54,579 nt of DNA, taken from assembly GCA_021785175.1 (NCBI GenBank), contig JAJYGH010000007.1, positions 1 through 54,579 on the forward strand, written 5' to 3'. The notes beneath the pieces were generated by a model. The model saw nothing but the letters and a program-made list of their open reading frames with translations, had not been told where the DNA came from and made no database searches. The stretch is from Chloroflexota bacterium. GTDB lineage: Bacteria > Chloroflexota > Limnocylindria > Limnocylindrales > CSP1-4. Below are positions 1 to 54,579 of this stretch, piece after piece. Within the stretch, counting starts at the first letter, position 1. The number at the start of each line of letters is the position of its first letter. The position numbers were made by a program, and so were the translations under genes.

Positions 1-32
1 TCGTCCGGGTTCGATCCCCGGCTTCGGCACCA
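1..32 (+). tRNA. 3' end of a tRNA, probably tRNA-Leu (partial)
   Basis: Positions 5-21 form a T arm (5-bp stem ccggg/cccgg closing a TTCGATC loop). They are followed by a 7-nt acceptor strand CTTCGGC (22-28), discriminator A29 and an encoded CCA (30-32). The rest of the tRNA lies outside the window. The missing 5' strand should read GCCGAAG, common for bacterial tRNA-Leu, and A is the Leu discriminator. The isotype is an inference because the anticodon is not visible. Confidence 0.85.
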
Positions 33-100
33 CATTTCACGACGGCCGCCCGACTGACGGCGTGGCGCACCTTCGCCAGTGCGGCAGAAGTAACGCACGA

Positions 101-418
101 TCACGGATGGCGACGCTTCCCCGGCGGAGTCCGCGCCATCCGTCCCGTCCCGTCCGCCCGCTGTCGTCGCCACTCACGCGGCTCGCGACGCTCCTCGTAG
201 AGCACGTCGCCCCCGCGTCGGGCGATCACCAGTCGCGCTTCGTCGAGGTGCTCGTCGGCCACGAGCGCGACGAGAATGGTGCCGGAGGGCGAGAGTACGA
301 CCGGATCGTCGCGCGGATCGAGGCCCGACAGGTCCGTCAGCTCCACGGCCGCGTCCTGCCCGGACTGGGGCTCCGAGAACCGTGCCGTGAGGAGGTACAC
401 CGCGTGGCTCACCCGCAT
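101..418 (-). CDS. hypothetical protein, 105 aa
   Basis: I do not recognise this protein. From ATG 418 it reads MRVSHAVYLLTARFSEPQ, then an acidic strand-rich stretch (PVVLSPSGTILVALVADEH) and a basic tail. The first 75 residues have balanced, protein-like composition, unlike the Arg/Pro/Ala-rich shadow frames around it, which is why I keep it. A weak GAGG lies 3 nt before the start. It sits between the tRNA end and an IS3 relic, facing the same way as the torD-moaA unit but more than 350 bp from it. No domain, signal peptide or membrane segment is seen. Confidence 0.5.
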   Translation of the reverse strand: MRVSHAVYLLTARFSEPQSGQDAAVELTDLSGLDPRDDPVVLSPSGTILVALVADEHLDEARLVIARRGGDVLYEERREPREWRRQRADGTGRMARTPPGKRRHP

Positions 419-649
419 CGGCCTCGATGTGTTGCGGCGAGCCGTGGGGGACGCTCGGCATCGGCTCGCCACCCCCCGGCGCAGCACGCTAGCAGCGGGA
501 CGTCGTGGTTGCAAGCGGGTCCGGCTGGCGGGACACATGCGACTTGCTCGCCGTGGGGCCTCGCCGACTCGGGTGGCCGGCAGGCGAAGACGTGGCGGCG
601 CCCAGCGCTCGTCCCGAACGACCCGTCGGGTGACAGGTCGACCCAGGTG

Positions 650-807
650 CACGATCTCGGTGCCCAGCGCCGCGTCGCGGACCGCGCGTGCCGACGGCGG
701 GCGGCTCTTCGCGGCGTAGCAGGACGACGGGGCGACCTGGGATCGCTGGCCCGCCGGAGCTCGCGGTTCTCCCGCTCGAGCGCCTTCAGCCGTTCGCGTT
801 CCCGGGC
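650..807 (-). mobile_element. IS3-family transposase relic (OrfA and OrfB fragments)
   Basis: On the minus strand, 807-741 encodes RERERLKALERENRELRRAS, the end of the OrfA leucine-zipper region of IS3-family elements. 727-650 in another frame encodes SCYAAKSRPPSARAVRDAAL, the familiar start region of IS3 OrfB. Both are short, out of frame with each other and lack flanking homology, so this is a decayed remnant; no terminal inverted repeats were found. The OrfA fragment overlaps the last codons of the torD-like gene. The surrounding 419-649 stretch holds no gene I can support. Confidence 0.75.
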
Positions 808-1592
808 CGGCGGCCCCGATCGACCGGCCTGGCGGACGAACCTGCCCCTGCGCGACCCCGCAGGGCCGATGCTCGCGTCTCAATGGCGAGGGTCTCCCGC
901 AGAATGCCCGCGAGCGCCGGGTACAGCGGCAACGTCGCTTCCCTCTCGGTAGCACGCAGGAGAGCCACGGCCCACGTCGCCAGGTGCCGCCGGAGGAATT
1001 CCCGCTCGGTCCGCCGCAGACGCTTCGCCGCATCCACATCGGCGCTTTCCCACGCGGATTCCTCCCGACGGCACAGCACGTACACGAACTCGAGCTGGTT
1101 CGCTACGTGGTCCACTGCCACGGAGTCGCACGCAACCGTGTGGAGACCGTGGGTCGCATACACGCGCTCGACCTCCACCTGCCGTTCCCCGTCGAAATAT
1201 GCCGATTCGACGCTCGGCACGAGCCCGTGATCGGCCCCATAGAGCCGAGCGTACTCGGCACTCGCCTCGTCAAGTCCGCCGCTCGGTGACGTTGAGAGCT
1301 GGGCTGCCGCCTGCCGTACGCGTTCGATCGGCCGCGCCAGTCGGTCCGCGCCGCCGGGCGTCCACTCGACCGCACCCGCCATGTCCTGGCAGGCTGCGCC
1401 CGACTCCAGGCTGGCCAACCATCCGGCGGTGGGCGGGCGGTACGCCAGCGCGAGCGCACGCCATGCCATTGCGCGCCGCTCCGCTGCATTGGCGAGCAGG
1501 CTGCAGGCTCGGTCGCGCGCCGCGTCGGGGCAGTCGTTCGCGCCTGCCTTGCGACGGTTCCAGGCCGGGGGCGGGTGGCTCTCGCCGATCAT
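786..1592 (-). CDS. TorD/NarJ-family molybdoenzyme chaperone (first of two)
   Basis: A 268-aa cytoplasmic chaperone of the TorD/DmsD/NarJ type, which binds apo-molybdoenzymes and their Tat signal peptides until cofactor is inserted. The central part carries the family-like segment DHVANQLEFVYVLCRREESA, nearly the same as in the second copy at 11057. Start: the ATG at 1592 overlaps the moaA stop (ATGA), so it is translationally coupled as the last gene of the kinase-regulator-moaA unit. The last ~25 residues (Arg/Gly/Pro-rich) run into DNA that encodes an IS3 OrfA fragment in another frame, so the natural C-terminus may be lost. The likely client is the molybdo-oxidoreductase encoded divergently at 4685. 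Confidence 0.85.
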   Translation of the reverse strand: MIGESHPPPAWNRRKAGANDCPDAARDRACSLLANAAERRAMAWRALALAYRPPTAGWLASLESGAACQDMAGAVEWTPGGADRLARPIERVRQAAAQLSTSPSGGLDEASAEYARLYGADHGLVPSVESAYFDGERQVEVERVYATHGLHTVACDSVAVDHVANQLEFVYVLCRREESAWESADVDAAKRLRRTEREFLRRHLATWAVALLRATEREATLPLYPALAGILRETLAIETRASALRGRAGAGSSARPVDRGRRPGNANG

Positions 1593-2590
1593 CCGCCGAT
1601 CACCGTCATCGCGACTCGCGCGGTCGCAGGCAGCAGCTCCGAGCGCCTCTGACTGTAGCGATCGTCGCGGCTCCGCCACGTCGAGGCGATCACCGACGCG
1701 AGGTCGTCATCCGTCGCTCCACTTCTGAGCAGACTCCGCAGGTCGACGCCGGAAACGCCGAACAGGCACGTGTACAACTCTCCGTCGGCCGTGAGGCGCA
1801 TCCGTGAGCAGTCGACGCAGAAGGGTCTGGTCACCGCGGCGATGACCCCGAATTCGCCAGCTCCATCCTCATAGCTGAAGCGCTCGGCAACCTCGCCGGC
1901 GACACGCGGAAGGATAGGCTGAATGGGCAGCTCCGCCCCGACGCGGGCGAGGATCTCTCCGGCCTCGACGACATCCTGCCGGCACCAGCCGTTGCCCCCG
2001 CCGACGTCCATGTACTCGATGAAGCGCAGCGTGAGGCCGCGCTCGCGCGCGAAACGCGCCATGGGGATGATCTCGCCCTCGTTCACTCCGCGCAGGACGA
2101 CCATGTTGAGCTTGATCGGCGCGAACCCGGCGCGCATCGCAGCGTCGATTCCGGCCAGCACGGCAGCGACGGGGCGATCGGTTCCGGCCAGGCTCCGGAA
2201 CGTCCGATCGTCCAGTGCATCCAGGCTGACGGTGACCCGTCGAAGCCCTGCCTCACGGAGCTGCGAAGCCTGGGCAGCGAGGAGGGAGCCGTTGGTGGTA
2301 AGACCCAGGTCCCCGAGCCCGGGGAGGGCGGCCAGCCGCCCGACGAGCTCCGGCAGCTCATGCCGCACCAGCGGTTCGCCGCCGGTGAGCCGGATCTTCC
2401 GCACGCCCAGCCCCACGAACACGCGGGCCACTCGCTCGATTTCCTCGAACGACAGGATCCGGTCCTGGGGTCGGTAGCGAACCGGCTGCGTGGGCGGCAA
2501 GCAGTAGGTGCACCGGAAGTTGCATCGGTCGGTAACCGAGATGCGGAGGTCGCGCAGCGGCCGACCAAGCCGATCGCTGAGAACGTTCAT
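1589..2590 (-). CDS. moaA: GTP 3',8-cyclase MoaA (molybdenum cofactor biosynthesis)
   Basis: A 333-aa radical-SAM enzyme that converts GTP to 3',8-cyclo-7,8-dihydro-GTP, the first step of molybdopterin synthesis. Seen: the CNFRCTYC SAM-cluster motif near residue 23, LTGGEPLVR, the C-terminal second-cluster cysteines (CVDCSRMRL and a third Cys in GELYTC), and the terminal Gly-Gly (MTVIGG) typical of MoaA. Length is normal. Its ATG overlaps the response-regulator stop (ATGA) and its stop overlaps the torD-like start, so the four minus-strand genes form one unit. It supplies cofactor for the adjacent molybdoenzyme. No Moco riboswitch-sized leader is available because the gene is internal. Confidence 0.97.
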   Translation of the reverse strand: MNVLSDRLGRPLRDLRISVTDRCNFRCTYCLPPTQPVRYRPQDRILSFEEIERVARVFVGLGVRKIRLTGGEPLVRHELPELVGRLAALPGLGDLGLTTNGSLLAAQASQLREAGLRRVTVSLDALDDRTFRSLAGTDRPVAAVLAGIDAAMRAGFAPIKLNMVVLRGVNEGEIIPMARFARERGLTLRFIEYMDVGGGNGWCRQDVVEAGEILARVGAELPIQPILPRVAGEVAERFSYEDGAGEFGVIAAVTRPFCVDCSRMRLTADGELYTCLFGVSGVDLRSLLRSGATDDDLASVIASTWRSRDDRYSQRRSELLPATARVAMTVIGG

Positions 2591-3210
2591 GCGCCGATCT
2601 CCGCGAGCCGTGCCGCCACCTCGGCGCGATGAGCCACGCCGAGGTGCGTGAACAATCGCCTCAGGCTGGCCTTCACGCTCGCCTCGGGCACCCCGAGACG
2701 GGCGGCGATCGCGGCGTTCGTCATGCCGTCTGCAATCATCTGCGCGAGGTTGCGTTCGTCGTCGCGCATCCCGGCCGCCATCATGGCGCGGGCCGCCGTG
2801 GTCGACAGGCGCCGTGCGACCTCTGCATCGACGATGGCCTCGGTCTGCGCCGAGGCTTTCACGGCCCGGATGAGCGCACGGCCGCTGGATCGCTTGAGCA
2901 GGAACCCGGCAGCACCGAGCGACAGAGCTTCGGCTGCCGCGTGCACGTCGCAGTACGCGCTCAGCACCAGGACCCGAGTCGACGGACGGCGTTCGATGAT
3001 CTGCCGGCAGGCGTCCAAGCCGCTGTGCGTTCCGAGGCGCAGATCCAGGACGACCACGTCCGGCGCCAGATCGTCAGCCAGGGTGACCGCTTCCCCCGCG
3101 TCCTCGGCCTCGCCGACGACCAGCACGCGATCGACGCCTGAGAGGAGCGCGCGCAGGCCGGCCCGCACGACCTCGTAGTCATCGACAATCAGGACGCGGA
3201 TAGGCAGCAC
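2587..3210 (-). CDS. NarL/LuxR-family response regulator
   Basis: A 207-aa DNA-binding response regulator. Residues 1-120 are a receiver domain (LIVDDYEVVRAG acidic pocket, phosphoacceptor Asp in VVVLDLRLG). Residues 140-205 are a LuxR-type helix-turn-helix (MTNAAIAARLGVPEASVKAS). The start is GTG 3210, inside the 3' end of the kinase gene (22-bp overlap), with GGAG about 10 nt upstream. It is the partner of the upstream histidine kinase. Its position in a moaA-torD unit divergent from a molybdoenzyme operon suggests that it controls that operon, as NarL-type regulators do for respiratory reductases; the target is inference. Confidence 0.93.
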   Translation of the reverse strand: MLPIRVLIVDDYEVVRAGLRALLSGVDRVLVVGEAEDAGEAVTLADDLAPDVVVLDLRLGTHSGLDACRQIIERRPSTRVLVLSAYCDVHAAAEALSLGAAGFLLKRSSGRALIRAVKASAQTEAIVDAEVARRLSTTAARAMMAAGMRDDERNLAQMIADGMTNAAIAARLGVPEASVKASLRRLFTHLGVAHRAEVAARLAEIGA

Positions 3211-4328
3211 GTGTGACCGGCTCCGTCACTGGTGTACTCAAGACTGGCGGCCCTCGGGACGAGAGGACCGGCGACGTCGATCCGTGTTCCGCGACCGATC
3301 TCGGACGACACCTGGAAAGCACACGCAAGGTCGGCTGCGCGGGCCTCCATGATCTGCAATCCATGGCCTCCACGGGCGGTCTCCCCGCAGAACCCCACAC
3401 CGTCATCGTGGATGCGCAGTGCGACGCGCTGCCACGTGATGTCCAGGCACACCGTGACCCGGCTGGCGTGGCTGTGGCGCCTGACGTTGCTGAGCGCCTC
3501 CTGGACGATCCCCAGGAGCGTCCGCCGCGCGTCCGCCGTCAGCCGGATGCTCGGGTCGACCGTCACGTCGATCTCGGCGTCGATTCCGGCGGCTGCCGTC
3601 TCCGCCGCAGCCTCGTCCAACCCGGCGCCGAGCTCTGGCACGACTGCGTCGGGTGCCTCAAGCGTGTCGAGGTAGTGGCGCGTATCGTCGATCGCCCGGG
3701 AGATCTCTCGGTCCCATCGCCTCAAGGTCCGACGCGCGGCAATCGGAAGCGGGAGCTGCCTGTTCGTCTGGATGTCGAGTGCAACCCCGTAGAGGCGCTG
3801 CAGCAGTCCGTCATGCAACTCCGCCATGATGCGCGTCCGCTCCGTGTTGGCGGCACAGGCGCATCGCCCTCCCGGCCCCCCCGCCAGCAGCGCGCCCGCG
3901 AGCAGCGCGATCGTGTGTGCCGCTTCGGCGCCTGCCGTGGTGGGGCCGACGGTGGTTCCGTGGGTGGGCCCCGCGGTCTCGAAGAGCACGAGCTCGCCCA
4001 GGCTGGCTGCCTTCGGGTTCGCCGCGAGAGCGAAGGTGACCGCCGGGCGCATCGGTGCATCTCCCGGCGGGAAGCCGAGCGCCTCGGCAGGGAGCCACCG
4101 GTGGCGCGTCGCCGCAGATGTCACCAGGCGGCCCAGTGACGGATCGACGGGGCCGTCCTGCCCGGACGCGACAACGTGGAAGCTGCCCTCGAGCCCATGC
4201 ATCACCACCACGCAGGGTGCGCCCGCGAGCCGGGCGCCCCACGCGGCGGCACTCTCGAGGAGCCGCAACCCTGAGTCTGCTGTTGCGAGCTCGGCGACGG
4301 CGGCGGTGATGGCGTCACAGGCGTCCAT
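3189..4328 (-). CDS. soluble NarX/DegS-type sensor histidine kinase
   Basis: A 379-aa kinase. Residues ~10-190 form a GAF-like sensory region with no transmembrane segment, so the sensor is cytoplasmic. Then comes a HisKA_3 dimerisation helix with phosphoacceptor His in IMAELHDGLLQRLYG, and a C-terminal HATPase (N box IVQEALSNVRRHSHA, G boxes DDGVGF and GHGLQIM). Start: ATG 4328 has GAGGG 5 nt upstream; longer in-frame starts would run into the divergent promoter region and give low-complexity protein. The gene overlaps its response regulator by 22 bp. The signal is unknown; redox, oxygen or electron-acceptor sensing would fit the context. Confidence 0.92.
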   Translation of the reverse strand: MDACDAITAAVAELATADSGLRLLESAAAWGARLAGAPCVVVMHGLEGSFHVVASGQDGPVDPSLGRLVTSAATRHRWLPAEALGFPPGDAPMRPAVTFALAANPKAASLGELVLFETAGPTHGTTVGPTTAGAEAAHTIALLAGALLAGGPGGRCACAANTERTRIMAELHDGLLQRLYGVALDIQTNRQLPLPIAARRTLRRWDREISRAIDDTRHYLDTLEAPDAVVPELGAGLDEAAAETAAAGIDAEIDVTVDPSIRLTADARRTLLGIVQEALSNVRRHSHASRVTVCLDITWQRVALRIHDDGVGFCGETARGGHGLQIMEARAADLACAFQVSSEIGRGTRIDVAGPLVPRAASLEYTSDGAGHTCCLSAS

Positions 4329-4684
4329 GAAACCCTCGTGGAGCCCGAGCCCACCATGACGCGGCCGTTCCTCGATCCGTGCAGTGCGCCGGCCGGCGGC
4401 GCCGGGCGTCCAATACGGAAGAAGGGTATCCGGAGGTCCGTCGTCCCCCGCTAGGGCCAGATGGCTCACCCTCTGCTGTGTCAGGCAACCCCCCGCCAGA
4501 AGAGGGCCATTCGGGCGACCGACCCGCCCACTCCAATGGGCTGATCGTCGCTGCGTCGCGCGCCGTGCGGAACGGGAACATCCGCGTGGACGTGCCACCG
4601 AGAGGGTGGTCGCGGGCTCTGTCCTGTGCACGCGCTCGACAGCGCGAGGACGTCGACCGGCCGCGGAGTGTCGAGAGGTGCCCC
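4329..4684. promoter_or_regulatory. divergent control region of the molybdoenzyme island
   Basis: A 356-bp gap between the kinase start (minus) and the molybdoenzyme start (plus) must hold promoters for both units. I see no convincing -35/-10 pair or NarL heptamer palindrome. GAGAGGTG at 4673-4680 is the ribosome binding site of the molybdoenzyme gene. An open frame runs through the gap upstream of that start, but its Arg/Pro-rich composition and the Tat signal at the chosen start argue that it is not translated. Confidence 0.55.
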
Positions 4685-7201
4685 ATGGGAGACGAAGACC
4701 TTTCGCTGGTGAACCGGAAGATGCGGCGCCGAACGTTCCTCAAGGGCGCAGCCGTCACCGGCGCCACCCTTGCCCTGACGAGTGGCGGCGTGGCGCTGGC
4801 CGGGCGGCGCACGCTGGGCGGCCTCGAGGAGGGGACGCCGGCCGTGCCGGCGACCTCGCCGGACCAGGTCTTCAACGCCGTCTGCTCGCCCAACTGCTGG
4901 ATGGGCTGCCGGATCGAGGCCCACGTCCGCAACGGGCGGTTGGTCAAGACGGCCATGAACCCGTTTCCGGAGCCACGCTACAACCGGATCTGCCTGCGCG
5001 GCCTGAGCCACGCCCAGTGGGTCTACAACCCCGACCGCATCAAGTTCCCCATGAAGCGAGTTGGGGCACGCGGCGAAGGCAAGTGGCAGCGCATCAGCTG
5101 GGACGAGGCCATCAACACGATCGCCCAGCGCTTGATGGAGATCCGGGACAAGTACGGCTCGAAGGCGTTCGGCTTCTTTCCCGGGAGCGGCAACTACGGT
5201 GCGGTCAACGGCGGGTACGGCTACGGCCTCAACGTCTTCATGAACCTGTTCGAGGCGACAAGTGTCGGGCTCGCGGTCGATACGGCGATGCCTCTCGGCC
5301 AGACCCAGGTGGGCACGATGTCCGGATTCGTCGGCGGCAACGAGCCGCTCGACATGAGCAACGCCGGCCTGATCATCGCCTGGGGCTCAAACATGACGGA
5401 GAGCCAGATCCACAACTGGCACTTCGCGGCCGATGCGAAGGACGGCGGCGCCAAGCTCGTCGTCATCGACCCGAACTACTCGATCCTGGCCTCGAAGGCC
5501 GATCGGTGGATCGCCCCGCGGCCGGGGTCAGACCCTGCCCTTGGCCTCTCCATCCTCAACGTCATCATCACCGAGAAGCTCTACAACGCACCCTTCATGA
5601 GGGATCACACCACGCTTCCATTCCTGGTCAAGAGCACGGACGGGACGTTCGCGCGCGCGGCCGACGGCAAGACCCAGCTCGTCTGGGACAAGGCGACCAA
5701 CTCCGCGGTCCCGTTCAGCCAATCCAGCGATCCCGCGTTCGAGGGGAGTTACGTCGTCGACGGGGTGAGCGTGAAGCCCGCCTTCCAGCTCCTGGCGGAT
5801 CGGGTGGGGGACTGGAGTCCGGAGGCGGCGCAGGCGTACACGCAGGTCAACCCCGACGACGTCCGCTGGCTCGCTCGCCAGTACGCGGCGACCCGCAAGA
5901 CGTTCGTCTATCCGGGGTTTGGGATCGACCGCTGGGAGAACGCCCACCAGAACGGACGCACCATCGGGACGATGGTCGCCCTGACCGGCAACATCGGTGA
6001 GCCGGGCGCGGGGACAGGCGCGATGGGTGGAGCGGCCTTCTTCCTCGTCTTCTACGGTGCCTACGGGCTCTTCGCCCCGACCGGGACGTTCGCCGCGTCG
6101 CTGAACGGCTGGATGGCCTACGACGCCATCGATACCGGCAAGACGAAGATGCTCGTTCCACTCGACGGCACGAATCCGGCGAAGGGTGTGACCAGGGAAC
6201 CGGTCGAAGTCCCCTGGCCCCTGAAGGCGCTCTGGTTCACCCAGATCAACATCAGCAACCTCCAGGAAAGCAACCGCTTCATCAGCCTGCTCAAGGACGA
6301 AAACAAGCTCGAGTTCGTCGTCGTCACCGACAGCCTTCCGACCGACACCGTCCGCTACGCCGATATCGTCCTGCCCGGCACGCACTGGCTCGAGAACGAC
6401 GACCTTGTCGGCGGCCTCCATCCGTACATGTTCCGCCACGAGCGAGCGATCGAGCCGCAATGGGAGGCGCGGTCGGACTACGACATCTTCAAGGCTCTCG
6501 CCGGCAAGTTCGGCTGGGAGCAGCACTTCGCGGGGGATCAGAAACAGGTCGCCGAGAACGTCGTCGTGGGGCTGGGCAAACTCCTCGGCGCTTCGGCCGA
6601 CGCGGTGCTCGAATCGTATCGAACGACCGGCGCAGCCCGGTTCTCACCTCCCGACTTCGTGAGCAACGCGGACTTGAAGTTCCCGACGCCGACCGGCAGG
6701 TTGGAGCCCTACTCCGAGCGCGTCGTCGTGAACTACCCGTACTCCGGTTGGATCCCGACCTCAACCGGCGAGGATCCGCTGCCCGCCTGGGAGGCGCCGG
6801 GCGAGGCCTGGCACGAGAACGTCCTGGCCCAGAAATACCCGCTCGCGTACATGCAGGAGCACTCGCGCTTCCGCGTCCACACCACCTATTGGGACCAGCC
6901 CTGGCTGCGTGAGCTCAACCCGGAGCCCTACGTGGAGATCAACCCGCAGGACGCCCGACCGCGAGGCATCAGCCACGGCGACTACGTGGAGATCTTCAAC
7001 GACCGGGGCACAACAGTGGCCAAGGCGCGCGTGACCGGGCGCATCCGGCCCGGCATGGTCAACCTCCCCAAGGGGTGGCAGCGGCACCAGACGAAGAACG
7101 ACTCCGGTTACTCGGATCTCACCAAGAACTGGACCAACCGGCTCTCGGCCAACGGCGCGTATTTCGACGCCCTCGTCGACGTACGCAAGGTGACGCTCTA
7201 G
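4685..7201 (+). CDS. Tat-exported molybdopterin oxidoreductase, catalytic subunit (DmsA/PsrA type)
   Basis: An 838-aa catalytic subunit of a complex iron-sulfur molybdoenzyme. The N-terminus has a twin-arginine signal (RRRTFLKG, residues 14-21) followed by a hydrophobic stretch, so it is exported folded. C67, C71, C75 and C103 form a C-x3-C-x3-C-x27-C [4Fe-4S] site; molybdopterin-binding segments follow. Where DmsA has its Mo-ligating Ser, this protein reads AVDTAMPLGQ with Asp199, a possible Asp ligand (inference). Start: ATG 4685 has GAGAGGTG upstream. It begins an A-B-C operon. The substrate is not evident: polysulfide, thiosulfate, tetrathionate, S/N-oxide or oxyanion reductase roles are all possible, as is oxidation. 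Confidence 0.92.
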   Translation: MGDEDLSLVNRKMRRRTFLKGAAVTGATLALTSGGVALAGRRTLGGLEEGTPAVPATSPDQVFNAVCSPNCWMGCRIEAHVRNGRLVKTAMNPFPEPRYNRICLRGLSHAQWVYNPDRIKFPMKRVGARGEGKWQRISWDEAINTIAQRLMEIRDKYGSKAFGFFPGSGNYGAVNGGYGYGLNVFMNLFEATSVGLAVDTAMPLGQTQVGTMSGFVGGNEPLDMSNAGLIIAWGSNMTESQIHNWHFAADAKDGGAKLVVIDPNYSILASKADRWIAPRPGSDPALGLSILNVIITEKLYNAPFMRDHTTLPFLVKSTDGTFARAADGKTQLVWDKATNSAVPFSQSSDPAFEGSYVVDGVSVKPAFQLLADRVGDWSPEAAQAYTQVNPDDVRWLARQYAATRKTFVYPGFGIDRWENAHQNGRTIGTMVALTGNIGEPGAGTGAMGGAAFFLVFYGAYGLFAPTGTFAASLNGWMAYDAIDTGKTKMLVPLDGTNPAKGVTREPVEVPWPLKALWFTQINISNLQESNRFISLLKDENKLEFVVVTDSLPTDTVRYADIVLPGTHWLENDDLVGGLHPYMFRHERAIEPQWEARSDYDIFKALAGKFGWEQHFAGDQKQVAENVVVGLGKLLGASADAVLESYRTTGAARFSPPDFVSNADLKFPTPTGRLEPYSERVVVNYPYSGWIPTSTGEDPLPAWEAPGEAWHENVLAQKYPLAYMQEHSRFRVHTTYWDQPWLRELNPEPYVEINPQDARPRGISHGDYVEIFNDRGTTVAKARVTGRIRPGMVNLPKGWQRHQTKNDSGYSDLTKNWTNRLSANGAYFDALVDVRKVTL

Positions 7202-7211
7202 GAGGATGGTG

Positions 7212-8096
7212 ATGGACACACACGAGAGCGCCACGATGGCCACGATGGCGGCCTCGACCGGCACCGGCGCGAAGCGCTGGGGCATGGTGATCAACCTCGA
7301 CCGGTGCATCGGGTGCTGGACCTGTGCGGTCGCCTGCAAGTCGAACAACGATGTCGGCGAAGGACTCTGGTGGAACCGGATCCTGACCCTGGGCAGCGGC
7401 CAGATGGACGTGCCGGTGGGGGAGTACCCGAACCTGACGCTCGCCTATCAACCCACCAGCTGCATGCACTGTGACAACCCGCCGTGCGTCAAGGTCTGCC
7501 CCGTCAGCGCGACGTTCAAGCGCGAGGACGGGATCGTCATGATCGACTACGACCGCTGCATCGGCTGCCGGTACTGCATGGTCGCCTGTCCGTACAACGT
7601 GCGCCAGTTCAACTGGGAGACCCCCACGCAGATCCCCGCCAACGAGGGCGGCGGGTGGCTGGCCGGCGGGGTGGCCGACCCGAATGCGACGGGCTACCAC
7701 GTGGGCGACGCGCTCAAGCCGCCCCGTCCCGTCGGCGTGGTCGAGAAGTGCGACTTCTGCTACCAGCGCGTGGACGCCGGCGAGCAGCCCTTCTGCGTCG
7801 AGGTCTGCCCGTCGCGCGCCCGCTTCTTCGGCGACCTGAACGATCCATCCAGCGAGGTGTCCGACCTCATCCGCTCGCAGCCCACCTTCCGCGTGCTCGA
7901 GGAGCTCGGGACGGAACCAAGCGTCTACTACATCCCGCCGCGCAACCCACCGGCCATTCAGGACCCGTCGCTTGATCCGGAGCGTCGGCAGCTCGAGGGG
8001 ACGCCTGCGCCGAGTGCCGCGGCGTGGGCGGGGCAGGCGCCGAGTGTGGATCGACGCGCGGTGGCGCGCGCCGGGTCGAAGTTGGAGGGCGAGTAA
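7212..8096 (+). CDS. four-cluster ferredoxin-type electron transfer subunit (DmsB/PsrB type)
   Basis: A 294-aa iron-sulfur subunit that relays electrons between the catalytic and membrane subunits. Four Cys groups are visible: CIGCWTCAVAC, CMHCDNPPCVKVC, CIGCRYCMVAC and CDFC...FCVEVC, the arrangement for four [4Fe-4S] clusters. It has no signal peptide, so it presumably travels through Tat with the catalytic subunit. Start: ATG 7212 sits 6 nt after a perfect AGGAGG (7200-7205). The in-frame ATG at 7206 abuts that site and is unlikely. The gene overlaps nothing and follows the A subunit by 10 nt. The C-terminal ~60 residues are Pro/Ala-rich and beyond the family core. Confidence 0.94.
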   Translation: MDTHESATMATMAASTGTGAKRWGMVINLDRCIGCWTCAVACKSNNDVGEGLWWNRILTLGSGQMDVPVGEYPNLTLAYQPTSCMHCDNPPCVKVCPVSATFKREDGIVMIDYDRCIGCRYCMVACPYNVRQFNWETPTQIPANEGGGWLAGGVADPNATGYHVGDALKPPRPVGVVEKCDFCYQRVDAGEQPFCVEVCPSRARFFGDLNDPSSEVSDLIRSQPTFRVLEELGTEPSVYYIPPRNPPAIQDPSLDPERRQLEGTPAPSAAAWAGQAPSVDRRAVARAGSKLEGE

Positions 8097-9404
8097 ATGG
8101 CCGTTCGGACTGAGCGCCCGCTGGCGTCCGCCACGGCCCGGCCGGGACCAGCCTTCCTGGGCCTCCTGGCCGTGCTGTTCGTGATCTTCCTCGGCGGCAT
8201 GGCCGCCTGGGGCTACCAGCTCAGCCATGGTCTGATCGTCACCGGCATGCGGGACGTGCAGATCTGGGGGCTGTACATCACCTGTTTCATGCTGTTCGTG
8301 GGCCTCTCGGCTGGCGGCCTCATCGTCGCCTCGGCAGGCACCATGTTCGGCGTCCGCCGGCTGGCCCCGCTGGCCCCGTTGGCCATCTGGACCTCGCTCG
8401 TGACGGTGGCGATGGCCGCGTTCCTCATCCTGCCGGACATGGGCCATCCGGAACGGCTGCTCAACCTCGTGTTCGACGCGCACCTCACTTCACCGCTCGT
8501 GTGGGACGTCGCAGTCATCGTCCTCTACGGTCTGCTTTCGCTTGTCTACCTCTGGCTGCACCTGCGTCCCACGCTCGCCGCCCAGGGCAACCCCCTTGCA
8601 TTGACGAGGGGGCCGCTCGATGCGACTGCCCGCCGTCGCAACGAACGGATCGTCCAGGGCTTGGCGTTCGTGGCGCTGCCGGTAGCCATCGCGGTGCATT
8701 CGGTGACGGCGTGGATCTTCGGCCTCCAGCCCTCGCACCCGTACTGGTCGACCGCGATTCTGGCGCCGTTGTTCATCACCTCGGCCCTCGTCTCGGGCCT
8801 CGGGCTGCTGCTGGTGGTCCTCCTGCTCGCCCGGCGCGCTGGCTTCCTGGATCTCGCCGGCGACACCGTGAGCTGGCTCGCCGGCCTGCTCGGCGTCTTC
8901 ATCGCGGCCGACCTCTTCATGCTGTTCGCCGACTACCTGACCACGATGTTCCCCGGCAACGCCACCGACACCCAGCCCCTGCAACTGCTCCTCTCGGGCC
9001 CCTATGCGTGGGTCCTCTGGGGGGAGATCGTCCTCATGGTCGTCGCCTTTGCTCTCGTGTTCACGCGCCAGATGCGGGAGCGACCGCTGATCGTGGGGAC
9101 CGCGGGCGCCCTGACCGTGCTCGCTACCTTTCTGTACCGGTTGGGCATGGTGCTCGCCGGCTTTCGCACTCCGCTGCTCGAGCTCGCCCCGGGCGTCGCG
9201 ACGGGTCAGGTGACTGCCACGACGGTATCGGGCATCCCGACCGCCGCACCCTTCGCCATGGTGAGCACGTATGCGCCCACGTGGGTGGAGTACGCGGTGA
9301 TCGGCGGCATCCTCGCGCTCTGGTTGCTGCTGCTCCTGGTCGGGGCCCGCTGGCTTCCCCTGCGCGCGTACGCTGCGCAGGTGGAGGACGAGGAGGGAGC
9401 GTAG
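8097..9404 (+). CDS. NrfD-family membrane anchor subunit (PsrC type)
   Basis: A 435-aa polytopic membrane protein. About ten hydrophobic segments are visible, starting with FLGLLAVLFVIFLGGMAAWG, and helices of the NrfD/PsrC family that exchange electrons with the quinone pool (GLYITCFMLFVGLSAGGL; ILPDMGHPERLLNLV). It is the third gene of the A-B-C operon; its ATG directly follows the TAA of the ferredoxin subunit, and GGAGGG lies 8-13 nt upstream. It should anchor the exported A-B pair and link it to menaquinol. NrfD subunits lack heme, unlike DmsC- or NarI-type cytochrome subunits. Confidence 0.93.
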   Translation: MAVRTERPLASATARPGPAFLGLLAVLFVIFLGGMAAWGYQLSHGLIVTGMRDVQIWGLYITCFMLFVGLSAGGLIVASAGTMFGVRRLAPLAPLAIWTSLVTVAMAAFLILPDMGHPERLLNLVFDAHLTSPLVWDVAVIVLYGLLSLVYLWLHLRPTLAAQGNPLALTRGPLDATARRRNERIVQGLAFVALPVAIAVHSVTAWIFGLQPSHPYWSTAILAPLFITSALVSGLGLLLVVLLLARRAGFLDLAGDTVSWLAGLLGVFIAADLFMLFADYLTTMFPGNATDTQPLQLLLSGPYAWVLWGEIVLMVVAFALVFTRQMRERPLIVGTAGALTVLATFLYRLGMVLAGFRTPLLELAPGVATGQVTATTVSGIPTAAPFAMVSTYAPTWVEYAVIGGILALWLLLLLVGARWLPLRAYAAQVEDEEGA

Positions 9405-9430
9405 CCGACCAGACCGGCAATACGTGGGAC

Positions 9431-9472
9431 CGTCACGGCCGGCCCGCCCACCCTGGCATCCCGGCCGTGACG
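9431..9472 (+). terminator. 12-bp perfect hairpin between the anchor subunit gene and moeA
   Basis: CGTCACGGCCGG (9431-9442) pairs perfectly with CCGGCCGTGACG (9461-9472) around an 18-nt loop. No U-run follows, so it could be a factor-assisted terminator, an attenuator reducing moeA expression relative to the enzyme genes, or an mRNA stabiliser. Confidence 0.6.
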
Positions 9473-9503
9473 TGCATCTTCGCCCTGAGGGGGCCCCGAA
9501 GCC

Positions 9504-10751
9504 ATGCCACATCCCGACCGCGACATTCGGCCCCGAGGCGCTGCCGCGCGATCGGAGGTTGAGGCGCGATCGAACGACCATCCCATGCTCCGCGCGGCGC
9601 CCCTCGCGGCGGCGCGCGCCCTTCTGCTCGGCCGCGTTGCGCCGTTGCCGGCCACGAGCGTTCCCCTCGCGGCCGCCCACGGGAGGATCCTGGCCAGCGA
9701 CGTGCGGGCGCCACGCGCGGTTCCGGCGTTCGATAACAGCGCGATGGATGGGTACGCAGTACGGCTCGCGATGATGGAGCCTGCCGGCGTCGGGTGGCGC
9801 GTCCCGCTCAGCGAGGTGACACCTATCTGCACCGGGCAACCCGTGCCACGAGGCGTCGACGCAGTCGTCCCACTCGAACGCGTCCGGGTCACGGGCTCAT
9901 GGCTCGAGATCGACGGCGCGACGCAGCCGGGCGACCACATCCGTCCCGCGGGCGAGGAGTTTCGCGCCGGCGAGGTGGCCCTGTCGCGTGGCTCGTTGCT
10001 CTCTCCTGCCGCCCTGGGTCTGCTCTCCCTCCTCGGTTGCACGATGGTCGACGTGGTTCCCGCGCCGCGTGTCGCAATCCTGGTGACCGGCGACGAGGTC
10101 GTGGCTGCCGGCTCGCCGCTCCATCAGGGACAGGTCTACGATGCCAACGGCCCGCTGCTGGGGGGCCTGGTTGCGGAGGCCGGAGGGAGGCTGGTCGCAC
10201 GTGAGCATGCACCCGACGACGCTGCGCTGATCGGGGCCGCGACATCGCGGCTTGCCGCCGACAGCGACCTTGTCTGCACGAGCGGCGGCGCGTCGATCAG
10301 CAGCCGAGACCACATGTTCGCGACGCTCGCCGCCAGAGGCGACGTCCTGGTGCGTGAACTCATGATCAAACCCGGACGTCCGACCACGCTGGCGGTCGTC
10401 AGTGGCACACCGGTCGTCTCGCTTCCGGGCAATCCGTTCGCCCTGCTCGTCGGTTTCGAGGCCATCGCCCGACCGGCACTGCTTCGTCTCGCCGGGCGCC
10501 AGGCCGTCACCCGGGAACAGCGCACGATTCCCGCAGCCACCGACATTGTCCGGGCAGGCGGCCGATTCGAGTTTCTGCCCGTTCGGATCGAGCTCGGGAG
10601 CGCAGGACCGCTCGCCTGGCCCCTCGAACACCGCGGTTCCGCGATGCTCGGTGGGATCGCAGGAAGTGGCTACGTCGCGCTGATACCGCCCGAGGTGGGA
10701 ACTGTCCGGGCAGGTGAGCCACTCACCGTCGAGCGGTGGTCTGCGGACTAG
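9504..10751 (+). CDS. moeA: molybdopterin molybdenumtransferase MoeA
   Basis: A 415-aa enzyme that inserts molybdate into adenylylated molybdopterin, the last step in making Moco. Seen: PAFDNSAMDGYA (the family's conserved motif), the central MogA-like domain (VTGDEVVAAGSPLHQGQVYDANG), a conserved loop (GTPVVSLPGNPFA), and a C-terminal beta domain. Length is normal. The chosen start MPHPDRD has GAGGGGG about 11 nt upstream; ATG 9585 (MLRAAPL) is an alternative that would remove a variable leader. It follows the membrane subunit after a hairpin and supports the island's molybdoenzyme. Confidence 0.95.
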   Translation: MPHPDRDIRPRGAAARSEVEARSNDHPMLRAAPLAAARALLLGRVAPLPATSVPLAAAHGRILASDVRAPRAVPAFDNSAMDGYAVRLAMMEPAGVGWRVPLSEVTPICTGQPVPRGVDAVVPLERVRVTGSWLEIDGATQPGDHIRPAGEEFRAGEVALSRGSLLSPAALGLLSLLGCTMVDVVPAPRVAILVTGDEVVAAGSPLHQGQVYDANGPLLGGLVAEAGGRLVAREHAPDDAALIGAATSRLAADSDLVCTSGGASISSRDHMFATLAARGDVLVRELMIKPGRPTTLAVVSGTPVVSLPGNPFALLVGFEAIARPALLRLAGRQAVTREQRTIPAATDIVRAGGRFEFLPVRIELGSAGPLAWPLEHRGSAMLGGIAGSGYVALIPPEVGTVRAGEPLTVERWSAD

Positions 10752-10802
10752 CCGCGGAGAACCGCGACGCGGACATTCGTGAAACAACGTGGAGGCTTTT
10801 GA

Positions 10803-11060
10803 ATGCCGGAGGCACTCGACCGGTTGGCGGCGAAGCTCGAATCGCGGCTCGGTCAACCGGATGCGCACCTGCACCTGAGCGCAGAGGACAGGACCGCGAT
10901 CCTCGAGCTCACGGCGGTGGTCGCGCACGGCAGCGAGCGGACGAATGCGCCGCTGGCCGCGTTCCTGGTCGGGCGGTACACGGCGTTGCGCGGGACCGGT
11001 CAGCCAATTGATGCGCTCCTCGCGGACGCGCTGGCGGATGCTCGCGAGGTCTTCGGATGA
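10803..11060 (+). CDS. small DUF6457-like protein of the molybdenum cofactor context
   Basis: An 85-aa alpha-helical protein. The central stretch LTAVVAHGSERTNAPLAAFL resembles the DUF6457 pattern (L-x4-VAHG-x2-R-x2-APL-x2-FLVG) found next to or fused with Moco genes such as mobA in actinobacteria; the assignment is from memory of that family. The start ATG 10803 has GGAGG 7 nt upstream. Its stop overlaps the ATG of the following torD-like gene, so the two are coupled. Function is unknown; a helper in nucleotide attachment or cofactor delivery would fit. Confidence 0.75.
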   Translation: MPEALDRLAAKLESRLGQPDAHLHLSAEDRTAILELTAVVAHGSERTNAPLAAFLVGRYTALRGTGQPIDALLADALADAREVFG

Positions 11061-11866
11061 GTCCCATCAGCGGCAGCGAAACTGATGACGAGCATGGGGC
11101 GGACTCCAGCGGGCTCCGGAGGGCGACGGAACTGCTGACGGGGACCGCGGGACGGCGCGGTCTCGGGTGGGGCACCCTGTCTGTGGCGCTCGAGTACCCG
11201 ACCGCCGGACTCGCGGAGGCCCTGCGGTCCGGGGCACTCGCCAGCGACCTTGAGGCAGCCATCGCCTGGCTCGATCGGGATGGCGACCGTTTCGTCGCCC
11301 CCCTTGCGACGCTGCGCGACGCTGGTCGGGAGGGCGCAAACGACGCCCCGGACGAGGTGCTGACGCGTCTGGAGATCGAGTACACGCGGCTGTTCGTGGG
11401 TCCGGGTCCAGTCCCTGTGTCGCCGTACGGATCCGTGTACCGCGACCGGGACCCCGTGTCGGGGAGGCCAACCCTGGCCGGGCCATCAACGCGGGCCGTG
11501 GAAGCCCTGTACGCGCACTACGACCTGCGACCCTCCGCTCAACGGCGGGACATGCCCGATCACGTAGCTACCGAGCTCGAGTTCATGTACGTGCTCTGCC
11601 GCAGGGAGCGCGACGCATGGGCCACGAAGGACGCGGCACAGGGCAAGGAACTCCGGCGGGCGCAGCAGGCGTTCGTCGCCGAGCACCTGCGGCCCTGGCT
11701 GCCGGATTTCTGCCAACGGCTAGCCGCCGCGGCGCGGGAGCCACTGTACGCCGCAATCGCCGGCTTCCTCAGCGCGTATCTGCTGGTCGAGTCCGGCACC
11801 GCGTATGCACACTCGCTGCAGGGCGTGTTCGCCGCGCCCTCGGGCGCGGGATCCGCCCGGCGGTAG
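11057..11866 (+). CDS. TorD/NarJ-family molybdoenzyme chaperone (second copy)
   Basis: A 269-aa paralogue of the chaperone at 786-1592. It shares the segment DHVATELEFMYVLCRRERDA and the same overall layout (variable N-terminus, helical core, C-terminal helix AIAGFLSAYLLVE). It also has an intact, sensible C-terminus, which the first copy lacks. The ATG overlaps the previous stop (ATGA). Two chaperones around one visible client suggest either division of labour (signal-peptide proofreading versus cofactor insertion) or a second client elsewhere, or that this copy replaced the damaged first one. Confidence 0.87.
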   Translation: MSPISGSETDDEHGADSSGLRRATELLTGTAGRRGLGWGTLSVALEYPTAGLAEALRSGALASDLEAAIAWLDRDGDRFVAPLATLRDAGREGANDAPDEVLTRLEIEYTRLFVGPGPVPVSPYGSVYRDRDPVSGRPTLAGPSTRAVEALYAHYDLRPSAQRRDMPDHVATELEFMYVLCRRERDAWATKDAAQGKELRRAQQAFVAEHLRPWLPDFCQRLAAAAREPLYAAIAGFLSAYLLVESGTAYAHSLQGVFAAPSGAGSARR

Positions 11867-11876
11867 GCGTGTGAGC

Positions 11877-13514
11877 ATGTCGCCGCCCCGAGATCGCACG
11901 CTGGTCGCTGTCTGCTCGGACCTTGTCGAGGACGATCCCCCCGGACGGGTGGCTCCGGAGCCCATGGGCGGTCATCCGCAGGAGATGGTCGTGGGGGTAG
12001 TCCCGGGGCTATGTCGCCGACCAGACCTGGCGGCCGAGGCGGTCCGCAGTGTGGGGGCCCACAGCGCCGTCGTCGTGGTCTGCGGTGGCGGAGCTGACCT
12101 CGCCGCCTACCGGGGATGGATGCGCGACGAGACAGGTCCTGTCCCCGTCGAAGCCATCTACGCCGGCCCGGCGGCACCGCGCTGGCCCTGGCTGACTGGT
12201 CCGCGGACAGCGGTGGCCCGGGCGGTGCTGGCGGGAAAGGTCGCGAGGGTGCGGGTCCATCCCCGCATCGCCGGTGGCACCGTCCGCCCGACCGAGGTTG
12301 GGCTGCTGGACGTTGTGCGGGGCGGGCTGGGTCCGCCACCGGCGTCGGCCGCGATCAACCAAGCCCAGTGCCTCGGGTCGCATTGCCAGCTTTGCCTGCT
12401 GTCCTGCCATCCTGGGGCGCTTCGTGCCGGTCCGTCGGGTCGCGCGGAGGTAGGTGCGCGAGCCTGCGACGGATGCGGCGCGTGTGCGGTGGTGTGTCCC
12501 GCTGGGGCGATCAGCGTGTCAGGCGTTTCCCTCGCTGCCATTTCCGACGAGATGGGTGCGATCCTCGCCACCCTTGCGCCGTCACCTGAGCATGGTCCCG
12601 GCCGGTATGGCGTTCTCCTCCACTGCAGCACCCATTCCGAGGACGACTCGCGGCTCCAGTGGGAGGTGCCAGCAGACTGGGTTGTGCTGGCGGTGCCCTG
12701 TGTGACCATGGTCCAGCCCGGATGGTTGCTCGCGCTGCTCGCCCGGGGCGCCGATGCGGTCGGCGTTCTCGCGTGCTCGCATGCTGATGGCCAGATGCGC
12801 GGGTATGTCATCCGCGACCGCGTCGAGTTCTCTCAGCACGTGCTGCACGCGCTGGGCGACGTTCACGCCGACCGGCGCGTGTGGGTCAATGGCGCGGTCG
12901 CGCCTCACGGCAGCCAGGCACTGCCGAAGCTCCCGGATCTCGAGCCGCTCGTGCCGAGGCGCGCGGACCTCGGCCGGAGAGTCCCGCTGACGGAGCCCGC
13001 AGCGACCGCGGACGCTATCCGCCTCTTCGCGTCCGAGATGGGTACGAGCATGGCCTGGTCGATCACACATCGTGCATCGCCTGCTGGGACCGTCGAACTC
13101 GACGTCGACAAGTGCACGGTCTGCGGGGCGTGCGCGCGCGCGTGTCCAACGAACGCGCTGTCGATCGACCATGGCGGGGGGGGATGGGTCATGAGCTGGG
13201 ATGGCGCGTCCTGCGTTCCCTGCGGATTCTGTGGCGCCGTCTGCCCCGAGGGGGCCATCCGGGTTGATTCGCGGACGGACGCGACGCTGTTGCAGGTCGG
13301 CCGCACTGTCCTGCTGCACGATACGACACCCGTCTGCCCCAGGTGCGGCCGGCCCATGGCGAATCCCGCGATGGCAGACCGACTCCGCGAGCGGCTCGGC
13401 GTCGATGGCATCTTCCTCGACGCGGGCGTCCCCCGCTGTCCCGAATGCGACGCCGATGTCGTCACGCAGGTACCTCTGCAGCCGCGGCTGAGAGTCAGGC
13501 CAGCCGGTCCGTAG
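11877..13514 (+). CDS. multi-cluster Fe-S protein with MvhD/FlpD-like domain (HdrA-like, no FAD domain)
   Basis: A 545-aa cytoplasmic iron-sulfur protein. Cys-rich segments around residues 165-225 (CLGSHCQLCLLSC and CDGCGACAVVC) lead into a domain resembling MvhD/FlpD hydrogenase delta subunits (YGVLLHCSTH, VLAVPCVTM, GVLACSHADG). A paired ferredoxin domain follows (CTVCGACARAC; CVPCGFCGAVC), then two C-terminal CxxC pairs (CPRC, CPEC) that could bind zinc. HdrA-MvhD proteins route electrons between ferredoxin, heterodisulfide reductase and hydrogenase; here the flavin domain is absent. It is last in the molybdoenzyme unit, so it may bring cytoplasmic electrons to or from the respiratory enzyme (inference). 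GTG 11871 is an alternative start. Confidence 0.8.
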   Translation: MSPPRDRTLVAVCSDLVEDDPPGRVAPEPMGGHPQEMVVGVVPGLCRRPDLAAEAVRSVGAHSAVVVVCGGGADLAAYRGWMRDETGPVPVEAIYAGPAAPRWPWLTGPRTAVARAVLAGKVARVRVHPRIAGGTVRPTEVGLLDVVRGGLGPPPASAAINQAQCLGSHCQLCLLSCHPGALRAGPSGRAEVGARACDGCGACAVVCPAGAISVSGVSLAAISDEMGAILATLAPSPEHGPGRYGVLLHCSTHSEDDSRLQWEVPADWVVLAVPCVTMVQPGWLLALLARGADAVGVLACSHADGQMRGYVIRDRVEFSQHVLHALGDVHADRRVWVNGAVAPHGSQALPKLPDLEPLVPRRADLGRRVPLTEPAATADAIRLFASEMGTSMAWSITHRASPAGTVELDVDKCTVCGACARACPTNALSIDHGGGGWVMSWDGASCVPCGFCGAVCPEGAIRVDSRTDATLLQVGRTVLLHDTTPVCPRCGRPMANPAMADRLRERLGVDGIFLDAGVPRCPECDADVVTQVPLQPRLRVRPAGP

Positions 13515-13776
13515 GGTCGCGTGGGAGAGTCAGTGCCCGCGTTTCGAACGGTGGAAGTCGCGGCCATCGGCGTCGATGCTCCGGCAGGCGCCGGCTGCCT
13601 TCGGACCTTCGTGTCGACGACTGCTTCCGTGCACGATCGGGGCGACGCCGAGCCCAGGGAGGTGGAGCGGGCCAGCCACCCGACCACACCGACGAGTCGC
13701 CGCACCCCTGCAGCCCGGGGATCCGGATGTCCAGGACCGCGCGTCAACGGACGCCGGGGCCCGCTCGCGACAGCGC
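13515..13776. other. convergent intergenic region, no supported gene
   Basis: A 262-bp gap between two convergent stops. A plus-strand open frame from GTG 13521 gives a Pro/Arg-rich peptide with no domain and no ribosome binding site, so I do not call it. No clear terminator hairpin was found. Confidence 0.5.
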
Positions 13777-14193
13777 TCAGCTCGCGGCATCGGCTTCCCG
13801 CCGCACGATGACCGATGGATGACGTCGCGCCTCGGCGAGGTGCGCGGCCGCCCGCGGGTCCGGGAGGAACGCGCGGAGGGCGCGCACGGCCGCGGCCGCG
13901 CGGTACGGGTCGTCGATCCGCGCCGCCATGCGCCCGAGGGGCTCGATGGCCCCGGGCGTCCGGCGGGCGGCGAGCGCGTCGGCGGCGCGGATCGCGGTCG
14001 CCCCATCGGGATGCCCGAGCGCCCACACGAGGCGGGCATCGAAGTCACGCGACGTCTCAAGCGGCGCATCGCAGCGCAGGCACACATCGGCGTCCCACTC
14101 GTTCATCGCGTAGCACGCGGGGCAGAAGCGGGTGGGCCGTTCTCCTCGCACCCCCCGGCGCCCCTCCGATCGCTTCGCCTGCGGTCCGTTCAC
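13777..14193 (-). CDS. zinc-ribbon / HEAT-like repeat protein under a fluoride riboswitch
   Basis: A 138-aa protein. Residues ~20-45 hold a C-x2-C...C-x2-C zinc ribbon (FCPACYAMNEWDADVCLRC). The rest consists of helical repeats of HEAT type (GAIEPLGRMAARIDDPYRAA, then AVRALRAFLPDPRAAAHLAE). Start: GTG 14193, with GAGAGGTGG upstream, directly behind the riboswitch at 14212-14272, whose 3' end can sequester that site. Known function: none; ribbon plus HEAT arrangements usually mediate protein contacts. It diverges from another riboswitch-controlled unit at 14512. Confidence 0.85.
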   Translation of the reverse strand: MNGPQAKRSEGRRGVRGERPTRFCPACYAMNEWDADVCLRCDAPLETSRDFDARLVWALGHPDGATAIRAADALAARRTPGAIEPLGRMAARIDDPYRAAAAVRALRAFLPDPRAAAHLAEARRHPSVIVRREADAAS

Positions 14194-14211
14194 GATCCAC
14201 CTCTCGCCCAA

Positions 14212-14272
14212 GGTAGAAGCCGTCAGCGGATGCGGGTCGTCGCGAGCGCGACGGGCGGGCTTCATCGCCGGT
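14212..14272 (-). promoter_or_regulatory. fluoride riboswitch 1 (crcB RNA motif), translational type
   Basis: Reading the minus strand, GGCGATGAAGCCCGCC (14269-14254) forms the GGCG/CGCC hairpin, and GCTGACGGCTTCTACC (3' half) supplies GGCTTC to pair with GAAGCC. This is the layout of the Thermotoga petrophila fluoride aptamer (GGGCGAUGAGGCCCGCC ... GCUGAUGGCCUCUAC). Between them is an extra CGTCGCG/CGCGACG stem. The conserved CTACCT can instead pair with AGGTGG of the ribosome binding site before GTG 14193. Fluoride binding, which holds CTAC in the aptamer, should then free translation. A -10-like CAGACT lies about 10 nt upstream. Confidence 0.88.
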
Positions 14273-14424
14273 GACCGGAGTCTGGTCGAGGCGCCGGCCG
14301 GAGCCTCTGTCACCCGGTCGGAGCCGACGGTTGTCGCACGCGAGCTTCTCGCGTGATTCGGTTGCCCGACGCATCGTACGGCGCGTCCGATTCCGGTGCC
14401 GATCAGGCCGCGCGCTACACTGGC

Positions 14425-14490
14425 GCTCGGCGATGAGGCTCGCCAGTCCGGGGCGACCCGGCGAATCCGCGGTGCGCTGACAGCCTCTGC
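14425..14490 (+). promoter_or_regulatory. fluoride riboswitch 2 (crcB RNA motif), translational type
   Basis: GGCGATGAGGCTCGCC (14429-14444) and GCTGACAGCCTCTGC (14476-14490) give the two conserved halves; GAGGCT pairs with AGCCTC. A -10 element TACACT is at 14416-14421. Downstream, GCCTCTGCAC (14483-14492) can form a 10-bp stem with GTGCGGAGGC (14499-14508). That stem contains the GGAGG ribosome binding site of the gene at 14512 and shares bases with the aptamer 3' strand: a clear on-switch. It lies back to back with riboswitch 1. Confidence 0.9.
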
Positions 14491-14511
14491 ACTCGATCGT
14501 GCGGAGGCGCC

Positions 14512-14877
14512 ATGCGAACCGGCATCCTCGATCCAACCCCACCCGGCACAGCCCTCTCGTCGGCCGGCCCTCGAGTTGCCCGAGCCAGGGCGGCGCGGCG
14601 TCGCGCGGCGCTGGCTCGTCGCCGGCGGCTCGTGCCGGTGGTTTCCGCACCCGCCCTGCCGGCGCGGCAGAGGCCGCGCGCGGCCGGCTCTCGTGGGCTC
14701 TCCGATGCCGAGATCGAGCGGCAGCTCGAGCACCTCGCGCGTGTGCTCGTGCGAACCATGCGTGCGGTCCCGATGCCCGGGGTGGCGCCACTCCGGCGTC
14801 GCGACTTGCTGTTGATCGCCGGGATCGTCGTGGCCGAGGCGCTCGTCGTCCTCCTGTTCGGCTGGGCGGCGCGATGA
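14512..14877 (+). CDS. small tail-anchored membrane protein under a fluoride riboswitch
   Basis: A 121-aa protein with a long Arg/Ala/Pro-rich N-terminal half, a helical stretch (LSDAEIERQLEHLARVLVRT) and a single C-terminal transmembrane segment (LLLIAGIVVAEALVVLLFGW), so it is probably tail-anchored with its body in the cytoplasm. The start ATG 14512 follows GGAGG (14503-14507), which lies in the switching hairpin of riboswitch 2. Its stop overlaps the next ATG. I recognise no family. Arg-rich spans in GC-rich DNA can be misleading, but riboswitch, RBS and overlap all support the gene. Confidence 0.8.
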   Translation: MRTGILDPTPPGTALSSAGPRVARARAARRRAALARRRRLVPVVSAPALPARQRPRAAGSRGLSDAEIERQLEHLARVLVRTMRAVPMPGVAPLRRRDLLLIAGIVVAEALVVLLFGWAAR

Positions 14878-15176
14878 GTGCAGGCAAGCCGGGGCGGGAT
14901 GCCTCGTCTGAGCCGCGGAGCACGGAATCCGAGGCGGCTCCCGCCCGGCCCGGCCGGTCCAGGCGCCATGTCCCGGGAACAGTGACGCTGCTCGCGGTCG
15001 GTCCCCAGGGCTGGGCGGTTGCCGAGCGCCGGATCGACCACCCGACCCCGATGATCGTCGCGGAGGTCGCAGATCAACTGCGGGCGGCGGTCCGCTCGGA
15101 CACCGGGTGGTTGCCGACGATCCTCGTGCTGGACGAGACGGGGGCGGACGTGAGCCGGCGCTATCCGGTCGACTGA
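14874..15176 (+). CDS. hypothetical protein, 100 aa, coupled to the preceding gene
   Basis: The ATG at 14874 overlaps the preceding stop (ATGA), so it is co-translated in the riboswitch-2 unit. After a polar N-terminus (residues 1-37) comes a compact strand-rich core: HVPGTVTLLAVGPQGWAVAE, then DHPTPMIVAEVADQLRAAVR and WLPTILVLDETGADVSRRYP. No signal peptide, Cys or metal motif is present. I do not recognise the family. The last two genes of this short unit are not large enough to be enzymes of known fluoride resistance. Confidence 0.8.
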   Translation: MSAGKPGRDASSEPRSTESEAAPARPGRSRRHVPGTVTLLAVGPQGWAVAERRIDHPTPMIVAEVADQLRAAVRSDTGWLPTILVLDETGADVSRRYPVD

Positions 15177-15180
15177 AGGC

Positions 15181-15208
15181 GCTGCCGGCGCGGTTGCGCA
15201 CCGGCAGC
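15181..15208. terminator. bidirectional hairpin terminator
   Basis: GCTGCCGG (15181-15188) and CCGGCAGC (15201-15208) form a perfect 8-bp stem with a 12-nt loop that can partly pair further (GCGC...GCGC). It sits between the convergent stops at 15176 and 15222 and could end both units; no strong U-run follows. Confidence 0.65.
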
Positions 15209-15221
15209 TCTCCCCGCTCGA

Positions 15222-15446
15222 TCAATCGGCGAGCGGCATCATCAGTCGTCGAAATGTCCGCAGGCTGTTGACCTCCCGTCCGAGGAGGACGGTCACCGCC
15301 CCACTCTGCGCAAGCTCATCGAGGCCCGCGCCGTCCACGACGCGCCAACCGTCTTCGCCAAAGCGGTCCAGGGCCGCCAAGAGCTCGTGTCCGGTGCCGC
15401 TCGCACCGACGCGCACGCGCTCGATTCTGTACTCGTAGCGTTCCAT
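15222..15446 (-). CDS. DUF4177-like small protein, 74 aa
   Basis: Begins MERYEYRIERVRVGASGTGH, then LLAALDRFGEDGWRVVDGAG and a short C-terminal part ending in positive residues. The pattern (YEY start, alternating strand, L-x2-L-x2-FG-x2-GW-x-VV) is that of DUF4177, small proteins of unknown function built on a strand-helix-strand core. ATG 15446 has AGGGG about 9 nt upstream. It lies downstream of the riboswitch-4 gene on the same strand but is separated from it by two strong inverted repeats, so it may have its own transcript. Confidence 0.8.
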   Translation of the reverse strand: MERYEYRIERVRVGASGTGHELLAALDRFGEDGWRVVDGAGLDELAQSGAVTVLLGREVNSLRTFRRLMMPLAD

Positions 15447-15499
15447 GCTCTATACCCCTGAAGCATCCGTTGCTGATCGCGCCGAAGGCGCCGGTCCAA

Positions 15500-15524
15500 A
15501 GGCATGCGTATCGAGTGCATGCCT
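15500..15524. repeat. inverted repeat upstream of the DUF4177-like gene
   Basis: AGGCATGC (15500-15507) and GCATGCCT (15517-15524) form an 8-bp palindrome with a 9-nt spacer, about 55 nt upstream of ATG 15446. It could be an operator or a leader hairpin. TATCGAG occurs at both 15509 and 15524. Confidence 0.6.
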
Positions 15525-15537
15525 ATCGAGAGAGGGC

Positions 15538-15573
15538 GGGCCCGGGGCACCTGTCGGGGCCAACCCCGGGCCC
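15538..15573 (-). terminator. 10-bp GC hairpin behind the 101-aa gene
   Basis: GGGCCCGGGG (15538-15547) pairs with CCCCGGGCCC (15564-15573) around a 16-nt loop. On the minus strand it follows the stop of the gene at 15631-15936 by about 58 nt and precedes the DUF4177-like gene, so it probably ends the riboswitch-controlled transcript. There is no U-run. Confidence 0.6.
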
Positions 15574-15630
15574 ATGTATGGGATGTGGCGCGTCAACGTC
15601 CCGAGGCGTCCTCGCCACTGTCACCCTGCG

Positions 15631-15936
15631 TCACGCAACCTCGTCGTCGACGTCATAGACGTTGTCGACAACGCGCGGCGGAACGAGGGGCTCCCGCCCG
15701 CCGATTCCGGGCGCCCAGCGCTGCCCGCCACTGTCGGCGACACCGCGGCCTGAGTACCCGTGCGGGCCGTCGGAGGCGAGGCGCTCCGAATAGGCCATCT
15801 GACCATCCGTCGGCGCGCTCTCGCCGGCCCACTGGAACTTCGTCCATTGCGACACGTCGGGCTCGGCCGACGTGTCGAGCCCGGGAAGCTCGCCCGCCCA
15901 TTGCGTACGATCCCACGCGATCCGCCGAAGATCCAT
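15631..15936 (-). CDS. orphan 101-aa QWAGE-repeat protein under a fluoride riboswitch
   Basis: I know no family for this protein. It is Trp/Gly/Asp-rich, polar and without a membrane segment or Cys, and it contains an internal repeat: WDRTQWAGELPGLDTSAE followed by WTKFQWAGESAPTDGQ. It ends acidic (VVDNVYDVDDEVA). The start ATG 15936 has a perfect AGGAGG 9 nt upstream. Its leader (from ~16127) carries a promoter, a fluoride aptamer and a terminator hairpin, so it is expected to be expressed only with fluoride. It is the sole gene clearly served by that riboswitch, so a direct role in fluoride response is likely (inference). Confidence 0.72.
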   Translation of the reverse strand: MDLRRIAWDRTQWAGELPGLDTSAEPDVSQWTKFQWAGESAPTDGQMAYSERLASDGPHGYSGRGVADSGGQRWAPGIGGREPLVPPRVVDNVYDVDDEVA

Positions 15937-16035
15937 TCCGCGAAACCTCCTGCGCCCTGGCCGAAGTCGCGGCCGGGGAACGTCCGCCCGCTGCGGCGAC
16001 GCCGCAGCGCGCTATGGCATGGGCGCAGGCGCACA

Positions 16036-16074
16036 GGAATCAAGACGGCTCCTGGAGCCATTGCCCCAGAAGCC
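16036..16074 (-). terminator. switch terminator of fluoride riboswitch 3
   Basis: On the minus strand, GGCTTCTGG (16074-16066) pairs over 9 bp with CCAGGAGCC (16055-16047) across a 10-nt loop, followed by GTCTTGATTCC. The 5' arm is the 3' strand of the aptamer, so aptamer and terminator exclude each other. The tail is only modestly U-rich. Confidence 0.8.
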
Positions 16075-16118
16075 ATCACCCATCAGGTGGGGTTTGGACG
16101 CGAGCTTCATCGCGTAGC
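16066..16118 (-). promoter_or_regulatory. fluoride riboswitch 3 (crcB RNA motif), terminator type
   Basis: Minus strand: ACGCGATGAAGCTCGCGT (16114-16097) gives the first hairpin and its GAAGC pairs with GCTTC. ACCCCACCTGATGGGTGATGG forms the second hairpin and enters the conserved TGATGGCTTCT. The whole matches the fluoride aptamer layout very closely. The terminator at 16036-16074 overlaps its 3' strand. It controls the 101-aa gene at 15631-15936. Confidence 0.9.
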
Positions 16119-16134
16119 CCTTCGGCCGCCGCGT

Positions 16135-16163
16135 ACCATAGACCGGCACCACCGGACTGTCAA
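16135..16163 (-). promoter_or_regulatory. sigma-70-type promoter of riboswitch 3
   Basis: Minus strand TTGACA (16163-16158), a 17-bp spacer and TATGGT (16140-16135), about 20 nt before the aptamer. Consensus -35 and ideal spacing make this the best promoter seen in the window. The remaining 16164-16384 stretch holds no gene I can support. Confidence 0.75.
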
Positions 16164-16384
16164 GACGGCCACAGGTGTGGACGGCCACAGGCGCAACGGC
16201 CCCGGTCCTGCATCGTTCGGTGGCTGCTTCTCTTCGCGTTCCTCTCGCTGCATCTCGTCCCGGACCTCCTGCCCGGATCTGGGCCGCCGACGATCTCATC
16301 CTGGCGGCAACGATCGTCCGCTGGTGCGGACGGCGCGGGTCTGACAACGGCGTCACGCCCCTGACTGGCATCGTTGGTCGGCGT

Positions 16385-16414
16385 TTGCCGGATGGAACCG
16401 GTCTGGGATAGACT
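16385..16414 (+). promoter_or_regulatory. promoter of the Ehr complex operon
   Basis: TTGCCG (16385-16390), an 18-bp spacer and TAGACT (16409-16414), ending 11 nt before the aptamer. The same TAGACT hexamer precedes riboswitches 5 and 7, which supports it as a shared -10 element of this organism. Confidence 0.65.
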
Positions 16415-16421
16415 CCCGGCT

Positions 16422-16494
16422 CGACGGCGATGGAGCCTCGCCGCGGCCCGTGATGGTCCGGACCGAAACCGCAGCGCGCTGCTGATAGCTCCTC
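16422..16494 (+). promoter_or_regulatory. fluoride riboswitch 4 (crcB RNA motif) of the Ehr operon
   Basis: GGCGATGGAGCCTCGCC (16426-16442) and GCTGATAGCTCCTCC (16480-16494) are the conserved halves; GGAGC pairs with GCTCC. An inserted GGTCCGGACC hairpin and the GCAGC/GCTGC stem lie between them, preceded by the AAACC typical of the motif. A CCCGAC/GTCGGG hairpin follows. The released CTCCTCC could pair with GGAGG (16533-16537) before the first gene, giving translational control (inference). No U-run terminator is seen. Confidence 0.9.
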
Positions 16495-16542
16495 CCCGAC
16501 ACGGTCGGGTCGAAGGACTGCAGTCGCACTGCGGAGGCATAG

Positions 16543-17502
16543 GTGAGTCTCGTCGCCCAGCAGGCGTGCCAGGTTCTGTTCGTCCTGGTGGCGTCCCCGC
16601 TCGTTCCCGGCGTGATCGACCGCGCGAAACACATCGTCCAGTCGAAGCGTGGCCCGAGCATCTTCCAGCCATATCGCGACCTCGCCCGGCTGCTGCGGAA
16701 GGGCAGCATCGTGCCCGAGGACTCGTCGTGGCTCTTCCGGGCCGCGCCCTACGCGGCATTCATCACGCCCCTCGCCGTCGCGATGCTGATCCCGGTGCTC
16801 ACGTCGTATCCTCTGCCGTTCGCGTTCATGGGGGACATGCTCTCCGGGGGCTTCATCCTCGGGCTCGGAAGCCTGCTCACCTCGATCGGCGCGCTCGACT
16901 CCGGGAGCGTCTACGCCGGGATGGGCAGCAGCAGATCGCGTGTCGTCTCCACGCTCGCCGAGCCGACTGTCCTGCTCGTGCTGTTCGGCGTGACCCTCTT
17001 CGCCCACGCCACGATCCCGTTCGTCGTGAACCAGACGCTGGCCGGCCCGACCCTGCTGCTCTCGGCGTCGCACTGGATGCTCGCGGGCGCTCTGCTCATG
17101 GTGATCCTGGCCGAGAGTGGGCGGATCCCCGTCGACAACCCTTCGAGTTCGTACGAGCTCTCGATGATCGAGCACTCGCGAACGTTCGAGTACTCGGGAC
17201 GGTGGCTGGCGCTGCTGCAGTGGGGCGGACAGATGCGCACGTTCGTCCTGCTGACGATCCTGCTGAACGTGCTCACGGTGCCATGGGGTCTCGTGCCTGA
17301 GGGGGCTGCCAGCGCCGGCACGCTGATCCTTGCGGCTGCCGCGCTGCTCGGCAAGATGGCGGTGGTTGCGGCGGCGATCGTCGTGATCGAGTCGACCGTC
17401 GCCAAGTGGCGGTTCTTCCGGATCCCGGAGTACCTCGGCGTCTCGCTGCTGTTGGCAGCACTCGGCACGATCGCTGCGTACGCGACGGGAGTCGCGGCAT
17501 GA
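16543..17502 (+). CDS. HyfC/HycD/NuoH-like membrane subunit of an Ehr-type complex
   Basis: A 319-aa integral membrane protein with about eight helices, homologous to NuoH and HycD/HyfC, the subunit that couples the peripheral arm to ion pumping. Seen: KRGPSIFQPYRDLARLLRKG (the conserved cytoplasmic loop) and ESGRIPVDNPSSSYELSMIE, the acidic-loop signature of this family. Start GTG 16543 with GGAGG 5 nt upstream, right behind riboswitch 4. It leads a seven-gene run with overlapping ends. Confidence 0.93.
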   Translation: MSLVAQQACQVLFVLVASPLVPGVIDRAKHIVQSKRGPSIFQPYRDLARLLRKGSIVPEDSSWLFRAAPYAAFITPLAVAMLIPVLTSYPLPFAFMGDMLSGGFILGLGSLLTSIGALDSGSVYAGMGSSRSRVVSTLAEPTVLLVLFGVTLFAHATIPFVVNQTLAGPTLLLSASHWMLAGALLMVILAESGRIPVDNPSSSYELSMIEHSRTFEYSGRWLALLQWGGQMRTFVLLTILLNVLTVPWGLVPEGAASAGTLILAAAALLGKMAVVAAAIVVIESTVAKWRFFRIPEYLGVSLLLAALGTIAAYATGVAA

Positions 17503-18143
17503 CCCTCCAGGCGCTCCAGATGCTCGAGGCCCTGCTCCTCCTGGCGACGCTGCGGACGGTGGGAGCCCACCGCCTCGCGGACTACATCGGCGGGTTCATC
17601 CTGCAGTCCGTGGTGCTGGCGGCGCTCGCCGTCCTGCTCGCTGCGAGTTCCGGCGCCGCCGACCTGGTAGTCGTCGCCGCCATGACGCTGGGCGCCAAGG
17701 TGTACCTGGTGCCGCGGATCCTGCGCCGCGTCGCAGCCGAGCTCCCCGTGGAACGGGGCGTGCGTTCGATGCTCGGGTTGCCTGCCTCGATCCTCGCTGC
17801 GATCGGGCTGTCGGTGCTGGCATTCCTCGGGACCTCCACCCTGGCCGAATCCGTCGGAGCGCAGGCCGGCTCGTTCGGCGTGTCGCTCAGCATGGTGCTG
17901 ATCGGGCTGTTCCTGATCACGGTTCGCCGCCACGTCGTGGCGCAGCTGGTGGGGCTGCTCACGATGGAGAACGGGACGTTCGCGGGCACGCTCGCGCTCG
18001 CGCCCCGCATGCCGTGGGTCATCGAGTTCGCGATCCTCCTCGACATCCTCGTCGCGGTCGTCGTGATGGGCCTGCTCATAACGCTGATCCACCGCGAGGT
18101 CGCGACCGCGGACACCGCCGCCCTGCGGCAACTCCGGGGGTAG
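17499..18143 (+). CDS. HyfE-like membrane subunit (NuoK-related)
   Basis: A 214-aa protein made almost entirely of hydrophobic helices (LEALLLLATLRTVGAHRLAD at the start; VIEFAILLDILVAVVVMGLL near the end). HyfE proteins are MrpC/NuoK-like subunits found in hydrogenase-4, Mrp-related and Ehr complexes. The length and GLLTMENGTFAGTLALAP, the family's conserved segment, match. The ATG overlaps the preceding stop (ATGA). Confidence 0.88.
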   Translation: MTLQALQMLEALLLLATLRTVGAHRLADYIGGFILQSVVLAALAVLLAASSGAADLVVVAAMTLGAKVYLVPRILRRVAAELPVERGVRSMLGLPASILAAIGLSVLAFLGTSTLAESVGAQAGSFGVSLSMVLIGLFLITVRRHVVAQLVGLLTMENGTFAGTLALAPRMPWVIEFAILLDILVAVVVMGLLITLIHREVATADTAALRQLRG

Positions 18144-18151
18144 GAACGTTG

Positions 18152-19624
18152 ATGATCCTGTTGCTGGCGATCGCCTCGATCGCGGCGGTCGCATCGTTTG
18201 TCGTTCCCCGGCGCGTCGCCGAAGTCGGCACCGTCGTGGCCACTCTGGCGGAGCTGGCCTGCGCGCTGCAGCTCAGCGCGCAGGTGCTGGCGTCGGGACG
18301 CATCGTCGAGCTCGACGACTGGCTCGCGGCCGACGGTCTCTCGGCGGTCGTGACGCTGATCACGGCGTTCGTCGGGGCGGCCGCCGCGATCTACTCGGTC
18401 GGGTATCTCCGCGAGGACATGCGCGAACGGGACCTCGACACGGGTTCCGCCCTCGCCGACCAGCGGCGGTACTACGGGCTGTTCCACCTGTTCCTGCTGG
18501 CCATGTTCGTGGTGAGCCTGACCGACAACCTCGGGCTCATGTGGGTCGCGATCGAGGCGGCCACGCTGGCGTCGCTGTTCCTCGTGAGCTTCTACGGCAC
18601 CCGAGAGGCCCTCGAGGCCGCCTGGAAGTACGTGCTGGTGGGATCGGTCGGGATCGCGCTCGCGTTGACCGGGACCGCCCTCGTCTATACGGCCGGCATC
18701 CGTGCGCTGGGCTCGTCGTACGACATGGTCTGGACCCGGATGGAGGCCGTCGCACCGCGTCTCGACGGCTCGATCATGCTGCTCGCGTTCGTCTTCCTGT
18801 TGATCGGCTACGGGACGAAGGCGGCGCTCGCGCCGATGCACACGTGGCTGCCGGATGCGCACAGCGAGGCACCGAGCCCGATCAGCGCGCTCCTCAGCGG
18901 CGTGCTCGTCACGGTCGCCATGTACGCGATCCTGCGCTTCTACGCGATCGCGGTTCCATCCGCGGGGCGGACGGGGATCGACGTACTGCTGCTCGGTTTC
19001 GGGCTGCTGTCGTTGCTCGTCGGCACCGGGTTCGTGCTGCGCCAGAGCGACTACAAGCGGCTCCTCGCGTACTCGAGCGTGGAGCAGATGGGCCTCGTCA
19101 GCATCGCGATCGCGTTCGGCGGACCGCTCGGCCTGTACGCCGCGATTCTCCAGATGATCGGCCACGCGCTCGCGAAGTCCCTGGCGTTCTTCGCCTCGGG
19201 ACACGTGCTGCTGCGCTACGAGACGCGTGAGGTCGACAAGGTGTCCGGAGCATTGCGGGCGCTGCCGTACAGCGGCGCCGCCCTGCTCCTCGGGGCGCTC
19301 GCGCTCTCCGGCGCTCCCCCGTTCGGCTTGTTTCCCAGCGAGGTGGCGATCGTGACGGCCGGGATCCGGGTCGGGCTGTGGCCGGCGGTTCTGGTGGTCG
19401 CCGCGTGCCTCGCGATCGTCTTTGTGGCCATCGTGGGAACGCTTGCCCGCATGCTGTTCGGGCGGCCGCCGTCCGACGTTCGGCGAGGGGAAGGCCCGTT
19501 GCTGGGTCTGGTCTCCCTCGCGGGCGTGGGGAGCATGCTCCTCGTGCTGGGCGTGTGGATCCCGGGTCCGCTCGACCAGCTGGTCCGTGCCGCGGTCGCG
19601 GCCATTGGCGGAGGGCAGGCGTGA
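18152..19624 (+). CDS. HyfF-like antiporter subunit (NuoN/L family)
   Basis: A 490-aa polytopic protein of the NADH-quinone oxidoreductase/MrpA-D antiporter family. Conserved parts: GLMWVAIEAATLASLFLVSF (with the membrane Glu), YGTKAALAPMHTWLPDAHSE and LLAYSSVEQMGLVSIAIAF. Such subunits carry the proton or sodium channel. ATG 18152 lies 8 bp after the HyfE stop; its stop overlaps the next gene. Glycines and lysines typical of the half-channels (YKRLLAYSS) are kept, so pumping is plausible. Confidence 0.92.
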   Translation: MILLLAIASIAAVASFVVPRRVAEVGTVVATLAELACALQLSAQVLASGRIVELDDWLAADGLSAVVTLITAFVGAAAAIYSVGYLREDMRERDLDTGSALADQRRYYGLFHLFLLAMFVVSLTDNLGLMWVAIEAATLASLFLVSFYGTREALEAAWKYVLVGSVGIALALTGTALVYTAGIRALGSSYDMVWTRMEAVAPRLDGSIMLLAFVFLLIGYGTKAALAPMHTWLPDAHSEAPSPISALLSGVLVTVAMYAILRFYAIAVPSAGRTGIDVLLLGFGLLSLLVGTGFVLRQSDYKRLLAYSSVEQMGLVSIAIAFGGPLGLYAAILQMIGHALAKSLAFFASGHVLLRYETREVDKVSGALRALPYSGAALLLGALALSGAPPFGLFPSEVAIVTAGIRVGLWPAVLVVAACLAIVFVAIVGTLARMLFGRPPSDVRRGEGPLLGLVSLAGVGSMLLVLGVWIPGPLDQLVRAAVAAIGGGQA

Positions 19625-21207
19625 TGCTGCATCCAGACGCCGATCCCGCACGCGTCCGGGGGCACAGCCGGGGCGGCGGCGCCACGTCGTTCTCGCGCAT
19701 TGAACCGCTCGCCGGCGCGATCCCGGTCTCGGCGACCGCCGAGCTCGAGCTCGAGGGCCTTGCCATCGCCGAATGGCCGGATCGCGTGCGTCGGCAGACA
19801 CACCGCGAGAGCGTGATGTTCGCCGACCTGTTCGGTACCGCGGATCCCGACGGCGGCGTCTCGCTGACGCTTCTCCTCAGCCTGCCGGACGGAGGGCGCT
19901 GGCTGGCGCTCCGCGACCGGATCGAGGCAGAGAGCACCTATCCGAGTCTTGTCGCCGGCGGCTTTCCCGCCGCCGAGTGGTACGAGCGCGAGATGCTCGG
20001 CTCGCTCGGCATCCACCCGGTCGGGCACCCCCATCCGGAGTCCCTGCTGCGGGGCGCGGCGCTCGCGAGCGCCGACATGGCGCGGTTCGCACCGCTTCCG
20101 GCGGGCGGGCACGTGGTCGACTTCCCGCTGGGTCCCGTCCGATCGGGCATCGTCGAGTCCGGCCACTACGGGATTCGCACCGTCGGCGAGGAGATCGTCG
20201 ACCTGCGCCTCCAGCTCGGGTTCAAGCACCGCGGCGTCGAGCAGATGCTGGCGGCGGTCGCGTGGCCCCTGGCGCCGCGCGTCGCGGAACGGATCAGCGG
20301 CACGGACGGCGTGGCACATTCGATGGCCGCGGCCGGCGCGCTCGAGCGGCTCCTCGGAGTCGACGTCCCGCTCCGCGCCCGCCAGCTGCGCTCGCTGTTC
20401 GGCGAGCTCGAGCGCCTCTACAACCACGCTGGATACCAGGCGGACCTGTGTGGGGCGACGGGGCTCGCGGTGGCACAGGCTCAGTTCGACATCCTGAAGG
20501 AGCAGATCCTGCGGCTCGCCGCGCGGATCGCCGGCCACCGATACCTGTTCGGGACGATCGTGGTCGGCGGCGTCGCGGACGACCTCGACGACGCGGCGCT
20601 GAACGACGTGCGGGACACCGTCCGGCCAGTACGTGACGCGTTCGAGGCGCTGATCGATCTGGTGGCCACGTCATCCTCCCACCAGGATCGGCTCCAGACG
20701 ACCGGCCGCCTCACGCTCGAGGAGGCGACTCGGTACGCCGTGGTCGGGCCGGTTGCGCGCGCCTCGGGCCTGGCCGTCGACGCGCGCCGGGACCACCCCT
20801 ACGCGGCGTACGACGCGCTCCGACCAACGCTCCATGTGGTCGATGGCGGAGACGCGGCCGCCCGCTCGCAGGTCCGCCTGGAGGAGGGCCTGGCGTCGGC
20901 AGACCTCGTGCTGGACCTCGTCGAGGAGCTGCGCGAATCGGCGCCGCTGCCCGCCCTGCCGTCACCTGCCTCGCGCACGCTCCCTGGGGACACGGTCGGC
21001 TTCGGATGGGCCGAAGGAGCACGCGGGACCGAGCTCCACTGGGTCGAAACAGACCGGGCGGGTGCGATCGGACGCTACCGCGTCCGCAGTGCTTCGTTCG
21101 CCTGCTGGCAGGCATTCGCGCGTTGCGTGCCCGGCGACAACATCCTCACCGACTTCCCGATCATCGAGCAGAGCTTCGGGCTCTCGTTCGCGGGCAGCGA
21201 TCGATGA
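19624..21207 (+). CDS. HyfG/HycE-like NuoC-NuoD fusion subunit lacking the Ni-Fe cysteines (Ehr type)
   Basis: A 527-aa fusion of a NuoC-like domain (about 1-160; GGFPAAEWYEREMLGSLGIH) and a NuoD/hydrogenase large-subunit domain. In [NiFe] hydrogenases two CxxC motifs bind the metal site. Here the N-terminal one reads ERISGTDGVAHS with Ser225 and Asp228 in place of Cys. The C-terminal one is FGLSFAGSDR at the very end, also without Cys. It therefore cannot be a [NiFe] hydrogenase; it fits the energy-converting-hydrogenase-related (Ehr) family between group 4 hydrogenases and complex I. The ATG overlaps the HyfF stop (TGATG); GTG 19621 is an alternative. Confidence 0.93.
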   Translation: MLHPDADPARVRGHSRGGGATSFSRIEPLAGAIPVSATAELELEGLAIAEWPDRVRRQTHRESVMFADLFGTADPDGGVSLTLLLSLPDGGRWLALRDRIEAESTYPSLVAGGFPAAEWYEREMLGSLGIHPVGHPHPESLLRGAALASADMARFAPLPAGGHVVDFPLGPVRSGIVESGHYGIRTVGEEIVDLRLQLGFKHRGVEQMLAAVAWPLAPRVAERISGTDGVAHSMAAAGALERLLGVDVPLRARQLRSLFGELERLYNHAGYQADLCGATGLAVAQAQFDILKEQILRLAARIAGHRYLFGTIVVGGVADDLDDAALNDVRDTVRPVRDAFEALIDLVATSSSHQDRLQTTGRLTLEEATRYAVVGPVARASGLAVDARRDHPYAAYDALRPTLHVVDGGDAAARSQVRLEEGLASADLVLDLVEELRESAPLPALPSPASRTLPGDTVGFGWAEGARGTELHWVETDRAGAIGRYRVRSASFACWQAFARCVPGDNILTDFPIIEQSFGLSFAGSDR

Positions 21208-21226
21208 GACCAGCGAGGACGTTCGC

Positions 21227-21589
21227 ATGCAACTGACCTGGCTCTGGCGCGGCCTCCGCACCGGTGTCCTGACCACTCGCTATCCAAGACGGCCCGAGAG
21301 GATGCCGGACGGGTGGCGCGGGACGGCCGTCCTGCAGCGCGACCAGTGCGTCGTCGAGGGCGCTCCTCCGTCATGCGTGACCGTGTGCCTTCCGCGCGCG
21401 CTGTCCGTCGAGGAGACCGGCGGTGATCGCCGGCTGCGCCTCGACCACGCCGCCTGCATCGCCTGCGGGCTGTGCGTCGCGGCCTGCCCGCGCGGCGCGC
21501 TCTCGATCTCCAACGAGTTCGAGCTTGCGGCATCCTCTCGAGCGCGCCTCATCAGCGAGCATCGTCCGAAGGGAGACCGGGCGGCATGA
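21227..21589 (+). CDS. HyfH/HycF/NuoI-like ferredoxin subunit with one altered cluster
   Basis: A 120-aa subunit that should carry two [4Fe-4S] clusters between the NuoB-like and NuoD-like subunits. The second motif is canonical (CIACGLCVAAC). The first reads DQCVVEGAPPSCVTVC: aligned to the CxxC...PPCVxVC form, the second Cys is Glu, leaving three Cys. The start ATG 21227 has GAGG about 8 nt upstream and lies 19 bp after the preceding gene; the stop overlaps the next ATG. The protein is shorter than E. coli HyfH. The altered site could hold a Glu-ligated or [3Fe-4S] cluster, or none. Confidence 0.88.
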   Translation: MQLTWLWRGLRTGVLTTRYPRRPERMPDGWRGTAVLQRDQCVVEGAPPSCVTVCLPRALSVEETGGDRRLRLDHAACIACGLCVAACPRGALSISNEFELAASSRARLISEHRPKGDRAA

Positions 21590-22128
21590 GCAGGACGGGG
21601 TTCCAGCTTCCGCTGCTCCCGGGCCGGTCGCCGAGTGAACCGCCGGATACCCAGGATCGCACGCGCGCGCTGGAGGCGAAGGGCGCATCGGAGCAGGTTG
21701 GCGCTCGGGTCAGACGGCTGTTCGGCGGGTCGTTCCACCTGCGCCACGTCGACGCGGGCTCGTGCAACGCCTGCGAGTCGGAGCTGAAGGCACTCGCCAA
21801 TCCCTACTACGACCTGCACCGGCTCGGGATCTTCATCGAGCCGTCGCCGCGTCACGCGGACGGCCTCATCGTGACCGGTCCGATCACCCTGCCCATGCGC
21901 GAGCCGCTCCTGCGCACCTACGAGGCGATGCCCGAGCCGCGCCTCGTGATCGCGGTCGGGACGTGCGCCTGCACCGGGGGGATCTTCGCCGGCAGCGAGC
22001 TCGTGGCCGGGCCGCTCGAACGTCTGCTGCCGGTCGACGTGTACATCCCGGGCTGCCCTCCCTCGCCGCTCACGCTGCTGCACGGGCTGCTGCTCGCGCT
22101 CGGCCGGGTTGAGGAGGCGCGGCGATGA
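21586..22128 (+). CDS. HyfI/HycG/NuoB-like small subunit
   Basis: A 180-aa subunit with the proximal cluster ligands of the NuoB/small-subunit family: GSCNACESE, GTCACTGG and PGCPPSPLTLL. It passes electrons to the cavity formed with the large subunit. All four Cys are kept although the Ni-Fe ligands of the partner are lost, so electron transfer to this site is probably still used, for example with quinone. It is flanked by ATGA overlaps on both sides. Confidence 0.92.
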   Translation: MSRTGFQLPLLPGRSPSEPPDTQDRTRALEAKGASEQVGARVRRLFGGSFHLRHVDAGSCNACESELKALANPYYDLHRLGIFIEPSPRHADGLIVTGPITLPMREPLLRTYEAMPEPRLVIAVGTCACTGGIFAGSELVAGPLERLLPVDVYIPGCPPSPLTLLHGLLLALGRVEEARR

Positions 22129-24215
22129 CTGGCATCCTGTTGCCCGCGATCCTCGGTCTCGACGTCGTCGCGATCGCCATCGCACTCGGTGTGCGTCCGC
22201 CCCTCGGCCGGCGGGTCGCACTCGGACTGCTGGCCATCGGCGGGATCCTGGCGGCGACGCTCGGAGGGTTCGTGCTCGCCGGGTCGGGCGGTCCCGGGTT
22301 CGTGCTCGACACGGGGCTTCCCACCGGGGCGCTGCACGTGTCGGTGGACCCCCTCGGAGCGCTGTTCCTCATCCTCGCCGGGCTCCTGACGGCCGCAGCC
22401 GCCGTGTACGCGGATGGCTACCTCGCACACACGGACGCGGGCGTGGTGCGCGCCCACGTGGCGGTGTTCGCACTGCTCGTAGCGGCAATCGTGTCCGTGC
22501 TGGTCGCCGCCGACGGCGTGGCCTTCCTGTTCGCGTGGGAGGTCCTCGCCTGGTCGGCCTACCTCGCCGTCATCCTCGACATCGACGACCCGCGCGTCGG
22601 CCGCGCCGCGTTCCTCATGCTGGCCGTGAGCGAGCTGGGGACCGCGGCGCTCCTCGCCGCGTTCGTCGTGCTCGGCGCCAACGGGTTCACGTTCCCCGCC
22701 ATGATCGCGCGGGGCGAGGCGCTCGACGAGCCGGTCCGGTCGCTCGTGTTCTGGGCGCTCGTCCTCGGCTTCGGCGCGAAAGCCGGGATCATGCCGCTGC
22801 AGCTGTGGCTGCCGGAGGCGCACCCGGCCGCACCGAGCCACGTGTCGGCGCTGCTCTCGGCGATCATCGTCGAGCTCGGCCTCTACGGGATCGTGCGGTT
22901 CGCGTTCGCCGCGCTCCCCACTCCCGAGATCTGGTGGGGCCCGGCCCTGACGGCCCTCGGCGCCGTGACTGCCGCCGTCGCGATCCTCTGGGCGCTCCTG
23001 CAGAACGACATCAAGCGCGTGCTCGCGTACTCGACCATCGAGAACGTCGGCCTGATCGTGGCCGCCCTTGGGCTTTCGGAGACGTTTCGCGCGGCGGGCC
23101 TCGCCGTCCTCGCCGCGCTCGCACTGGTCGCGGCGCTGTACCACGTCTCGACGCACGCCTTCGGCAAGGGTGTCCTGTTCCTCGCCGCGGGATCGGTCGA
23201 CCACGGGACCGGGACGCGGGACCTCGACCGGCTGGGAGGCCTCACGCGGCCGATGCCCGTCACGTCGGTGGCGATGCTGCTCGGTGTGCTGTCGGTGGCC
23301 GCGATCGCGCCGTTCGCGGGGTTCCTCAGCGAGTGGATGATCCTCGAGACGTTCCTCCAGAGCCCGGCCGTACCACTGCTCGGTTCCCGGCTGGTCCTGG
23401 TCGCGGCCGGCGCGGTGCTGGCGCTCACCGCTGCCACGGCCGTGCTCGCATTCGCGCGGCTGTTCGCGACCGGGTTCGTGGGTCGACCGAGGTCACGCGG
23501 CGCGCACGACGCCGTCGAGGCTCCCCGGTCCATGCGGTTCGGCATGGCGCTGCTGCTCGGGCCTCTCCTCGCGATCGGGGTGCTGCCGGCGCTCGCCCTG
23601 CCCCTCGTCGATCGCGCGGCCGCTGGCGTCGTCGGTCCCAGCGTGGCGATGCAGCTGATCCCGCCGCTGTTCGGCAACGCCGGTCCGTACGCCGCGCTCG
23701 TCGCGATCGGAGGTGCCACGTTCCGAGGCCTGCTGCCGGGCAACGGGCTCGTGATCATCCCCGCGCCTGGTCTCAGCACGATCGTCTCGCCGACCTACCT
23801 CGTGCTCTTCGAGGCCGGCTTCGTCGTCCTCACCGCGCTCGGCGTGCGGGCGATCCGGCGCCTCGGACGTGACCGCCGTGCCCCGGCTTGGGGCGGCGGG
23901 ATGAGTTGGCGGCATCCTGCCGCGCAATACACGGCCACGGCCTACGCGAATCCGCTGCGGCTCATCTTCGCGGCCCTGTTCCGGTCGAAGGCACTGCTGA
24001 GCGTGCCGGACCCGGCGGCCAGCGGCGGGAGCGGGGCGCTCGAGTACGAGCAGCAGGCGCCGCCGCCGCTCGAGCGCGAGCTGTACGCGCCGCTGCTCCG
24101 GTCCGTGAGCTGGTTCGCCGACAAGTTCAAGGTGCTGCAGTCCGGCGACACGAACGCCTACGTCGGGTACATCCTGCTCGTCGTCGTGCTCATCGTGCTC
24201 CTTCGTGTCCTCTGA
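22125..24215 (+). CDS. HyfB-like antiporter subunit (NuoL family)
   Basis: A 696-aa polytopic protein, the largest membrane subunit. Conserved parts: VSVDPLGALFLILAGLLTAA, FLFAWEVLAWSAYLAVILD (membrane Glu), GFGAKAGIMPLQLWLPEAHP, VLAYSTIENVGLIVAALGL and FPFxG-like APFAGFLSEW. A C-terminal extension with amphipathic region and a last helix (GYILLVVVLIVLLRVL) resembles the lateral helix region of NuoL/HyfB. The ATG overlaps the NuoB-like stop. In E. coli hyf this subunit comes near the operon start; here it ends the complex genes. Confidence 0.93.
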   Translation: MTGILLPAILGLDVVAIAIALGVRPPLGRRVALGLLAIGGILAATLGGFVLAGSGGPGFVLDTGLPTGALHVSVDPLGALFLILAGLLTAAAAVYADGYLAHTDAGVVRAHVAVFALLVAAIVSVLVAADGVAFLFAWEVLAWSAYLAVILDIDDPRVGRAAFLMLAVSELGTAALLAAFVVLGANGFTFPAMIARGEALDEPVRSLVFWALVLGFGAKAGIMPLQLWLPEAHPAAPSHVSALLSAIIVELGLYGIVRFAFAALPTPEIWWGPALTALGAVTAAVAILWALLQNDIKRVLAYSTIENVGLIVAALGLSETFRAAGLAVLAALALVAALYHVSTHAFGKGVLFLAAGSVDHGTGTRDLDRLGGLTRPMPVTSVAMLLGVLSVAAIAPFAGFLSEWMILETFLQSPAVPLLGSRLVLVAAGAVLALTAATAVLAFARLFATGFVGRPRSRGAHDAVEAPRSMRFGMALLLGPLLAIGVLPALALPLVDRAAAGVVGPSVAMQLIPPLFGNAGPYAALVAIGGATFRGLLPGNGLVIIPAPGLSTIVSPTYLVLFEAGFVVLTALGVRAIRRLGRDRRAPAWGGGMSWRHPAAQYTATAYANPLRLIFAALFRSKALLSVPDPAASGGSGALEYEQQAPPPLERELYAPLLRSVSWFADKFKVLQSGDTNAYVGYILLVVVLIVLLRVL

Positions 24216-24218
24216 CTC

Positions 24219-25970
24219 ATGTACCGGCGGATCGTCGTGGGTCTCGACGGGTCGGCGGCCGCCGCGAGCGCCGCCGACTACGCCGCGTCGCTCGCGCTGC
24301 TCCAGCATGGTCGAGTCACGCTCGTCTCGGTCGCGGAATCGGTCGCCCGGTTCGTCGGAAGCCGCAATCAGGCTGCGCGAGGCGCCCGCGAGGCGGTCGT
24401 TCGCCTCGAGGAGGCGCAGCGTTCGGCGGTTCTCCGGACGCGCCGACGCGGCGTCGAGGTCGAGGCCGTGGTCCGTCGCGGCGTCCCACGCGAGGAACTG
24501 CTCAGGGCCGTCGAGACGTTCTCGGCCGATCTGCTCGTGGTCGGGCGGTCGACGGGACAATCCGGCGGCGGCCTCGGGTCCGACGCGGCGCACCTGTCCC
24601 GCGACGCGTCCTGCTCAGTCCTGTTGATCCCGGAAGCAGCCAGCGTACCTCCGGCGCGCATGGTCATCGGGTATGACGGGTCGCCCGCGGCGGCGCAGGC
24701 GCTCGAGGTCGGGCGATCGCTGGCGACGGCATACGGCGCGCGGCTCATCGTGGCCGTCGCGGCGCAGGCCGCCTCGGAGCCCTGGAGCCGGTCGGCGGGC
24801 CTGCCGGCCGCGGGCACGACGCAGCGTCGCATCTCCGTGGTCGAGCTGCGCGGCGAGCCGGCGCCGGCGATCCTCGAAGAGGCTCGCCGGGATGACGTGC
24901 AGCTGATCGTGCTCGGATCGACGGGCGTGCGGCACCCCTGGGGGCGAGACCTGGGCGGGACCGCGGCGCGGGTGGCCAGGGATGCCCGCGTTTCCGTCCT
25001 CATCGTCCGCCTTCCGACGATTGCCCGGACCGTCAGCGAGCTCATGCGGCGAGACGTCGAGACCGTGTCGCCGGACACGAAGGTCCGCGACTCCACCGCG
25101 CTGCTCCTGGAACGCGGCATCAAGAGCCTCCCCGTCATCGATGCCGACGGTCGTGTCGTCGGCATCGTCACGCTCGGCGACCTGCTCCGGCGCGCAGGCG
25201 TGTCGATGCGGCCGAGCTTCGTCGGTGGCATCGCGGAGGGGGGCATGGCGGAGTACCTGGGGGGGCTCGGCTCCCGCGACCGCACCGTCCGGGAGATCAT
25301 GAGTCACCAGGTCGTCACCATCGAGCCAGAGCGGCCGGCCACCGAGGCTGTCGCGCTCCTCGGGAAGCATCGCGTCAAGCGACTTCCCGTCGTGGCGGCG
25401 GATGGGCGCCTGATCGGGATCGTCTCCCGTGCGGACCTCCTGCGCGGCGTCACCGGCATCGTGGAACACGACGACGTCACCATGCGCCGCGCGATCACCG
25501 GCACCATCGCCGCAGACATCATGCAGCACGCCGTGCCGACGGTCTCGACCGGCGCGTCACTCGAGGAGGCGGCTCGGGCAGTGCTCACGTCCTCAGTCGG
25601 TCGCGTTGCCGTGGTGGACGACCAGGAACGCGTCGCCGGCGTGATCTCGACACGGGACCTGCTGCCGCTCGCAACCGGGCACTCGTTCCGCCAGCTGCTC
25701 GACGCGCTCGGGCCGGCGGCCGCGCCGCGGGAGTCCTTCCTCGCGAGCCTTGGACGGCGGGCCGACGGCGCCCGGGCCATGGACCTGATGCGGCGGAACG
25801 TGATCACCGTCCCGCCGGACGCCTCGCTCGATCACGTGCTGCGCGTGATGATGACGCGTGGCCTGAAGCGGCTCCTGGTCGCCGATTCGTCGCGCCGGTT
25901 GGTCGGCGCCGTTGACCGGGCGGACATCATGCGGTGCATCGCGCCGGCGCTGGGTACCGAAACGAGGTAA
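24219..25970 (+). CDS. universal stress protein with tandem Usp and four CBS motifs
   Basis: A 583-aa cytoplasmic protein. Two Usp domains (about 1-135 and 145-262) show the ATP-binding G-rich loops LVVGRSTGQSGGGLGSD and IVLGSTGVRHPWGRDLGGTA. Four CBS motifs follow, beginning SELMRRDVETVSPDTKV, REIMSHQVVTIEPERPA, ADIMQHAVPTVSTGASL and MDLMRRNVITVPPDASL, making two Bateman modules that bind adenine nucleotides. It starts 3 bp after the Ehr genes, so it is part of the riboswitch-4 transcript and may adjust the complex to cell energy state (inference). Confidence 0.9.
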   Translation: MYRRIVVGLDGSAAAASAADYAASLALLQHGRVTLVSVAESVARFVGSRNQAARGAREAVVRLEEAQRSAVLRTRRRGVEVEAVVRRGVPREELLRAVETFSADLLVVGRSTGQSGGGLGSDAAHLSRDASCSVLLIPEAASVPPARMVIGYDGSPAAAQALEVGRSLATAYGARLIVAVAAQAASEPWSRSAGLPAAGTTQRRISVVELRGEPAPAILEEARRDDVQLIVLGSTGVRHPWGRDLGGTAARVARDARVSVLIVRLPTIARTVSELMRRDVETVSPDTKVRDSTALLLERGIKSLPVIDADGRVVGIVTLGDLLRRAGVSMRPSFVGGIAEGGMAEYLGGLGSRDRTVREIMSHQVVTIEPERPATEAVALLGKHRVKRLPVVAADGRLIGIVSRADLLRGVTGIVEHDDVTMRRAITGTIAADIMQHAVPTVSTGASLEEAARAVLTSSVGRVAVVDDQERVAGVISTRDLLPLATGHSFRQLLDALGPAAAPRESFLASLGRRADGARAMDLMRRNVITVPPDASLDHVLRVMMTRGLKRLLVADSSRRLVGAVDRADIMRCIAPALGTETR

Positions 25971-26268
25971 GCGACTGCTGATCGTGAGCGACCTCCACGC
26001 GAACCTCGCCGCGCTCGGGCGCGTCGCGGACACGGCGGAGGCGGTCGTGTTCCTGGGCGACGCCGTCGACGACGGGCCGGACCCGGCCGCGGCGGTCGAC
26101 TGGGTACGCCGGAGGGCGACATACGCGGTGCGGGGCAACCACGACGAGGCGGTCGGGAACGGGGGACCGACGGGCGCGGCGCCGGCCTGGGCGGACCTCG
26201 CGGAGGCGAGCGCGACCTACAGCGTGAACCTGGCCCGCTGGGGGTTCCAGCCGGCCCAAGACGATTGA
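25912..26268 (+). pseudogene. truncated calcineurin-like phosphoesterase
   Basis: From about 25970 the frame encodes the N-terminal half of a YfcE/MJ0936-like metallophosphoesterase: LLIVSDLHANLAAL, VVFLGDAVDDGPDPAAAVDW and YAVRGNHDEAV, i.e. the D-x-H, GD and GNHD metal motifs. It then ends at residue 118; the family normally continues another 100 or more residues with further His ligands. The true start is unclear: ATG 25912 overlaps the Usp-CBS gene by 59 bp in another frame, and a non-ATG start near 25974-25985 is possible. Probably a 3'-truncated remnant at the operon end. Confidence 0.7.
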
Positions 26269-26291
26269 TCTCCACTCCGACCCGCTCACGT

Positions 26292-28067
26292 TCACAGCTC
26301 GTCCTGCACCGCGACCCCCGGCGCGCTCGCGATGCGCTCCCCGACCACCATCGCCAGGGCGCGTCGAGGAGCCGATTCCTCGCGCTCGTTGATGAGGCCG
26401 CGGCGCACGGCCTCGCGCTTCAGGGCATACGCGTGCAGGTCCTCGGAGAGTTCCTCGAGTCGCCCCAGTTCGTGCTCGAGGAGTGGGACGCGCGCGGCCT
26501 CGGGGACGTGCCGCAGCACGAGCTCGAGGTGCGGGAGACAGAGGCCCTGCCCGGCGCGGAGATCGCCTTGCTTCTCCGGAGCGGCCCAGTCGTTCGCGAG
26601 GTCGCGGGCGCGCCCGACGGCCGATGCTCGAAGCACGCGGCAGGCGGCGCACGCCGAGTGCTTCGCTCGCGTGCGGTGCGTGTCCGGGTCGCTCGCCTCG
26701 TCCGTCGGAGCTGCGCTCCCCCGCGCCGAGGCCTGTTCCGCGAGGGCGGCCGCAATCCGTTCGACCAGCGGGGCGTAGGCGAGCGCGAGCGTCAGTGGCG
26801 ACGCGACCTGCTGGAACTGCCAGGTGTGAGCCGGACACAGGCCGCCAGCCGCGACGAACGCAGCACGGGCCGCCGGGTCCGCCGAGAGCTCGTACTGCCA
26901 ACGGGCGAGGAACCCGAACAGTGCCTCCGCTTGCGCCGCGCACACCGCACACGCGAGTCCCGCACTCGGACCAGCGCGGCCGCGGCGGGGCCGCCGAGAC
27001 GCGTCAGGAAGAGGCGCCGACAGCCGCGCGGTCGGCGCGATCGAGACCCAGGGTGTGGCCACCAGCCGGCGGGACCCGGCGAGCTCGTCGCGCGCGGCGA
27101 CGACACGCGTGTGGACCGCCGACCAGGCGGCGTCCCGCTCGACACGGGCACCGGCGCCGCCGTCCGCGCGGTCCAGCGCCTCGAGGAGGCGGTCGAGGAT
27201 GCCGCCCAGGAACGTCGGTCCCTGCTCCTCGGCGAGGAAACGGGTCAGCGTGATCTCGAACTCCGGCAGTCCGCTCACGTTCAGCACGCCGGTGTCGCCG
27301 CCCATGCGCGCGGCCAGCGCCTGCGATGCGGACAGTGCGTGCACAGGCACCTCGCCGTCGCCGAGCAGCAGCGCCAGCCGCGAACGGACGAACGCGAGCA
27401 GTTCGTCTCGTTCGTCCGGACCAACGAGATCGACCTTGTTGACGACCACGAGCAGCTTCCGCACGTGGGCGCGCACGGCGCGGAGAAAGCGCTCCTCGAC
27501 CTCGCCGAGCGGCGCGTCGGCGCTCGTGACGAAGATGACGGCCGAGGCCTCGGGCAGGTACCGGAGCGTGGTCTGCGAGTTGGACTCATCCGACGATCCC
27601 ACCCCGGGCGTATCGATGAACCACACGCCCCGCCGCAGCGCCGGGGACGGCACCTCGACGATCGCCTCCTCGAGATGCCGCTCGTTGCCCGGGTTGCCCC
27701 GTTCGGTGACGAAGTCCGCGAGCTGCCGGAGCGGGACCTCCTGCTGGAGCATTCGTCCCCGCCACCGGAGCAGCACTCGGTCGCGCGGTCCGTACGTCAG
27801 GCTCGTGATCGCCGAGGTCAGGGGGATCACCCCGGCCGGCAGCACCTCGCGGCCAACGATCGCGTTCAGCAGTGTGCTCTTCCCGCGCTTGAACTGGCCG
27901 ACGACGGCGAGGTTGAAGCGGCTCTCGGCGAGTCGCTCGAGCAGGTGACGGCACTCCGCGGCGAGCGGCGCGTCGGGGTCCCTGGCCAGTGCGACGGCCG
28001 ACCGCACGAGGTCCGTCACAGCCTGCCGCGCGAGGACATACCGCCGAAGATCGGGCGTCTCGGACAC
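26292..28067 (-). CDS. dynamin-like GTPase fused to a DUF6062-like Cys/His domain
   Basis: A 591-aa protein. Residues ~1-330 are a dynamin-superfamily GTPase: G1 VVGQFKRGKSTLLNA, G3 FIDTPGVGSSDES, G4 VVNKVDLVG. The C-terminal ~220 residues carry repeated CxxC/CxxH sites (CAVC, LCPAHTWQF, CAACRVL, LCLPHLELVL) of a zinc-binding, DUF6062-like domain. A second protein with this domain is encoded at 38853, also under a fluoride riboswitch. Start GTG 28067, 5 nt after the stop of the frameshifted small gene; longer frames use that gene's DNA. It is last in the pyrophosphatase operon. Bacterial dynamins remodel or protect membranes; the link to fluoride is inference. Confidence 0.85.
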   Translation of the reverse strand: MSETPDLRRYVLARQAVTDLVRSAVALARDPDAPLAAECRHLLERLAESRFNLAVVGQFKRGKSTLLNAIVGREVLPAGVIPLTSAITSLTYGPRDRVLLRWRGRMLQQEVPLRQLADFVTERGNPGNERHLEEAIVEVPSPALRRGVWFIDTPGVGSSDESNSQTTLRYLPEASAVIFVTSADAPLGEVEERFLRAVRAHVRKLLVVVNKVDLVGPDERDELLAFVRSRLALLLGDGEVPVHALSASQALAARMGGDTGVLNVSGLPEFEITLTRFLAEEQGPTFLGGILDRLLEALDRADGGAGARVERDAAWSAVHTRVVAARDELAGSRRLVATPWVSIAPTARLSAPLPDASRRPRRGRAGPSAGLACAVCAAQAEALFGFLARWQYELSADPAARAAFVAAGGLCPAHTWQFQQVASPLTLALAYAPLVERIAAALAEQASARGSAAPTDEASDPDTHRTRAKHSACAACRVLRASAVGRARDLANDWAAPEKQGDLRAGQGLCLPHLELVLRHVPEAARVPLLEHELGRLEELSEDLHAYALKREAVRRGLINEREESAPRRALAMVVGERIASAPGVAVQDEL

Positions 28068-28072
28068 GGCGC

Positions 28073-28362
28073 TCAGTGTCTGTCGCGAGCGAGGGGGCGC
28101 ACCGCAGTCTCGAGGGCCAGCACGAGGTCCATCAACCGCTGCATCACGGGGTGGAGGATGCCGGGCACGGCCGGATCGACCTCGCCGCAGGCGCGCATCC
28201 CGCGCGCATCCCGCGCGCATCGACCTCGCCAAGGGTCTCCCAGGACATCGCGAGCAGCCCGACGATCGCCGTCAGGCGCTCCTCGAGGAGGCGCAGGGAT
28301 ACGGCGAGTGCGCGACGCTGGCTCTCGTTGAGCCGCGCCACGCCCATCGCGTCAGCGGCCAC
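28073..28362 (-). pseudogene. small helical protein gene frameshifted by a 44-bp duplication
   Basis: From ATG 28362 the frame reads MAADAMGVARLNESQRRALA, then RLLEERLTAIVGLLAMSWET up to GEVDA, then shifts into low-complexity Arg/Ala sequence. On the minus strand GGCGAGGTCGAT occurs twice, 44 bp apart, flanking repeats of GCGCGGGAT. Removing 44 bp restores the frame GEVDPAVPGILHPVMQRLMD, then LVLALETAVRPLARDRH and a stop at 28073, just before the GTPase start: about 80 aa. The ATG overlaps the pyrophosphatase 3' end by 11 bp. As it stands the gene gives a 72-aa altered product ending at 28144. Confidence 0.75.
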
Positions 28363-28969
28363 GGGTCTCGTCGGGAGCCTCCGCGTGCCCGTTGGCGCCC
28401 GCGGCCGACGCTGACGAGGTCTCCTGCCGGTACCGCTCGCGATCGGCCCGGAGCACCTCGTGAGCCCGGTCGAGCCCGCGCCAGCCGACGACGTCCACCT
28501 GCTTGTCCTCCAGGAGCTTGTAGGTCGCGAAGAAGTGCTCGATCTCGGCCAGGCGGTGCGGCGAGATGTCGTCGAGTCCGGTCACGTGCGCGTACAGGGG
28601 GTCGCCGAGCGCAACGCAGAGGACCTTGAAATCGAAGCCGTGCTCGTCGGTCATCTCGAGCCCGCCGACGGGCCGCGCCCACACGTGGACGCCGGGGTGG
28701 ACGGGCTCGCTCACGAGCAGGAGCGCGTCGGTGTGGTCGCCATCCTCGGCGCGGGTGTCCTCGACGAACGAGTAGTCGAAGTTGTAGAAGACCGCGGACG
28801 AGAGGACGCGATCGAGCCAGATCGTACCGGTGTGCTCGTTCCACTCGTACTTGTTGCGGCTCCCCCGCGGGATCTCGACGATGACCTCGATGACGTCGGG
28901 AAACGGGCGCCTTTCGTTGAGCTCCACCGCGCCGTTGTCGTGACCGCCCACCTGCTCACCCGATCCCAT
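28352..28969 (-). CDS. ppa: family I inorganic pyrophosphatase in a fluoride-riboswitch operon
   Basis: A 205-aa Mg-dependent pyrophosphatase, an enzyme classically inhibited by fluoride. Seen: EIPRGSRNKYEW, FYNFDYSFVED, the metal site EDGDHTDALLL and DEHGFDFKVLCV. The usual DGDPLD signature has HT instead of PL, but the three Asp are kept. ATG 28969 has GAGGAGGAG 5 nt upstream and overlaps the J-domain gene by 14 bp. Residues 1-18 and the last ~25 are variable tails. Being downstream of riboswitch 5, its synthesis should rise when fluoride inhibits it, matching recorded riboswitch-pyrophosphatase links. Confidence 0.93.
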   Translation of the reverse strand: MGSGEQVGGHDNGAVELNERRPFPDVIEVIVEIPRGSRNKYEWNEHTGTIWLDRVLSSAVFYNFDYSFVEDTRAEDGDHTDALLLVSEPVHPGVHVWARPVGGLEMTDEHGFDFKVLCVALGDPLYAHVTGLDDISPHRLAEIEHFFATYKLLEDKQVDVVGWRGLDRAHEVLRADRERYRQETSSASAAGANGHAEAPDETRGR

Positions 28970-29702
28970 GCCGCTCCTCCTCGTCGTTCGACTGGTCCCG
29001 CTGCGGAGACCGGCGCCATCGCCACCGGCTCGCCGGGCCCCGGGCCGAGGTCGCCTGACGTTCGGCCCAGGCACGCCACTGCACGCGCACGAGCGTCGAC
29101 TCGCGCGGGGCGAGGTCCACGGATGCAAGCGCCGCGACCATCCAGCCGACGGCCCCCCTCACCGGCGGTGGGACCGCTCCGTGTACGAACTCGAGCCTTC
29201 CGCAGACGTCGGCGGCTCCCAGTTCGACCATCGCGCCCAGCCGGGCGCGACGACATTCGGCGAAGACGACACGCGTGGCGGCAGCCAGCTCGGGGTCCTC
29301 GCCCCGCATCACCGCGCGATACCCCTCGGCGACGCGTGCCAGCTGTTCGGCGCGCAGCCGCTCGCACTCGCCGGCGAATCGCTGGATGACCTCGAGGCGC
29401 GCGTTGAGGTCGAGGGGTGGTCGGAAGCGCCTGTGGGGCCCGGAGCGCTCCTGTCCCGCACCGGCAACGCCCCTGCCATGTCGCGATCCGTCGTACCTCG
29501 CGCGCCGCGCGGGATCCGACAGCCAATCACGCGCAACGTTGAGGCGCCGCGTGGCATCGACAGCCGCCGGGTCGGGATTGAGATCGGGATGCGTCCTCCG
29601 CACCAGGGCGCGATGGGCGGCGCGGATGGCGCCGGCGGAGGCGTCCGAGGCCACCTCCAGAGCGGCATAGAGGTCAAAGTCGGGGATTGGTTCGTCGCTC
29701 AT
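28956..29702 (-). CDS. J-domain protein
   Basis: A 248-aa protein. Residues 1-70 are a DnaJ-type J domain with the essential HPD tripeptide (ALVRRTHPDLNPDP) and helix IV (ARDWLSDPARRARYDGSRHG), which stimulates Hsp70/DnaK. The remainder is helical (NARLEVIQRFAGECERLRAE) and ends basic; there is no zinc-finger or CTD of classical DnaJ. ATG 29702 overlaps the 83-aa gene stop (ATGA) and its own stop overlaps the pyrophosphatase start. A chaperone in the fluoride operon could help refold or assemble inhibited metalloenzymes (inference). Confidence 0.88.
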   Translation of the reverse strand: MSDEPIPDFDLYAALEVASDASAGAIRAAHRALVRRTHPDLNPDPAAVDATRRLNVARDWLSDPARRARYDGSRHGRGVAGAGQERSGPHRRFRPPLDLNARLEVIQRFAGECERLRAEQLARVAEGYRAVMRGEDPELAAATRVVFAECRRARLGAMVELGAADVCGRLEFVHGAVPPPVRGAVGWMVAALASVDLAPRESTLVRVQWRAWAERQATSARGPASRWRWRRSPQRDQSNDEEERHGIG

Positions 29703-29950
29703 GAGACGGAACCTGGGCTCGTCGGCAAAGGCTCGTCCCGCACGACCCGGTACGTGCGTCGGCCTTGCGGTCCGCGCTCCACGCTGACTGACAGCCGGCC
29801 GGGACCGCCGGGCATGCGGCGGCGTGGGAAGTCGGTGGCGCACGGATCGGCGGCGGCGGCCGGCAGCGCGTCGGGAGGCATCAGCACACCGCGTGCTGCC
29901 TGCGACCGGCGGCGCCTCGGTGTTTCTGCTCGATCCTGCAGCCTGGCCAC
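29699..29950 (-). CDS. hypothetical protein, 83 aa, first gene behind fluoride riboswitch 5
   Basis: Starts at GTG 29950, 6 nt after GGTGG in a GAGGTGGAG box, and ends in ATGA overlap with the J-domain gene. The sequence is basic (MARLQDRAETPRRRRSQAAR) with a C-terminal strand pair (RLSVSVERGPQGRRTYRVVR). No Cys, membrane helix or known motif. Position, RBS and overlap support it. A competing longer frame (29960 down to the J domain) has only low-complexity sequence upstream of the J domain and is rejected. Confidence 0.75.
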   Translation of the reverse strand: MARLQDRAETPRRRRSQAARGVLMPPDALPAAAADPCATDFPRRRMPGGPGRLSVSVERGPQGRRTYRVVRDEPLPTSPGSVS

Positions 29951-29971
29951 GACGCTCCACCTCGCCCTCGA

Positions 29972-30037
29972 AGTAGAAGCCGTCAGCGGCCGCTGGCCGC
30001 GGTGGGAACCGTCCTGGTGGCGGGCCTCATCGCCGTG
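29972..30037 (-). promoter_or_regulatory. fluoride riboswitch 5 (crcB RNA motif) of the pyrophosphatase operon
   Basis: Minus strand: GGCGATGAGGCCCGCC (30034-30019), almost identical to the T. petrophila aptamer 5' half, then GCGGCC/GGCCGC stem and CCGCTGACGGCTTCTACT. A -10 TAGACT is at 30049-30044. Downstream, CTACTTC (29975-29969) can form a 7-bp stem with GAGGTGG (29962-29956), hiding the ribosome binding site of the 83-aa gene; the aptamer fold would release it. Confidence 0.9.
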
Positions 30038-30340
30038 CCCGGCAGTCTAGCAGCCCCCTTGCGGCGGCCCTGTTCGGCCCCCAGCGAGACGGCGTCGACG
30101 AGGAGGGGCGCCGGGAGGCCGACATCGTGCAGGCCGGTGGACGCCTCGAACCCCCCCTGCACGGGTTCGCACCGGAACCGTGCCCGTGGGCGGCGTCCTT
30201 GGGCCCGCGGCGCGTGTGTCGGCGCCGGCGGCACGCCGCTGTGCCGGCGGCATCTGCTGAGCGCTGCGCTGCGGCGTCGATGCCGGCACGGCCGCCCAAC
30301 GCACGCTCGTCGGGGAGATCGCGCGTTGCGTCGACGCGGC

Positions 30341-30412
30341 GAGCTGCTCGCCATTCCGCTGATCGTGGCCGTGCACCGAAGCGGCGGAGCCGTGCGAACC
30401 GGGATCGGCTGA
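30341..30412 (+). pseudogene. 3' fragment of an MFS transporter gene
   Basis: This 72-bp stretch encodes ELLAIPLIVAVHRSGGAVRT and a stop, matching the C-terminus ELLAIPLIVAVHRSGGGART of the intact MFS gene at 39661-40881; the DNA is about 85% identical, including the bases after the stop (CTGAAG). Nothing upstream resembles the rest of that gene. It lies just before riboswitch 6. The 30050-30340 stretch between holds no supported gene on the plus strand; a coding-like minus-strand frame is noted in the findings. Confidence 0.85.
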
Positions 30413-30483
30413 AGCGCCAGACCGGAGTCGTGGGGCCCGGGAGAGGCCGCACGGCGTTCCTCGGGTATCATGTCGACAACCGA

Positions 30484-30543
30484 AGAGGCGCGATGAAGCT
30501 CGCGTCGAGCGTCCGACCCCGCACAGCGGGTGATGGCTTCTGG
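30484..30543 (+). promoter_or_regulatory. fluoride riboswitch 6 (crcB RNA motif), terminator type
   Basis: CGCGATGAAGCTCGCG (30489-30504) is the first hairpin; CCCCGCACAGCGGG the second, followed by TGATGGCTTCTGG (30531-30543). GAAGC pairs with GCTTC. A -10-like TATCAT is at 30466-30471; no good -35. The next hairpin (30535-30570) uses the same GGCTTCT, making a transcriptional on-switch for the Nudix-moxR operon. Confidence 0.92.
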
Positions 30544-30570
30544 AGCATCTCCAGGAGCCGTCTTCTTTTG
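30535..30570 (+). terminator. intrinsic terminator of fluoride riboswitch 6
   Basis: GGCTTCTGGAG (30535-30545) pairs over all 11 positions (one G-U) with CTCCAGGAGCC (30549-30559), loop CAT, followed by the U-rich GTCTTCTTTTG. The 5' arm includes the aptamer 3' strand. Confidence 0.92.
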
Positions 30571-30594
30571 TCGAACGTCGAGAGTGAGAACGCC

Positions 30595-31032
30595 ATGAAC
30601 GCGGAGCCCGCGCTGCGCCCCGTCAAGATCTTCCACCAGTCCGCCGGTGCCATCGTCGTCGATGGACCGTGCTGTCTCGTGCTCCGGACGGGACGCGACT
30701 GGGTGTTCCCCAAGGGCCACATCGAGCAGGACGAAGCGCCGGAAGCCGCGGCGGCACGCGAGGTGCGCGAAGAGACCGGCCTCGAGGTGACCATTGACAA
30801 GTGGATCGGCGTCACGCGCTACGAGTTCGCGGATCGCCACCGTGGTGGGACCCGGAACCGCAAGACCGTGGAGTGGTTCCTTGCCCGGCCGGTTGGGGGC
30901 GAGCTTCGCCCTGAGGCGCGCTTCTCGGAAGCGGCCTACGTGACGTTCGAGGAGGCGCTCGAGCGGCTCACCCACGATGACACCCGTGACATCGTCCGCC
31001 GCGCATTCGAGGTCTCGAGGGAGGCACGGTGA
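30595..31032 (+). CDS. Nudix hydrolase
   Basis: A 145-aa enzyme. The Nudix box is clear: G-x5-E-x7-REVREETGLEV (GHIEQDEAPEAAAAREVREE then TGLEV). Such proteins cleave nucleoside diphosphates linked to another group; the specificity cannot be read here, though diadenosine polyphosphate or diphosphoinositol-like substrates are common for this short class. ATG 30595 has GAGAGTGAG upstream. Its stop overlaps the moxR GTG (GTGA). It is first behind riboswitch 6; longer upstream frames would cross the riboswitch and are rejected. Confidence 0.93.
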   Translation: MNAEPALRPVKIFHQSAGAIVVDGPCCLVLRTGRDWVFPKGHIEQDEAPEAAAAREVREETGLEVTIDKWIGVTRYEFADRHRGGTRNRKTVEWFLARPVGGELRPEARFSEAAYVTFEEALERLTHDDTRDIVRRAFEVSREAR

Positions 31033-32003
31033 TCGCCGCGGCTGGCCCACGCCCGCTCGCCCCTGCGCTGCTGGGGCGCTTCTGGCGCGACCTGCAGGCG
31101 TCGGTCGCCGAGGCTGTCGTCGGAGACGCGGCGAGCCTGCGGCTCCTCACGGTCGCGCTCCTCGCCGACGGGCACGCCCTCATCGAGGACGTTCCCGGCG
31201 TCGGCAAGACGCTCCTCGCGCGCGCGTTCGCGCGATCGCTCGGCCTCGACTTCGGCCGGGTCCAGGGCACCCCTGATCTACTGCCGACCGACGTGACCGG
31301 CGCAAGCGTGCTCGAGGGCGGGCGGCTGCGGTTCGTCCAGGGGCCCATCTTCACCAACGTCCTGCTCGTCGACGAGATCAACCGTGCGACACCTCGGACC
31401 CAGTCGGCGCTGCTGGAGGCCATGCAGGAACGCCAGGTGTCCGTCGACGGCGAGACCCGTCCGCTCGGGGACCCCTTCCTCGTCGTCGCGACCCAGAACC
31501 CGGTGGAGCTCGAGGGCACCTTCTCGCTGCCGGAGGCCCAGCTGGACCGCTTCCTCGTCCAGATCGGGCTCGGATACCCGGGCCGAGACGAGGAGCGCCG
31601 GATCGCGCGGCGTTACCGCGGCGGCGTGGAACCCCTGGAACGCGTGGAATGCGTGATCGACCGCGAGGCTCTGCTCGAACTGCGGCAGGTGGTGAGCGAG
31701 ATTCACGTGAGCGAGCTCGTCGAGGGCTACGTGGTCGACGTGGTCCGCGCGACGCGGGAGCACCCCGACCTGCGCCTCGGCGCCAGCCCGCGGGCGAGCG
31801 TCGCCCTGTACCGGGCGAGCCAGGCGTGGGCCGCGCTCGAAGGCAGAGGGTTCGTGCTTCCCGACGACGTCGCGGCCGTCGCGCGCGCCGTGCTCGGCCA
31901 CCGGGTCAAGCTCGACGTCGATCGCCAGCTGCGAGGAGCCAGCCTGCAGCGCGTGCTCGACGAGCTTCTCGGGCGCGTCCCGGTCCCAGTTGAGCCCGCG
32001 TGA
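31029..32003 (+). CDS. MoxR-family AAA+ ATPase
   Basis: A 324-aa chaperone-like ATPase. Walker A IEDVPGVGKTLLAR, Walker B and sensor region VLLVDEINRATPRTQSALLE, sensor 1 VVATQNPVELEGTFSLPEAQ, all typical of MoxR. MoxR proteins act with VWA or DUF58 partners in maturing metal- or cofactor-containing complexes. GTG 31029 overlaps the Nudix stop. The DUF58 partner follows. A fragment of a second moxR lies at 40938. Confidence 0.95.
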   Translation: MIAAAGPRPLAPALLGRFWRDLQASVAEAVVGDAASLRLLTVALLADGHALIEDVPGVGKTLLARAFARSLGLDFGRVQGTPDLLPTDVTGASVLEGGRLRFVQGPIFTNVLLVDEINRATPRTQSALLEAMQERQVSVDGETRPLGDPFLVVATQNPVELEGTFSLPEAQLDRFLVQIGLGYPGRDEERRIARRYRGGVEPLERVECVIDREALLELRQVVSEIHVSELVEGYVVDVVRATREHPDLRLGASPRASVALYRASQAWAALEGRGFVLPDDVAAVARAVLGHRVKLDVDRQLRGASLQRVLDELLGRVPVPVEPA

Positions 32004-32049
32004 ACGCGGGCGTGCAAGCCCACGCGCCGACGCACCGGCGATCGGCCAC

Positions 32050-33285
32050 GTGAGCCGAGCGGGCGGCCTGCTGGCCATCGTGCTGATCATCGTCGGCGCG
32101 ATCACGAGCACGCCGGGCCTGTCGTTCGCGGGCTTCCTCGTCGGGCTGACATCGCTGCTCACCGAACTGTGGAGCCGCTACGGGCTGCGGCGCGTCCGCT
32201 ACGAGCGACGCCTGGCGAACGACCGCGCCGTCTGGGGCGACGAGATCGGGCTCGACGTGTCTGCGTGGAACGACAAGCCGCTGCCTCTGGCCTGGCTGGC
32301 GGTCGACGACTACGTGAGCGAGGAGGCCTCGATTCTGGGCGGCAACGTCCAGCGGAGCGAGCGACCCGGGCTCGCGATCCTTCGGAGTGTCTGGACGATC
32401 GGCTGGTTCGAGCGCGCCGCGCGGCACCTGTCGATCAGCGCGAACCGCCGCGGCACGTTCGAGTTCCAGAGCGTCCGGCTCTCGGTCGCCGACCTCTTCG
32501 GTCAGGGCGCCGCGGCCGAAGAGCACGCGGCGCCACTCCGCTGGATCGTCCGGCCGCGCAGCGTCCCGGTGCGCTCGCTCGGGAGGGACCAGCATGCGCT
32601 CGACTCGCTGACGGCTCGCCACAGCCTGTTCGAGGACCCCTCGCTGTTCGCAGGGGTGCGGCCGTACCAGCCCGGTGACCCGATCCGCCGGATCCACTGG
32701 CGCGCGACGGCGAGAACCGGCGCACCCGTGAGCAAGCGGTTCGATCCGTCGCGCACGCGTGATGTGCTGATCGCGCTCGACGTGCAGACGGTGGCGGGAC
32801 CGCACTGGGCACTTCACTTCGACGAGGACGTGCTCGAGAGCCTGATCGTGGCGGCGCTGTCGCTCGCCCGCCACGCGGTCGCGGATGGGGCCGCCGTCGG
32901 GCTCGCGGCGGCCGGGTACACGGCGTCGCTGCGGCGGCTCGTGTTTCTCCCGCCGCGTGGTGGCGAGGACCAGCTCGCGACGATCGCCGACTTCCTCGGC
33001 CGGCTGAGCGAGGTCCCGTCAGCGCCCTTCGAGCACCTCCTCGCCTCGCTGCCGCCGCGGCTTGTGCCCGGAACGACGATCGTCGTGCTGTCCGGCCGCG
33101 ACCCCGCTCCGTTCGGGGCCCTGCTGCGCCGGCTCGACGATACCGGCTACCCCGTGGAGTTCGTGGCGATGGGGGCCGATGCGGAGAGCGCGATCGCACG
33201 CGTCCGGGCGTTCGGCCTCGGCGCGCGACGCGCGACGCTCACTCCCGACTGGCGGACCGGCAATGCGCTCGTTCTCGCTGGCTAG
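32050..33285 (+). CDS. DUF58 protein, MoxR partner
   Basis: A 411-aa protein with two N-terminal transmembrane segments (LLAIVLIIVGAITSTPGLSF then AGFLVGLTSLLTELW) and a cytoplasmic region containing the DUF58 signature VRPYQPGDPIRRIHWRATAR, followed by a VWA-like domain (RDVLIALDVQT). DUF58 proteins are paired with MoxR ATPases. GTG 32050 places the start right before the first helix; TTG 31990, overlapping moxR, would add 20 residues. Neither has a good RBS. CCCGCG/CGCGGG at 31995-32010 is a small hairpin at the moxR stop. Confidence 0.9.
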   Translation: MSRAGGLLAIVLIIVGAITSTPGLSFAGFLVGLTSLLTELWSRYGLRRVRYERRLANDRAVWGDEIGLDVSAWNDKPLPLAWLAVDDYVSEEASILGGNVQRSERPGLAILRSVWTIGWFERAARHLSISANRRGTFEFQSVRLSVADLFGQGAAAEEHAAPLRWIVRPRSVPVRSLGRDQHALDSLTARHSLFEDPSLFAGVRPYQPGDPIRRIHWRATARTGAPVSKRFDPSRTRDVLIALDVQTVAGPHWALHFDEDVLESLIVAALSLARHAVADGAAVGLAAAGYTASLRRLVFLPPRGGEDQLATIADFLGRLSEVPSAPFEHLLASLPPRLVPGTTIVVLSGRDPAPFGALLRRLDDTGYPVEFVAMGADAESAIARVRAFGLGARRATLTPDWRTGNALVLAG

Positions 33286-34594
33286 ACTCACCGCTCCCGG
33301 GCTCGATGCCCTCGCCGAAGGCTCGCTCGTGTGGCTGGTGTACGTGTCCTTCGCCGGACGCGAGTCCGTCGCTCCGCTCGGCCTCCTCGAGTTCGTCCTC
33401 GGTGCGGCGTGCGGCGTCGCGCTCGCCCGAACAGTGAACGTGCCGCTCGTGCTCGCCGGCGGCGCGCTCGCGGCCGGCGGGGTGGCCTGGCTGGCGGATC
33501 CCGTGACACGCGAAGCGCTGGCCACCAACGGGGTTCCAACGGCTCTGCTCGGCACCATGCCCAACTGGCTGATCGGCGCGGCCGTGCTCCGCGGGGGCGT
33601 CCACCGGCAGCCCGAGCACGACGACGACACCCTTGTTCGGGTTCTCGGGTTGGGCGTCGTGTTTCTCGTCCTGCCGTGGCTGCTGCATCCCGGAGGGTCT
33701 TCCGGCGCGTTCGCAGCGTCGGTCATCCTGGGCTCGGTCGTCTTCCTGGCCAGTGCGCTGCTCGCGCTGGCCCACGGCCGGCTCTCGGCACTCGGACTCG
33801 ATCCGAGTGCAAGCGAGGGTGGCCGCGCGTGGAGGATCGTGGCTGCCCCCGTGACGCTGCTGCTCGTCGTCATCGCGCTGGTCGCGGCGTTCATCATCGG
33901 CGCTCCGTTCACGGCGATCGCGACCGCGCTGGCCGGGCCGCTCGCGTTGGCTCTCGGCGGGGTGCTCGGCGCAGCCGTGGCACTCCTCAGCCCAGCGATC
34001 GACGCCGGCGGCCGTCTGATTCCGAGCCTGCCCCGTCTGCCCGGCATGGCCCCGGTGCCGTCCGGCACGGCCAGCGCGGCCGGAGCCTCGGGAGGCGGAT
34101 CCGTCGGACTGCCGCACGAGCTGATCGTAGCCGTCGTGCTCATGGCGATCGGCGCGGCGCTCGCGCTGCTCGTCCGCTACCGGCGGGTCTTCTCGGTGCC
34201 GCGGCCGCCGAAGTTCCCGCCCGCGAGTGCCGAGGACCGCGATCGCCTCCTGCCCCACCTCTCGCTGCGTGTCCGTATGCCCGCGTTCAGCTCGACGTTC
34301 TCACGACGCCCGAAGAAGCCGCATACGGCAGTCGAGGCGTACCTCGCCGTGCTGAGGGAGCTTGAGCACCGGCCGGAAGTGGCACGGCTGGACGCCGAGT
34401 CGCCGGCGCAGCATGCACTCAGGGTGCGAGACCGTGGACTGGCCAATACTCAGTTTGCGCTGCTGGCAGCGGATTTCCAGCTGTCCGCGTATGGCAACCG
34501 CGCGCTGTCATCGCGCGAGGAGCGACGAGCCCTGGATCGTTGGCTGAGGCTCATGGCCGCGGTGCGGTCGAGGCGTTCTTCCCGGGTGCACTGA
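33263..34594 (+). CDS. polytopic membrane protein with C-terminal DUF4129-like domain (TgpA-like, no transglutaminase)
   Basis: A 443-aa membrane protein with about eight hydrophobic segments up to residue ~310 and a cytoplasmic C-terminal domain (AVEAYLAVLRELEHRPEVAR, then SAYGNRALSSREERRALDRW) that resembles DUF4129. MoxR-DUF58-TgpA is a common gene trio in which the third protein has a transglutaminase domain. Here that domain is missing between the membrane part and DUF4129. ATG 33263 overlaps the DUF58 gene by 22 bp. It should be the last gene of the riboswitch-6 operon. Confidence 0.85.
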   Translation: MRSFSLARLTAPGLDALAEGSLVWLVYVSFAGRESVAPLGLLEFVLGAACGVALARTVNVPLVLAGGALAAGGVAWLADPVTREALATNGVPTALLGTMPNWLIGAAVLRGGVHRQPEHDDDTLVRVLGLGVVFLVLPWLLHPGGSSGAFAASVILGSVVFLASALLALAHGRLSALGLDPSASEGGRAWRIVAAPVTLLLVVIALVAAFIIGAPFTAIATALAGPLALALGGVLGAAVALLSPAIDAGGRLIPSLPRLPGMAPVPSGTASAAGASGGGSVGLPHELIVAVVLMAIGAALALLVRYRRVFSVPRPPKFPPASAEDRDRLLPHLSLRVRMPAFSSTFSRRPKKPHTAVEAYLAVLRELEHRPEVARLDAESPAQHALRVRDRGLANTQFALLAADFQLSAYGNRALSSREERRALDRWLRLMAAVRSRRSSRVH

Positions 34595-34799
34595 TGGTCC
34601 GCATCAACCATCACGGTCGACCATGGCCGGGAGCCCAGTCATGCGTCGGCGCTTGACAAGCGCGACCAACCACGACGCCGAACGCAAGGGCCAACCGGCG
34701 TCACCTGACGTGCCATATGGCCCGCAATGGACGTCCGCATGGCCCTCCAGATCCGCACGGATGAGCGGATAGACCTCCAGGGAAGCCAGGCACGACCCC
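34595..34799. other. intergenic region before the LuxR-type regulator
   Basis: A 205-bp gap. TTGACA occurs at 34653-34658 but has no acceptable -10 at 16-18 bp. A 65-codon minus-strand frame (34604-34801) overlaps the regulator start and is not called. No aptamer is present, so the next operon is probably outside riboswitch control. Confidence 0.5.
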
Positions 34800-37766
34800 A
34801 TGGACGAGGCTCCGGTGATTCGCCCGGTACCGTTCCTGCGCGCCAGCCTTGGTCAGGCCGATGCACCTGACGGATGGGGCGCAGCAGGCGCTCAGACCAC
34901 GAGCCGCGCTCATCCCGGAGACCCTCCCGCCCACGAGGGACGCGCGGGCCCGGGGAGGTCCGCAGCGGCGCCCAGGGCTCGAAGTGGCTCCGGATTCGTC
35001 GGACGGTCCCGGGAACTCGAGGCGTTGCGCGACCTCGGATCGGTCGCAGCGAGCGGGGGGGTCGCGGGCGCCATCCTGCTCTCCGAGCCCGGGCTGGGCA
35101 AGTCGCGCCTCCTCGCGGAAGCCGTCCCGACGCTCGGACTTCCGGTGCTGCGTGTCCAGGGATACGAGCCGGGCCGCGACATCGCGCTCGCGGCGGCAGG
35201 TGGACTCCTGCGAGCGCTGTCCCACGCCCCGACGGCAGGCCGCCGGCTCGATGACCTGCTCGTCGGCGAGACCGCCACGTCCGACGCCTTCGGGGCGATC
35301 CAGCTGTTCGAGGTTGCATTCCGCTGCCTCACCGAGCTCCGCCCTCTCGCCATCGTCGCCGACGACCTGCAATGGGCCGACGCCCAGACGCTGGCCCTGC
35401 TGCAGTACCTCGTCACCGCGGCCCGGGCGGAGCACGTGGGGCTGCTCCTCCTGTGCGCCAGCCGCCCGTCGGAGACGCTCGAGCCGTTCGCCGAGAGGCT
35501 CCATGACCTGCTGACGACCGAGTGCTTCGAGCGCATCGAGCTCGGCCCTCTCGAGCACGACGAGGGGATGGAGCTCGTGAACCTGCTCGCGCCCCGTCTG
35601 GCCCACGCCGCCAGGGAAGAGCTCTGGCGAAGGGCACTCGGCTCGCCGTTCTGGCTCGCAGCCCTGGTGGGCGCGAGCGGCGGCGGGACGGACCCGGGGC
35701 AGCTGATCCGCAACCGCTGCGCGGGCCTCGAGGCCGATGCCGGCCACCTCTTCGCCCTGCTGGTCGTGGCGGGCGAGCCACTGACGGTCACGGACCTGGC
35801 AGACATGCTCGGATGGCCCGAGGAGCGCACGCGCCTGGCGGGCCGCAGCCTCGTCAACCGCGGGCTCGGACTCATGAACGGCTCGCTTCGGGTTGCCCAC
35901 GACCTCATCCGCGAGTCGGCGATCAGCGAACTGCCGGAGGCCGAGCGCCGTGGCCTGCACCGTCGGCTGGCCGAGTGGCTCGAAGGCTCCGGCAACGAGG
36001 ACGTGCGGGCGCTGTCACATGCGCTGGAGCATCGGGTCGCGGCCGGGTTGCCGGCCGACGAGGTGGCGCTGCGCATCGCCGGCTCTCCGCAGCGGCGGCT
36101 GATCGGTGCGGAGGGTCTTTCGACGCTCGCGGGCATCGCGGACGCTGCCTCGGGCAGCGCAGGGGTGGCCCTGCGTCGCGCCGTCGCGCGGCTGGCCAGC
36201 GAGCTTGGTGAATGGGACGTGGCCATCGCGCGCTGGGGCGAGCTTGCAGACCGCCTCCCGGGCGACGCCGAGCGCGCCGAGGCTGCACTCGCCGCCGCGA
36301 CGGCGGCCTTCCGGCTCGGGCGATCTGCCGACGTGCACGCGTTTGCCCGCCGTGCCAGAGCAGCCGGCCGGGCAGACCCGCGGATCGCGATCGAAGCCGA
36401 CTGCCGCGATGTCCAGGCCTTCAACTGGCTCGAGGGTCGCCCGGCTGACGCCCAGCCACTCGTGGACCGCGCGACCGGAGCGGCCGAGGCGCTCGTCGAG
36501 CGGGTGGGCGGCGTGGCAGCCCTGGACGACGCAGCCTGCGACACCTACGTCAGGGCGATGCGCGCGAAGCTCGATGCGGCCATCCGCTGGGCGGATGCCG
36601 AGACGGTCGCCGGCTGCGCCGACCTGATCCAGCGGGCAGCGCGCGATCCTGCCGAGGTGCTCGCGGCAGCCTCAGATGCGATCTTCTCGATGCTCCAGTT
36701 CGAGGGCCTGCCCGGACCCGCCGAGCCGCGGGCGCGCCGGGCGCTCCAGGAGGCGCGGCGTCTCGCGTTGCCGAGCCTGGAAGTCGAGGCGACCCACTGG
36801 GCGGCGTGGATCGCCCAGCACCGAGGACGGCTTGACGAGGCGTCCCGGCTGATGCAGCAGATGACCGTGCTCGCCGAGCGAGTGGGGCCCCCGCGCCGGT
36901 TCACCCGGGCGCAACTGCGCGCCGTCGCGCACAGCGTCGAGGCGAGTCGGGGCGACTGGCGGGGCGCGATCGCGGGGGTCGAGCGGGCAATCGCGGCCGA
37001 GCCCGATCCCCACTTCCGGCTCGTCATCCGCATGCTCCACGTCTGGCTGCTCGGCCGGTTCGACGTGCCGGGGTCGACCCGCCTGAAGGCCGTGCTGGAG
37101 GCATTCGAGCCGGACATCGAGGCCGCCGGCTGCGGACGGTGCCGCTGGGAATCGGTCCTGCACATGGCCGAGGCCGCGGCGCGCCTCGGCAGCGTCGACC
37201 TCGCCGAGTCGCTGCTCCGCGAGTGGGACGCAGGGCAGCCTCGGCCGCGGCCGGGTCCGGCAGCGCGTCGCGCGTACGCGGGCGCGCTCGTTGCCGCGTG
37301 GCGCGACCCGGAGGTCGGCCTGCCGTTGTTCGACCGGGCGACCGAGCTCGCCGAGGCGGCGGGGCACGACCTCATGCGGCTCTGGATCGACCTCGACCGA
37401 GCCGTCGCCCTCGCCCGCATCGACCGCGACCGCGCGGTGATCGCGCTCCAGGGGGTTGCCCACGACGCCGAGGCGATGGGAGCGGCGAGCGAGCGCCTGC
37501 TCGCCATGCGCGAACTTCGAGCGTTGGGCGTCCGCACGTGGCGACGCGGCCGAACGGCGGAGGCGGGCCAGCTCACCGGCCGCGAGCGCGAGATCGCCGA
37601 GCTGGTCGCCGCGGGAGCCAGCAACCCCGAGATCGCCCAGACGCTGTTCGTGTCGCGGAAGACCGTGGAGCGACACGTCTCGAACATCCTCGCCAGGCTC
37701 GGCGCTCGGAATCGCGCTGAGCTCGCGACCCGGCTGGCGCGGAAAGACGAGGGAGTTGCCCGATGA
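34800..37766 (+). CDS. large ATP-binding LuxR-family (LAL/MalT-type) transcriptional regulator
   Basis: A 988-aa regulator. A disordered N-terminus (to ~60) is followed by an AAA/STAND ATPase: FVGRSRELEALRDL, Walker A LLSEPGLGKSRLLAE, Walker B PLAIVADDLQWADAQ. A long helical, TPR-like region follows, and a C-terminal LuxR helix-turn-helix (GQLTGREREIAELVAAGASN; NPEIAQTLFVSRKTVERHVS). Such proteins sense an inducer through ATPase and TPR parts. The first 60 residues are weakly supported and translation may start further in. It heads a run of three small genes (37800-38532). Confidence 0.92.
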   Translation: MDEAPVIRPVPFLRASLGQADAPDGWGAAGAQTTSRAHPGDPPAHEGRAGPGRSAAAPRARSGSGFVGRSRELEALRDLGSVAASGGVAGAILLSEPGLGKSRLLAEAVPTLGLPVLRVQGYEPGRDIALAAAGGLLRALSHAPTAGRRLDDLLVGETATSDAFGAIQLFEVAFRCLTELRPLAIVADDLQWADAQTLALLQYLVTAARAEHVGLLLLCASRPSETLEPFAERLHDLLTTECFERIELGPLEHDEGMELVNLLAPRLAHAAREELWRRALGSPFWLAALVGASGGGTDPGQLIRNRCAGLEADAGHLFALLVVAGEPLTVTDLADMLGWPEERTRLAGRSLVNRGLGLMNGSLRVAHDLIRESAISELPEAERRGLHRRLAEWLEGSGNEDVRALSHALEHRVAAGLPADEVALRIAGSPQRRLIGAEGLSTLAGIADAASGSAGVALRRAVARLASELGEWDVAIARWGELADRLPGDAERAEAALAAATAAFRLGRSADVHAFARRARAAGRADPRIAIEADCRDVQAFNWLEGRPADAQPLVDRATGAAEALVERVGGVAALDDAACDTYVRAMRAKLDAAIRWADAETVAGCADLIQRAARDPAEVLAAASDAIFSMLQFEGLPGPAEPRARRALQEARRLALPSLEVEATHWAAWIAQHRGRLDEASRLMQQMTVLAERVGPPRRFTRAQLRAVAHSVEASRGDWRGAIAGVERAIAAEPDPHFRLVIRMLHVWLLGRFDVPGSTRLKAVLEAFEPDIEAAGCGRCRWESVLHMAEAAARLGSVDLAESLLREWDAGQPRPRPGPAARRAYAGALVAAWRDPEVGLPLFDRATELAEAAGHDLMRLWIDLDRAVALARIDRDRAVIALQGVAHDAEAMGAASERLLAMRELRALGVRTWRRGRTAEAGQLTGREREIAELVAAGASNPEIAQTLFVSRKTVERHVSNILARLGARNRAELATRLARKDEGVAR

Positions 37767-37799
37767 TCGCGGGTCCCGCGTTCCCCAGCATGCCGTCCG

Positions 37800-38078
37800 A
37801 TGGGGCTGCTGGTGGTGCTCGTACCCGCCGATCGCGATGACCTGACGCTCGGCCCGCCCGCCGTCGAGGCGCTCGCCCGTCTCGGGGTGACCAGCGTCGC
37901 ACTGGCGCGCGACGATCGAACCGCGGCCGTCATCCTGGAGGGCTGGGCGTTCGATCCCGGTCGCCCGCATGCGGCACTGGCCGCACTCGGAGCGACCCCG
38001 GGCGAGGCGCAGACGCTGCAGCCGATCGTGCAGATGGCGGTCACGGCCGCCGCGTCCAAGGGAGGAGTGCTCGAATGA
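37800..38078 (+). CDS. hypothetical protein, 92 aa
   Basis: Starts MGLLVVLVPADRDDLTLGPP, then AVEALARLGVTSVALARDDR and TAAVILEGWAFDPGRPHAAL. It is a compact alpha/beta protein without Cys or membrane helix; I do not recognise it. The start ATG 37800 is 34 bp after the regulator stop, with no strong RBS. The stop overlaps the next ATG (ATGA). The strand-helix-strand feel and the link to a LuxR-type regulator suggest a small sensory or regulatory domain, but this is a guess. Confidence 0.75.
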   Translation: MGLLVVLVPADRDDLTLGPPAVEALARLGVTSVALARDDRTAAVILEGWAFDPGRPHAALAALGATPGEAQTLQPIVQMAVTAAASKGGVLE

Positions 38079-38311
38079 AGCGGATCGTCCTGCCACTGGC
38101 GCTGATCGCCACCCTGGCCTTTGCGGGCACTGCTGCGGCGGCCCCGTCCGTGACGCCCACCGGGTGGACCGGGGCCTGCAACATGATCAACGAGAACGCC
38201 CTGCCCGGGATGTGGAACGCGATGACCCACGATAACCCGAATGGCAGCGACGGCATGTGGGGCGCCGTGTACCACACGACCGGCAACACGCCGCAGGAAG
38301 GCTGCAAGTAG
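38075..38311 (+). CDS. small secreted protein, 78 aa
   Basis: A clear Sec signal peptide (MKRIVLPLALIATLAFAGTA, cleavage after AAA-A near residue 23) precedes a ~55-aa mature part rich in Asn, Gly, Trp and Met (GWTGACNMINENALPGMWNA) with two Cys, one in GACN and one in QEGCK at the end, which could form a disulfide. The ATG overlaps the preceding stop. Similar short secreted proteins follow LuxR-type regulators in related bacteria as I recall, but no function is known. Confidence 0.83.
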   Translation: MKRIVLPLALIATLAFAGTAAAAPSVTPTGWTGACNMINENALPGMWNAMTHDNPNGSDGMWGAVYHTTGNTPQEGCK

Positions 38312-38328
38312 GAGACAGGAGCTGAGCC

Positions 38329-38532
38329 ATGCGAGGAGTCGATTGCGTCGCACCGAACTGTGCCCACCTCCATGCCGAGAGCGACGAGGAGCTCGTCCGG
38401 GAGGCGATGCGTCACGCGCATGAGATCCATCCGGAGATGGATTTCCCGGAGTCTGCTGCGCGCGAGTTCGTGCGGGCGGGCGCCTACGACGACCATGCGC
38501 ATGCGGGGATCGAGTCCCGGAATTCGGTCTAG
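38329..38532 (+). CDS. DUF1059-like small protein, 67 aa
   Basis: MRGVDCVAPNCAHLHAESDE, then LVREAMRHAHEIHPEMDFPE. The Cys pair at the start, the E-E-L-x5-HA-x2-H core and the size match DUF1059 proteins, whose function is unknown. ATG 38329 has AGGAG 7 nt upstream and lies 17 bp after the secreted protein gene, so it is the last member of that unit. Confidence 0.85.
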   Translation: MRGVDCVAPNCAHLHAESDEELVREAMRHAHEIHPEMDFPESAAREFVRAGAYDDHAHAGIESRNSV

Positions 38533-38592
38533 TCGCGGGCGGGCTGCGATCCGGCGCGGTCCGCTGCGCCCCATCATCGAGGGAGTCCTGGG

Positions 38593-38632
38593 CGACGGGT
38601 CCGGACGGCAAGCGACGGGTCGGGACGGCAAG
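38593..38632. repeat. tandem pair of 20-bp units
   Basis: Two adjacent copies of CGACGGGTCCGGACGGCAAG with one mismatch. They lie in the 235-bp gap between the DUF1059-like gene and riboswitch 7, which otherwise holds no gene. Confidence 0.7.
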
Positions 38633-38767
38633 CGCCGGGCGGCCGGCGTCGATCTCGACCGGCCTCGTCGCCGCACGGGGCAGCGTCGCAGCCCCCGCCC
38701 GGGCCCTGCCCGGCCTCCCTTGACACCGCGCCGACGAGGACAGGCGCCGGACCGCGGTAGACTCCCT

Positions 38768-38835
38768 GCCGGCGGTGAGGCTCGCCCGCAGGCAAGCCCG
38801 CGATCCACGGCACGTGCCGTCGATGGCCTCTACTC
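38768..38835 (+). promoter_or_regulatory. fluoride riboswitch 7 (crcB RNA motif, variant) of the MFS operon
   Basis: GGCGGTGAGGCTCGCC (38771-38786) and CGATGGCCTCTAC (38821-38833), with ACGGCAC/GTGCCGT as the second stem; GAGGC pairs with GCCTC. -10 TAGACT is at 38758-38763. It departs from consensus at two conserved places: GGTG instead of GATG in the 5' half and CGATGG instead of TGATGG in the 3' half. Downstream CTCGACCTCGAGGAG can fold over the GAGGAG site before GTG 38853, so control is probably translational. Confidence 0.78.
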
Positions 38836-38852
38836 GACCTCGAGGAGAAGCC

Positions 38853-39632
38853 GTGGCACTGCCAGCCCCAAACCCCGAACGCGTGTACCGCGTCGTCCCC
38901 GTGCCGCGAATTGCGGGCTCGTCCCCGCCCGGGTCCACCGCTCGCGCCGTCGGCGTGCCGCGCGGGCACCCGCTCGGAAGCCGGGAGATCGCGCACTTCT
39001 GGTCGGTCGGCGCGGGACAGCTCGACTCGCTCGGCGTGCGCGCCGGGCTGTGGCAGTCATGGGGTTGGTGCGGGCGACACACGCTCGGCTTCCTCGCCGT
39101 GGAGGCCGCCGCCGAGCGTGGCTGGCTGTTCCAGGCCGCCGTCCTGTTCGACGAGCTCATGCAGCACGCGGTTCGGGCGCTCGCCTCGCACTGGCTGTTC
39201 GAGCGGGCAAGGATCGAGGTTGCGCTCGAAGGGTCGGCCTGCCCGGCGTGTGAGGCCGGGCTGACGCGCGAGCAGGAGGCTCGGCAGAACGACGCCGACC
39301 TCGTGGAGGCCGGAGGGAGCCTCGAACCACTGCGCGCGTTCGCCTGCGAGACGCGACCGTGGTGGGACGCGTGGGTCTGCGGAGCGTGTACGGCCTCGGG
39401 CGCGGCGCCCATGTGCCGGCCCCACCTGCTTGCGGCACTGCGGACCGGCGCCGACATCGACCTCCCGGGCCAGCGTGCGCTCGTCGCCGACATCGCAGGT
39501 CACGCCGATGCATTCGCGGCGGCGTTCAGCTGGGGGCGGCAGGGGTCGGAGACGCCGGCCGACCGGGCCGGCCTGATCGGAGTGGCCGGCTGGTGTGGGG
39601 GCTGGGGAGCGATCCGCGAATGGATCGGGTGA
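38853..39632 (+). CDS. DUF6062-like Cys/His protein under a fluoride riboswitch
   Basis: A 259-aa protein with four probable metal sites: WCGRHTLGF, CPACEAGLT, CGACTASG and MCRPHLLAAL. This pattern, with intervening helices (FQAAVLFDELMQHAVRALAS), parallels the C-terminal half of the dynamin-like GTPase at 26292, although the first CxxC is replaced. Start GTG 38853 follows GAGGAG by 5 nt, behind riboswitch 7; the earlier ATGs lie in the aptamer. The MFS gene follows after 28 bp. Zinc binding and partnership with the transporter are inference. Confidence 0.83.
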   Translation: MALPAPNPERVYRVVPVPRIAGSSPPGSTARAVGVPRGHPLGSREIAHFWSVGAGQLDSLGVRAGLWQSWGWCGRHTLGFLAVEAAAERGWLFQAAVLFDELMQHAVRALASHWLFERARIEVALEGSACPACEAGLTREQEARQNDADLVEAGGSLEPLRAFACETRPWWDAWVCGACTASGAAPMCRPHLLAALRTGADIDLPGQRALVADIAGHADAFAAAFSWGRQGSETPADRAGLIGVAGWCGGWGAIREWIG

Positions 39633-39660
39633 CGAAGGCGCGGCAGCGGGCGGTGCGAGC

Positions 39661-40881
39661 ATGAGCGTGCGGGAGAGGGTGGCTGGGCAGGGAACGGCGA
39701 GGCGCGTCGGTCCCTCGCCGGCGTTCCGGTTCGTGATCGTCATCGGGATCGTGAGCCTGTTCGCCGACATGACCTACGAGGGGGCGCGGAGCATCACGGG
39801 CCCGTACCTCGCCGTCCTGGGGGCGAGCGCGACCGTCGTCGGCGTCGTGGCCGGCGGGGGAGAGTTCCTGGGCTACGCGCTGCGGATCGTCTCGGGTCGC
39901 CTGAGCGACCGGACCGGCGCGTACTGGCCCGTCGCACTCATCGGGTACGTCGTGCAGATGGCCGCGGTCCCGGCGCTCGCCCTCGCGGGCAGCTGGGAGA
40001 TGGCCGCGTTCCTCATCGTGCTCGAGCGGATCGGCAAGGCGCTCCGCAACCCGCCACGCGACGCGATGCTCGCGCATGCCTCGACGGAGATCGGGCGCGG
40101 CTGGGCCTTCGGCGTGCACGAGGCGCTGGACCAGTCGGGCGCGATGATCGGACCGCTGGTCGCCGCGCTGGTGCTCGCGCTCCGTGGGCAGTACCCCGCC
40201 GCGTTCGCAGTGCTCCTGATCCCGGCGCTGCTGACGCTCGGGCTGCTGCTCGTGGCGCGGATCACGTACCCGGACCCGGGCACCATCGCGGCGAAGCCGG
40301 CCGACGTCCGCGCGTCCGGGCTCCCGCACGAGGCCATCGTCTATCTCGCAGCCGTCATGCTCGTCGCCGCCGGGTTCGCCGACTTCTCGCTGATGGCGTT
40401 CCACTTCCAGCAGGCGCACATCGTGCCGCCCGACTGGGTGCCGGTCTTCTACGCGGTTGCGATGGGAGTCAGCGGCCTCGGGTCGCTCGCCTGGGGACGT
40501 CTGTTCGACCGGCTCGGGCTCGTCGTACTCGTTCCACTCACGCTGATCACCGCGCTGTTCGCGCCGCTCGTGTTCCTCGGCGCCGCCGGCGCCGCGTTCG
40601 TCGGCACGCTGCTGTGGGGCGTGGGGATGGGCGTCCACGAGTCGATCATGGCGGCCGCCGTCGCGAACATGGTGCCGGCCCGCCGGATCGCCTCCGCGTA
40701 CGGGCTGTTCAACCTGCTCTACGGCGTCGCCTGGTTCGCCGGCAGCGCCGTGATGGGCGTCCTGTATGACGTGTCGATCCCCGCGCTCGTCGGGTTCTCC
40801 GTCATCGCCGAGCTGCTCGCGATCCCACTGATCGTGGCAGTGCACCGAAGCGGCGGAGGCGCGCGGACCGCGAGCGTCTGA
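39661..40881 (+). CDS. MFS transporter in a fluoride-riboswitch operon
   Basis: A 406-aa major facilitator with twelve hydrophobic segments. Motif A-like YALRIVSGRLSDRTGAYWP in loop 2-3 and GSLAWGRLFDRLGLVVLVPL in loop 8-9 are clear, as is DMTYEGARSITGPYLAVLGA in helix 1. It belongs to the drug/solute exporter side of the superfamily; the substrate is not readable. Being the transporter of a riboswitch-7 unit in an island with no CrcB/Fluc or CLC-F visible, it is the best local candidate for anion or toxic-metabolite export (inference). The RBS is weak. A copy of its 3' end occurs at 30341. Confidence 0.88.
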   Translation: MSVRERVAGQGTARRVGPSPAFRFVIVIGIVSLFADMTYEGARSITGPYLAVLGASATVVGVVAGGGEFLGYALRIVSGRLSDRTGAYWPVALIGYVVQMAAVPALALAGSWEMAAFLIVLERIGKALRNPPRDAMLAHASTEIGRGWAFGVHEALDQSGAMIGPLVAALVLALRGQYPAAFAVLLIPALLTLGLLLVARITYPDPGTIAAKPADVRASGLPHEAIVYLAAVMLVAAGFADFSLMAFHFQQAHIVPPDWVPVFYAVAMGVSGLGSLAWGRLFDRLGLVVLVPLTLITALFAPLVFLGAAGAAFVGTLLWGVGMGVHESIMAAAVANMVPARRIASAYGLFNLLYGVAWFAGSAVMGVLYDVSIPALVGFSVIAELLAIPLIVAVHRSGGGARTASV

Positions 40882-40937
40882 AGTGCTCGACCGAATGCGT
40901 GGGCGCTGGAGCGAGGGCTCTCCGGCGTCCTCGCCTC

Positions 40938-41003
40938 ACGCCGACGGGCGCGCCCTCATCGAGGACGTTCCCAGGGTGGGCAGGACACCCCTTGGCGCGC
41001 GTT
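40938..41003 (+). pseudogene. moxR fragment downstream of the MFS gene
   Basis: Encodes HADGRALIEDVPRVGRTPLG, matching LADGHALIEDVPGVGKTLLA around the Walker A of the intact moxR (31029); the first ~36 bp are almost identical to 31161-31200. The P-loop Lys is Arg and the frame decays at once. It lies 57 bp after the MFS stop. The remaining 41004-41084 has nothing recognisable. Confidence 0.8.
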
Positions 41004-41084
41004 CCCATGACGGGCCAGGGGAAGGGTTTGCCGTCCGCCGGGCGTCCAGGGCGACCCGCGCTGACCGCCACGACGGTCCTCGTT

Positions 41085-42809
41085 TCAGCGCCCGAGGGCG
41101 CGGTTCAGCGAGCGGGCGGGTGCCGAGAGCGCGCGCAGCGCGGTCCCGGAGAGGCTCCCGACGTGCAGGCGTGCGAGCGCCAGCGCGAGGCCGACCAGGT
41201 CGATCCGTGAGGGCACGGCGACGTACCGCATCTCCCACCGCGGCGCGAACTTGTCCTTGAAGAAGGCGAGGCCCTCGCAGTCGTAGAAGGGACGGACGAG
41301 CCGGGCGGTCGCGGCGAGAGCCCGCTCCTCGACCCGCTCGCCGTTCGCGTCGAGACCGTTGAGCGGGGCGAGCCCGAGCGACAGCGTCGATGCGCCCTCG
41401 TCGCGGAACCGTTCGGCTGCCGCCGCCAGGCACGATTCGACCGCTCCCGGGATGCCGCCCGGCCGCCGCCGGATGAGGTCGACCACGAAGCCGCCGTCGG
41501 AACCGGTCGAACGGAACGACACGAACGCGACGGGGCAGCCCTCCGCGTCGAGGGCGACCGCGACGGGGTTCCTCCGCAGGTCGTTCAGCGAGAACCTGCT
41601 GATCGTGAAGCGCATCTCCGTCGGCCCCGACTCCGCGCGCCACGCCGTGTCGACCGCCGCGAGCCCGCCGGCCAGTGAGTCCGCGCTCTCGTCGAGCCCG
41701 TGCCGGTACCACGCGACCGACAGACCGCCGCGCGCCGCGCGCGTGATCGTGTGGCGCAGGTTGGCTCGCCGGGATCCCGCGAGCCCGAACCCGGGCAGGT
41801 CGATGATCGCCTCGCGACCGATCGGCGTCGCCTGCAGTCCGAGCGTCCTCAGCCGGGCGGCGCTCTCCTCCGAGGCCTGGTAGACGACGGGAACCCAGTC
41901 GTGCCGGCGGCAGGCATCGACGAACGACGCGAATGCGGGCCACCGATGCTCCGCCGGGCCGACCGGATCGCCGACCACGACCGCCATCCGGCCGTCGCGG
42001 CCGTATGCGATGAAGGCCTCCAGCCCGTCCGGGCAGAACCACCGCTTGTCGTCCCCGACCTGGAACGGGAGCAACGCGCCGCGCCCGTGCCGGCGCGCGA
42101 GCTCCTTCACCCGTTCGCGGACCGCCGGTGTCGGCGCGTCGTCCCCGGCGGGACGCAGCACCGCGAGCAGGGCAAGGAGCAGGGCCAGACGCGACACGAC
42201 GGCGAGCCCGAGGATCAGCGCCGTCCGGGGCCCCGATGGCGGCTCCGTGAGGTCGCCGAAGGCGAGCCAGCTGCTGACCGCGCCCGCGAGGTCCGGCAGG
42301 TCCGCCGTGAAGCCATCGGTGGCGTCCCGCACGATGAGCAGCACGGTCTCGAGCGCGGCCGCGACGGCACCCGCGATCAACAGCCCCCACGCGGTCCAGC
42401 CCCACGTGCGTGCCGACCGCACCTCGTAGTGCGCGCGGTCCAGCGTCAGGAGCGCGAGGCCGACCGCGGCGACGACCCCGCCCGCGGTATGCCCGAGGCC
42501 GAGCAACTGGACCGGGATGCCGGCGGCGAACACGAGGATCGCGAGCCACCACGCCAGCCGCTTTCCCCGGTACAGCCCAAGCGCGAGCGCGACGAGGCCG
42601 GCGGCACTCAGCGTCGCCGCGAGCGGGTCGACGGGGGTGACGTCGAACGGGAGAAGCTGGGCCAGGCCCGCCACGCTGGCCCGGCCGAACGCGAACGCGT
42701 CGGAGATCGCGACGAACGCCCCGAGGACGAGGAACGCGCGCGGCAGGAGCCGGGCGAGCCGGCCGGCGGTGGGTCGATCCATCGGTCGGGGCAGACGGGC
42801 GAGCGTCAC
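41085..42809 (-). CDS. MprF-like protein with DUF2156 acyltransferase domain
   Basis: A 574-aa membrane protein. About six helices in residues 1-230 (RAFLVLGAFVAISDAFAFGR onward) precede a cytoplasmic DUF2156 domain: KRWFCPDGLEAFIAYGRDGR, VVVGDPVGP, and FKDKFAPRWEMRYVAVPSRI. In MprF this domain transfers Lys or Ala from tRNA to phosphatidylglycerol, lowering the negative charge of the membrane. The membrane part is shorter than full MprF (no complete flippase), so the product may be made but not flipped by this protein alone. GTG 42809 is assumed; ATG 42782 is possible. Confidence 0.85.
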   Translation of the reverse strand: MTLARLPRPMDRPTAGRLARLLPRAFLVLGAFVAISDAFAFGRASVAGLAQLLPFDVTPVDPLAATLSAAGLVALALGLYRGKRLAWWLAILVFAAGIPVQLLGLGHTAGGVVAAVGLALLTLDRAHYEVRSARTWGWTAWGLLIAGAVAAALETVLLIVRDATDGFTADLPDLAGAVSSWLAFGDLTEPPSGPRTALILGLAVVSRLALLLALLAVLRPAGDDAPTPAVRERVKELARRHGRGALLPFQVGDDKRWFCPDGLEAFIAYGRDGRMAVVVGDPVGPAEHRWPAFASFVDACRRHDWVPVVYQASEESAARLRTLGLQATPIGREAIIDLPGFGLAGSRRANLRHTITRAARGGLSVAWYRHGLDESADSLAGGLAAVDTAWRAESGPTEMRFTISRFSLNDLRRNPVAVALDAEGCPVAFVSFRSTGSDGGFVVDLIRRRPGGIPGAVESCLAAAAERFRDEGASTLSLGLAPLNGLDANGERVEERALAATARLVRPFYDCEGLAFFKDKFAPRWEMRYVAVPSRIDLVGLALALARLHVGSLSGTALRALSAPARSLNRALGR

Positions 42810-42866
42810 GGCGTCGCCCCGGTCGGGGCCGTCATCTCGGTGCTCCTGCCGCCGGTGCCCCTGCCG

Positions 42867-44525
42867 TCATTGCAGGACTCCCGTCCGGACCTCTCGGGCG
42901 GACACCGCCTCGAGCGCAGGGATGACCTCGAGCCGGACACCTTTCCACGCGTGCCCGTACTGGTTCCACAGGAAGTCGGCCGGGTAGCCCTCGCGCTTCA
43001 GCACGTTTGCGAACGCGGCGGCCTGCTGTCCGAAGACCCCGACGTCCGGCTGGTCCGCCAGGACCACGAAGAGCTGGCGGCGGACGGAGGGAGCCAGCTG
43101 CGTCGCGGTGTCCATCGGGGAGTTCGCGGCGACGACGGAGGGAACGTGCCCCCACGGCTCCCAGGCGTTGACGGTCTCTCCGCTCACGAGCCCGGCGACG
43201 AAGTACCCCGCGAAGATGACGGCCTGGTGGAACACGGTCGGATGGCGCAGGAGGAGGTTGGCGGCGCAGAACCCGCCCTGCGAGAACCCCGCGATCGTCC
43301 GGGCGTCGGCGCTCGCGATCGTTCGGTAGTGCGCGTCGACGTAGTCGACGACGGTCTTCGAGACGTATGTGTCGGCGTGCTCGCGACCATCGTACGAGTT
43401 TGCGCACTCGCTGTTCGGGAACGGACCGCCGGCGAGGTCGACGAACGCGACGATGGTCGGCGGGATCGTCCCCTGCGCGATGGCCTGGTCGAGGAGGGCC
43501 TGGACGTGGATCCCGAGCGCCCAATGGGAGAGGTCCCATGGGACGGTGTAGACGACGGGGTACCGCTGCGTGGCGCTGTCGTAACCGGGCGGCAGGTAGA
43601 GCCACACGGGGGTGCGTGTCACGCGCGTGCCGGTCCACGGGGCCGGCAGCGTGAACTCGACGACGCGTCCCTGGCCGGACGGCGGATGGGCCGCCCACGG
43701 GCGCGCGTTCGAGACGGCGTTCGCGGTGATCGCGGCCGGCGGGGCAGTCGCGACCGGTGCCCCGGCCGTGCCGGATCCGGCCGATGTCCCGGTGCCGGTC
43801 TCCGCTCCGCCGGACCCGGCCGCGCCGTCGCCCCCCACGAGCGGCGGGGCGGCCGCGAAACCGCCTCCGGTCATGGCGACGTCCGGCGTGTAGTTGATCA
43901 TGTCGGCGAACGTCGGCAGCGAGGCGACGACGAGCGCCAGGAGCGCGATCGGGACGATCGCGAGGACGACGTGCCGGCGGGTCGGGCGTGGATGGTCGCG
44001 CCGGACGGCGACCTCCACGACGAGAAGCCAGCCGGCCAGCAGCCAGCGGCGCATCTCGCGCGCAAGGGTCGCCATCGACCACCCGGTCGCGAGGCCGGCC
44101 GCGAGGAGCGCGACGAGCGTCGCGGCCCAGCCTCCGGGACGGAAGCCCGTCGTGCCGTGCACGGCGAGCGCGGCGGACGTCTCCGCGAGGAACGTCGGCC
44201 CGAAGAGGAGACCGAGCGCGACGAACGCCATCGCGATGGGGATCGCGCGCATGCCGCTCGTGGCCGCGCTGGCCATGGCCGCCAGCGCGGCCACGGTCAG
44301 GGCCATGATGAGGGTCGCGCGGTCCGGGTCGAAGCCCATGACCTGGAGCGCGGCATTCCCCGCGCCGAGGGCCCCGCTTGCGTTCACCGCGAGGATCGTC
44401 AGGAGGCCCGCGGCAACAGCCAGCGCCGCATGCGTGACGCGCGGGCGCAGCCGTACCGCGCGGCGGCTCGAGCCCGCGAGCCCTGGCGGTGCCGGTGCCG
44501 GCCATTGCCCCCGGTGCGCTGTCAT
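42867..44525 (-). CDS. membrane-anchored alpha/beta-hydrolase (esterase D/mycolyltransferase-like)
   Basis: A 552-aa protein. Four or five N-terminal helices are followed by a Gly/Ala/Pro-rich linker and an extracytoplasmic hydrolase of the putative-esterase family: TPVWLYLPPGYDSATQRYPV, YVDAHYRTIASADARTIAGF, nucleophile elbow GFSQGG (Ser), and His in WNQYGHAWKG near the end. Substrate unknown; cell-envelope lipids or sugar esters are likely. ATG 44525 has GGAG 17 nt and GAGA 7 nt upstream; earlier in-frame ATGs (44597, 44549) would add a polar leader. It lies 57 bp before the MprF-like gene on the same strand. Confidence 0.85.
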   Translation of the reverse strand: MTAHRGQWPAPAPPGLAGSSRRAVRLRPRVTHAALAVAAGLLTILAVNASGALGAGNAALQVMGFDPDRATLIMALTVAALAAMASAATSGMRAIPIAMAFVALGLLFGPTFLAETSAALAVHGTTGFRPGGWAATLVALLAAGLATGWSMATLAREMRRWLLAGWLLVVEVAVRRDHPRPTRRHVVLAIVPIALLALVVASLPTFADMINYTPDVAMTGGGFAAAPPLVGGDGAAGSGGAETGTGTSAGSGTAGAPVATAPPAAITANAVSNARPWAAHPPSGQGRVVEFTLPAPWTGTRVTRTPVWLYLPPGYDSATQRYPVVYTVPWDLSHWALGIHVQALLDQAIAQGTIPPTIVAFVDLAGGPFPNSECANSYDGREHADTYVSKTVVDYVDAHYRTIASADARTIAGFSQGGFCAANLLLRHPTVFHQAVIFAGYFVAGLVSGETVNAWEPWGHVPSVVAANSPMDTATQLAPSVRRQLFVVLADQPDVGVFGQQAAAFANVLKREGYPADFLWNQYGHAWKGVRLEVIPALEAVSAREVRTGVLQ

Positions 44526-44874
44526 GGGGTCTCGTGGATCTCCGAACATCGGTGGATCGGTGCCGCGTCGGTATTCAACGGTAGGGTCCCCGGCCACGCA
44601 ACCAACATCGCGTTACGTTTCATTCACCGCGGCCGGGGTGGCTCCCGCCGGCCAGGACGCGCGCTGCGCCGGCGGCCCTTTCGCCGCCACCTCCCGCCTC
44701 CTCCGTCCGGAGCTGGCCCCATCGACCCGACCCGACCCGATTCGTCGACGGCGCGATGCCCGCGATGTCACCGTGTCCCAATCTTCACCGGGGCCGGGGT
44801 TCCGCCTGAACACGCGGGGGGCACGATGAGCCTGACCGATGAGCCCGACATGGGTGGTCGAAGGAGCAACCGAC
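44526..44874. other. divergent intergenic region
   Basis: A 349-bp gap between the esterase start (minus) and the small gene at 44875. It contains a short CGACC microsatellite near 44716-44740 and the RBS AAGGAG (44861-44866) of the next gene. No promoter hexamers, aptamer or gene could be supported. Confidence 0.5.
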
Positions 44875-45093
44875 GTGCCGAACCTGGAAGAGGCGTTCGG
44901 TGAACTGGAGCGGACGAGCCGCTCGGCGATGCTGCGCCGGCGGCTGGCGCGGCCCGAAAGCGAGGCCTGGCGCCAGGCCGACGAGTTCGTTCACGAGGTG
45001 AGCGCGCTGATGGGCGAGCTCGCGAGGCTGATCGACCGGCAGCAGGGCACGCGCGTGCTGCAGCCGGTGCGCGTGAGGACGCGGACGCGCTAG
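44875..45093 (+). CDS. hypothetical helical protein, 72 aa
   Basis: From GTG 44875 (AAGGAG 8 nt upstream) it reads MPNLEEAFGELERTSRSAML, then AWRQADEFVHEVSALMGELA. It is charged and helical throughout, probably a coiled coil or helical hairpin, with a basic tail (RVLQPVRVRTRTR). I do not recognise it. A longer frame from ATG 44839 is possible, but the RBS favours 44875. The lipoprotein gene follows after 68 bp. Confidence 0.75.
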   Translation: MPNLEEAFGELERTSRSAMLRRRLARPESEAWRQADEFVHEVSALMGELARLIDRQQGTRVLQPVRVRTRTR

Positions 45094-45161
45094 ACCGCGC
45101 GGACCGCGTCCCGGGTCGCCGGGGCCGCACGGCGCCGTCGACCAACTCCGCGGAGGCTGAC

Positions 45162-45788
45162 ATGACTCGCTCGTCCCACGGGTCACGACGGCAGCTCGGA
45201 TACGCAGGTGCCGTCCTCGTTGCGGCCTTCGCGCTGGCCGGGTGTTCCGCAACCGGCGGGCAGGCGACCCCGTCGCCACCCACCTCGTCGACGAGCGCCG
45301 CACCCAGCCCGGCCGTGGCCGCCTCGTCGACAGCTGGCTCGTCGACTGTGCCTCGGGTGTCGTCCGGTACGGGTTCCACCGGCATCGTCACCGTCGGGGC
45401 CGCCGTCGCGAACGGGCTCGGACCGTTCCTGACAGGCGCCGGCGGCCACACCCTGTACATCCTCACGACGGACGCACCGAACCAGTCGACCTGCGCCGCC
45501 GCGTGTGCCGCGATCTGGCCGCCCTTCACGGTCAGCCCCGGCGCGACGCCGACAGCGGGCAGTGGGGTCTCGGGGAAACTCGGGACGATGAAGCGCTCGG
45601 ACGGGAGCACGCAGGTCACGTACGACGGCAGGCCGCTCTACTACTACTCGCACGACACGGCCGCCGGGCAGACCAACGGCCAGGGGTTCGCGGGCGTCTG
45701 GTACGTCGCGCTGGCGTCGGGCCATGCCAGGTCGGCCGGATCGTCGGCTTCGTCGGCGGCCCCCGCCTCCTCTTCAAGCGGCTACTGA
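45162..45788 (+). CDS. COG4315-type lipoprotein
   Basis: A 208-aa lipoprotein. The signal ends in lipobox LAGC (Cys29). A Ser/Thr/Pro-rich linker leads to two copies of the COG4315 unit: GGHTLYILTTDAPNQSTCAA (with CAAACAAIWPPF) and YDGRPLYYYSHDTAAGQTNG followed by GFAGVWYVAL. Proteins of this family are secreted or membrane-tethered and of uncertain function. ATG 45162 has GGAGG 6 nt upstream. The C-terminal Ser/Ala tail is low complexity. Confidence 0.92.
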   Translation: MTRSSHGSRRQLGYAGAVLVAAFALAGCSATGGQATPSPPTSSTSAAPSPAVAASSTAGSSTVPRVSSGTGSTGIVTVGAAVANGLGPFLTGAGGHTLYILTTDAPNQSTCAAACAAIWPPFTVSPGATPTAGSGVSGKLGTMKRSDGSTQVTYDGRPLYYYSHDTAAGQTNGQGFAGVWYVALASGHARSAGSSASSAAPASSSSGY

Positions 45789-45982
45789 TCGGCCCGAGCC
45801 GCCGGTGAAGGTGGCTCGGGGATCCGGAGGCGCTGACCGGCGTCGAGTCGATCCTCGAGCGTCGTCGCGGCGTCGTCGATGCCGTCCGACACGCGCTCGT
45901 CGAACCGGGCCGCCAGCGACCCGGACGCCAGCTCGGTTCCCGGACGCCCGAACGGGCCCGGGTCAGTCGAGTCAGGCCCGGG
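45789..45982. repeat. intergenic region with a 16-bp direct repeat
   Basis: GGCCCGGGTCAGTCGA occurs at 45955-45970 and 45975-45990 (20-bp period); the second copy covers the stop of the metallo-hydrolase gene. On the minus strand the frame stays open past that stop to 45782 and looks protein-like (ELASGSLAARFDERVSDGID then DAATTLEDRLDAGQRLRIPE), but it has no start codon. Confidence 0.6.
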
Positions 45983-47620
45983 TCAGTCGAGCACGACACG
46001 CTCGTGCCAGTGCGGCACGTACGGGTTCAGCCCGAGCGCGCGCACCTTCGGCTCGAGCGCCTCCTGCGCCCCGGGGTCGCCGTGGACGATGAAGGTGCGG
46101 CGCGGACCGTCGGCGGAGGCGCCTTCGCGAGCGGCGCGGAACGCGCCGAGCCACGCGAGCAGTCCCGGCTCGTCCGCGTGTGCCGAGAACCCGCTGATCG
46201 ATCGGACGTGGCACCGGACGGGACGGGTCACCCCGTCGATCCGGACGGTCTTCGCGCCCGCCTGCAGGTGCGCCCCGAGCGTGCCCTCGCCCTGGTACCC
46301 GACGAACAGCAGGACCGCCCGTGGATCGCCGACGAGGTCGCGGAGATGCCCGAGGACTCGGCCGCCGGTCAGCATGCCGTTCGACGCCACGATCATGTAC
46401 GGCCTCCGCGACCGGGCGATCGCCTCGGACCGCTCGAGGTCGTTCGTCACGATCTGCCCCGGAAAGTCGAGCGGAGCGACGTGCCGGGCGAGCAGGGCAC
46501 GTGTGTCGTCGTCCCAGTAGTCGCTGAAGCGCCGGTAGATGTCGCTCGCGTGCGAGGCCATGGGGGAGTCGAGGTAGAGCGGCAGGAGCGGGATCCGGCC
46601 TGACTCGAGCAGCCGGTTGAGCTGCCACACGATCTCCTGGGTGCGTCCGATCGCGAAGGACGGGACGAGGAGGACGCCGTCGTGGTCAGCCACGAGTCGC
46701 ACGGCTTCGGCAAGGAGCCGGACGGCCTCGGCCTCGGGCTCGTGCTCGCGGCCGCCGTACGTCGACTCGACGAACACGTAGTCGGCGTCCGACACCGGCG
46801 TTGGGTCGCGCAGGATCGGGGTCCCGGTGGGCCCGAGGTCACCGGAGAACACGAGCGTGCGGGCGGGACGATCGGCCTCAGCGTCCACTGAGAGGCGGAT
46901 GATCGCGGATCCGAGGATGTGGCCGGCGTCGAGAAACGTGGCGGTGATGCCGAGCGCAATCGGGACGGGCTCGCCGTACTCGACACCGCGGAACTGCTCG
47001 AGCGCCGCGCGGGCCCGGTGCTGGTCGTACAGCGGCTCCTCGATTCCCGGGTCGACGTGCGCGGGGGCCGTCAGGATCGCGTGCTCGGGGTTCGGCCGAC
47101 CGTTCGGTGTGGTCGCCGGCGGAAGCGTCCCGCCGCCCGTGCTCGGGTGGGTGGAGGGCAGGCCGGCCTCGACGGCGCCGTCCGACGCGGTCTCGTCAGC
47201 CTCCGCGATCTCGATCTGCCGCTCGATCGCCTCCTCGCGCTCGCGCTCCTCCGCGACGGCCCGCTCCCGGTGATGTCGTGCCCATCGCGCCTCGCGCCGG
47301 GCCGCCTCCTCCTGGAGCTTGCCGGAATCGAGCAGGACGAGGCCCGCGAGCTCCACCGTGCCACGCGTCGCGTAGATCGGGCCGCGGAACCCCTCGGCGA
47401 CCACGTGCGGGATCAGGCCGCAGTGATCGAGGTGCGCGTGCGTCAGGACGATCGCGTCGAGCGACGCGGGATCGTACGCGAGCGGCACGCGGTTCCGGAC
47501 GGCCTCGTTCGGGCTGCCCTGGAACATGCCACAGTCCACGAGGATCCGGGCGCGCCCGGTCGTGAGCAGGAACTGCGAGCCCGTGACGGTGTTCGCGGCG
47601 CCGAGGAAGTGCACGTCCAT
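45983..47620 (-). CDS. metallo-beta-lactamase / beta-CASP hydrolase (RNase-like)
   Basis: A 545-aa enzyme. The N-terminal MBL fold shows MDVHFLGAANTVTGSQFLL, metal motif THAHLDHCG and later GHILGSA; the beta-CASP part has VFSGDLGPTG, VESTYGGREH and SGFSAHAD. These belong to the CPSF/YSH1-like bacterial group that processes RNA. An unusual ~110-residue insertion after the second strand (helical, then Thr/Pro-rich; ~110-215) replaces the usual short loop. ATG 47620 is the family start; the RBS is weak. It ends HERVVLD, a normal family end. Confidence 0.92.
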   Translation of the reverse strand: MDVHFLGAANTVTGSQFLLTTGRARILVDCGMFQGSPNEAVRNRVPLAYDPASLDAIVLTHAHLDHCGLIPHVVAEGFRGPIYATRGTVELAGLVLLDSGKLQEEAARREARWARHHRERAVAEEREREEAIERQIEIAEADETASDGAVEAGLPSTHPSTGGGTLPPATTPNGRPNPEHAILTAPAHVDPGIEEPLYDQHRARAALEQFRGVEYGEPVPIALGITATFLDAGHILGSAIIRLSVDAEADRPARTLVFSGDLGPTGTPILRDPTPVSDADYVFVESTYGGREHEPEAEAVRLLAEAVRLVADHDGVLLVPSFAIGRTQEIVWQLNRLLESGRIPLLPLYLDSPMASHASDIYRRFSDYWDDDTRALLARHVAPLDFPGQIVTNDLERSEAIARSRRPYMIVASNGMLTGGRVLGHLRDLVGDPRAVLLFVGYQGEGTLGAHLQAGAKTVRIDGVTRPVRCHVRSISGFSAHADEPGLLAWLGAFRAAREGASADGPRRTFIVHGDPGAQEALEPKVRALGLNPYVPHWHERVVLD

Positions 47621-47856
47621 GCGTGGATCGTGGCACTGCCGATGGCCGCGCGCTCGCCGTTGCCGCACGCCGTGCCGCGTCGGGCGCGGGCCCGGATGGC
47701 CGCGGCCGACGTGCGCTGAGGTGCCGCGCGGAGGAAGCGTGGCCGTCCGTCTTCGCACGTCGGCAGTGCCGTGTCCCTGCACGGCCGTTCCGCCGCGCGG
47801 TTCCCCGATGCTAGACTCGAGCGCCGGGGGAGGCCGGAGGAGGCTCGCGCCGAGCG
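47621..47856. promoter_or_regulatory. divergent promoter region of the sigma factor operon
   Basis: A 236-bp gap between divergent starts. TAGACT (47813-47818) matches the -10 seen before several riboswitches; there is no clear -35. GGAGGAGG-like runs near 47827-47840 precede GTG 47857. No aptamer. Confidence 0.5.
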
Positions 47857-48468
47857 GTGGAAGAGGTCGCGCAGCCCGTCGAGCGGCCCGCGGATCCGTC
47901 CCGCGAGCGCGACGTCCGCCTCGCGCGGCGCGCCCGCGAGGGCGATCTCGACGCCTTCAACCAGCTCGTCGAGATCCACCAGAATCACCTGCTCGCGCTC
48001 TCCACGCGGCTCACCGGAGACGTCGAGGCCGCGCACGATGCCGTGCAGGAGGCCTTCATCCGTGCCTACCGGAACCTCGGCGCCTTCCACGGCGATTCGT
48101 TCCGGGCGTGGCTGATCCGGATCGCGATCAACACGTCGACTGACATCCTGCGGGTTCGAAAGCGGCGACCGAGCGAGCCGTACCCCGAGCGCGAGGACGA
48201 GCCCTGGGAGCCCCGGGACACGGCGTCTCCGGATCCCGAGCGCGAGGCGATCCGAAGGGCGCAGTCCCGAGCGCTCTCGGCGGCGCTGGGCGAGCTGACC
48301 GATGACCAGCGCGCGGCGATCGTGCTGTACGACGTCGAGGGGTTCGACTACCCGGAGATCGCGCGGCTGACGGGGGTCTCGCTCGGGACGGTGAAGTCGA
48401 GGATCCACCGCGGGCGGCTCGCGCTGCGCGCCCTCCTCGAGGATTCGATGGAACTCTTCCGTGACTGA
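47857..48468 (+). CDS. ECF RNA polymerase sigma factor
   Basis: A 203-aa sigma-70 family ECF factor. Region 2 (AFNQLVEIHQNHLLALSTRL then DAVQEAFIRAYRNL) and region 4 (ALGELTDDQRAAIVLYDVEG then YPEIARLTGVSLGTVKSRIH) are complete, with a charged linker between. It recruits RNA polymerase to stress-type promoters. GTG 47857 is the assumed start. Its stop is next to the anti-sigma gene, forming a standard pair. Confidence 0.94.
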   Translation: MEEVAQPVERPADPSRERDVRLARRAREGDLDAFNQLVEIHQNHLLALSTRLTGDVEAAHDAVQEAFIRAYRNLGAFHGDSFRAWLIRIAINTSTDILRVRKRRPSEPYPEREDEPWEPRDTASPDPEREAIRRAQSRALSAALGELTDDQRAAIVLYDVEGFDYPEIARLTGVSLGTVKSRIHRGRLALRALLEDSMELFRD

Positions 48469-48484
48469 GGGCGTCAGGAGGACC

Positions 48485-49450
48485 GTGAACATCGACGAGG
48501 ACCGCCGTGACGCCACCGGCACGGGCGGCGGCAGCGAGGGACACGCCGCGCACGATGCCGAGCTGATCGCCCGCTTCGTCGGCGGCGATGCGACGGGCCG
48601 GGACGAGGCTCGCGCCCGCGACCTGGTCGCGAGCTGCCCCGAGTGCGCCGTGCTCGCCGCGGACCTCGTCGCCATCGCCCGTGCAACGGCCGACCTGCCC
48701 GAGGTCCCGCGGCATCGCGACTTCCGGATCACACCGCAGCAGGCCGCCGAGCTGCACCGGGCGGGTTTCCCGTCGCGGCTGCGGCGCGTCCTCTCCGGCG
48801 GATCGGACCGGCCATTCGTCCCCTGGCAGCGCCTGGCGGGCGCGACGGCGGCCATCGGGATCGTCATGGCGCTCGTGACGTCGCCCGTGGGCCTGGCCGC
48901 GCTCTCGCCCGGGCACGCGACCCTGAGCGCTCCCGGCGCCGCGCCGGCACTGACCTCGCAGGGCGGGACGGTCGGCGGCGCGCCCGAGCACGTGAGTGGT
49001 GCCGGTGCGAGCCCGGCCGCCGCGGCCGCCGCGAGGGCCGCTGCGAGCGCCGCCCCGGCCACCGTGTCCGTGGGGAGCAGTGGGCCGACCCCGTCCGGAG
49101 TGCCCGCTGCGTCCCCGGCGGGACCGCTCGCCCAGGCTCCGGTCGCCGGTAGCGCGACGAGCGGGCCGGTCGCGGCTGCCACCGAAGGCCCAGGGGCATC
49201 GATGGGCGCGGCCGGCGCCGGCTCCACGGGCACTGCGCCCGACACCTCGGGCACGTCGGCCGGCCCATCGGCGGGGGCCGTCGGCCCGGCATCCGCCGGG
49301 GCGCCCGAGGGTGGCCAGTTCGGCTCGTCCATCGCCCGTGCGCGAGGGCCCGGGTCACCGTTCGGGCCGTGGGAGGCGTGGCTTGTCGTCGCCGCAGCGG
49401 GAGGCGTCGGCTTCCTTGCGCTGCACCTCGCCGCGCGCCGCGCGGCATAG
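48485..49450 (+). CDS. membrane-anchored anti-sigma factor
   Basis: A 321-aa protein. The N-terminal part (AELIARFVGGDATGRDEARA; ASCPECAVLAADL) resembles an anti-sigma zinc-finger region, although the usual H-x3-C-x2-C is reduced to C-x2-C. One transmembrane helix follows (residues ~125-145), then a long Ala/Gly/Ser/Thr/Pro-rich extracytoplasmic part and a final hydrophobic stretch (WLVVAAAGGVGFLALHLAAR). GTG 48485 lies 3 nt after a perfect AGGAGG; GTG 48461, overlapping the sigma gene, is the alternative. It should hold the ECF factor until a signal arrives. Confidence 0.85.
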   Translation: MNIDEDRRDATGTGGGSEGHAAHDAELIARFVGGDATGRDEARARDLVASCPECAVLAADLVAIARATADLPEVPRHRDFRITPQQAAELHRAGFPSRLRRVLSGGSDRPFVPWQRLAGATAAIGIVMALVTSPVGLAALSPGHATLSAPGAAPALTSQGGTVGGAPEHVSGAGASPAAAAAARAAASAAPATVSVGSSGPTPSGVPAASPAGPLAQAPVAGSATSGPVAAATEGPGASMGAAGAGSTGTAPDTSGTSAGPSAGAVGPASAGAPEGGQFGSSIARARGPGSPFGPWEAWLVVAAAGGVGFLALHLAARRAA

Positions 49451-49716
49451 CCGGCCGCCCGCGCGCGCCGGTCCGGTGACCCCGCCCGGGTCGGGTCGAG
49501 TCGGGTCGCTCGCCGCCATCCCGCGACGCGCGCGATCGCGGGGGTCACTTGCGGCGCTCCGGCGCCGCCGGACCGCGGGCCGGCGCTGCGAACCTCGGAC
49601 GCCGCGGCGTCGCGCATACAATCGGGTGTGCCCGCGATCCGCAACTCCTCGATTCGCGCCCGCCAGCCGGCGCGCATCGAGCGATGCCCGACCACCCGCC
49701 GAAGCGCGAGGTCCCC
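49451..49716. other. intergenic region before polA
   Basis: A 266-bp GC-rich gap with short GGGTCG-type repeats (49490-49510). CATACAAT at 49616-49623 is a possible -10 with no clear -35. The RBS GAGG (49708-49711) precedes the polA start. No gene seen. Confidence 0.5.
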
Positions 49717-52700
49717 ATGGAGCGCCTGATGCTCCTCGACGCGAACGGCCTCATCTACCGGGGCTACTTCGCGCTGATCAACACGCCGCTCACGACGAGC
49801 CGGGGGCTCCTCGTCAACGCCGTCTTCGGGTTCTGGTCGATCGTGCTGCGCGGCTTCCAGGACGTGAAGCCCGACTATGTGATCTGCGCGTTCGATCTGT
49901 CCGGACCGACGTTCCGCCACGAGGCCTTCGCCGACTACAAGGCCACGCGGCAGAAGATGCCGGACGACCTGCGCGAGCAGTTCCCGCGAGTGCGCGAGCT
50001 CGTCGAGGCGTTCCGCATCCCGATCTACGAGATGCAGGGCTACGAGGCCGACGACGTCATCGGGACGCTGAGCCGGCAGGCCGAGACGCGCGACCTCGAG
50101 ACGACGATCGTCTCGGGCGATCTCGACATGCTCCAGCTGGTGACCGACCGGACGTGCGTGATGACGACGCGCGGCGGCGTCCAGATGACCGTCACGTACG
50201 ACCCGGCGACGGTCCGGGAGCGCTACGGGCTCGAGCCGGCCCAGATGATCGACTTCAAGGCGCTCAAGGGCGACACGACCGACAACATCCCCGGGATCCC
50301 GGGCGTCGGTGACAAGACCGCGTCGAAGCTGTTGCAGGACTTCGACACCCTGGAGGGCATCTACGAGCACCTCGCCCAGGTGAGGCCCGACTCGCTGCGT
50401 GCGAGGCTCGAGGGCCACCGCGAGCAGGTGCTGTCGTGGCGCGAGCTCGTCACGATCCACCGCGACCTTCCGATCGACCTGCAGCTCGATGCCGCCCGGA
50501 TGGGCCACTACGACCGCGACGAGGTCATGCGGCTGTTCCGGGAGTACGAGTTCCGGTCGCTCATCGAGCGGCTGCCGCCGCTGTCGGGGGAAGGGCCCCG
50601 GGAGCCGGGCGCGCTGCTGCGCGAGGCGGATGCGGGTGGGGCGGTGTCCGCGGCGATCGTGCCTGGCCGGGAGCTCGCGGCGGACCGGCGCGCACGGACG
50701 GGAGTGGGCGCACCTGCGGGACCGGGGGCAGTGGCGCCTTCAGGGGGGGAGAGGCCGCCGTCCGGCCTCCAGTTGACCCTGGACTTCGACGCGCTCACGC
50801 CATCCCGCGAGCGGGGAGGCGCGGAGTACGACGCGCAGGCCGCGTCGGCGATCGCCGAGGCGGAGGGAACGACCGGGATCGACGAACAGGGGGCCCGGGA
50901 TGCCGGCGAGCCTGCCGGCCGGGTCGACGGCGCACAGTCCGGGCGGCACGTCGCCGGGTCGCAGCCCGCCTCGCCCGCCATCGTCGTCGACCGCGTCGAC
51001 CCCGCATCCGCGCTCGCTGCCGCGCTGCGCGATCCGGCGCGAATCGAGCGACTCGAAACCGATCCCGCCTCGCTCCGGTCATGGCTCGCCGCGCAGCCGG
51101 AGCTCGCCGTCGGCCTCGTCCTCGACCGTCCGGAGCCCCGCCGCGGACGCCCACTCGCGATCGCCGTCGCGGGGGCCGACTGCCGCGTCGTGACCGCCGC
51201 AGAGGAGCTCGCGCCGGCCGTGCTGTCGGCCGTGGTGGAGTCGGGAAGGCCGGTCGTCGGGCACGAGGCCAAGCAGCTGCTCGTCGCCCGGATCGATGCC
51301 GTCGACCCGCACGCGGAGCGGTCGGCCTCCGACATTCCGCTTCCGCGGGTCGCGTTCGATACGCAGGTCGCGGCGTACATCCTGAACGCCACGCTCCGCA
51401 GCCAGCCGCTCGTCGACATCGCCTTCGAGCGCCTCGGCGTCCAGCTGCCGCCGCGGTCGGATCTCCAGCCGTGGCACGCTGCCGCGCTCGAGGCGCTCGC
51501 CGTCGCCGCCGTCCGCGGCCCGCTCCACGAGGCGCTCGAGGAGGAATCGCTCGACAGGCTGTACGACGAGATCGAGTTGCCGCTCATCCCGGTCCTGGCC
51601 GGCATCGAGGCGACCGGCGTCCGTATCGACGACCACGCGCTCGCCGGCCTGGGCCGGGAGTTCTCCGAGGAGATCGGCCGCCTCGAGCAGGAGATCTACC
51701 GGGACGTCGGGCACGAGTTCAACCTGGGCAGCCCGAAGCAGCTCGAGCAGATCCTCTTCCACGAGCTGAACCTGCCCAAGGGGAAGCGCACCAAGACCGG
51801 CTACTCGACGGACGCGGCGACGCTCGAGGGGCTGAAGGCGGCGCACCCCATGGTCGAGAAGCTGCTCGACTGGCGCGCGTACACGAAGCTCAAGAGCACG
51901 TACGTCGACGCGCTCCCTGGCCTGATCGACCCCGACACCCGCCGGCTGCACACGACGTTCCACCAGGCCGTCGCCGCGACCGGCCGCCTCAGCTCGTCGG
52001 ATCCGAACCTCCAGAACATCCCGATCCGGACGGAGCTCGGCCGGCGCATCCGGCGCGCGTTCGTCGCCGGCGACCCGTCACTGACGCTGCTCGCCGCCGA
52101 CTACAGCCAGATCGAGCTGCGCATCCTGGCCCACGTCTCAGGCGACGAGCACCTGCGCGAGGCGTTCGCGCGCGGCGAGGACATCCACCGGGCGACGGCG
52201 GCGCGGGTCCTGCACAAGGCGCCCGAGGACGTCAGGCCCTCGGAGCGGTCGATGGCGAAGATGGTGAACTTCGGGATCGCCTACGGGATGAGCGACTTCG
52301 GGCTCTCGAACCGGGCCGGCATCCCTCAACGGGAGGCGCGGGAGTTCATCACGACGTACTTCGCGACGTACAGCGGGATCAGTTACTACATGCTCCACAT
52401 CAAGGACGTCGCGCGCACCCAGGGGTACGTGACCACCCTGCTCGGGCGGCGCCGCTTCATCCCCGAGCTGCAGGAGCGCAACCCGAACCTGCGCGCGGCC
52501 GGGGAGCGCATGGCGATCAACATGCCGATCCAGGGCACGGCCGCCGACATCATCAAGCTCGCGATGATCCGGGTCGCCGAGCGGCTCCGCCGCGAGAGGT
52601 TTCGCGCCCGCATCCTCCTCCAGGTCCATGACGAGCTGCTGTTCGAGGTGCCCCGCGACGAGGTGGCGCGACTGGCGCCCGTCGTGCGCGAGACGATGGA

Positions 52701-52800
52701 GTCGGCGATGCCCCTCGACGTCCCGCTGACGGTCGACCTGAAGTCGGCCGACGACTGGGAGGCGATGACGCCACTCCCGGATGCCCCGCCCGGCGTCTGA
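49717..52800 (+). CDS. polA: DNA polymerase I
   Basis: A 1027-aa repair and Okazaki-fragment polymerase. The N-terminal 5'-nuclease (LMLLDANGLIYRGYFAL; GYEADDVIGTL; GIPGVGDKTASKLLQDF) is intact. A Pro/Gly/Ala-rich insert (~300-430) follows. The 3'-5' exonuclease fold is degenerate: the DxE motif region reads ELAVGLVLDRPEP, so proofreading is probably lost, as in Taq. The polymerase domain is intact: motif A AADYSQIELRILAH, motif B KMVNFGIAYGMSDFG, motif C QVHDELLFEVP. ATG 49717 has GAGG 5 nt upstream; ATG 49684 would add 11 residues. Confidence 0.97.
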   Translation: MERLMLLDANGLIYRGYFALINTPLTTSRGLLVNAVFGFWSIVLRGFQDVKPDYVICAFDLSGPTFRHEAFADYKATRQKMPDDLREQFPRVRELVEAFRIPIYEMQGYEADDVIGTLSRQAETRDLETTIVSGDLDMLQLVTDRTCVMTTRGGVQMTVTYDPATVRERYGLEPAQMIDFKALKGDTTDNIPGIPGVGDKTASKLLQDFDTLEGIYEHLAQVRPDSLRARLEGHREQVLSWRELVTIHRDLPIDLQLDAARMGHYDRDEVMRLFREYEFRSLIERLPPLSGEGPREPGALLREADAGGAVSAAIVPGRELAADRRARTGVGAPAGPGAVAPSGGERPPSGLQLTLDFDALTPSRERGGAEYDAQAASAIAEAEGTTGIDEQGARDAGEPAGRVDGAQSGRHVAGSQPASPAIVVDRVDPASALAAALRDPARIERLETDPASLRSWLAAQPELAVGLVLDRPEPRRGRPLAIAVAGADCRVVTAAEELAPAVLSAVVESGRPVVGHEAKQLLVARIDAVDPHAERSASDIPLPRVAFDTQVAAYILNATLRSQPLVDIAFERLGVQLPPRSDLQPWHAAALEALAVAAVRGPLHEALEEESLDRLYDEIELPLIPVLAGIEATGVRIDDHALAGLGREFSEEIGRLEQEIYRDVGHEFNLGSPKQLEQILFHELNLPKGKRTKTGYSTDAATLEGLKAAHPMVEKLLDWRAYTKLKSTYVDALPGLIDPDTRRLHTTFHQAVAATGRLSSSDPNLQNIPIRTELGRRIRRAFVAGDPSLTLLAADYSQIELRILAHVSGDEHLREAFARGEDIHRATAARVLHKAPEDVRPSERSMAKMVNFGIAYGMSDFGLSNRAGIPQREAREFITTYFATYSGISYYMLHIKDVARTQGYVTTLLGRRRFIPELQERNPNLRAAGERMAINMPIQGTAADIIKLAMIRVAERLRRERFRARILLQVHDELLFEVPRDEVARLAPVVRETMESAMPLDVPLTVDLKSADDWEAMTPLPDAPPGV

Positions 52801-52932
52801 TCGAGCAGCGCCGGCCGTTCGCTCCGGCTCGTCGCCGTGGGTGGGCGGGAGCACCGAGCGGCGGCAGGCGCCGGGGCAGGCACGGGCGCGAGTCGCCCGC
52901 GCCCCGGGACTCGTACGGGGCCGAGACAAAGG

Positions 52933-52972
52933 GAAACCGGCGCGCCTGAGGAGCGACGCGCCGGTTTCTTCT
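52933..52972 (+). terminator. intrinsic terminator after polA
   Basis: GAAACCGGCGCG (52933-52944) pairs perfectly with CGCGCCGGTTTC (52957-52968), 12 bp, loop of 12 nt, followed by TTCT. The A-rich 5' and T-rich 3' flanks let it act in both directions; it could also end the small minus-strand gene at 52990. Confidence 0.88.
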
Positions 52973-52989
52973 GAATGGGATGTTCGGGA

Positions 52990-53133
52990 TCAGGCGCGAT
53001 GCTGCGGGTGCCCGTCCTCTCCGGGGATGGCGGGCCACCAGGGCCGGCAGTCGCCGGGCTGCGAGTCCGCGCCGCACGTGATCGCCAGGATCCCCACGAC
53101 CGCGAGGAGCACGACGAACGCGAGCAGGTCCAT
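52990..53133 (-). CDS. small single-pass membrane protein, 47 aa
   Basis: ATG 53133 gives MDLLAFVVLLAVVGILAITC, a membrane helix ending in Cys, then a short polar tail with a second Cys and CRPWWPAIPGEDG. It might be a micro-lipoprotein-like or tail-exposed peptide. The RBS is not evident. Hydrophobic helix plus Trp/Pro motif and a terminator just behind it argue for a real gene, divergent from the LysR regulator. Confidence 0.55.
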   Translation of the reverse strand: MDLLAFVVLLAVVGILAITCGADSQPGDCRPWWPAIPGEDGHPQHRA

Positions 53134-53186
53134 GCCGCGGAGCGTACGGGGGCTGGTTGATGAGAGCAAATCGAAGTGCTTCAATA

Positions 53187-53209
53187 AATGATCATGGCGC
53201 CTGATCATT
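53187..53209. promoter_or_regulatory. inverted repeat over the LysR gene start (possible operator)
   Basis: AATGATCA (53187-53194) and TGATCATT (53202-53209) form an 8-bp palindrome with a 7-bp spacer that covers the start codon. A second small palindrome, GAAG-TG-CTTC, lies at 53173-53182. Autoregulation by the LysR protein is plausible. Confidence 0.6.
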
Positions 53210-54246
53210 GGCCGGACCTCGAGCTCCGGCATCTCCAGAGCTTCGCCGCGGTCGCCGAGACGGGGTCCTTCCACGAGGCGGCGGACCGGCTCGAGTACAC
53301 CCAGTCGGCCGTCAGCCAGCACGTGGCCGCGCTCGAGTCGATCGTGGGCGCGCGGCTCCTGGAACGATCGCGCGGTCGCCGGAGCGTCGAGGTGACCGAG
53401 GCCGGGCGGCTCCTGCTCCGCCACGCCGACGCGGTGCTGGCCCGCCTCAGTGCCGCGCGCGCGGATCTCCGCGCGTACGCGTCCGGCGAGGCCGGCGTGC
53501 TTCGCGTGGGCACGTACCAGAGCGTCGGCACGCACATCCTCCCCGCCGTGGTCGGGCCCTTCGCGGGCGCGTGGCCGGGCGTGGACGTGCAGCTCATCGA
53601 GGGATCGAGCGACTCGGGCATGCAGTCGTACGTCGAGTCCGGCGCGCTCGACCTGACGTTCGGCGTGCTGCCGCTCCCCGAGGGGCCCTTCGAGGGCATC
53701 GAGCTGCTGCGCGACCCGTACATGCTCGTCGTTCCCGCGTCCTCGCGGCTGGCGTCGCTCGGGGCGAACCCGCCGGCGCAGGCGTTCGCCGGCGAGTCGC
53801 TCATCGGGTTTCGCTCGTGCCGGAGCATGGACGCCGTCGAGGCGCAGCTGCGGCGGGACGGCTGCGAACCGCGGTTCGTGTTCCGGTCCGACGACAACGG
53901 GACTGTGCAGGCGCTGGTGAGCGCAGGGATCGGCTCGGCTCTCGTGCCGCTGCTCGCGGTGGACCCCTCGAGCCCGACCATCCGTGCGATCCGCACGGAC
54001 CTCCCGCCGCGCCGGATCGCGCTCATGTGGCACCGGGACCGCTACCGGTCTCCGGCGATGCAGGCGTTCATCGACATGGCGCTCGAGGTCGGGGCGCGGG
54101 TCCAGCACGAGATCGCGCCGGACCTCGCGCCCACGACCGCCGAGGCCGAGCTCGCCCCGCCGGACGGCGCGCCGCGCATCGCGCCGGAGCGTCCGGCCCG
54201 GGGAACGGCGCCCGGCAAGCCGGACGCGGCCCCCGCTACCCTCTGA
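53188..54246 (+). CDS. LysR-family transcriptional regulator
   Basis: A 352-aa regulator. Winged helix-turn-helix in residues ~10-70 (ELRHLQSFAAVAETGSFHEA; YTQSAVSQHVAALES), linker helix, then a periplasmic-binding-type effector domain (LRVGTYQSVGTHILPAVVGP; DLTFGVLPLPEGPFEG). The last ~45 residues are Pro/Ala-rich and beyond the family length. ATG 53188 or 53194 are both possible. Target and effector unknown; the divergent 47-aa gene is the usual type of target. The mutM gene begins 2 bp after its stop. Confidence 0.93.
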   Translation: MIMAPDHWPDLELRHLQSFAAVAETGSFHEAADRLEYTQSAVSQHVAALESIVGARLLERSRGRRSVEVTEAGRLLLRHADAVLARLSAARADLRAYASGEAGVLRVGTYQSVGTHILPAVVGPFAGAWPGVDVQLIEGSSDSGMQSYVESGALDLTFGVLPLPEGPFEGIELLRDPYMLVVPASSRLASLGANPPAQAFAGESLIGFRSCRSMDAVEAQLRRDGCEPRFVFRSDDNGTVQALVSAGIGSALVPLLAVDPSSPTIRAIRTDLPPRRIALMWHRDRYRSPAMQAFIDMALEVGARVQHEIAPDLAPTTAEAELAPPDGAPRIAPERPARGTAPGKPDAAPATL

Positions 54247-54248
54247 CG

Positions 54249-54579
54249 ATGCCCGAGCTTCCTGAAGTCGAGACGATCGCGCGCGACCTGCGCCCGCTCG
54301 TGGTCGGCCGCACGATCATGGGCGCCTGGACTGACTGGCCGCGGGTCGTCGCGTACCCGGGCGTCGACGCGTTCATGGCAGGCGCGAGGGACCGCGAGGT
54401 GCGCAGCGTCGAACGACGGGCGAAGTGGCTCCTGCTCGGCCTCGATGGCGGGCTGGTGCTCGCGATCCAGGTGAAGATGACCGGCCAGCTGTTCGTGGTG
54501 CCGGCGGATGCGCCGCGCGACCGGCACGTCCACTTCGTGGCCGACCTGGACGACGGGCGCCAGCTCAGGCTCCGCGACA
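54249..54579 (+). CDS. mutM: formamidopyrimidine-DNA glycosylase (partial, runs off the window)
   Basis: The first 110 codons. MPELPEVETIARDLRPLVVG is the hallmark N-terminus: after Met removal Pro forms the Schiff base and Glu3 is catalytic. VERRAKWLLLGLDGG and KMTGQLFV follow as expected; the helix-2-turn-helix and zinc finger lie outside. It removes 8-oxoguanine and similar lesions and complements nearby polA in base excision repair. It starts 2 bp after the LysR stop, so the two are co-transcribed. Confidence 0.96.
   Translation, partial: MPELPEVETIARDLRPLVVGRTIMGAWTDWPRVVAYPGVDAFMAGARDREVRSVERRAKWLLLGLDGGLVLAIQVKMTGQLFVVPADAPRDRHVHFVADLDDGRQLRLRD

What the first reader, a model, noticed from the sequence alone, without database searches (positions are those of the whole stretch)
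15631..16163. Orphan QWAGE-repeat protein with its own promoter, fluoride aptamer and terminator
A complete control unit (TTGACA-17-TATGGT, aptamer, switch terminator, AGGAGG) serves one unknown 101-aa polar protein with an internal W-x3-QWAGE repeat. Such dedicated control suggests a direct role in fluoride response.
Basis: partly seen in the sequence, partly recalled or inferred. Interest (0 to 1): 0.82.

Follow-up and report, generated by a model that had tools for sequence, protein, structure and literature searches.

The report
Fluoride-switched small-protein gene in Chloroflexi
In a Chloroflexi bacterium, a fluoride-sensing type of RNA switch stands in front of a gene for a small, previously undescribed repeat protein, and the same pairing occurs in another genus beside a fluoride exporter gene, so this protein probably belongs to the cell's fluoride defence.

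Summary
On the minus strand lie TTGACA-17-TATGGT (16163-16135), a fluoride-type aptamer (16126-16060), an overlapping terminator-like hairpin (16077-16044), AGGAGG (15951-15946) and a 101-aa ORF (15936-15631). The aptamer scores 30.7 bits against Rfam Fluoride, below the curated cut-off of 34. It belongs to a divergent, mostly Chloroflexi subtype that Rfam largely misses. Elsewhere that subtype precedes enolase and pyrophosphatase, the classic fluoride targets. "Orphan" is wrong: the QWAGE protein has two paralogues in its genome and relatives in other genera, under purifying selection. In one other genus (G077) the closest relative also follows this aptamer, with a textbook terminator, near a divergent canonical fluoride riboswitch driving an Na+/H+ antiporter-CrcB operon. 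Other family members lack the aptamer, so the family is not fluoride-specific. "Dedicated" is too narrow: the window holds six fluoride-type aptamers in three divergent pairs, serving QWAGE, a zinc-ribbon/HEAT protein, a hydrogenase-4-like complex plus UspA/CBS, DnaJ-pyrophosphatase, Nudix, and a small membrane protein plus DUF. No CrcB was found in the genus. The regulatory reading is strong; the protein's biochemical role is unknown, and the structure prediction was uninformative.

The parts
16135..16163 (-). promoter-like site TTGACA-17-TATGGT of the QWAGE unit
   Evidence: 10 of 12 matches; 0.2 expected in 50 shuffles
16060..16126 (-). fluoride-type aptamer, divergent subtype 'B' (P1 CGCG/CGCG, loop AUGAAGCU, P3 CCCA/UGGG, UGAUG, pseudoknot AAGC:GCUU)
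   Evidence: RF01734 30.7 bits, below the gathering score 34; pattern recurs in 11 of 107 family genomes, reversed-pattern control 0; subtype model R1 75.9 bits, by construction, as this copy is in the model
16044..16077 (-). terminator-like hairpin that takes up the aptamer's 3' pseudoknot strand GGCUUCU (mutually exclusive with the aptamer); weak U-tract in this copy
   Evidence: fold; in 15 aligned copies 100% of cells paired with compensatory changes
15986..16012 (-). second strong hairpin between terminator and RBS, role unexplained
   Evidence: inverted repeat I1; fold
15946..15951 (-). AGGAGG ribosome-binding site, 9 nt before ATG
15631..15936 (-). QWAGE protein, 101 aa, two W-x3-QWAGE repeats, GGQRWAP motif, acidic tail
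   Evidence: homologues; dN/dS 0.36, 0.36, 0.27 in three family pairs; no Pfam or NCBIfam hit
15222..15446 (-). DUF4177-like 74-aa ORF downstream of QWAGE, also paired with the paralogue on contig C90
   Evidence: Pfam PF13783 18.9 bits (cut-off 25); 34% identity to the C90 neighbour, E 3e-9; C90 order
16417..16501 (+). fluoride-type aptamer divergent to the QWAGE one, before the hydrogenase-4-like (Ehr-type) operon and UspA/CBS gene
   Evidence: RF01734 32.2 bits
16543..24215 (+). hydrogenase-4/complex-I-like membrane complex; large subunit without NiFe cysteine motifs (RISGTDGVAH)
   Evidence: Pfam; sequence
24219..25970 (+). UspA plus CBS protein directly behind the complex
   Evidence: Pfam
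14207..14278 (-). fluoride-type aptamer before a zinc-ribbon/HEAT protein (13777 to about 14200)
   Evidence: RF01734 26.5 bits; HEAT_2; gene behind it
14429..14515 (+). fluoride-type aptamer whose 3' strand GCCUC would pair with the RBS region GGAGG of ORF 14512 (translation-type platform)
   Evidence: same architecture in L043, L038, L040, L041
29967..30043 (-). fluoride-type aptamer before DnaJ-domain ORF and inorganic pyrophosphatase
   Evidence: RF01734 26.2 bits; Pyrophosphatase, DnaJ
30477..30571 (+). subtype-B fluoride-type aptamer and strong overlapping terminator before a Nudix hydrolase (30595-31032)
   Evidence: R1 81.8 bits; sequence; NUDIX

Best explanation
This is a fluoride-ON transcription-attenuation unit. 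RNA polymerase starts close to 16127 and makes a divergent fluoride-type aptamer. Without fluoride, the 3' strand GGCUUCU pairs with downstream AGGAGCC into a terminator hairpin and transcription stops. With fluoride, the aptamer's pseudoknot (AAGC:GCUU) holds that strand, the hairpin cannot form, and the QWAGE gene (possibly with the DUF4177-like gene behind it) is expressed. The product is a small acidic, possibly mostly disordered, cytosolic protein of a lineage-specific tandem W-x3-[QE]WxG repeat family. It most likely acts as an accessory binding or stress protein of the fluoride regulon. Shown here by sequence: the parts, the conserved switch anatomy, the recurrence in two genera, and purifying selection. 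Inferred: fluoride binding, the ON direction, and any benefit under fluoride. The molecular partner is unknown.
For: Parts. Fluoride nature of the subtype: the window copy reaches RF01734 at E 1.2e-4. The subtype model R1 in turn recovers sites that RF01734 scores above its cut-off: G114:C231, 50.0 bits with RF01734 and 41.2 bits with R1; also L098. The pseudoknot pairs are kept across the canonical and the window's variants (GAG:CUC, AAG:CUU, AGG:CCU). Subtype-B elements precede enolase (L043) and, twice, pyrophosphatase (L105). Switch anatomy: the terminator stem has all cells paired in 15 sequences with 11 compensatory cells, 0/500 shuffles as high. Association with QWAGE: G077:C184 has aptamer 3909-3950(+), terminator with TTTTTT, then QWAGE at 4094; on the other strand a canonical aptamer at 3703-3786 (45.2 bits) drives an Na+/H+ exchanger, CrcB and DUF190-CBS. 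Placement of that one gene within 200 nt of one of three such elements has a chance of roughly 1e-4 (my estimate). The two fluoride-linked proteins are each other's closest (42-48% identity, shared DSGGQRWAP and DDE..VA; support 86/83). Coding: dN/dS below 0.4.
Against: The window aptamer is below Rfam's gathering score (30.7 vs 34), and most subtype-B copies are not detected by RF01734 at all, so a change of ligand cannot be excluded by sequence. The U-tract of this copy's terminator is weak. Only 2 of about 15 QWAGE loci have the aptamer. AlphaFold gave pLDDT 46 on two sequences, which says nothing firm. There are no expression or binding data.
Confidence: 0.78

Rival explanations
1. The subtype-B aptamer has shifted to another ligand or to general ion sensing, and the QWAGE protein belongs to a neighbouring but different stress response.
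For: Most subtype-B copies score nowhere in RF01734. The linker lacks the canonical AAC in most copies. Some genes served (Nudix, MFS, DUF6062-like) are not classic fluoride genes.
Against: The pocket strands GAUG and UGAUG and the pseudoknot are kept. Copies precede enolase and pyrophosphatase and sit beside canonical fluoride riboswitches in G077 and G120 and fluoride-type ones in the window.
Confidence: 0.1
2. QWAGE is a general stress or osmoprotective (hydrophilin-like) small protein that has been put under several controls. Fluoride is just one trigger, with no fluoride-specific chemistry. This is compatible with the regulatory half of the best explanation and competes only with its functional half.
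For: Paralogues sit at a dihydroxyacetone kinase-aquaporin locus (C81) and with a DUF4177-like gene, an ArsR-like regulator and a transporter (C90), without a detected fluoride element. The window protein is acidic and glycine-rich (13 G, net -8). No confident fold was predicted. UspA, a general stress protein, is a known fluoride-operon member (PMC5533749).
Against: No direct evidence for protection. The W-x3-[QE]WxG repeats look more sequence-specific than typical hydrophilins (inference).
Confidence: 0.5
3. The ORF is not a real gene; the riboswitch really serves the DUF4177-like gene or is a relic.
For: Weak U-tract; only moderate codon-position GC contrast (0.74, 0.55, 0.81).
Against: Homologues in several genera with conserved repeats; dN/dS 0.36 against the G077 orthologue.
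Confidence: 0.03

Closest known systems
Fluoride riboswitch (crcB motif, Rfam RF01734)
   Same: P1 with GAUG loop, P3, UGAUG, loop-3' strand pseudoknot, overlapping terminator, ON-type logic; the genes behind it include pyrophosphatase, enolase, UspA and hydrogenase-4-like genes, as described in PMC2864571, PMC11139923 and PMC5533749
   Different: P1 is CGCG/CGCG with an invariant GAAGCUC loop, the linker is variable and mostly lacks AAC, and the Rfam model usually does not find it; nearly confined to Chloroflexi MAGs at exact-pattern level
Fluoride resistance operon of Enterobacter cloacae FRM (ppaC-uspA-eno-gpmA-crcB-orf5249; PMC5533749)
   Same: A fluoride riboswitch groups pyrophosphatase, UspA and other genes with a role in fluoride resistance
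   Different: Here several separate switches in divergent pairs, no CrcB found in the genus, and unknown small proteins
Energy-converting hydrogenase-related (Ehr) complexes (definition in PMC6349859)
   Same: Hydrogenase-4/complex-I-like subunits without NiFe ligands
   Different: Here preceded by a fluoride-type aptamer; only sequence motifs were examined

Membership tests
Fluoride riboswitch RF01734 | score at or above Rfam gathering threshold (34 bits) | tested here: not met
   30.7 bits at 16123-16060(-); other window copies 32.2, 26.5, 26.2. It is therefore described as a divergent relative or subtype, not filed as a curated member
Fluoride riboswitch RF01734 | full-length match to the aptamer with significant E-value | tested here: met
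   model 1-64 of 64, E 1.2e-4 for the window against all families
Fluoride riboswitch RF01734 | pseudoknot between P1 loop and the 3' strand, with covariation | tested here: met
   pairs kept across canonical and window variants with G-C/A-U exchange
Fluoride riboswitch RF01734 | expression platform overlapping the aptamer | tested here: met
   terminator stem; weak U-tract in the window copy
Fluoride riboswitch RF01734 | binds fluoride | not testable with these tools
   needs in-line probing or a transcription assay
QWAGE small-protein family (proposed here) | two W-x3-[QE]W[APSV]G motifs and a C-terminal G-x-x-W motif, with homologues outside the genome | tested here: met
   invariants W8, W13, G15, W31, G38, G63, W74 in nine sequences
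Any Pfam or NCBIfam family | profile match of the QWAGE protein | tested here: not met
   no hit at 0.01 (Pfam) or 1 (NCBIfam); no relevant PDB relative
Ehr complex (window 16543-24215) | group-4-hydrogenase-like subunits lacking the cysteine NiFe ligands | tested here: met
   Pfam; RISGTDGVAH where a hydrogenase would have RxCGxC, and no C-terminal CxxC, in ORF 19378-21207 (read)

The most novel reading that the evidence does not exclude
A lineage without the CrcB fluoride channel runs a multi-switch fluoride regulon in which lineage-specific small proteins, QWAGE and the zinc-ribbon/HEAT protein, together with an Ehr-type complex provide fluoride tolerance by a route other than CrcB export; QWAGE would be a new kind of fluoride-defence protein.
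Probability: 0.2. Interest if true: 0.8.

Novelty: new variant of a known kind. Interest (0 to 1): 0.56.

Why it matters
Fluoride riboswitches point to genes that help cells survive fluoride, which also matters for degrading fluorinated pollutants. This locus adds an undescribed small-protein family with comparative support for a fluoride link, and a riboswitch subtype that the standard Rfam model mostly misses. Fluoride regulons in Chloroflexi are therefore probably undercounted. The absence of detectable CrcB in the genus makes the unknown members directly testable candidates for tolerance that does not depend on CrcB.

Tried and rejected
Rfam scan at gathering threshold: 0 hits, so the aptamer would be missed by routine annotation. 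Pfam, NCBIfam and PDB for the QWAGE protein: nothing usable (a PDB hit to ulvan lyase at E 0.24 was dismissed). Weak QWAGE matches were not accepted unless they showed the double motif. The MFS gene in the window (about 39660) was checked for the aptamer its relatives carry; none was seen. A CLC protein in the genome (G000:C3) has GSGGSGGREGP, the usual chloride-type motif as I recall it; whether it is a fluoride-type CLC was not tested.

Full report
What is there. The promoter-like site TTGACA-17-TATGGT is at 16163-16135. A fluoride-type aptamer follows at 16123-16060 (Rfam RF01734, 30.7 bits, gathering score 34; E 8e-7 on the local stretch and 1.2e-4 on the whole window against all 4227 families). 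A 15-pair hairpin at 16077-16044 takes up the aptamer's 3' strand. AGGAGG stands 9 nt before the ATG of a 101-aa ORF, 15936-15631. Two weak points: this copy's hairpin is followed by GUCUUGAUUCC, a poor U-tract, and a second strong hairpin (15986-16012) sits before the RBS.

The aptamer is one of a subtype. A pattern made from it, GATGAAGCTCGC-N-GATGGCTTCT, occurs in 11 of 107 genomes of the same family and never in the reversed control. In 84,980 species it hits 16 stretches, nearly all from MAGs labelled Chloroflexi. Fifteen copies align with an invariant core and an overlapping terminator whose stem is paired in every cell, with compensatory changes not reached in 500 shuffles; most copies end in a clear run of T. 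A covariance model (R1) of the subtype also recovers canonical fluoride riboswitches: one site scores 50.0 bits with RF01734 and 41.2 bits with R1, and another is in L098. The pseudoknot pairs are kept through A-U/G-C exchanges between canonical and window forms. Subtype copies stand directly before enolase (L043) and, in an AT-rich bacterium, twice before inorganic pyrophosphatase (L105) (gene identities read from the translations). These are classic fluoride-sensitive enzymes and known riboswitch-linked genes (PMC11139923; PMC5533749). I therefore read the subtype as fluoride-sensing, but it fails Rfam's cut-off and fluoride binding is untested.

The protein is not an orphan. Searches found two paralogues in its own genome (contigs C81 and C90) and homologues in several genera of the family. 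They share two W-x3-[QE]W[APSV]G motifs and a later G-x-x-W motif; seven positions are invariant in nine sequences. dN/dS is 0.36, 0.36 and 0.27 in three pairs, as for a real protein. No Pfam, NCBIfam or PDB family matches, and a two-sequence AlphaFold run gave no confident structure.

The link between switch and protein recurs. In G077, a different genus, the subtype aptamer at C184:3909-3950(+) and a terminator ending in TTTTTT lead into a QWAGE gene (start 4094). Divergent to it, a canonical fluoride aptamer at 3703-3786 (45.2 bits) leads an Na+/H+ exchanger, CrcB and a DUF190-CBS protein; a zinc-ribbon/HEAT gene like the one in our window and a calcineurin-like phosphoesterase lie on the same contig. 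The G077 and window proteins are each other's closest relatives (48% in the pair alignment; support 86/83). By my rough estimate, chance placement behind one of three such elements in 3.1 Mb is about 1e-4. Other QWAGE loci have no such element that I could find: C81 lies with dihydroxyacetone kinase and aquaporin genes, and C90 with a DUF4177-like gene that also follows QWAGE in our window. The family is thus broader than fluoride.

The setting. The window carries six fluoride-type aptamers in three divergent pairs: 14207(-)/14429(+), 16060(-)/16417(+), 29967(-)/30489(+). They serve a zinc-ribbon/HEAT protein, a small membrane protein plus a short DUF ORF (a translation-type switch in which the aptamer strand GCCUC faces the RBS GGAGG), QWAGE, a hydrogenase-4-like complex followed by a UspA/CBS gene, a DnaJ-domain protein plus pyrophosphatase, and a Nudix hydrolase. 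The large subunit of the complex lacks the NiFe cysteines, like Ehr complexes (PMC6349859). 'Formate hydrogen lyase' genes have been listed behind this motif since 2010 (PMC2864571), so that part is expected. No CrcB was found in eight genomes of the genus, two of them over 90% complete, while the same search rang in 10 of 14 control genomes.

Verdict. The regulatory anatomy is real and well supported, the fluoride link is good but not proven, and the protein's mode of action is open. My working explanation is a fluoride-ON attenuation switch for a small accessory stress protein recruited to the fluoride regulon. The strongest rival is that QWAGE proteins are general stress proteins for which fluoride is only one trigger; this is compatible with the regulatory half of the explanation.

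Noticed in passing
window 14207-30571: Six fluoride-type aptamers in three divergent pairs within 16 kb; only four are seen by Rfam even at a relaxed threshold and none at gathering.
   Followed up: yes
window 13777-14200 (-): Zinc-ribbon plus HEAT small protein under a fluoride-type aptamer; the same pair recurs in L038, L040, L041, L042, L043, L044 and L103, and a relative lies on the G077 contig near QWAGE. Another undescribed fluoride-linked family.
   Followed up: partly
window 14429-15176 (+): Fluoride-type aptamer whose 3' strand would mask the RBS (translation-type), before a small membrane protein and a short DUF ORF; same architecture in L038, L040, L041, L043.
   Followed up: partly
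window 16543-24215 (+): Hydrogenase-4/complex-I-like operon lacking NiFe cysteine motifs (Ehr-like) behind a fluoride-type aptamer; 'formate hydrogenlyase' annotations behind this riboswitch may sometimes be Ehr.
   Followed up: partly
genus of the window (8 genomes): No CrcB (PF02537) found although fluoride-type riboswitches are frequent; the CLC found has a GREGP motif and was not tested for fluoride selectivity.
   Followed up: partly
L105 1759-1844 and 6109-6195 (-): An AT-rich bacterium (MAG WY5.bin132) carries two near-copies of subtype-B aptamer plus pyrophosphatase about 4 kb apart.
   Followed up: no
L043 (G002:C332) 1-3163: A 3.2-kb contig with four fluoride-type elements, one directly before enolase.
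   Followed up: partly
L135 and L136 (G000:C90, G047:C250): QWAGE-DUF4177-regulator-transporter block nearly identical between two genera: recent transfer or shared MAG contamination.
   Followed up: no
window 39059-39149 (+): ARAGORN tRNA call without identity and with a four-base anticodon, probably a false positive.
   Followed up: no

Follow-up and report, generated by a model that had tools for sequence, protein, structure and literature searches.

A riboswitch-associated, cysteine-less relative of hydrogenase-4 as a likely fluoride-induced ion transporter

The operon described here is likely to encode a fluoride-induced ion transporter of the Ehr type, and not a hydrogenase or formate hydrogenlyase (FHL). 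It lies in a 54,579-nucleotide stretch of a Chloroflexota genome (contig JAJYGH010000007.1, hereafter the window), where a fluoride riboswitch aptamer stands ahead of genes whose large subunit has lost every [NiFe] ligand; both features recur across one bacterial clade. Transport and the force that drives it are inferred.

The operon and its dismantled [NiFe] site

Seven hyf-like genes, in the order C-E-F-G-H-I-B, followed by a USP-CBS gene, lie 3′ of the aptamer on the plus strand; the reading frames from hyfC to hyfB are open and coding-like, with matching Pfam or NCBIfam matches. The NuoH-like membrane subunit HyfC (16543-17502, 319 aa; PF00146, 97.5 bits) has FHL subunit 4 of 7z0s as its closest solved chain (E 4e-30). 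It is followed by the NuoK-like membrane subunit HyfE (17499-18143, 214 aa; hydrogenase 4 membrane subunit model, E 5e-25, under the model cut-off), the antiporter-like HyfF (18152-19624, start ATG 18152; PF00361, 177 bits) and the NuoCD-like large subunit HyfG (19624-21207). Next come the NuoI-like ferredoxin subunit HyfH (21227-21589), with one complete [4Fe-4S] motif, CIACGLCVAACP, and a second, degenerate one; the NuoB-like HyfI (21586-22128; PF01058, 103 bits); and the antiporter-like HyfB (22125-24215, 696 aa; hydrogenase 4 subunit B model, E 8e-157, under the model cut-off). PF00361 is found in both HyfF and HyfB. The unit ends with a two-Usp four-CBS universal stress protein (24219-25970; PF00582, PF00571), a gene that a preliminary description of the locus, made from sequence alone, had overlooked and which also lies 3′ of hyfB in loci L084 and L089.

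The best NCBIfam models for the operon are 'hydrogenase 4 subunit B/E/F'. These models, and the literature name formate hydrogen lyase, bear out the earlier guess that annotation pipelines would call it hydrogenase-4 or FHL. Compared with the E. coli gene order, HyfA/HycB, HyfD, HyfJ and formate dehydrogenase were not found among the operon ORFs; by window ORFs and Pfam there are no NADH-module genes (NuoE/F/G) in the operon, and it holds no candidate electron acceptor or partner oxidoreductase. A Mo oxidoreductase at 4379-7201 is part of a separate NrfD-type cluster.

The large-subunit motif ERISGTDGVAHS holds Ser225 and Asp228, its C-terminal motif SFGLSFAGSDR has Ser and Gly where [NiFe] cysteines are expected, and the four ligand columns read SDSG and not CCCC, with zero of the four cysteines. 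The residues Ser225/Asp228 had been named in the preliminary description and are exact with ATG 19624 as start; its 'Cys-free C-terminus' held only in part, for Cys495 and Cys502 (numbered from GTG 19621) are present, yet neither stands at a ligand position. None of the four cysteines occurs in 86 of 87 large subunits from operons with hyfC first (C-first), and the remaining one has a single Cys. The large-subunit tree places these Cys-less complexes, drawn from six or more bacterial phyla, in a single clade (SH-aLRT 99), separate from 4-Cys relatives (SH-aLRT 97), from E. coli HyfG/HycE and from NuoD. HyfG adjoins the 4-Cys relatives and E. coli HyfG/HycE, and matches HycE of 7z0s (phmmer E 2.3e-49). 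The preliminary description had called the complex Ehr-type and cysteine-less and had proposed such a phylogeny as a check: the large subunit does not fall inside the catalytic [NiFe] hydrogenases, and that identity is supported.

The complex is a relative of group 4 hydrogenases and complex I, descended from hydrogenases, whose [NiFe] site has been dismantled. HypD is missing from 28 of the 37 genomes with a Cys-less complex, and there is therefore no [NiFe] maturation there; it is present elsewhere in the source bacterium's own genome. The quinone-site Tyr column of NuoD is Gly in the window large subunit.

Sequence comparison across the clade shows proton-channel residues kept while redox parts erode: a natural series of complex I relatives that should help in finding out what powers ion transport in the superfamily. 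Between G and I, 40 of the 79 C-first members have no ferredoxin motifs, and the N2 cysteines, complete in 70 of 82 HyfI copies from such members, were lost in three lineages, Mycobacterium branderi among them. HyfF E158, K246, K365 and E420 (numbering of the comparison alignment) are conserved, and HyfB K223, K352 and E407 are invariant across the 27 C-first members compared. One HyfC loop, which by analogy with complex I corresponds to the active-site-facing loop of relatives, has clade-specific Arg/Glu changes. HyfI of the window retains the N2-cluster cysteines (CNAC, C and C; CCCC at the ligand columns), and the claim that the NuoB-like subunit keeps its cluster held as far as ligand cysteines go. 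Fe-S clusters have nonetheless eroded in sister complexes, which makes a redox-driven pump less certain than was first implied.

Fluoride aptamers of the leader, the window and the clade

The aptamer of the ehr operon occupies 16417-16501 on the plus strand (RF01734, 32.2 bits; E 3e-7 in a local scan, 4.2e-5 over the whole window). Because this is slightly under the Rfam gathering cut-off of 34 bits, the copy is missed at default settings: a gathering-threshold scan of the window gave no match, and a relaxed search was needed. Orthologous aptamers pass the cut-off (38.3-41.9 bits, and as high as 58.1 bits for a plasmid island), and a covariance model, R1, trained without the ehr-operon aptamer, still finds it at 22.9 bits. 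Across the 12 aptamers used for training, P1 and the pseudoknot covary, 95.4% of cells being paired against 41-55% when slid. The criterion of an aptamer with P1, P2 and pseudoknot in the 5′ leader of the hyf operon is met.

A −10-like element, TAGACT, sits 11 nt 5′ of the aptamer, before GGCGATG, and marks a probable transcription start region (16394-16425, plus strand), on consensus likeness only and without expression data. The preliminary description had placed a fluoride aptamer and TAGACT −10 directly before the first gene, and this is confirmed. The same hexamer or versions with 1-2 changes (TAGACT, CAGACT, TACACT) stand 5′ of several other aptamer matches in the window; looking for TAGACT at a set distance from an aptamer returned chance matches only, because the spacing ranges from 7 to 11 nt. 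Base-pair probabilities predict an expression platform at 16502-16542 (plus strand) with the Shine-Dalgarno sequence (SD) GGAGG. When the aptamer is unfolded, the first two SD bases are predicted to pair with the 5′ strand of P2 (probability 0.97-0.99), and SD sequestration in that state is the switching route that we propose by inference. Hairpin or SD sequestration is predicted for several aptamer copies, and the window ehr aptamer has no clear terminator. That fluoride binds the aptamer and switches the genes on, the ON direction included, is likewise inferred, without binding or expression data.

In total the window holds seven aptamer matches; six, one of them weak, had been overlooked. 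A second, divergent copy (16060-16123, minus strand; RF01734, 30.7 bits) has a terminator-like hairpin that overlaps the pseudoknot strand, and a TTGACA-17-TATGGT promoter match upstream. A third (14207-14278, minus; RF01734, 26.5 bits) precedes a Zn-ribbon/HEAT protein gene (13777 to about 14190, minus) and is syntenic in congeners; its R1 score is 64.3 bits, this copy being part of the R1 training set. The fourth (14420-14496, plus; R1 45.8 bits, RF01734 18.1 bits), with a hairpin over the SD, precedes the gene of a small membrane protein (14512-14877) and 14875-15176. Further along, an aptamer at 29967-30043 (minus; RF01734, 26.2 bits) precedes dnaJ-like and inorganic pyrophosphatase genes (28352 to about 29710, minus; PF00226, PF00719), and one at 30480-30549 (plus; R1 41.5 bits), with a perfect terminator hairpin (14-bp stem and T tract), precedes a NUDIX gene (about 30595-31032; PF00293). 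The weak match (38762-38839, plus; R1 24.7 bits), in which the conserved GATG reads GGTG, precedes a DUF6062-like ORF and an MFS transporter (39595-40881), genes whose homologs adjoin aptamers in congeners.

The survey that the preliminary description had proposed finds the aptamer conserved upstream of orthologous operons: in 76 of the 78 C-first loci with upstream sequence it lies 5′ of hyfC at a distance of 300 nt or less, and in one of the 78 it stands ahead of a dynamin gene that precedes hyfC. At the operon of the nearest 4-Cys relatives, which have hyfB first, the Rfam model found none in 27 genomes, 14 of which carry aptamers elsewhere; nor was one found at the operon of the three sister B-first Ehr plasmids searched. 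A regex search missed divergent copies, and R1 and Rfam were used instead; as R1 is biased to window-like copies (it missed six C-first aptamers that Rfam scores at 35-42 bits), the negatives do not come from R1 alone, the 27-genome control being Rfam. The clade arose only once and the survey started from Cys-less HyfC sequences, so we count the link to the aptamer as a single evolutionary association, maintained by descent and transfer, and not as many independent gains.

C-first units sit in fluoride islands containing pyrophosphatase, enolase, a MutS pair, dynamin and CrcB, together with DUF190, Usp and NUDIX. Burkholderia plasmids hold 10-11 above-cut-off aptamers each, while four congeners carry much of the window's island without the Ehr operon. 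CrcB was not found in the source bacterium's own genome, nor in 25 of the 38 genomes that the search covered (37 with the complex and one B-first Asgard). The CLC gene of the bacterium was weighed as a possible fluoride exporter, but its GREGP motif does not identify it as the F− type. Mis-binning of the contig is rejected: its polA is 78-91% identical to congeners.

Proposed function and rival explanations

How might such a complex serve a cell exposed to fluoride? We envisage that HF diffuses in, cytoplasmic F− rises, the aptamer folds and expression is released; the seven subunits would then form an ion transporter in the membrane, with a pair of antiporter-like proton channels, most likely exporting protons or swapping cations for protons. 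Either would counter the acidification and the drop in proton motive force (pmf) that HF causes, alongside resistant or extra copies of fluoride-inhibited enzymes. According to a 2024 review (PMC11139923), HF lowers both pmf and the pH of the cytoplasm, and exporters are the only riboswitch-linked class commoner than Na+/H+ antiporters. The ion species and the link to pH and pmf are inferred, and the ideas of ion pumping and of restored pmf, raised in the preliminary description, remain inference.

Transport may be driven by a short redox step from ferredoxin to N2 or by an ion gradient that already exists, a choice that we leave undecided. Clade-wide Fe-S decay favours weak or absent redox coupling; the counterpoint is that the window copy retains N2 and at least one [4Fe-4S] cluster, and the share of HyfI copies with every N2 cysteine argues, against our main reading, that for most members redox chemistry has kept its importance. 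That reading is further limited by the absence of expression, binding or transport data and by a window aptamer that is sub-cut-off and without clear terminator. On a bolder reading, which we regard as no more than possible, this branch of the complex I / group 4 hydrogenase superfamily has become an ion transporter that works largely without redox chemistry and serves fluoride stress alone, and is the commonly cited 'formate hydrogenlyase' of the fluoride regulon: [NiFe] ligands are gone throughout, ferredoxin motifs in about half and N2 in three lineages, with both antiporter channels kept.

Among rivals, a redox-driven pump of the Mbx/complex I type is the hardest to set aside, although on balance we lean slightly against it. 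A soluble donor, ferredoxin, would supply electrons to N2 by way of the HyfH cluster; they would leave to an acceptor close to where the [NiFe] cavity used to be, while protons are pumped and pmf is rebuilt during fluoride stress; being one driving-force option within our main explanation, it shares in the confidence placed there. In its favour are N2 cysteines intact in the window and in most C-first members, the complete [4Fe-4S] motif of HyfH, and the proposal that Ehr couples redox to ion transport (PMC6349859). Against it stand the missing ferredoxin motifs and the three N2-less lineages, the Tyr-to-Gly column, and an operon without acceptor or partner candidate. If redox-coupled ion translocation – itself only proposed – is made the criterion of an Ehr, cluster loss in relatives tells against a complete electron path in many of the members. 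That the complex carries fluoride itself, by F−/H+ or HF export in place of CrcB, is unlikely. The failure to find CrcB and the Arg/Glu changes in the HyfC loop support it, but MAGs are incomplete, CrcB and a chloride-channel gene adjoin the complex in a Burkholderia plasmid, and no member of the superfamily is known to carry halides.

Two further possibilities can be all but dismissed. A true FHL or hydrogenase-4, induced in a fermentation shift under fluoride as reviews read it, has on its side the named hydrogenase 4 models, PMC11139923 and the HypD of the bacterium's own genome; it fails on the four missing ligands, on the absence of HyfA, HyfD, HyfJ and formate dehydrogenase from the operon, and on the many host genomes without HypD. 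Chance aptamer matches in a GC-rich genome, ahead of a constitutive operon, would suit the low score of the window copy, but not the conserved position in loci from several phyla, many above cut-off, the compensatory changes in P1 and pseudoknot, or the lack of any aptamer at the operon in the 27-genome negative control.

Relation to known systems

Our preferred reading, the fluoride-induced ion transporter, builds on Ehr as described before (e.g. PMC6349859, PMC10284858), likewise a group 4-like set with antiporter-like subunits, a NuoB/NuoI/NuoCD-like arm and no [NiFe] cysteines. The present clade differs in having hyfC first and hyfB last, in its fluoride riboswitches and islands, and in the loss of Fe-S clusters from part of its members; Ehr, of unknown function, thereby gains a clear physiological cue. 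E. coli FHL-1 and -2 (Hyc, Hyf; 7z0s) are the closest solved relatives of HyfG (E 2e-49) and HyfC, whereas the window complex lacks [NiFe] ligands, HyfA/D/J and the formate dehydrogenase partner, and its gene order is its own. Respiratory complex I (NuoB-CD-H-I-K-L/M/N) shares homologous subunits, N2 and antiporter channels, but not the Gly at the quinone site or the want of NADH-module genes.

The crcB motif upstream of 'formate hydrogen lyase' genes has been on record since 2010 (Weinberg 2010, PMC2864571; Baker 2012 as cited in PMC11139923); what appears new is that these complexes are identified with a single Cys-less clade. In the 2024 review, 'formate hydrogen lyase' is given as one of the enzymes most often linked to fluoride riboswitches, with ATP production in fermentation as the explanation. 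The complexes found here have no [NiFe] site and cannot be hydrogenases; the fermentation explanation is therefore unsupported and needs revisiting. The recurring pairing of aptamer and complex suggests instead that the fluoride-linked 'formate hydrogenlyase' of the literature is an ion transporter for fluoride stress, transport again being inferred.

In Enterobacter cloacae FRM the fluoride resistance island GI3, for which horizontal acquisition was inferred (Liu 2017, PMC5533749), likewise combines riboswitch-controlled pyrophosphatase, universal stress protein, enolase and CrcB; one riboswitch was reported there and no Ehr named, whereas islands here hold up to 11 aptamers and an Ehr. Induction of a comparable fluoride island via its riboswitch reached about 100-fold for the first three genes (Liu 2017, PMC5533749).

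The complex and its missing metal site

Between 16543 and 24215 seven overlapping or closely spaced genes encode homologs of HyfC, E, F, G, H, I and B, and a gene with two Usp and four CBS domains starts 3 nt past hyfB. In HyfG, Ser225 and Asp228 (numbered from the ATG at 19624) stand at the first CxxC pair of group 4 hydrogenases, and the C-terminal motif reads SFGLSFAGSDR where those enzymes have DPCxxCTDR. The preliminary description had claimed these genes and HyfG residues, together with a fluoride aptamer and a TAGACT element; gene calls, alignment and an Rfam scan upheld each of these details.

We placed 69 large subunits in a quick maximum-likelihood tree, which united all 41 cysteine-less sequences from operons headed by hyfC (C-first) in a single clade (SH-aLRT 99). 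Its sister is the cysteine-less Ehr group from operons headed by hyfB (B-first; 93, joint node 90); next out are B-first subunits retaining all four [NiFe] ligand cysteines (97), followed by HyfG/HycE of E. coli and by NuoD. Placement inside the catalytic [NiFe] hydrogenases, which would have refuted the Ehr reading, is not what we see: the cysteine-less clade lies apart from the four-cysteine sequences. The identity of the complex and its lack of a metal site are shown. Because the sister cysteine-less group has no operon aptamers in the examples examined, we regard metal-site loss and fluoride control as separate events.

All four ligand cysteines are missing from 86 of 87 C-first large subunits; a single cysteine is present in the other. 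HyfI retains the complete set of cysteines for its N2 Fe-S cluster in 70 of 82 members and has wholly lost them in five records from three lineages (a second Chloroflexota operon, locus L166 and Mycobacterium branderi). The G-to-I interval of 79 members contains no ferredoxin motif in 40, CxxCxxC only in 25 and one complete motif in 14; none of the 79 has two complete motifs, as E. coli HycF/HyfH do. Most B-first four-cysteine relatives likewise carry just one complete motif. In five B-first loci (L090-L093, L097) the four [NiFe] cysteines remain and most or all of those for N2 are gone, which is odd for a hydrogenase. Since B-first relatives share these motif and N2 losses, some decay either predates the C-first clade or runs in parallel. 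Two four-cysteine relatives (L051, L053) have Asp as the second ligand (CGVD) and are possible intermediates of ligand loss.

Conservation of the channels is also shown: HyfF E158, K246, K365 and E420 and HyfB K223, K352 and E407 are invariant or nearly so. HyfC carries clade-specific changes in one loop, which we take to be the loop facing the active site in relatives. HypD is absent from 28 of 37 host genomes, many of them incomplete MAGs, and those hosts are therefore probably unable to build [NiFe] centres; the window's own genome has HypD.

Fluoride aptamers at the operon and in its relatives

The ehr-leader aptamer (16417-16501), with TAGACT 11 nt 5′ of it, scores 32.2 bits against the Rfam fluoride riboswitch model RF01734 (E 4e-5 over the window), below the cut-off of 34. 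A covariance model, R1, was built from 12 aptamers with the window ehr copy left out; in that alignment 95.4% of P1 and pseudoknot cells are standard pairs, against 41-55% with one strand slid, and there are 14 double-sided changes. R1 recovers the left-out aptamer at 22.9 bits.

Within the window's own family (107 genomes) we found no other C-first cysteine-less complex, only B-first relatives, which carry ERACGVC...FELCYACTDR, or group 4/NuoD-like genes that are more distantly related. Elsewhere in the phylum, cysteine-less orthologs (50-55% identical) occur in other families with the window's gene order, and with an aptamer wherever upstream sequence exists. A HyfC-alignment scan of 84,980 species genomes yielded 80 loci from Chloroflexi, Planctomycetes, Bacillota (many from Sulfobacillus and MAGs), Actinomycetota, Dormibacterota and Pseudomonadota. 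Once L180, which is B-first, and L173, which lacks upstream sequence, are excluded, 76 of 78 loci have a same-strand aptamer within 300 nt of hyfC by R1 and Rfam, the latter applied to copies that R1 missed or scored weakest. The proposal that the aptamer is conserved upstream of orthologous operons thus passed, and the regulatory element is shown. In Desulfotomaculum copahuensis (L109) a dynamin gene comes before hyfC and has a 46-bit aptamer 5′ of it. The first operon of L110 shows just a weak 13.7-bit match without Rfam confirmation, and the second hyfC of this locus is preceded by a 41.7-bit aptamer.

Could the count be inflated by the model or by shared ancestry? Six further R1 matches (16-20 bits) among the counted loci are supported by score and position alone, and L104, L106, L108 and L114/L129 repeat training contigs, so that somewhat more than 70 loci are independent of training. 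The Rfam model found no aptamer at the B-first four-cysteine operon in 27 whole genomes (two known solely from HyfG matches), 14 of which have aptamers elsewhere (20 matches in total). Fisher's test gives p of about 1e-25 on an idealised 78/78 versus 0/27, the real first count being 76, or 77 with L109; because the loci share descent this value is a guide only.

Proposed function

The fluoride aptamer motif was already reported before 'formate hydrogen lyase' genes (Weinberg 2010, PMC2864571); in the open-access literature searched we found no paper linking the fluoride riboswitch to Ehr, whose function is unknown or merely proposed according to the Ehr papers. Predicted expression platforms vary between window copies: terminator-like hairpins using the pseudoknot strand at 16123 (−) and at 30480 (+), where a T tract is present, Shine-Dalgarno-covering pairs at 14420 (+), 14278 (−) and 30043 (−), and, in the ehr leader, pairing of the P2 5′ strand with the first Shine-Dalgarno bases. 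From these predictions we infer ON switches. Fluoride would then turn the ehr operon on, and the complex may move ions, which would counter HF acidification and loss of proton motive force. That transport is independent of redox chemistry seems to us rather the weaker possibility, and whether a short redox step drives it is unsettled.

The fluoride island, gain or loss of the ehr unit, and plasmid copies

The preliminary description overlooked six further window matches: 14207-14278 (−), 14420-14496 (+), 16060-16123 (−), 29967-30043 (−), 30480-30549 (+) and, weakly, 38762-38839 (+). The window is thereby a fluoride island with several aptamers (seven matches, of which one is weak; 13777-16123, 29967-31032 and 38762-40881), and this context is shown. 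Genes under or near the aptamers encode DnaJ with pyrophosphatase, NUDIX, Zn-ribbon/HEAT, small membrane, DUF6062-like/MFS, dynamin and USP-CBS proteins; no CrcB was found in the genome (92% complete). A comparable island is fluoride-induced via a riboswitch and gives resistance (Liu 2017, PMC5533749). No aptamer was detected at an electron-transport cluster at 4379-13514 (molybdopterin oxidoreductase, Fe-S, NrfD, MoeA and TorD/nitrate-reductase-delta-like).

Outside the window, the 2.7 Mb genome has one Rfam match, on contig C63, directly 5′ of two MutS-family-like genes (a reading based on the sequence and on genes, one of them annotated MutS, that match at 41-58%). Such pairs lie under fluoride aptamers or end the ehr operon in L007 (C63), L103, L137, L140, L141, L146, L171 and L178; the role of this DNA-repair-like pair in the fluoride response is unexplained. 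In related loci, other aptamers are followed by what we interpret as enolase, phosphoglycerate mutase-like, MFS and HEAT genes and the MutS pair.

Four congeners (L219, L222, L223, L224) resemble an empty site when set against window 15177-25970: they have the flanking genes for HEAT and small membrane proteins and for a metallophosphatase (one also has dynamin) without the ehr/USP-CBS unit, the gap being about 0.2-0.6 kb versus 11 kb in the window. The unit was therefore gained in the window lineage or lost in the congeners. The contig is correctly binned, judging by its polA, which is 78-91% identical to that of congeners.

Aptamers of 47-56 bits precede C-first cysteine-less operons on plasmids of Burkholderia cenocepacia, B. 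multivorans and Caballeronia, and a solo hyfG in Alicyclobacillus. The latter (L198, 8821-10317) is cysteine-less; its aptamer scores 47 bits, and the surroundings contain no further genes of the complex. Plasmids with B-first cysteine-less Ehr have no aptamer in Allomeiothermus and Methylovirgula, and one, far from the operon, in Rhodococcus. The M. branderi unit is led by a NUDIX gene with a 41-bit aptamer 5′ of it; around its ehr lie enolase, DUF190, NUDIX, MFS and Usp genes. Both Burkholderia plasmids combine ehr with dynamin, pyrophosphatase and DUF190, that of B. cenocepacia additionally carrying CrcB and a chloride-channel gene. These plasmids (L201, L208), from clinical isolates, each bear 10-11 aptamers in a fluoride island, spread over about 31 kb, and one is conjugative.
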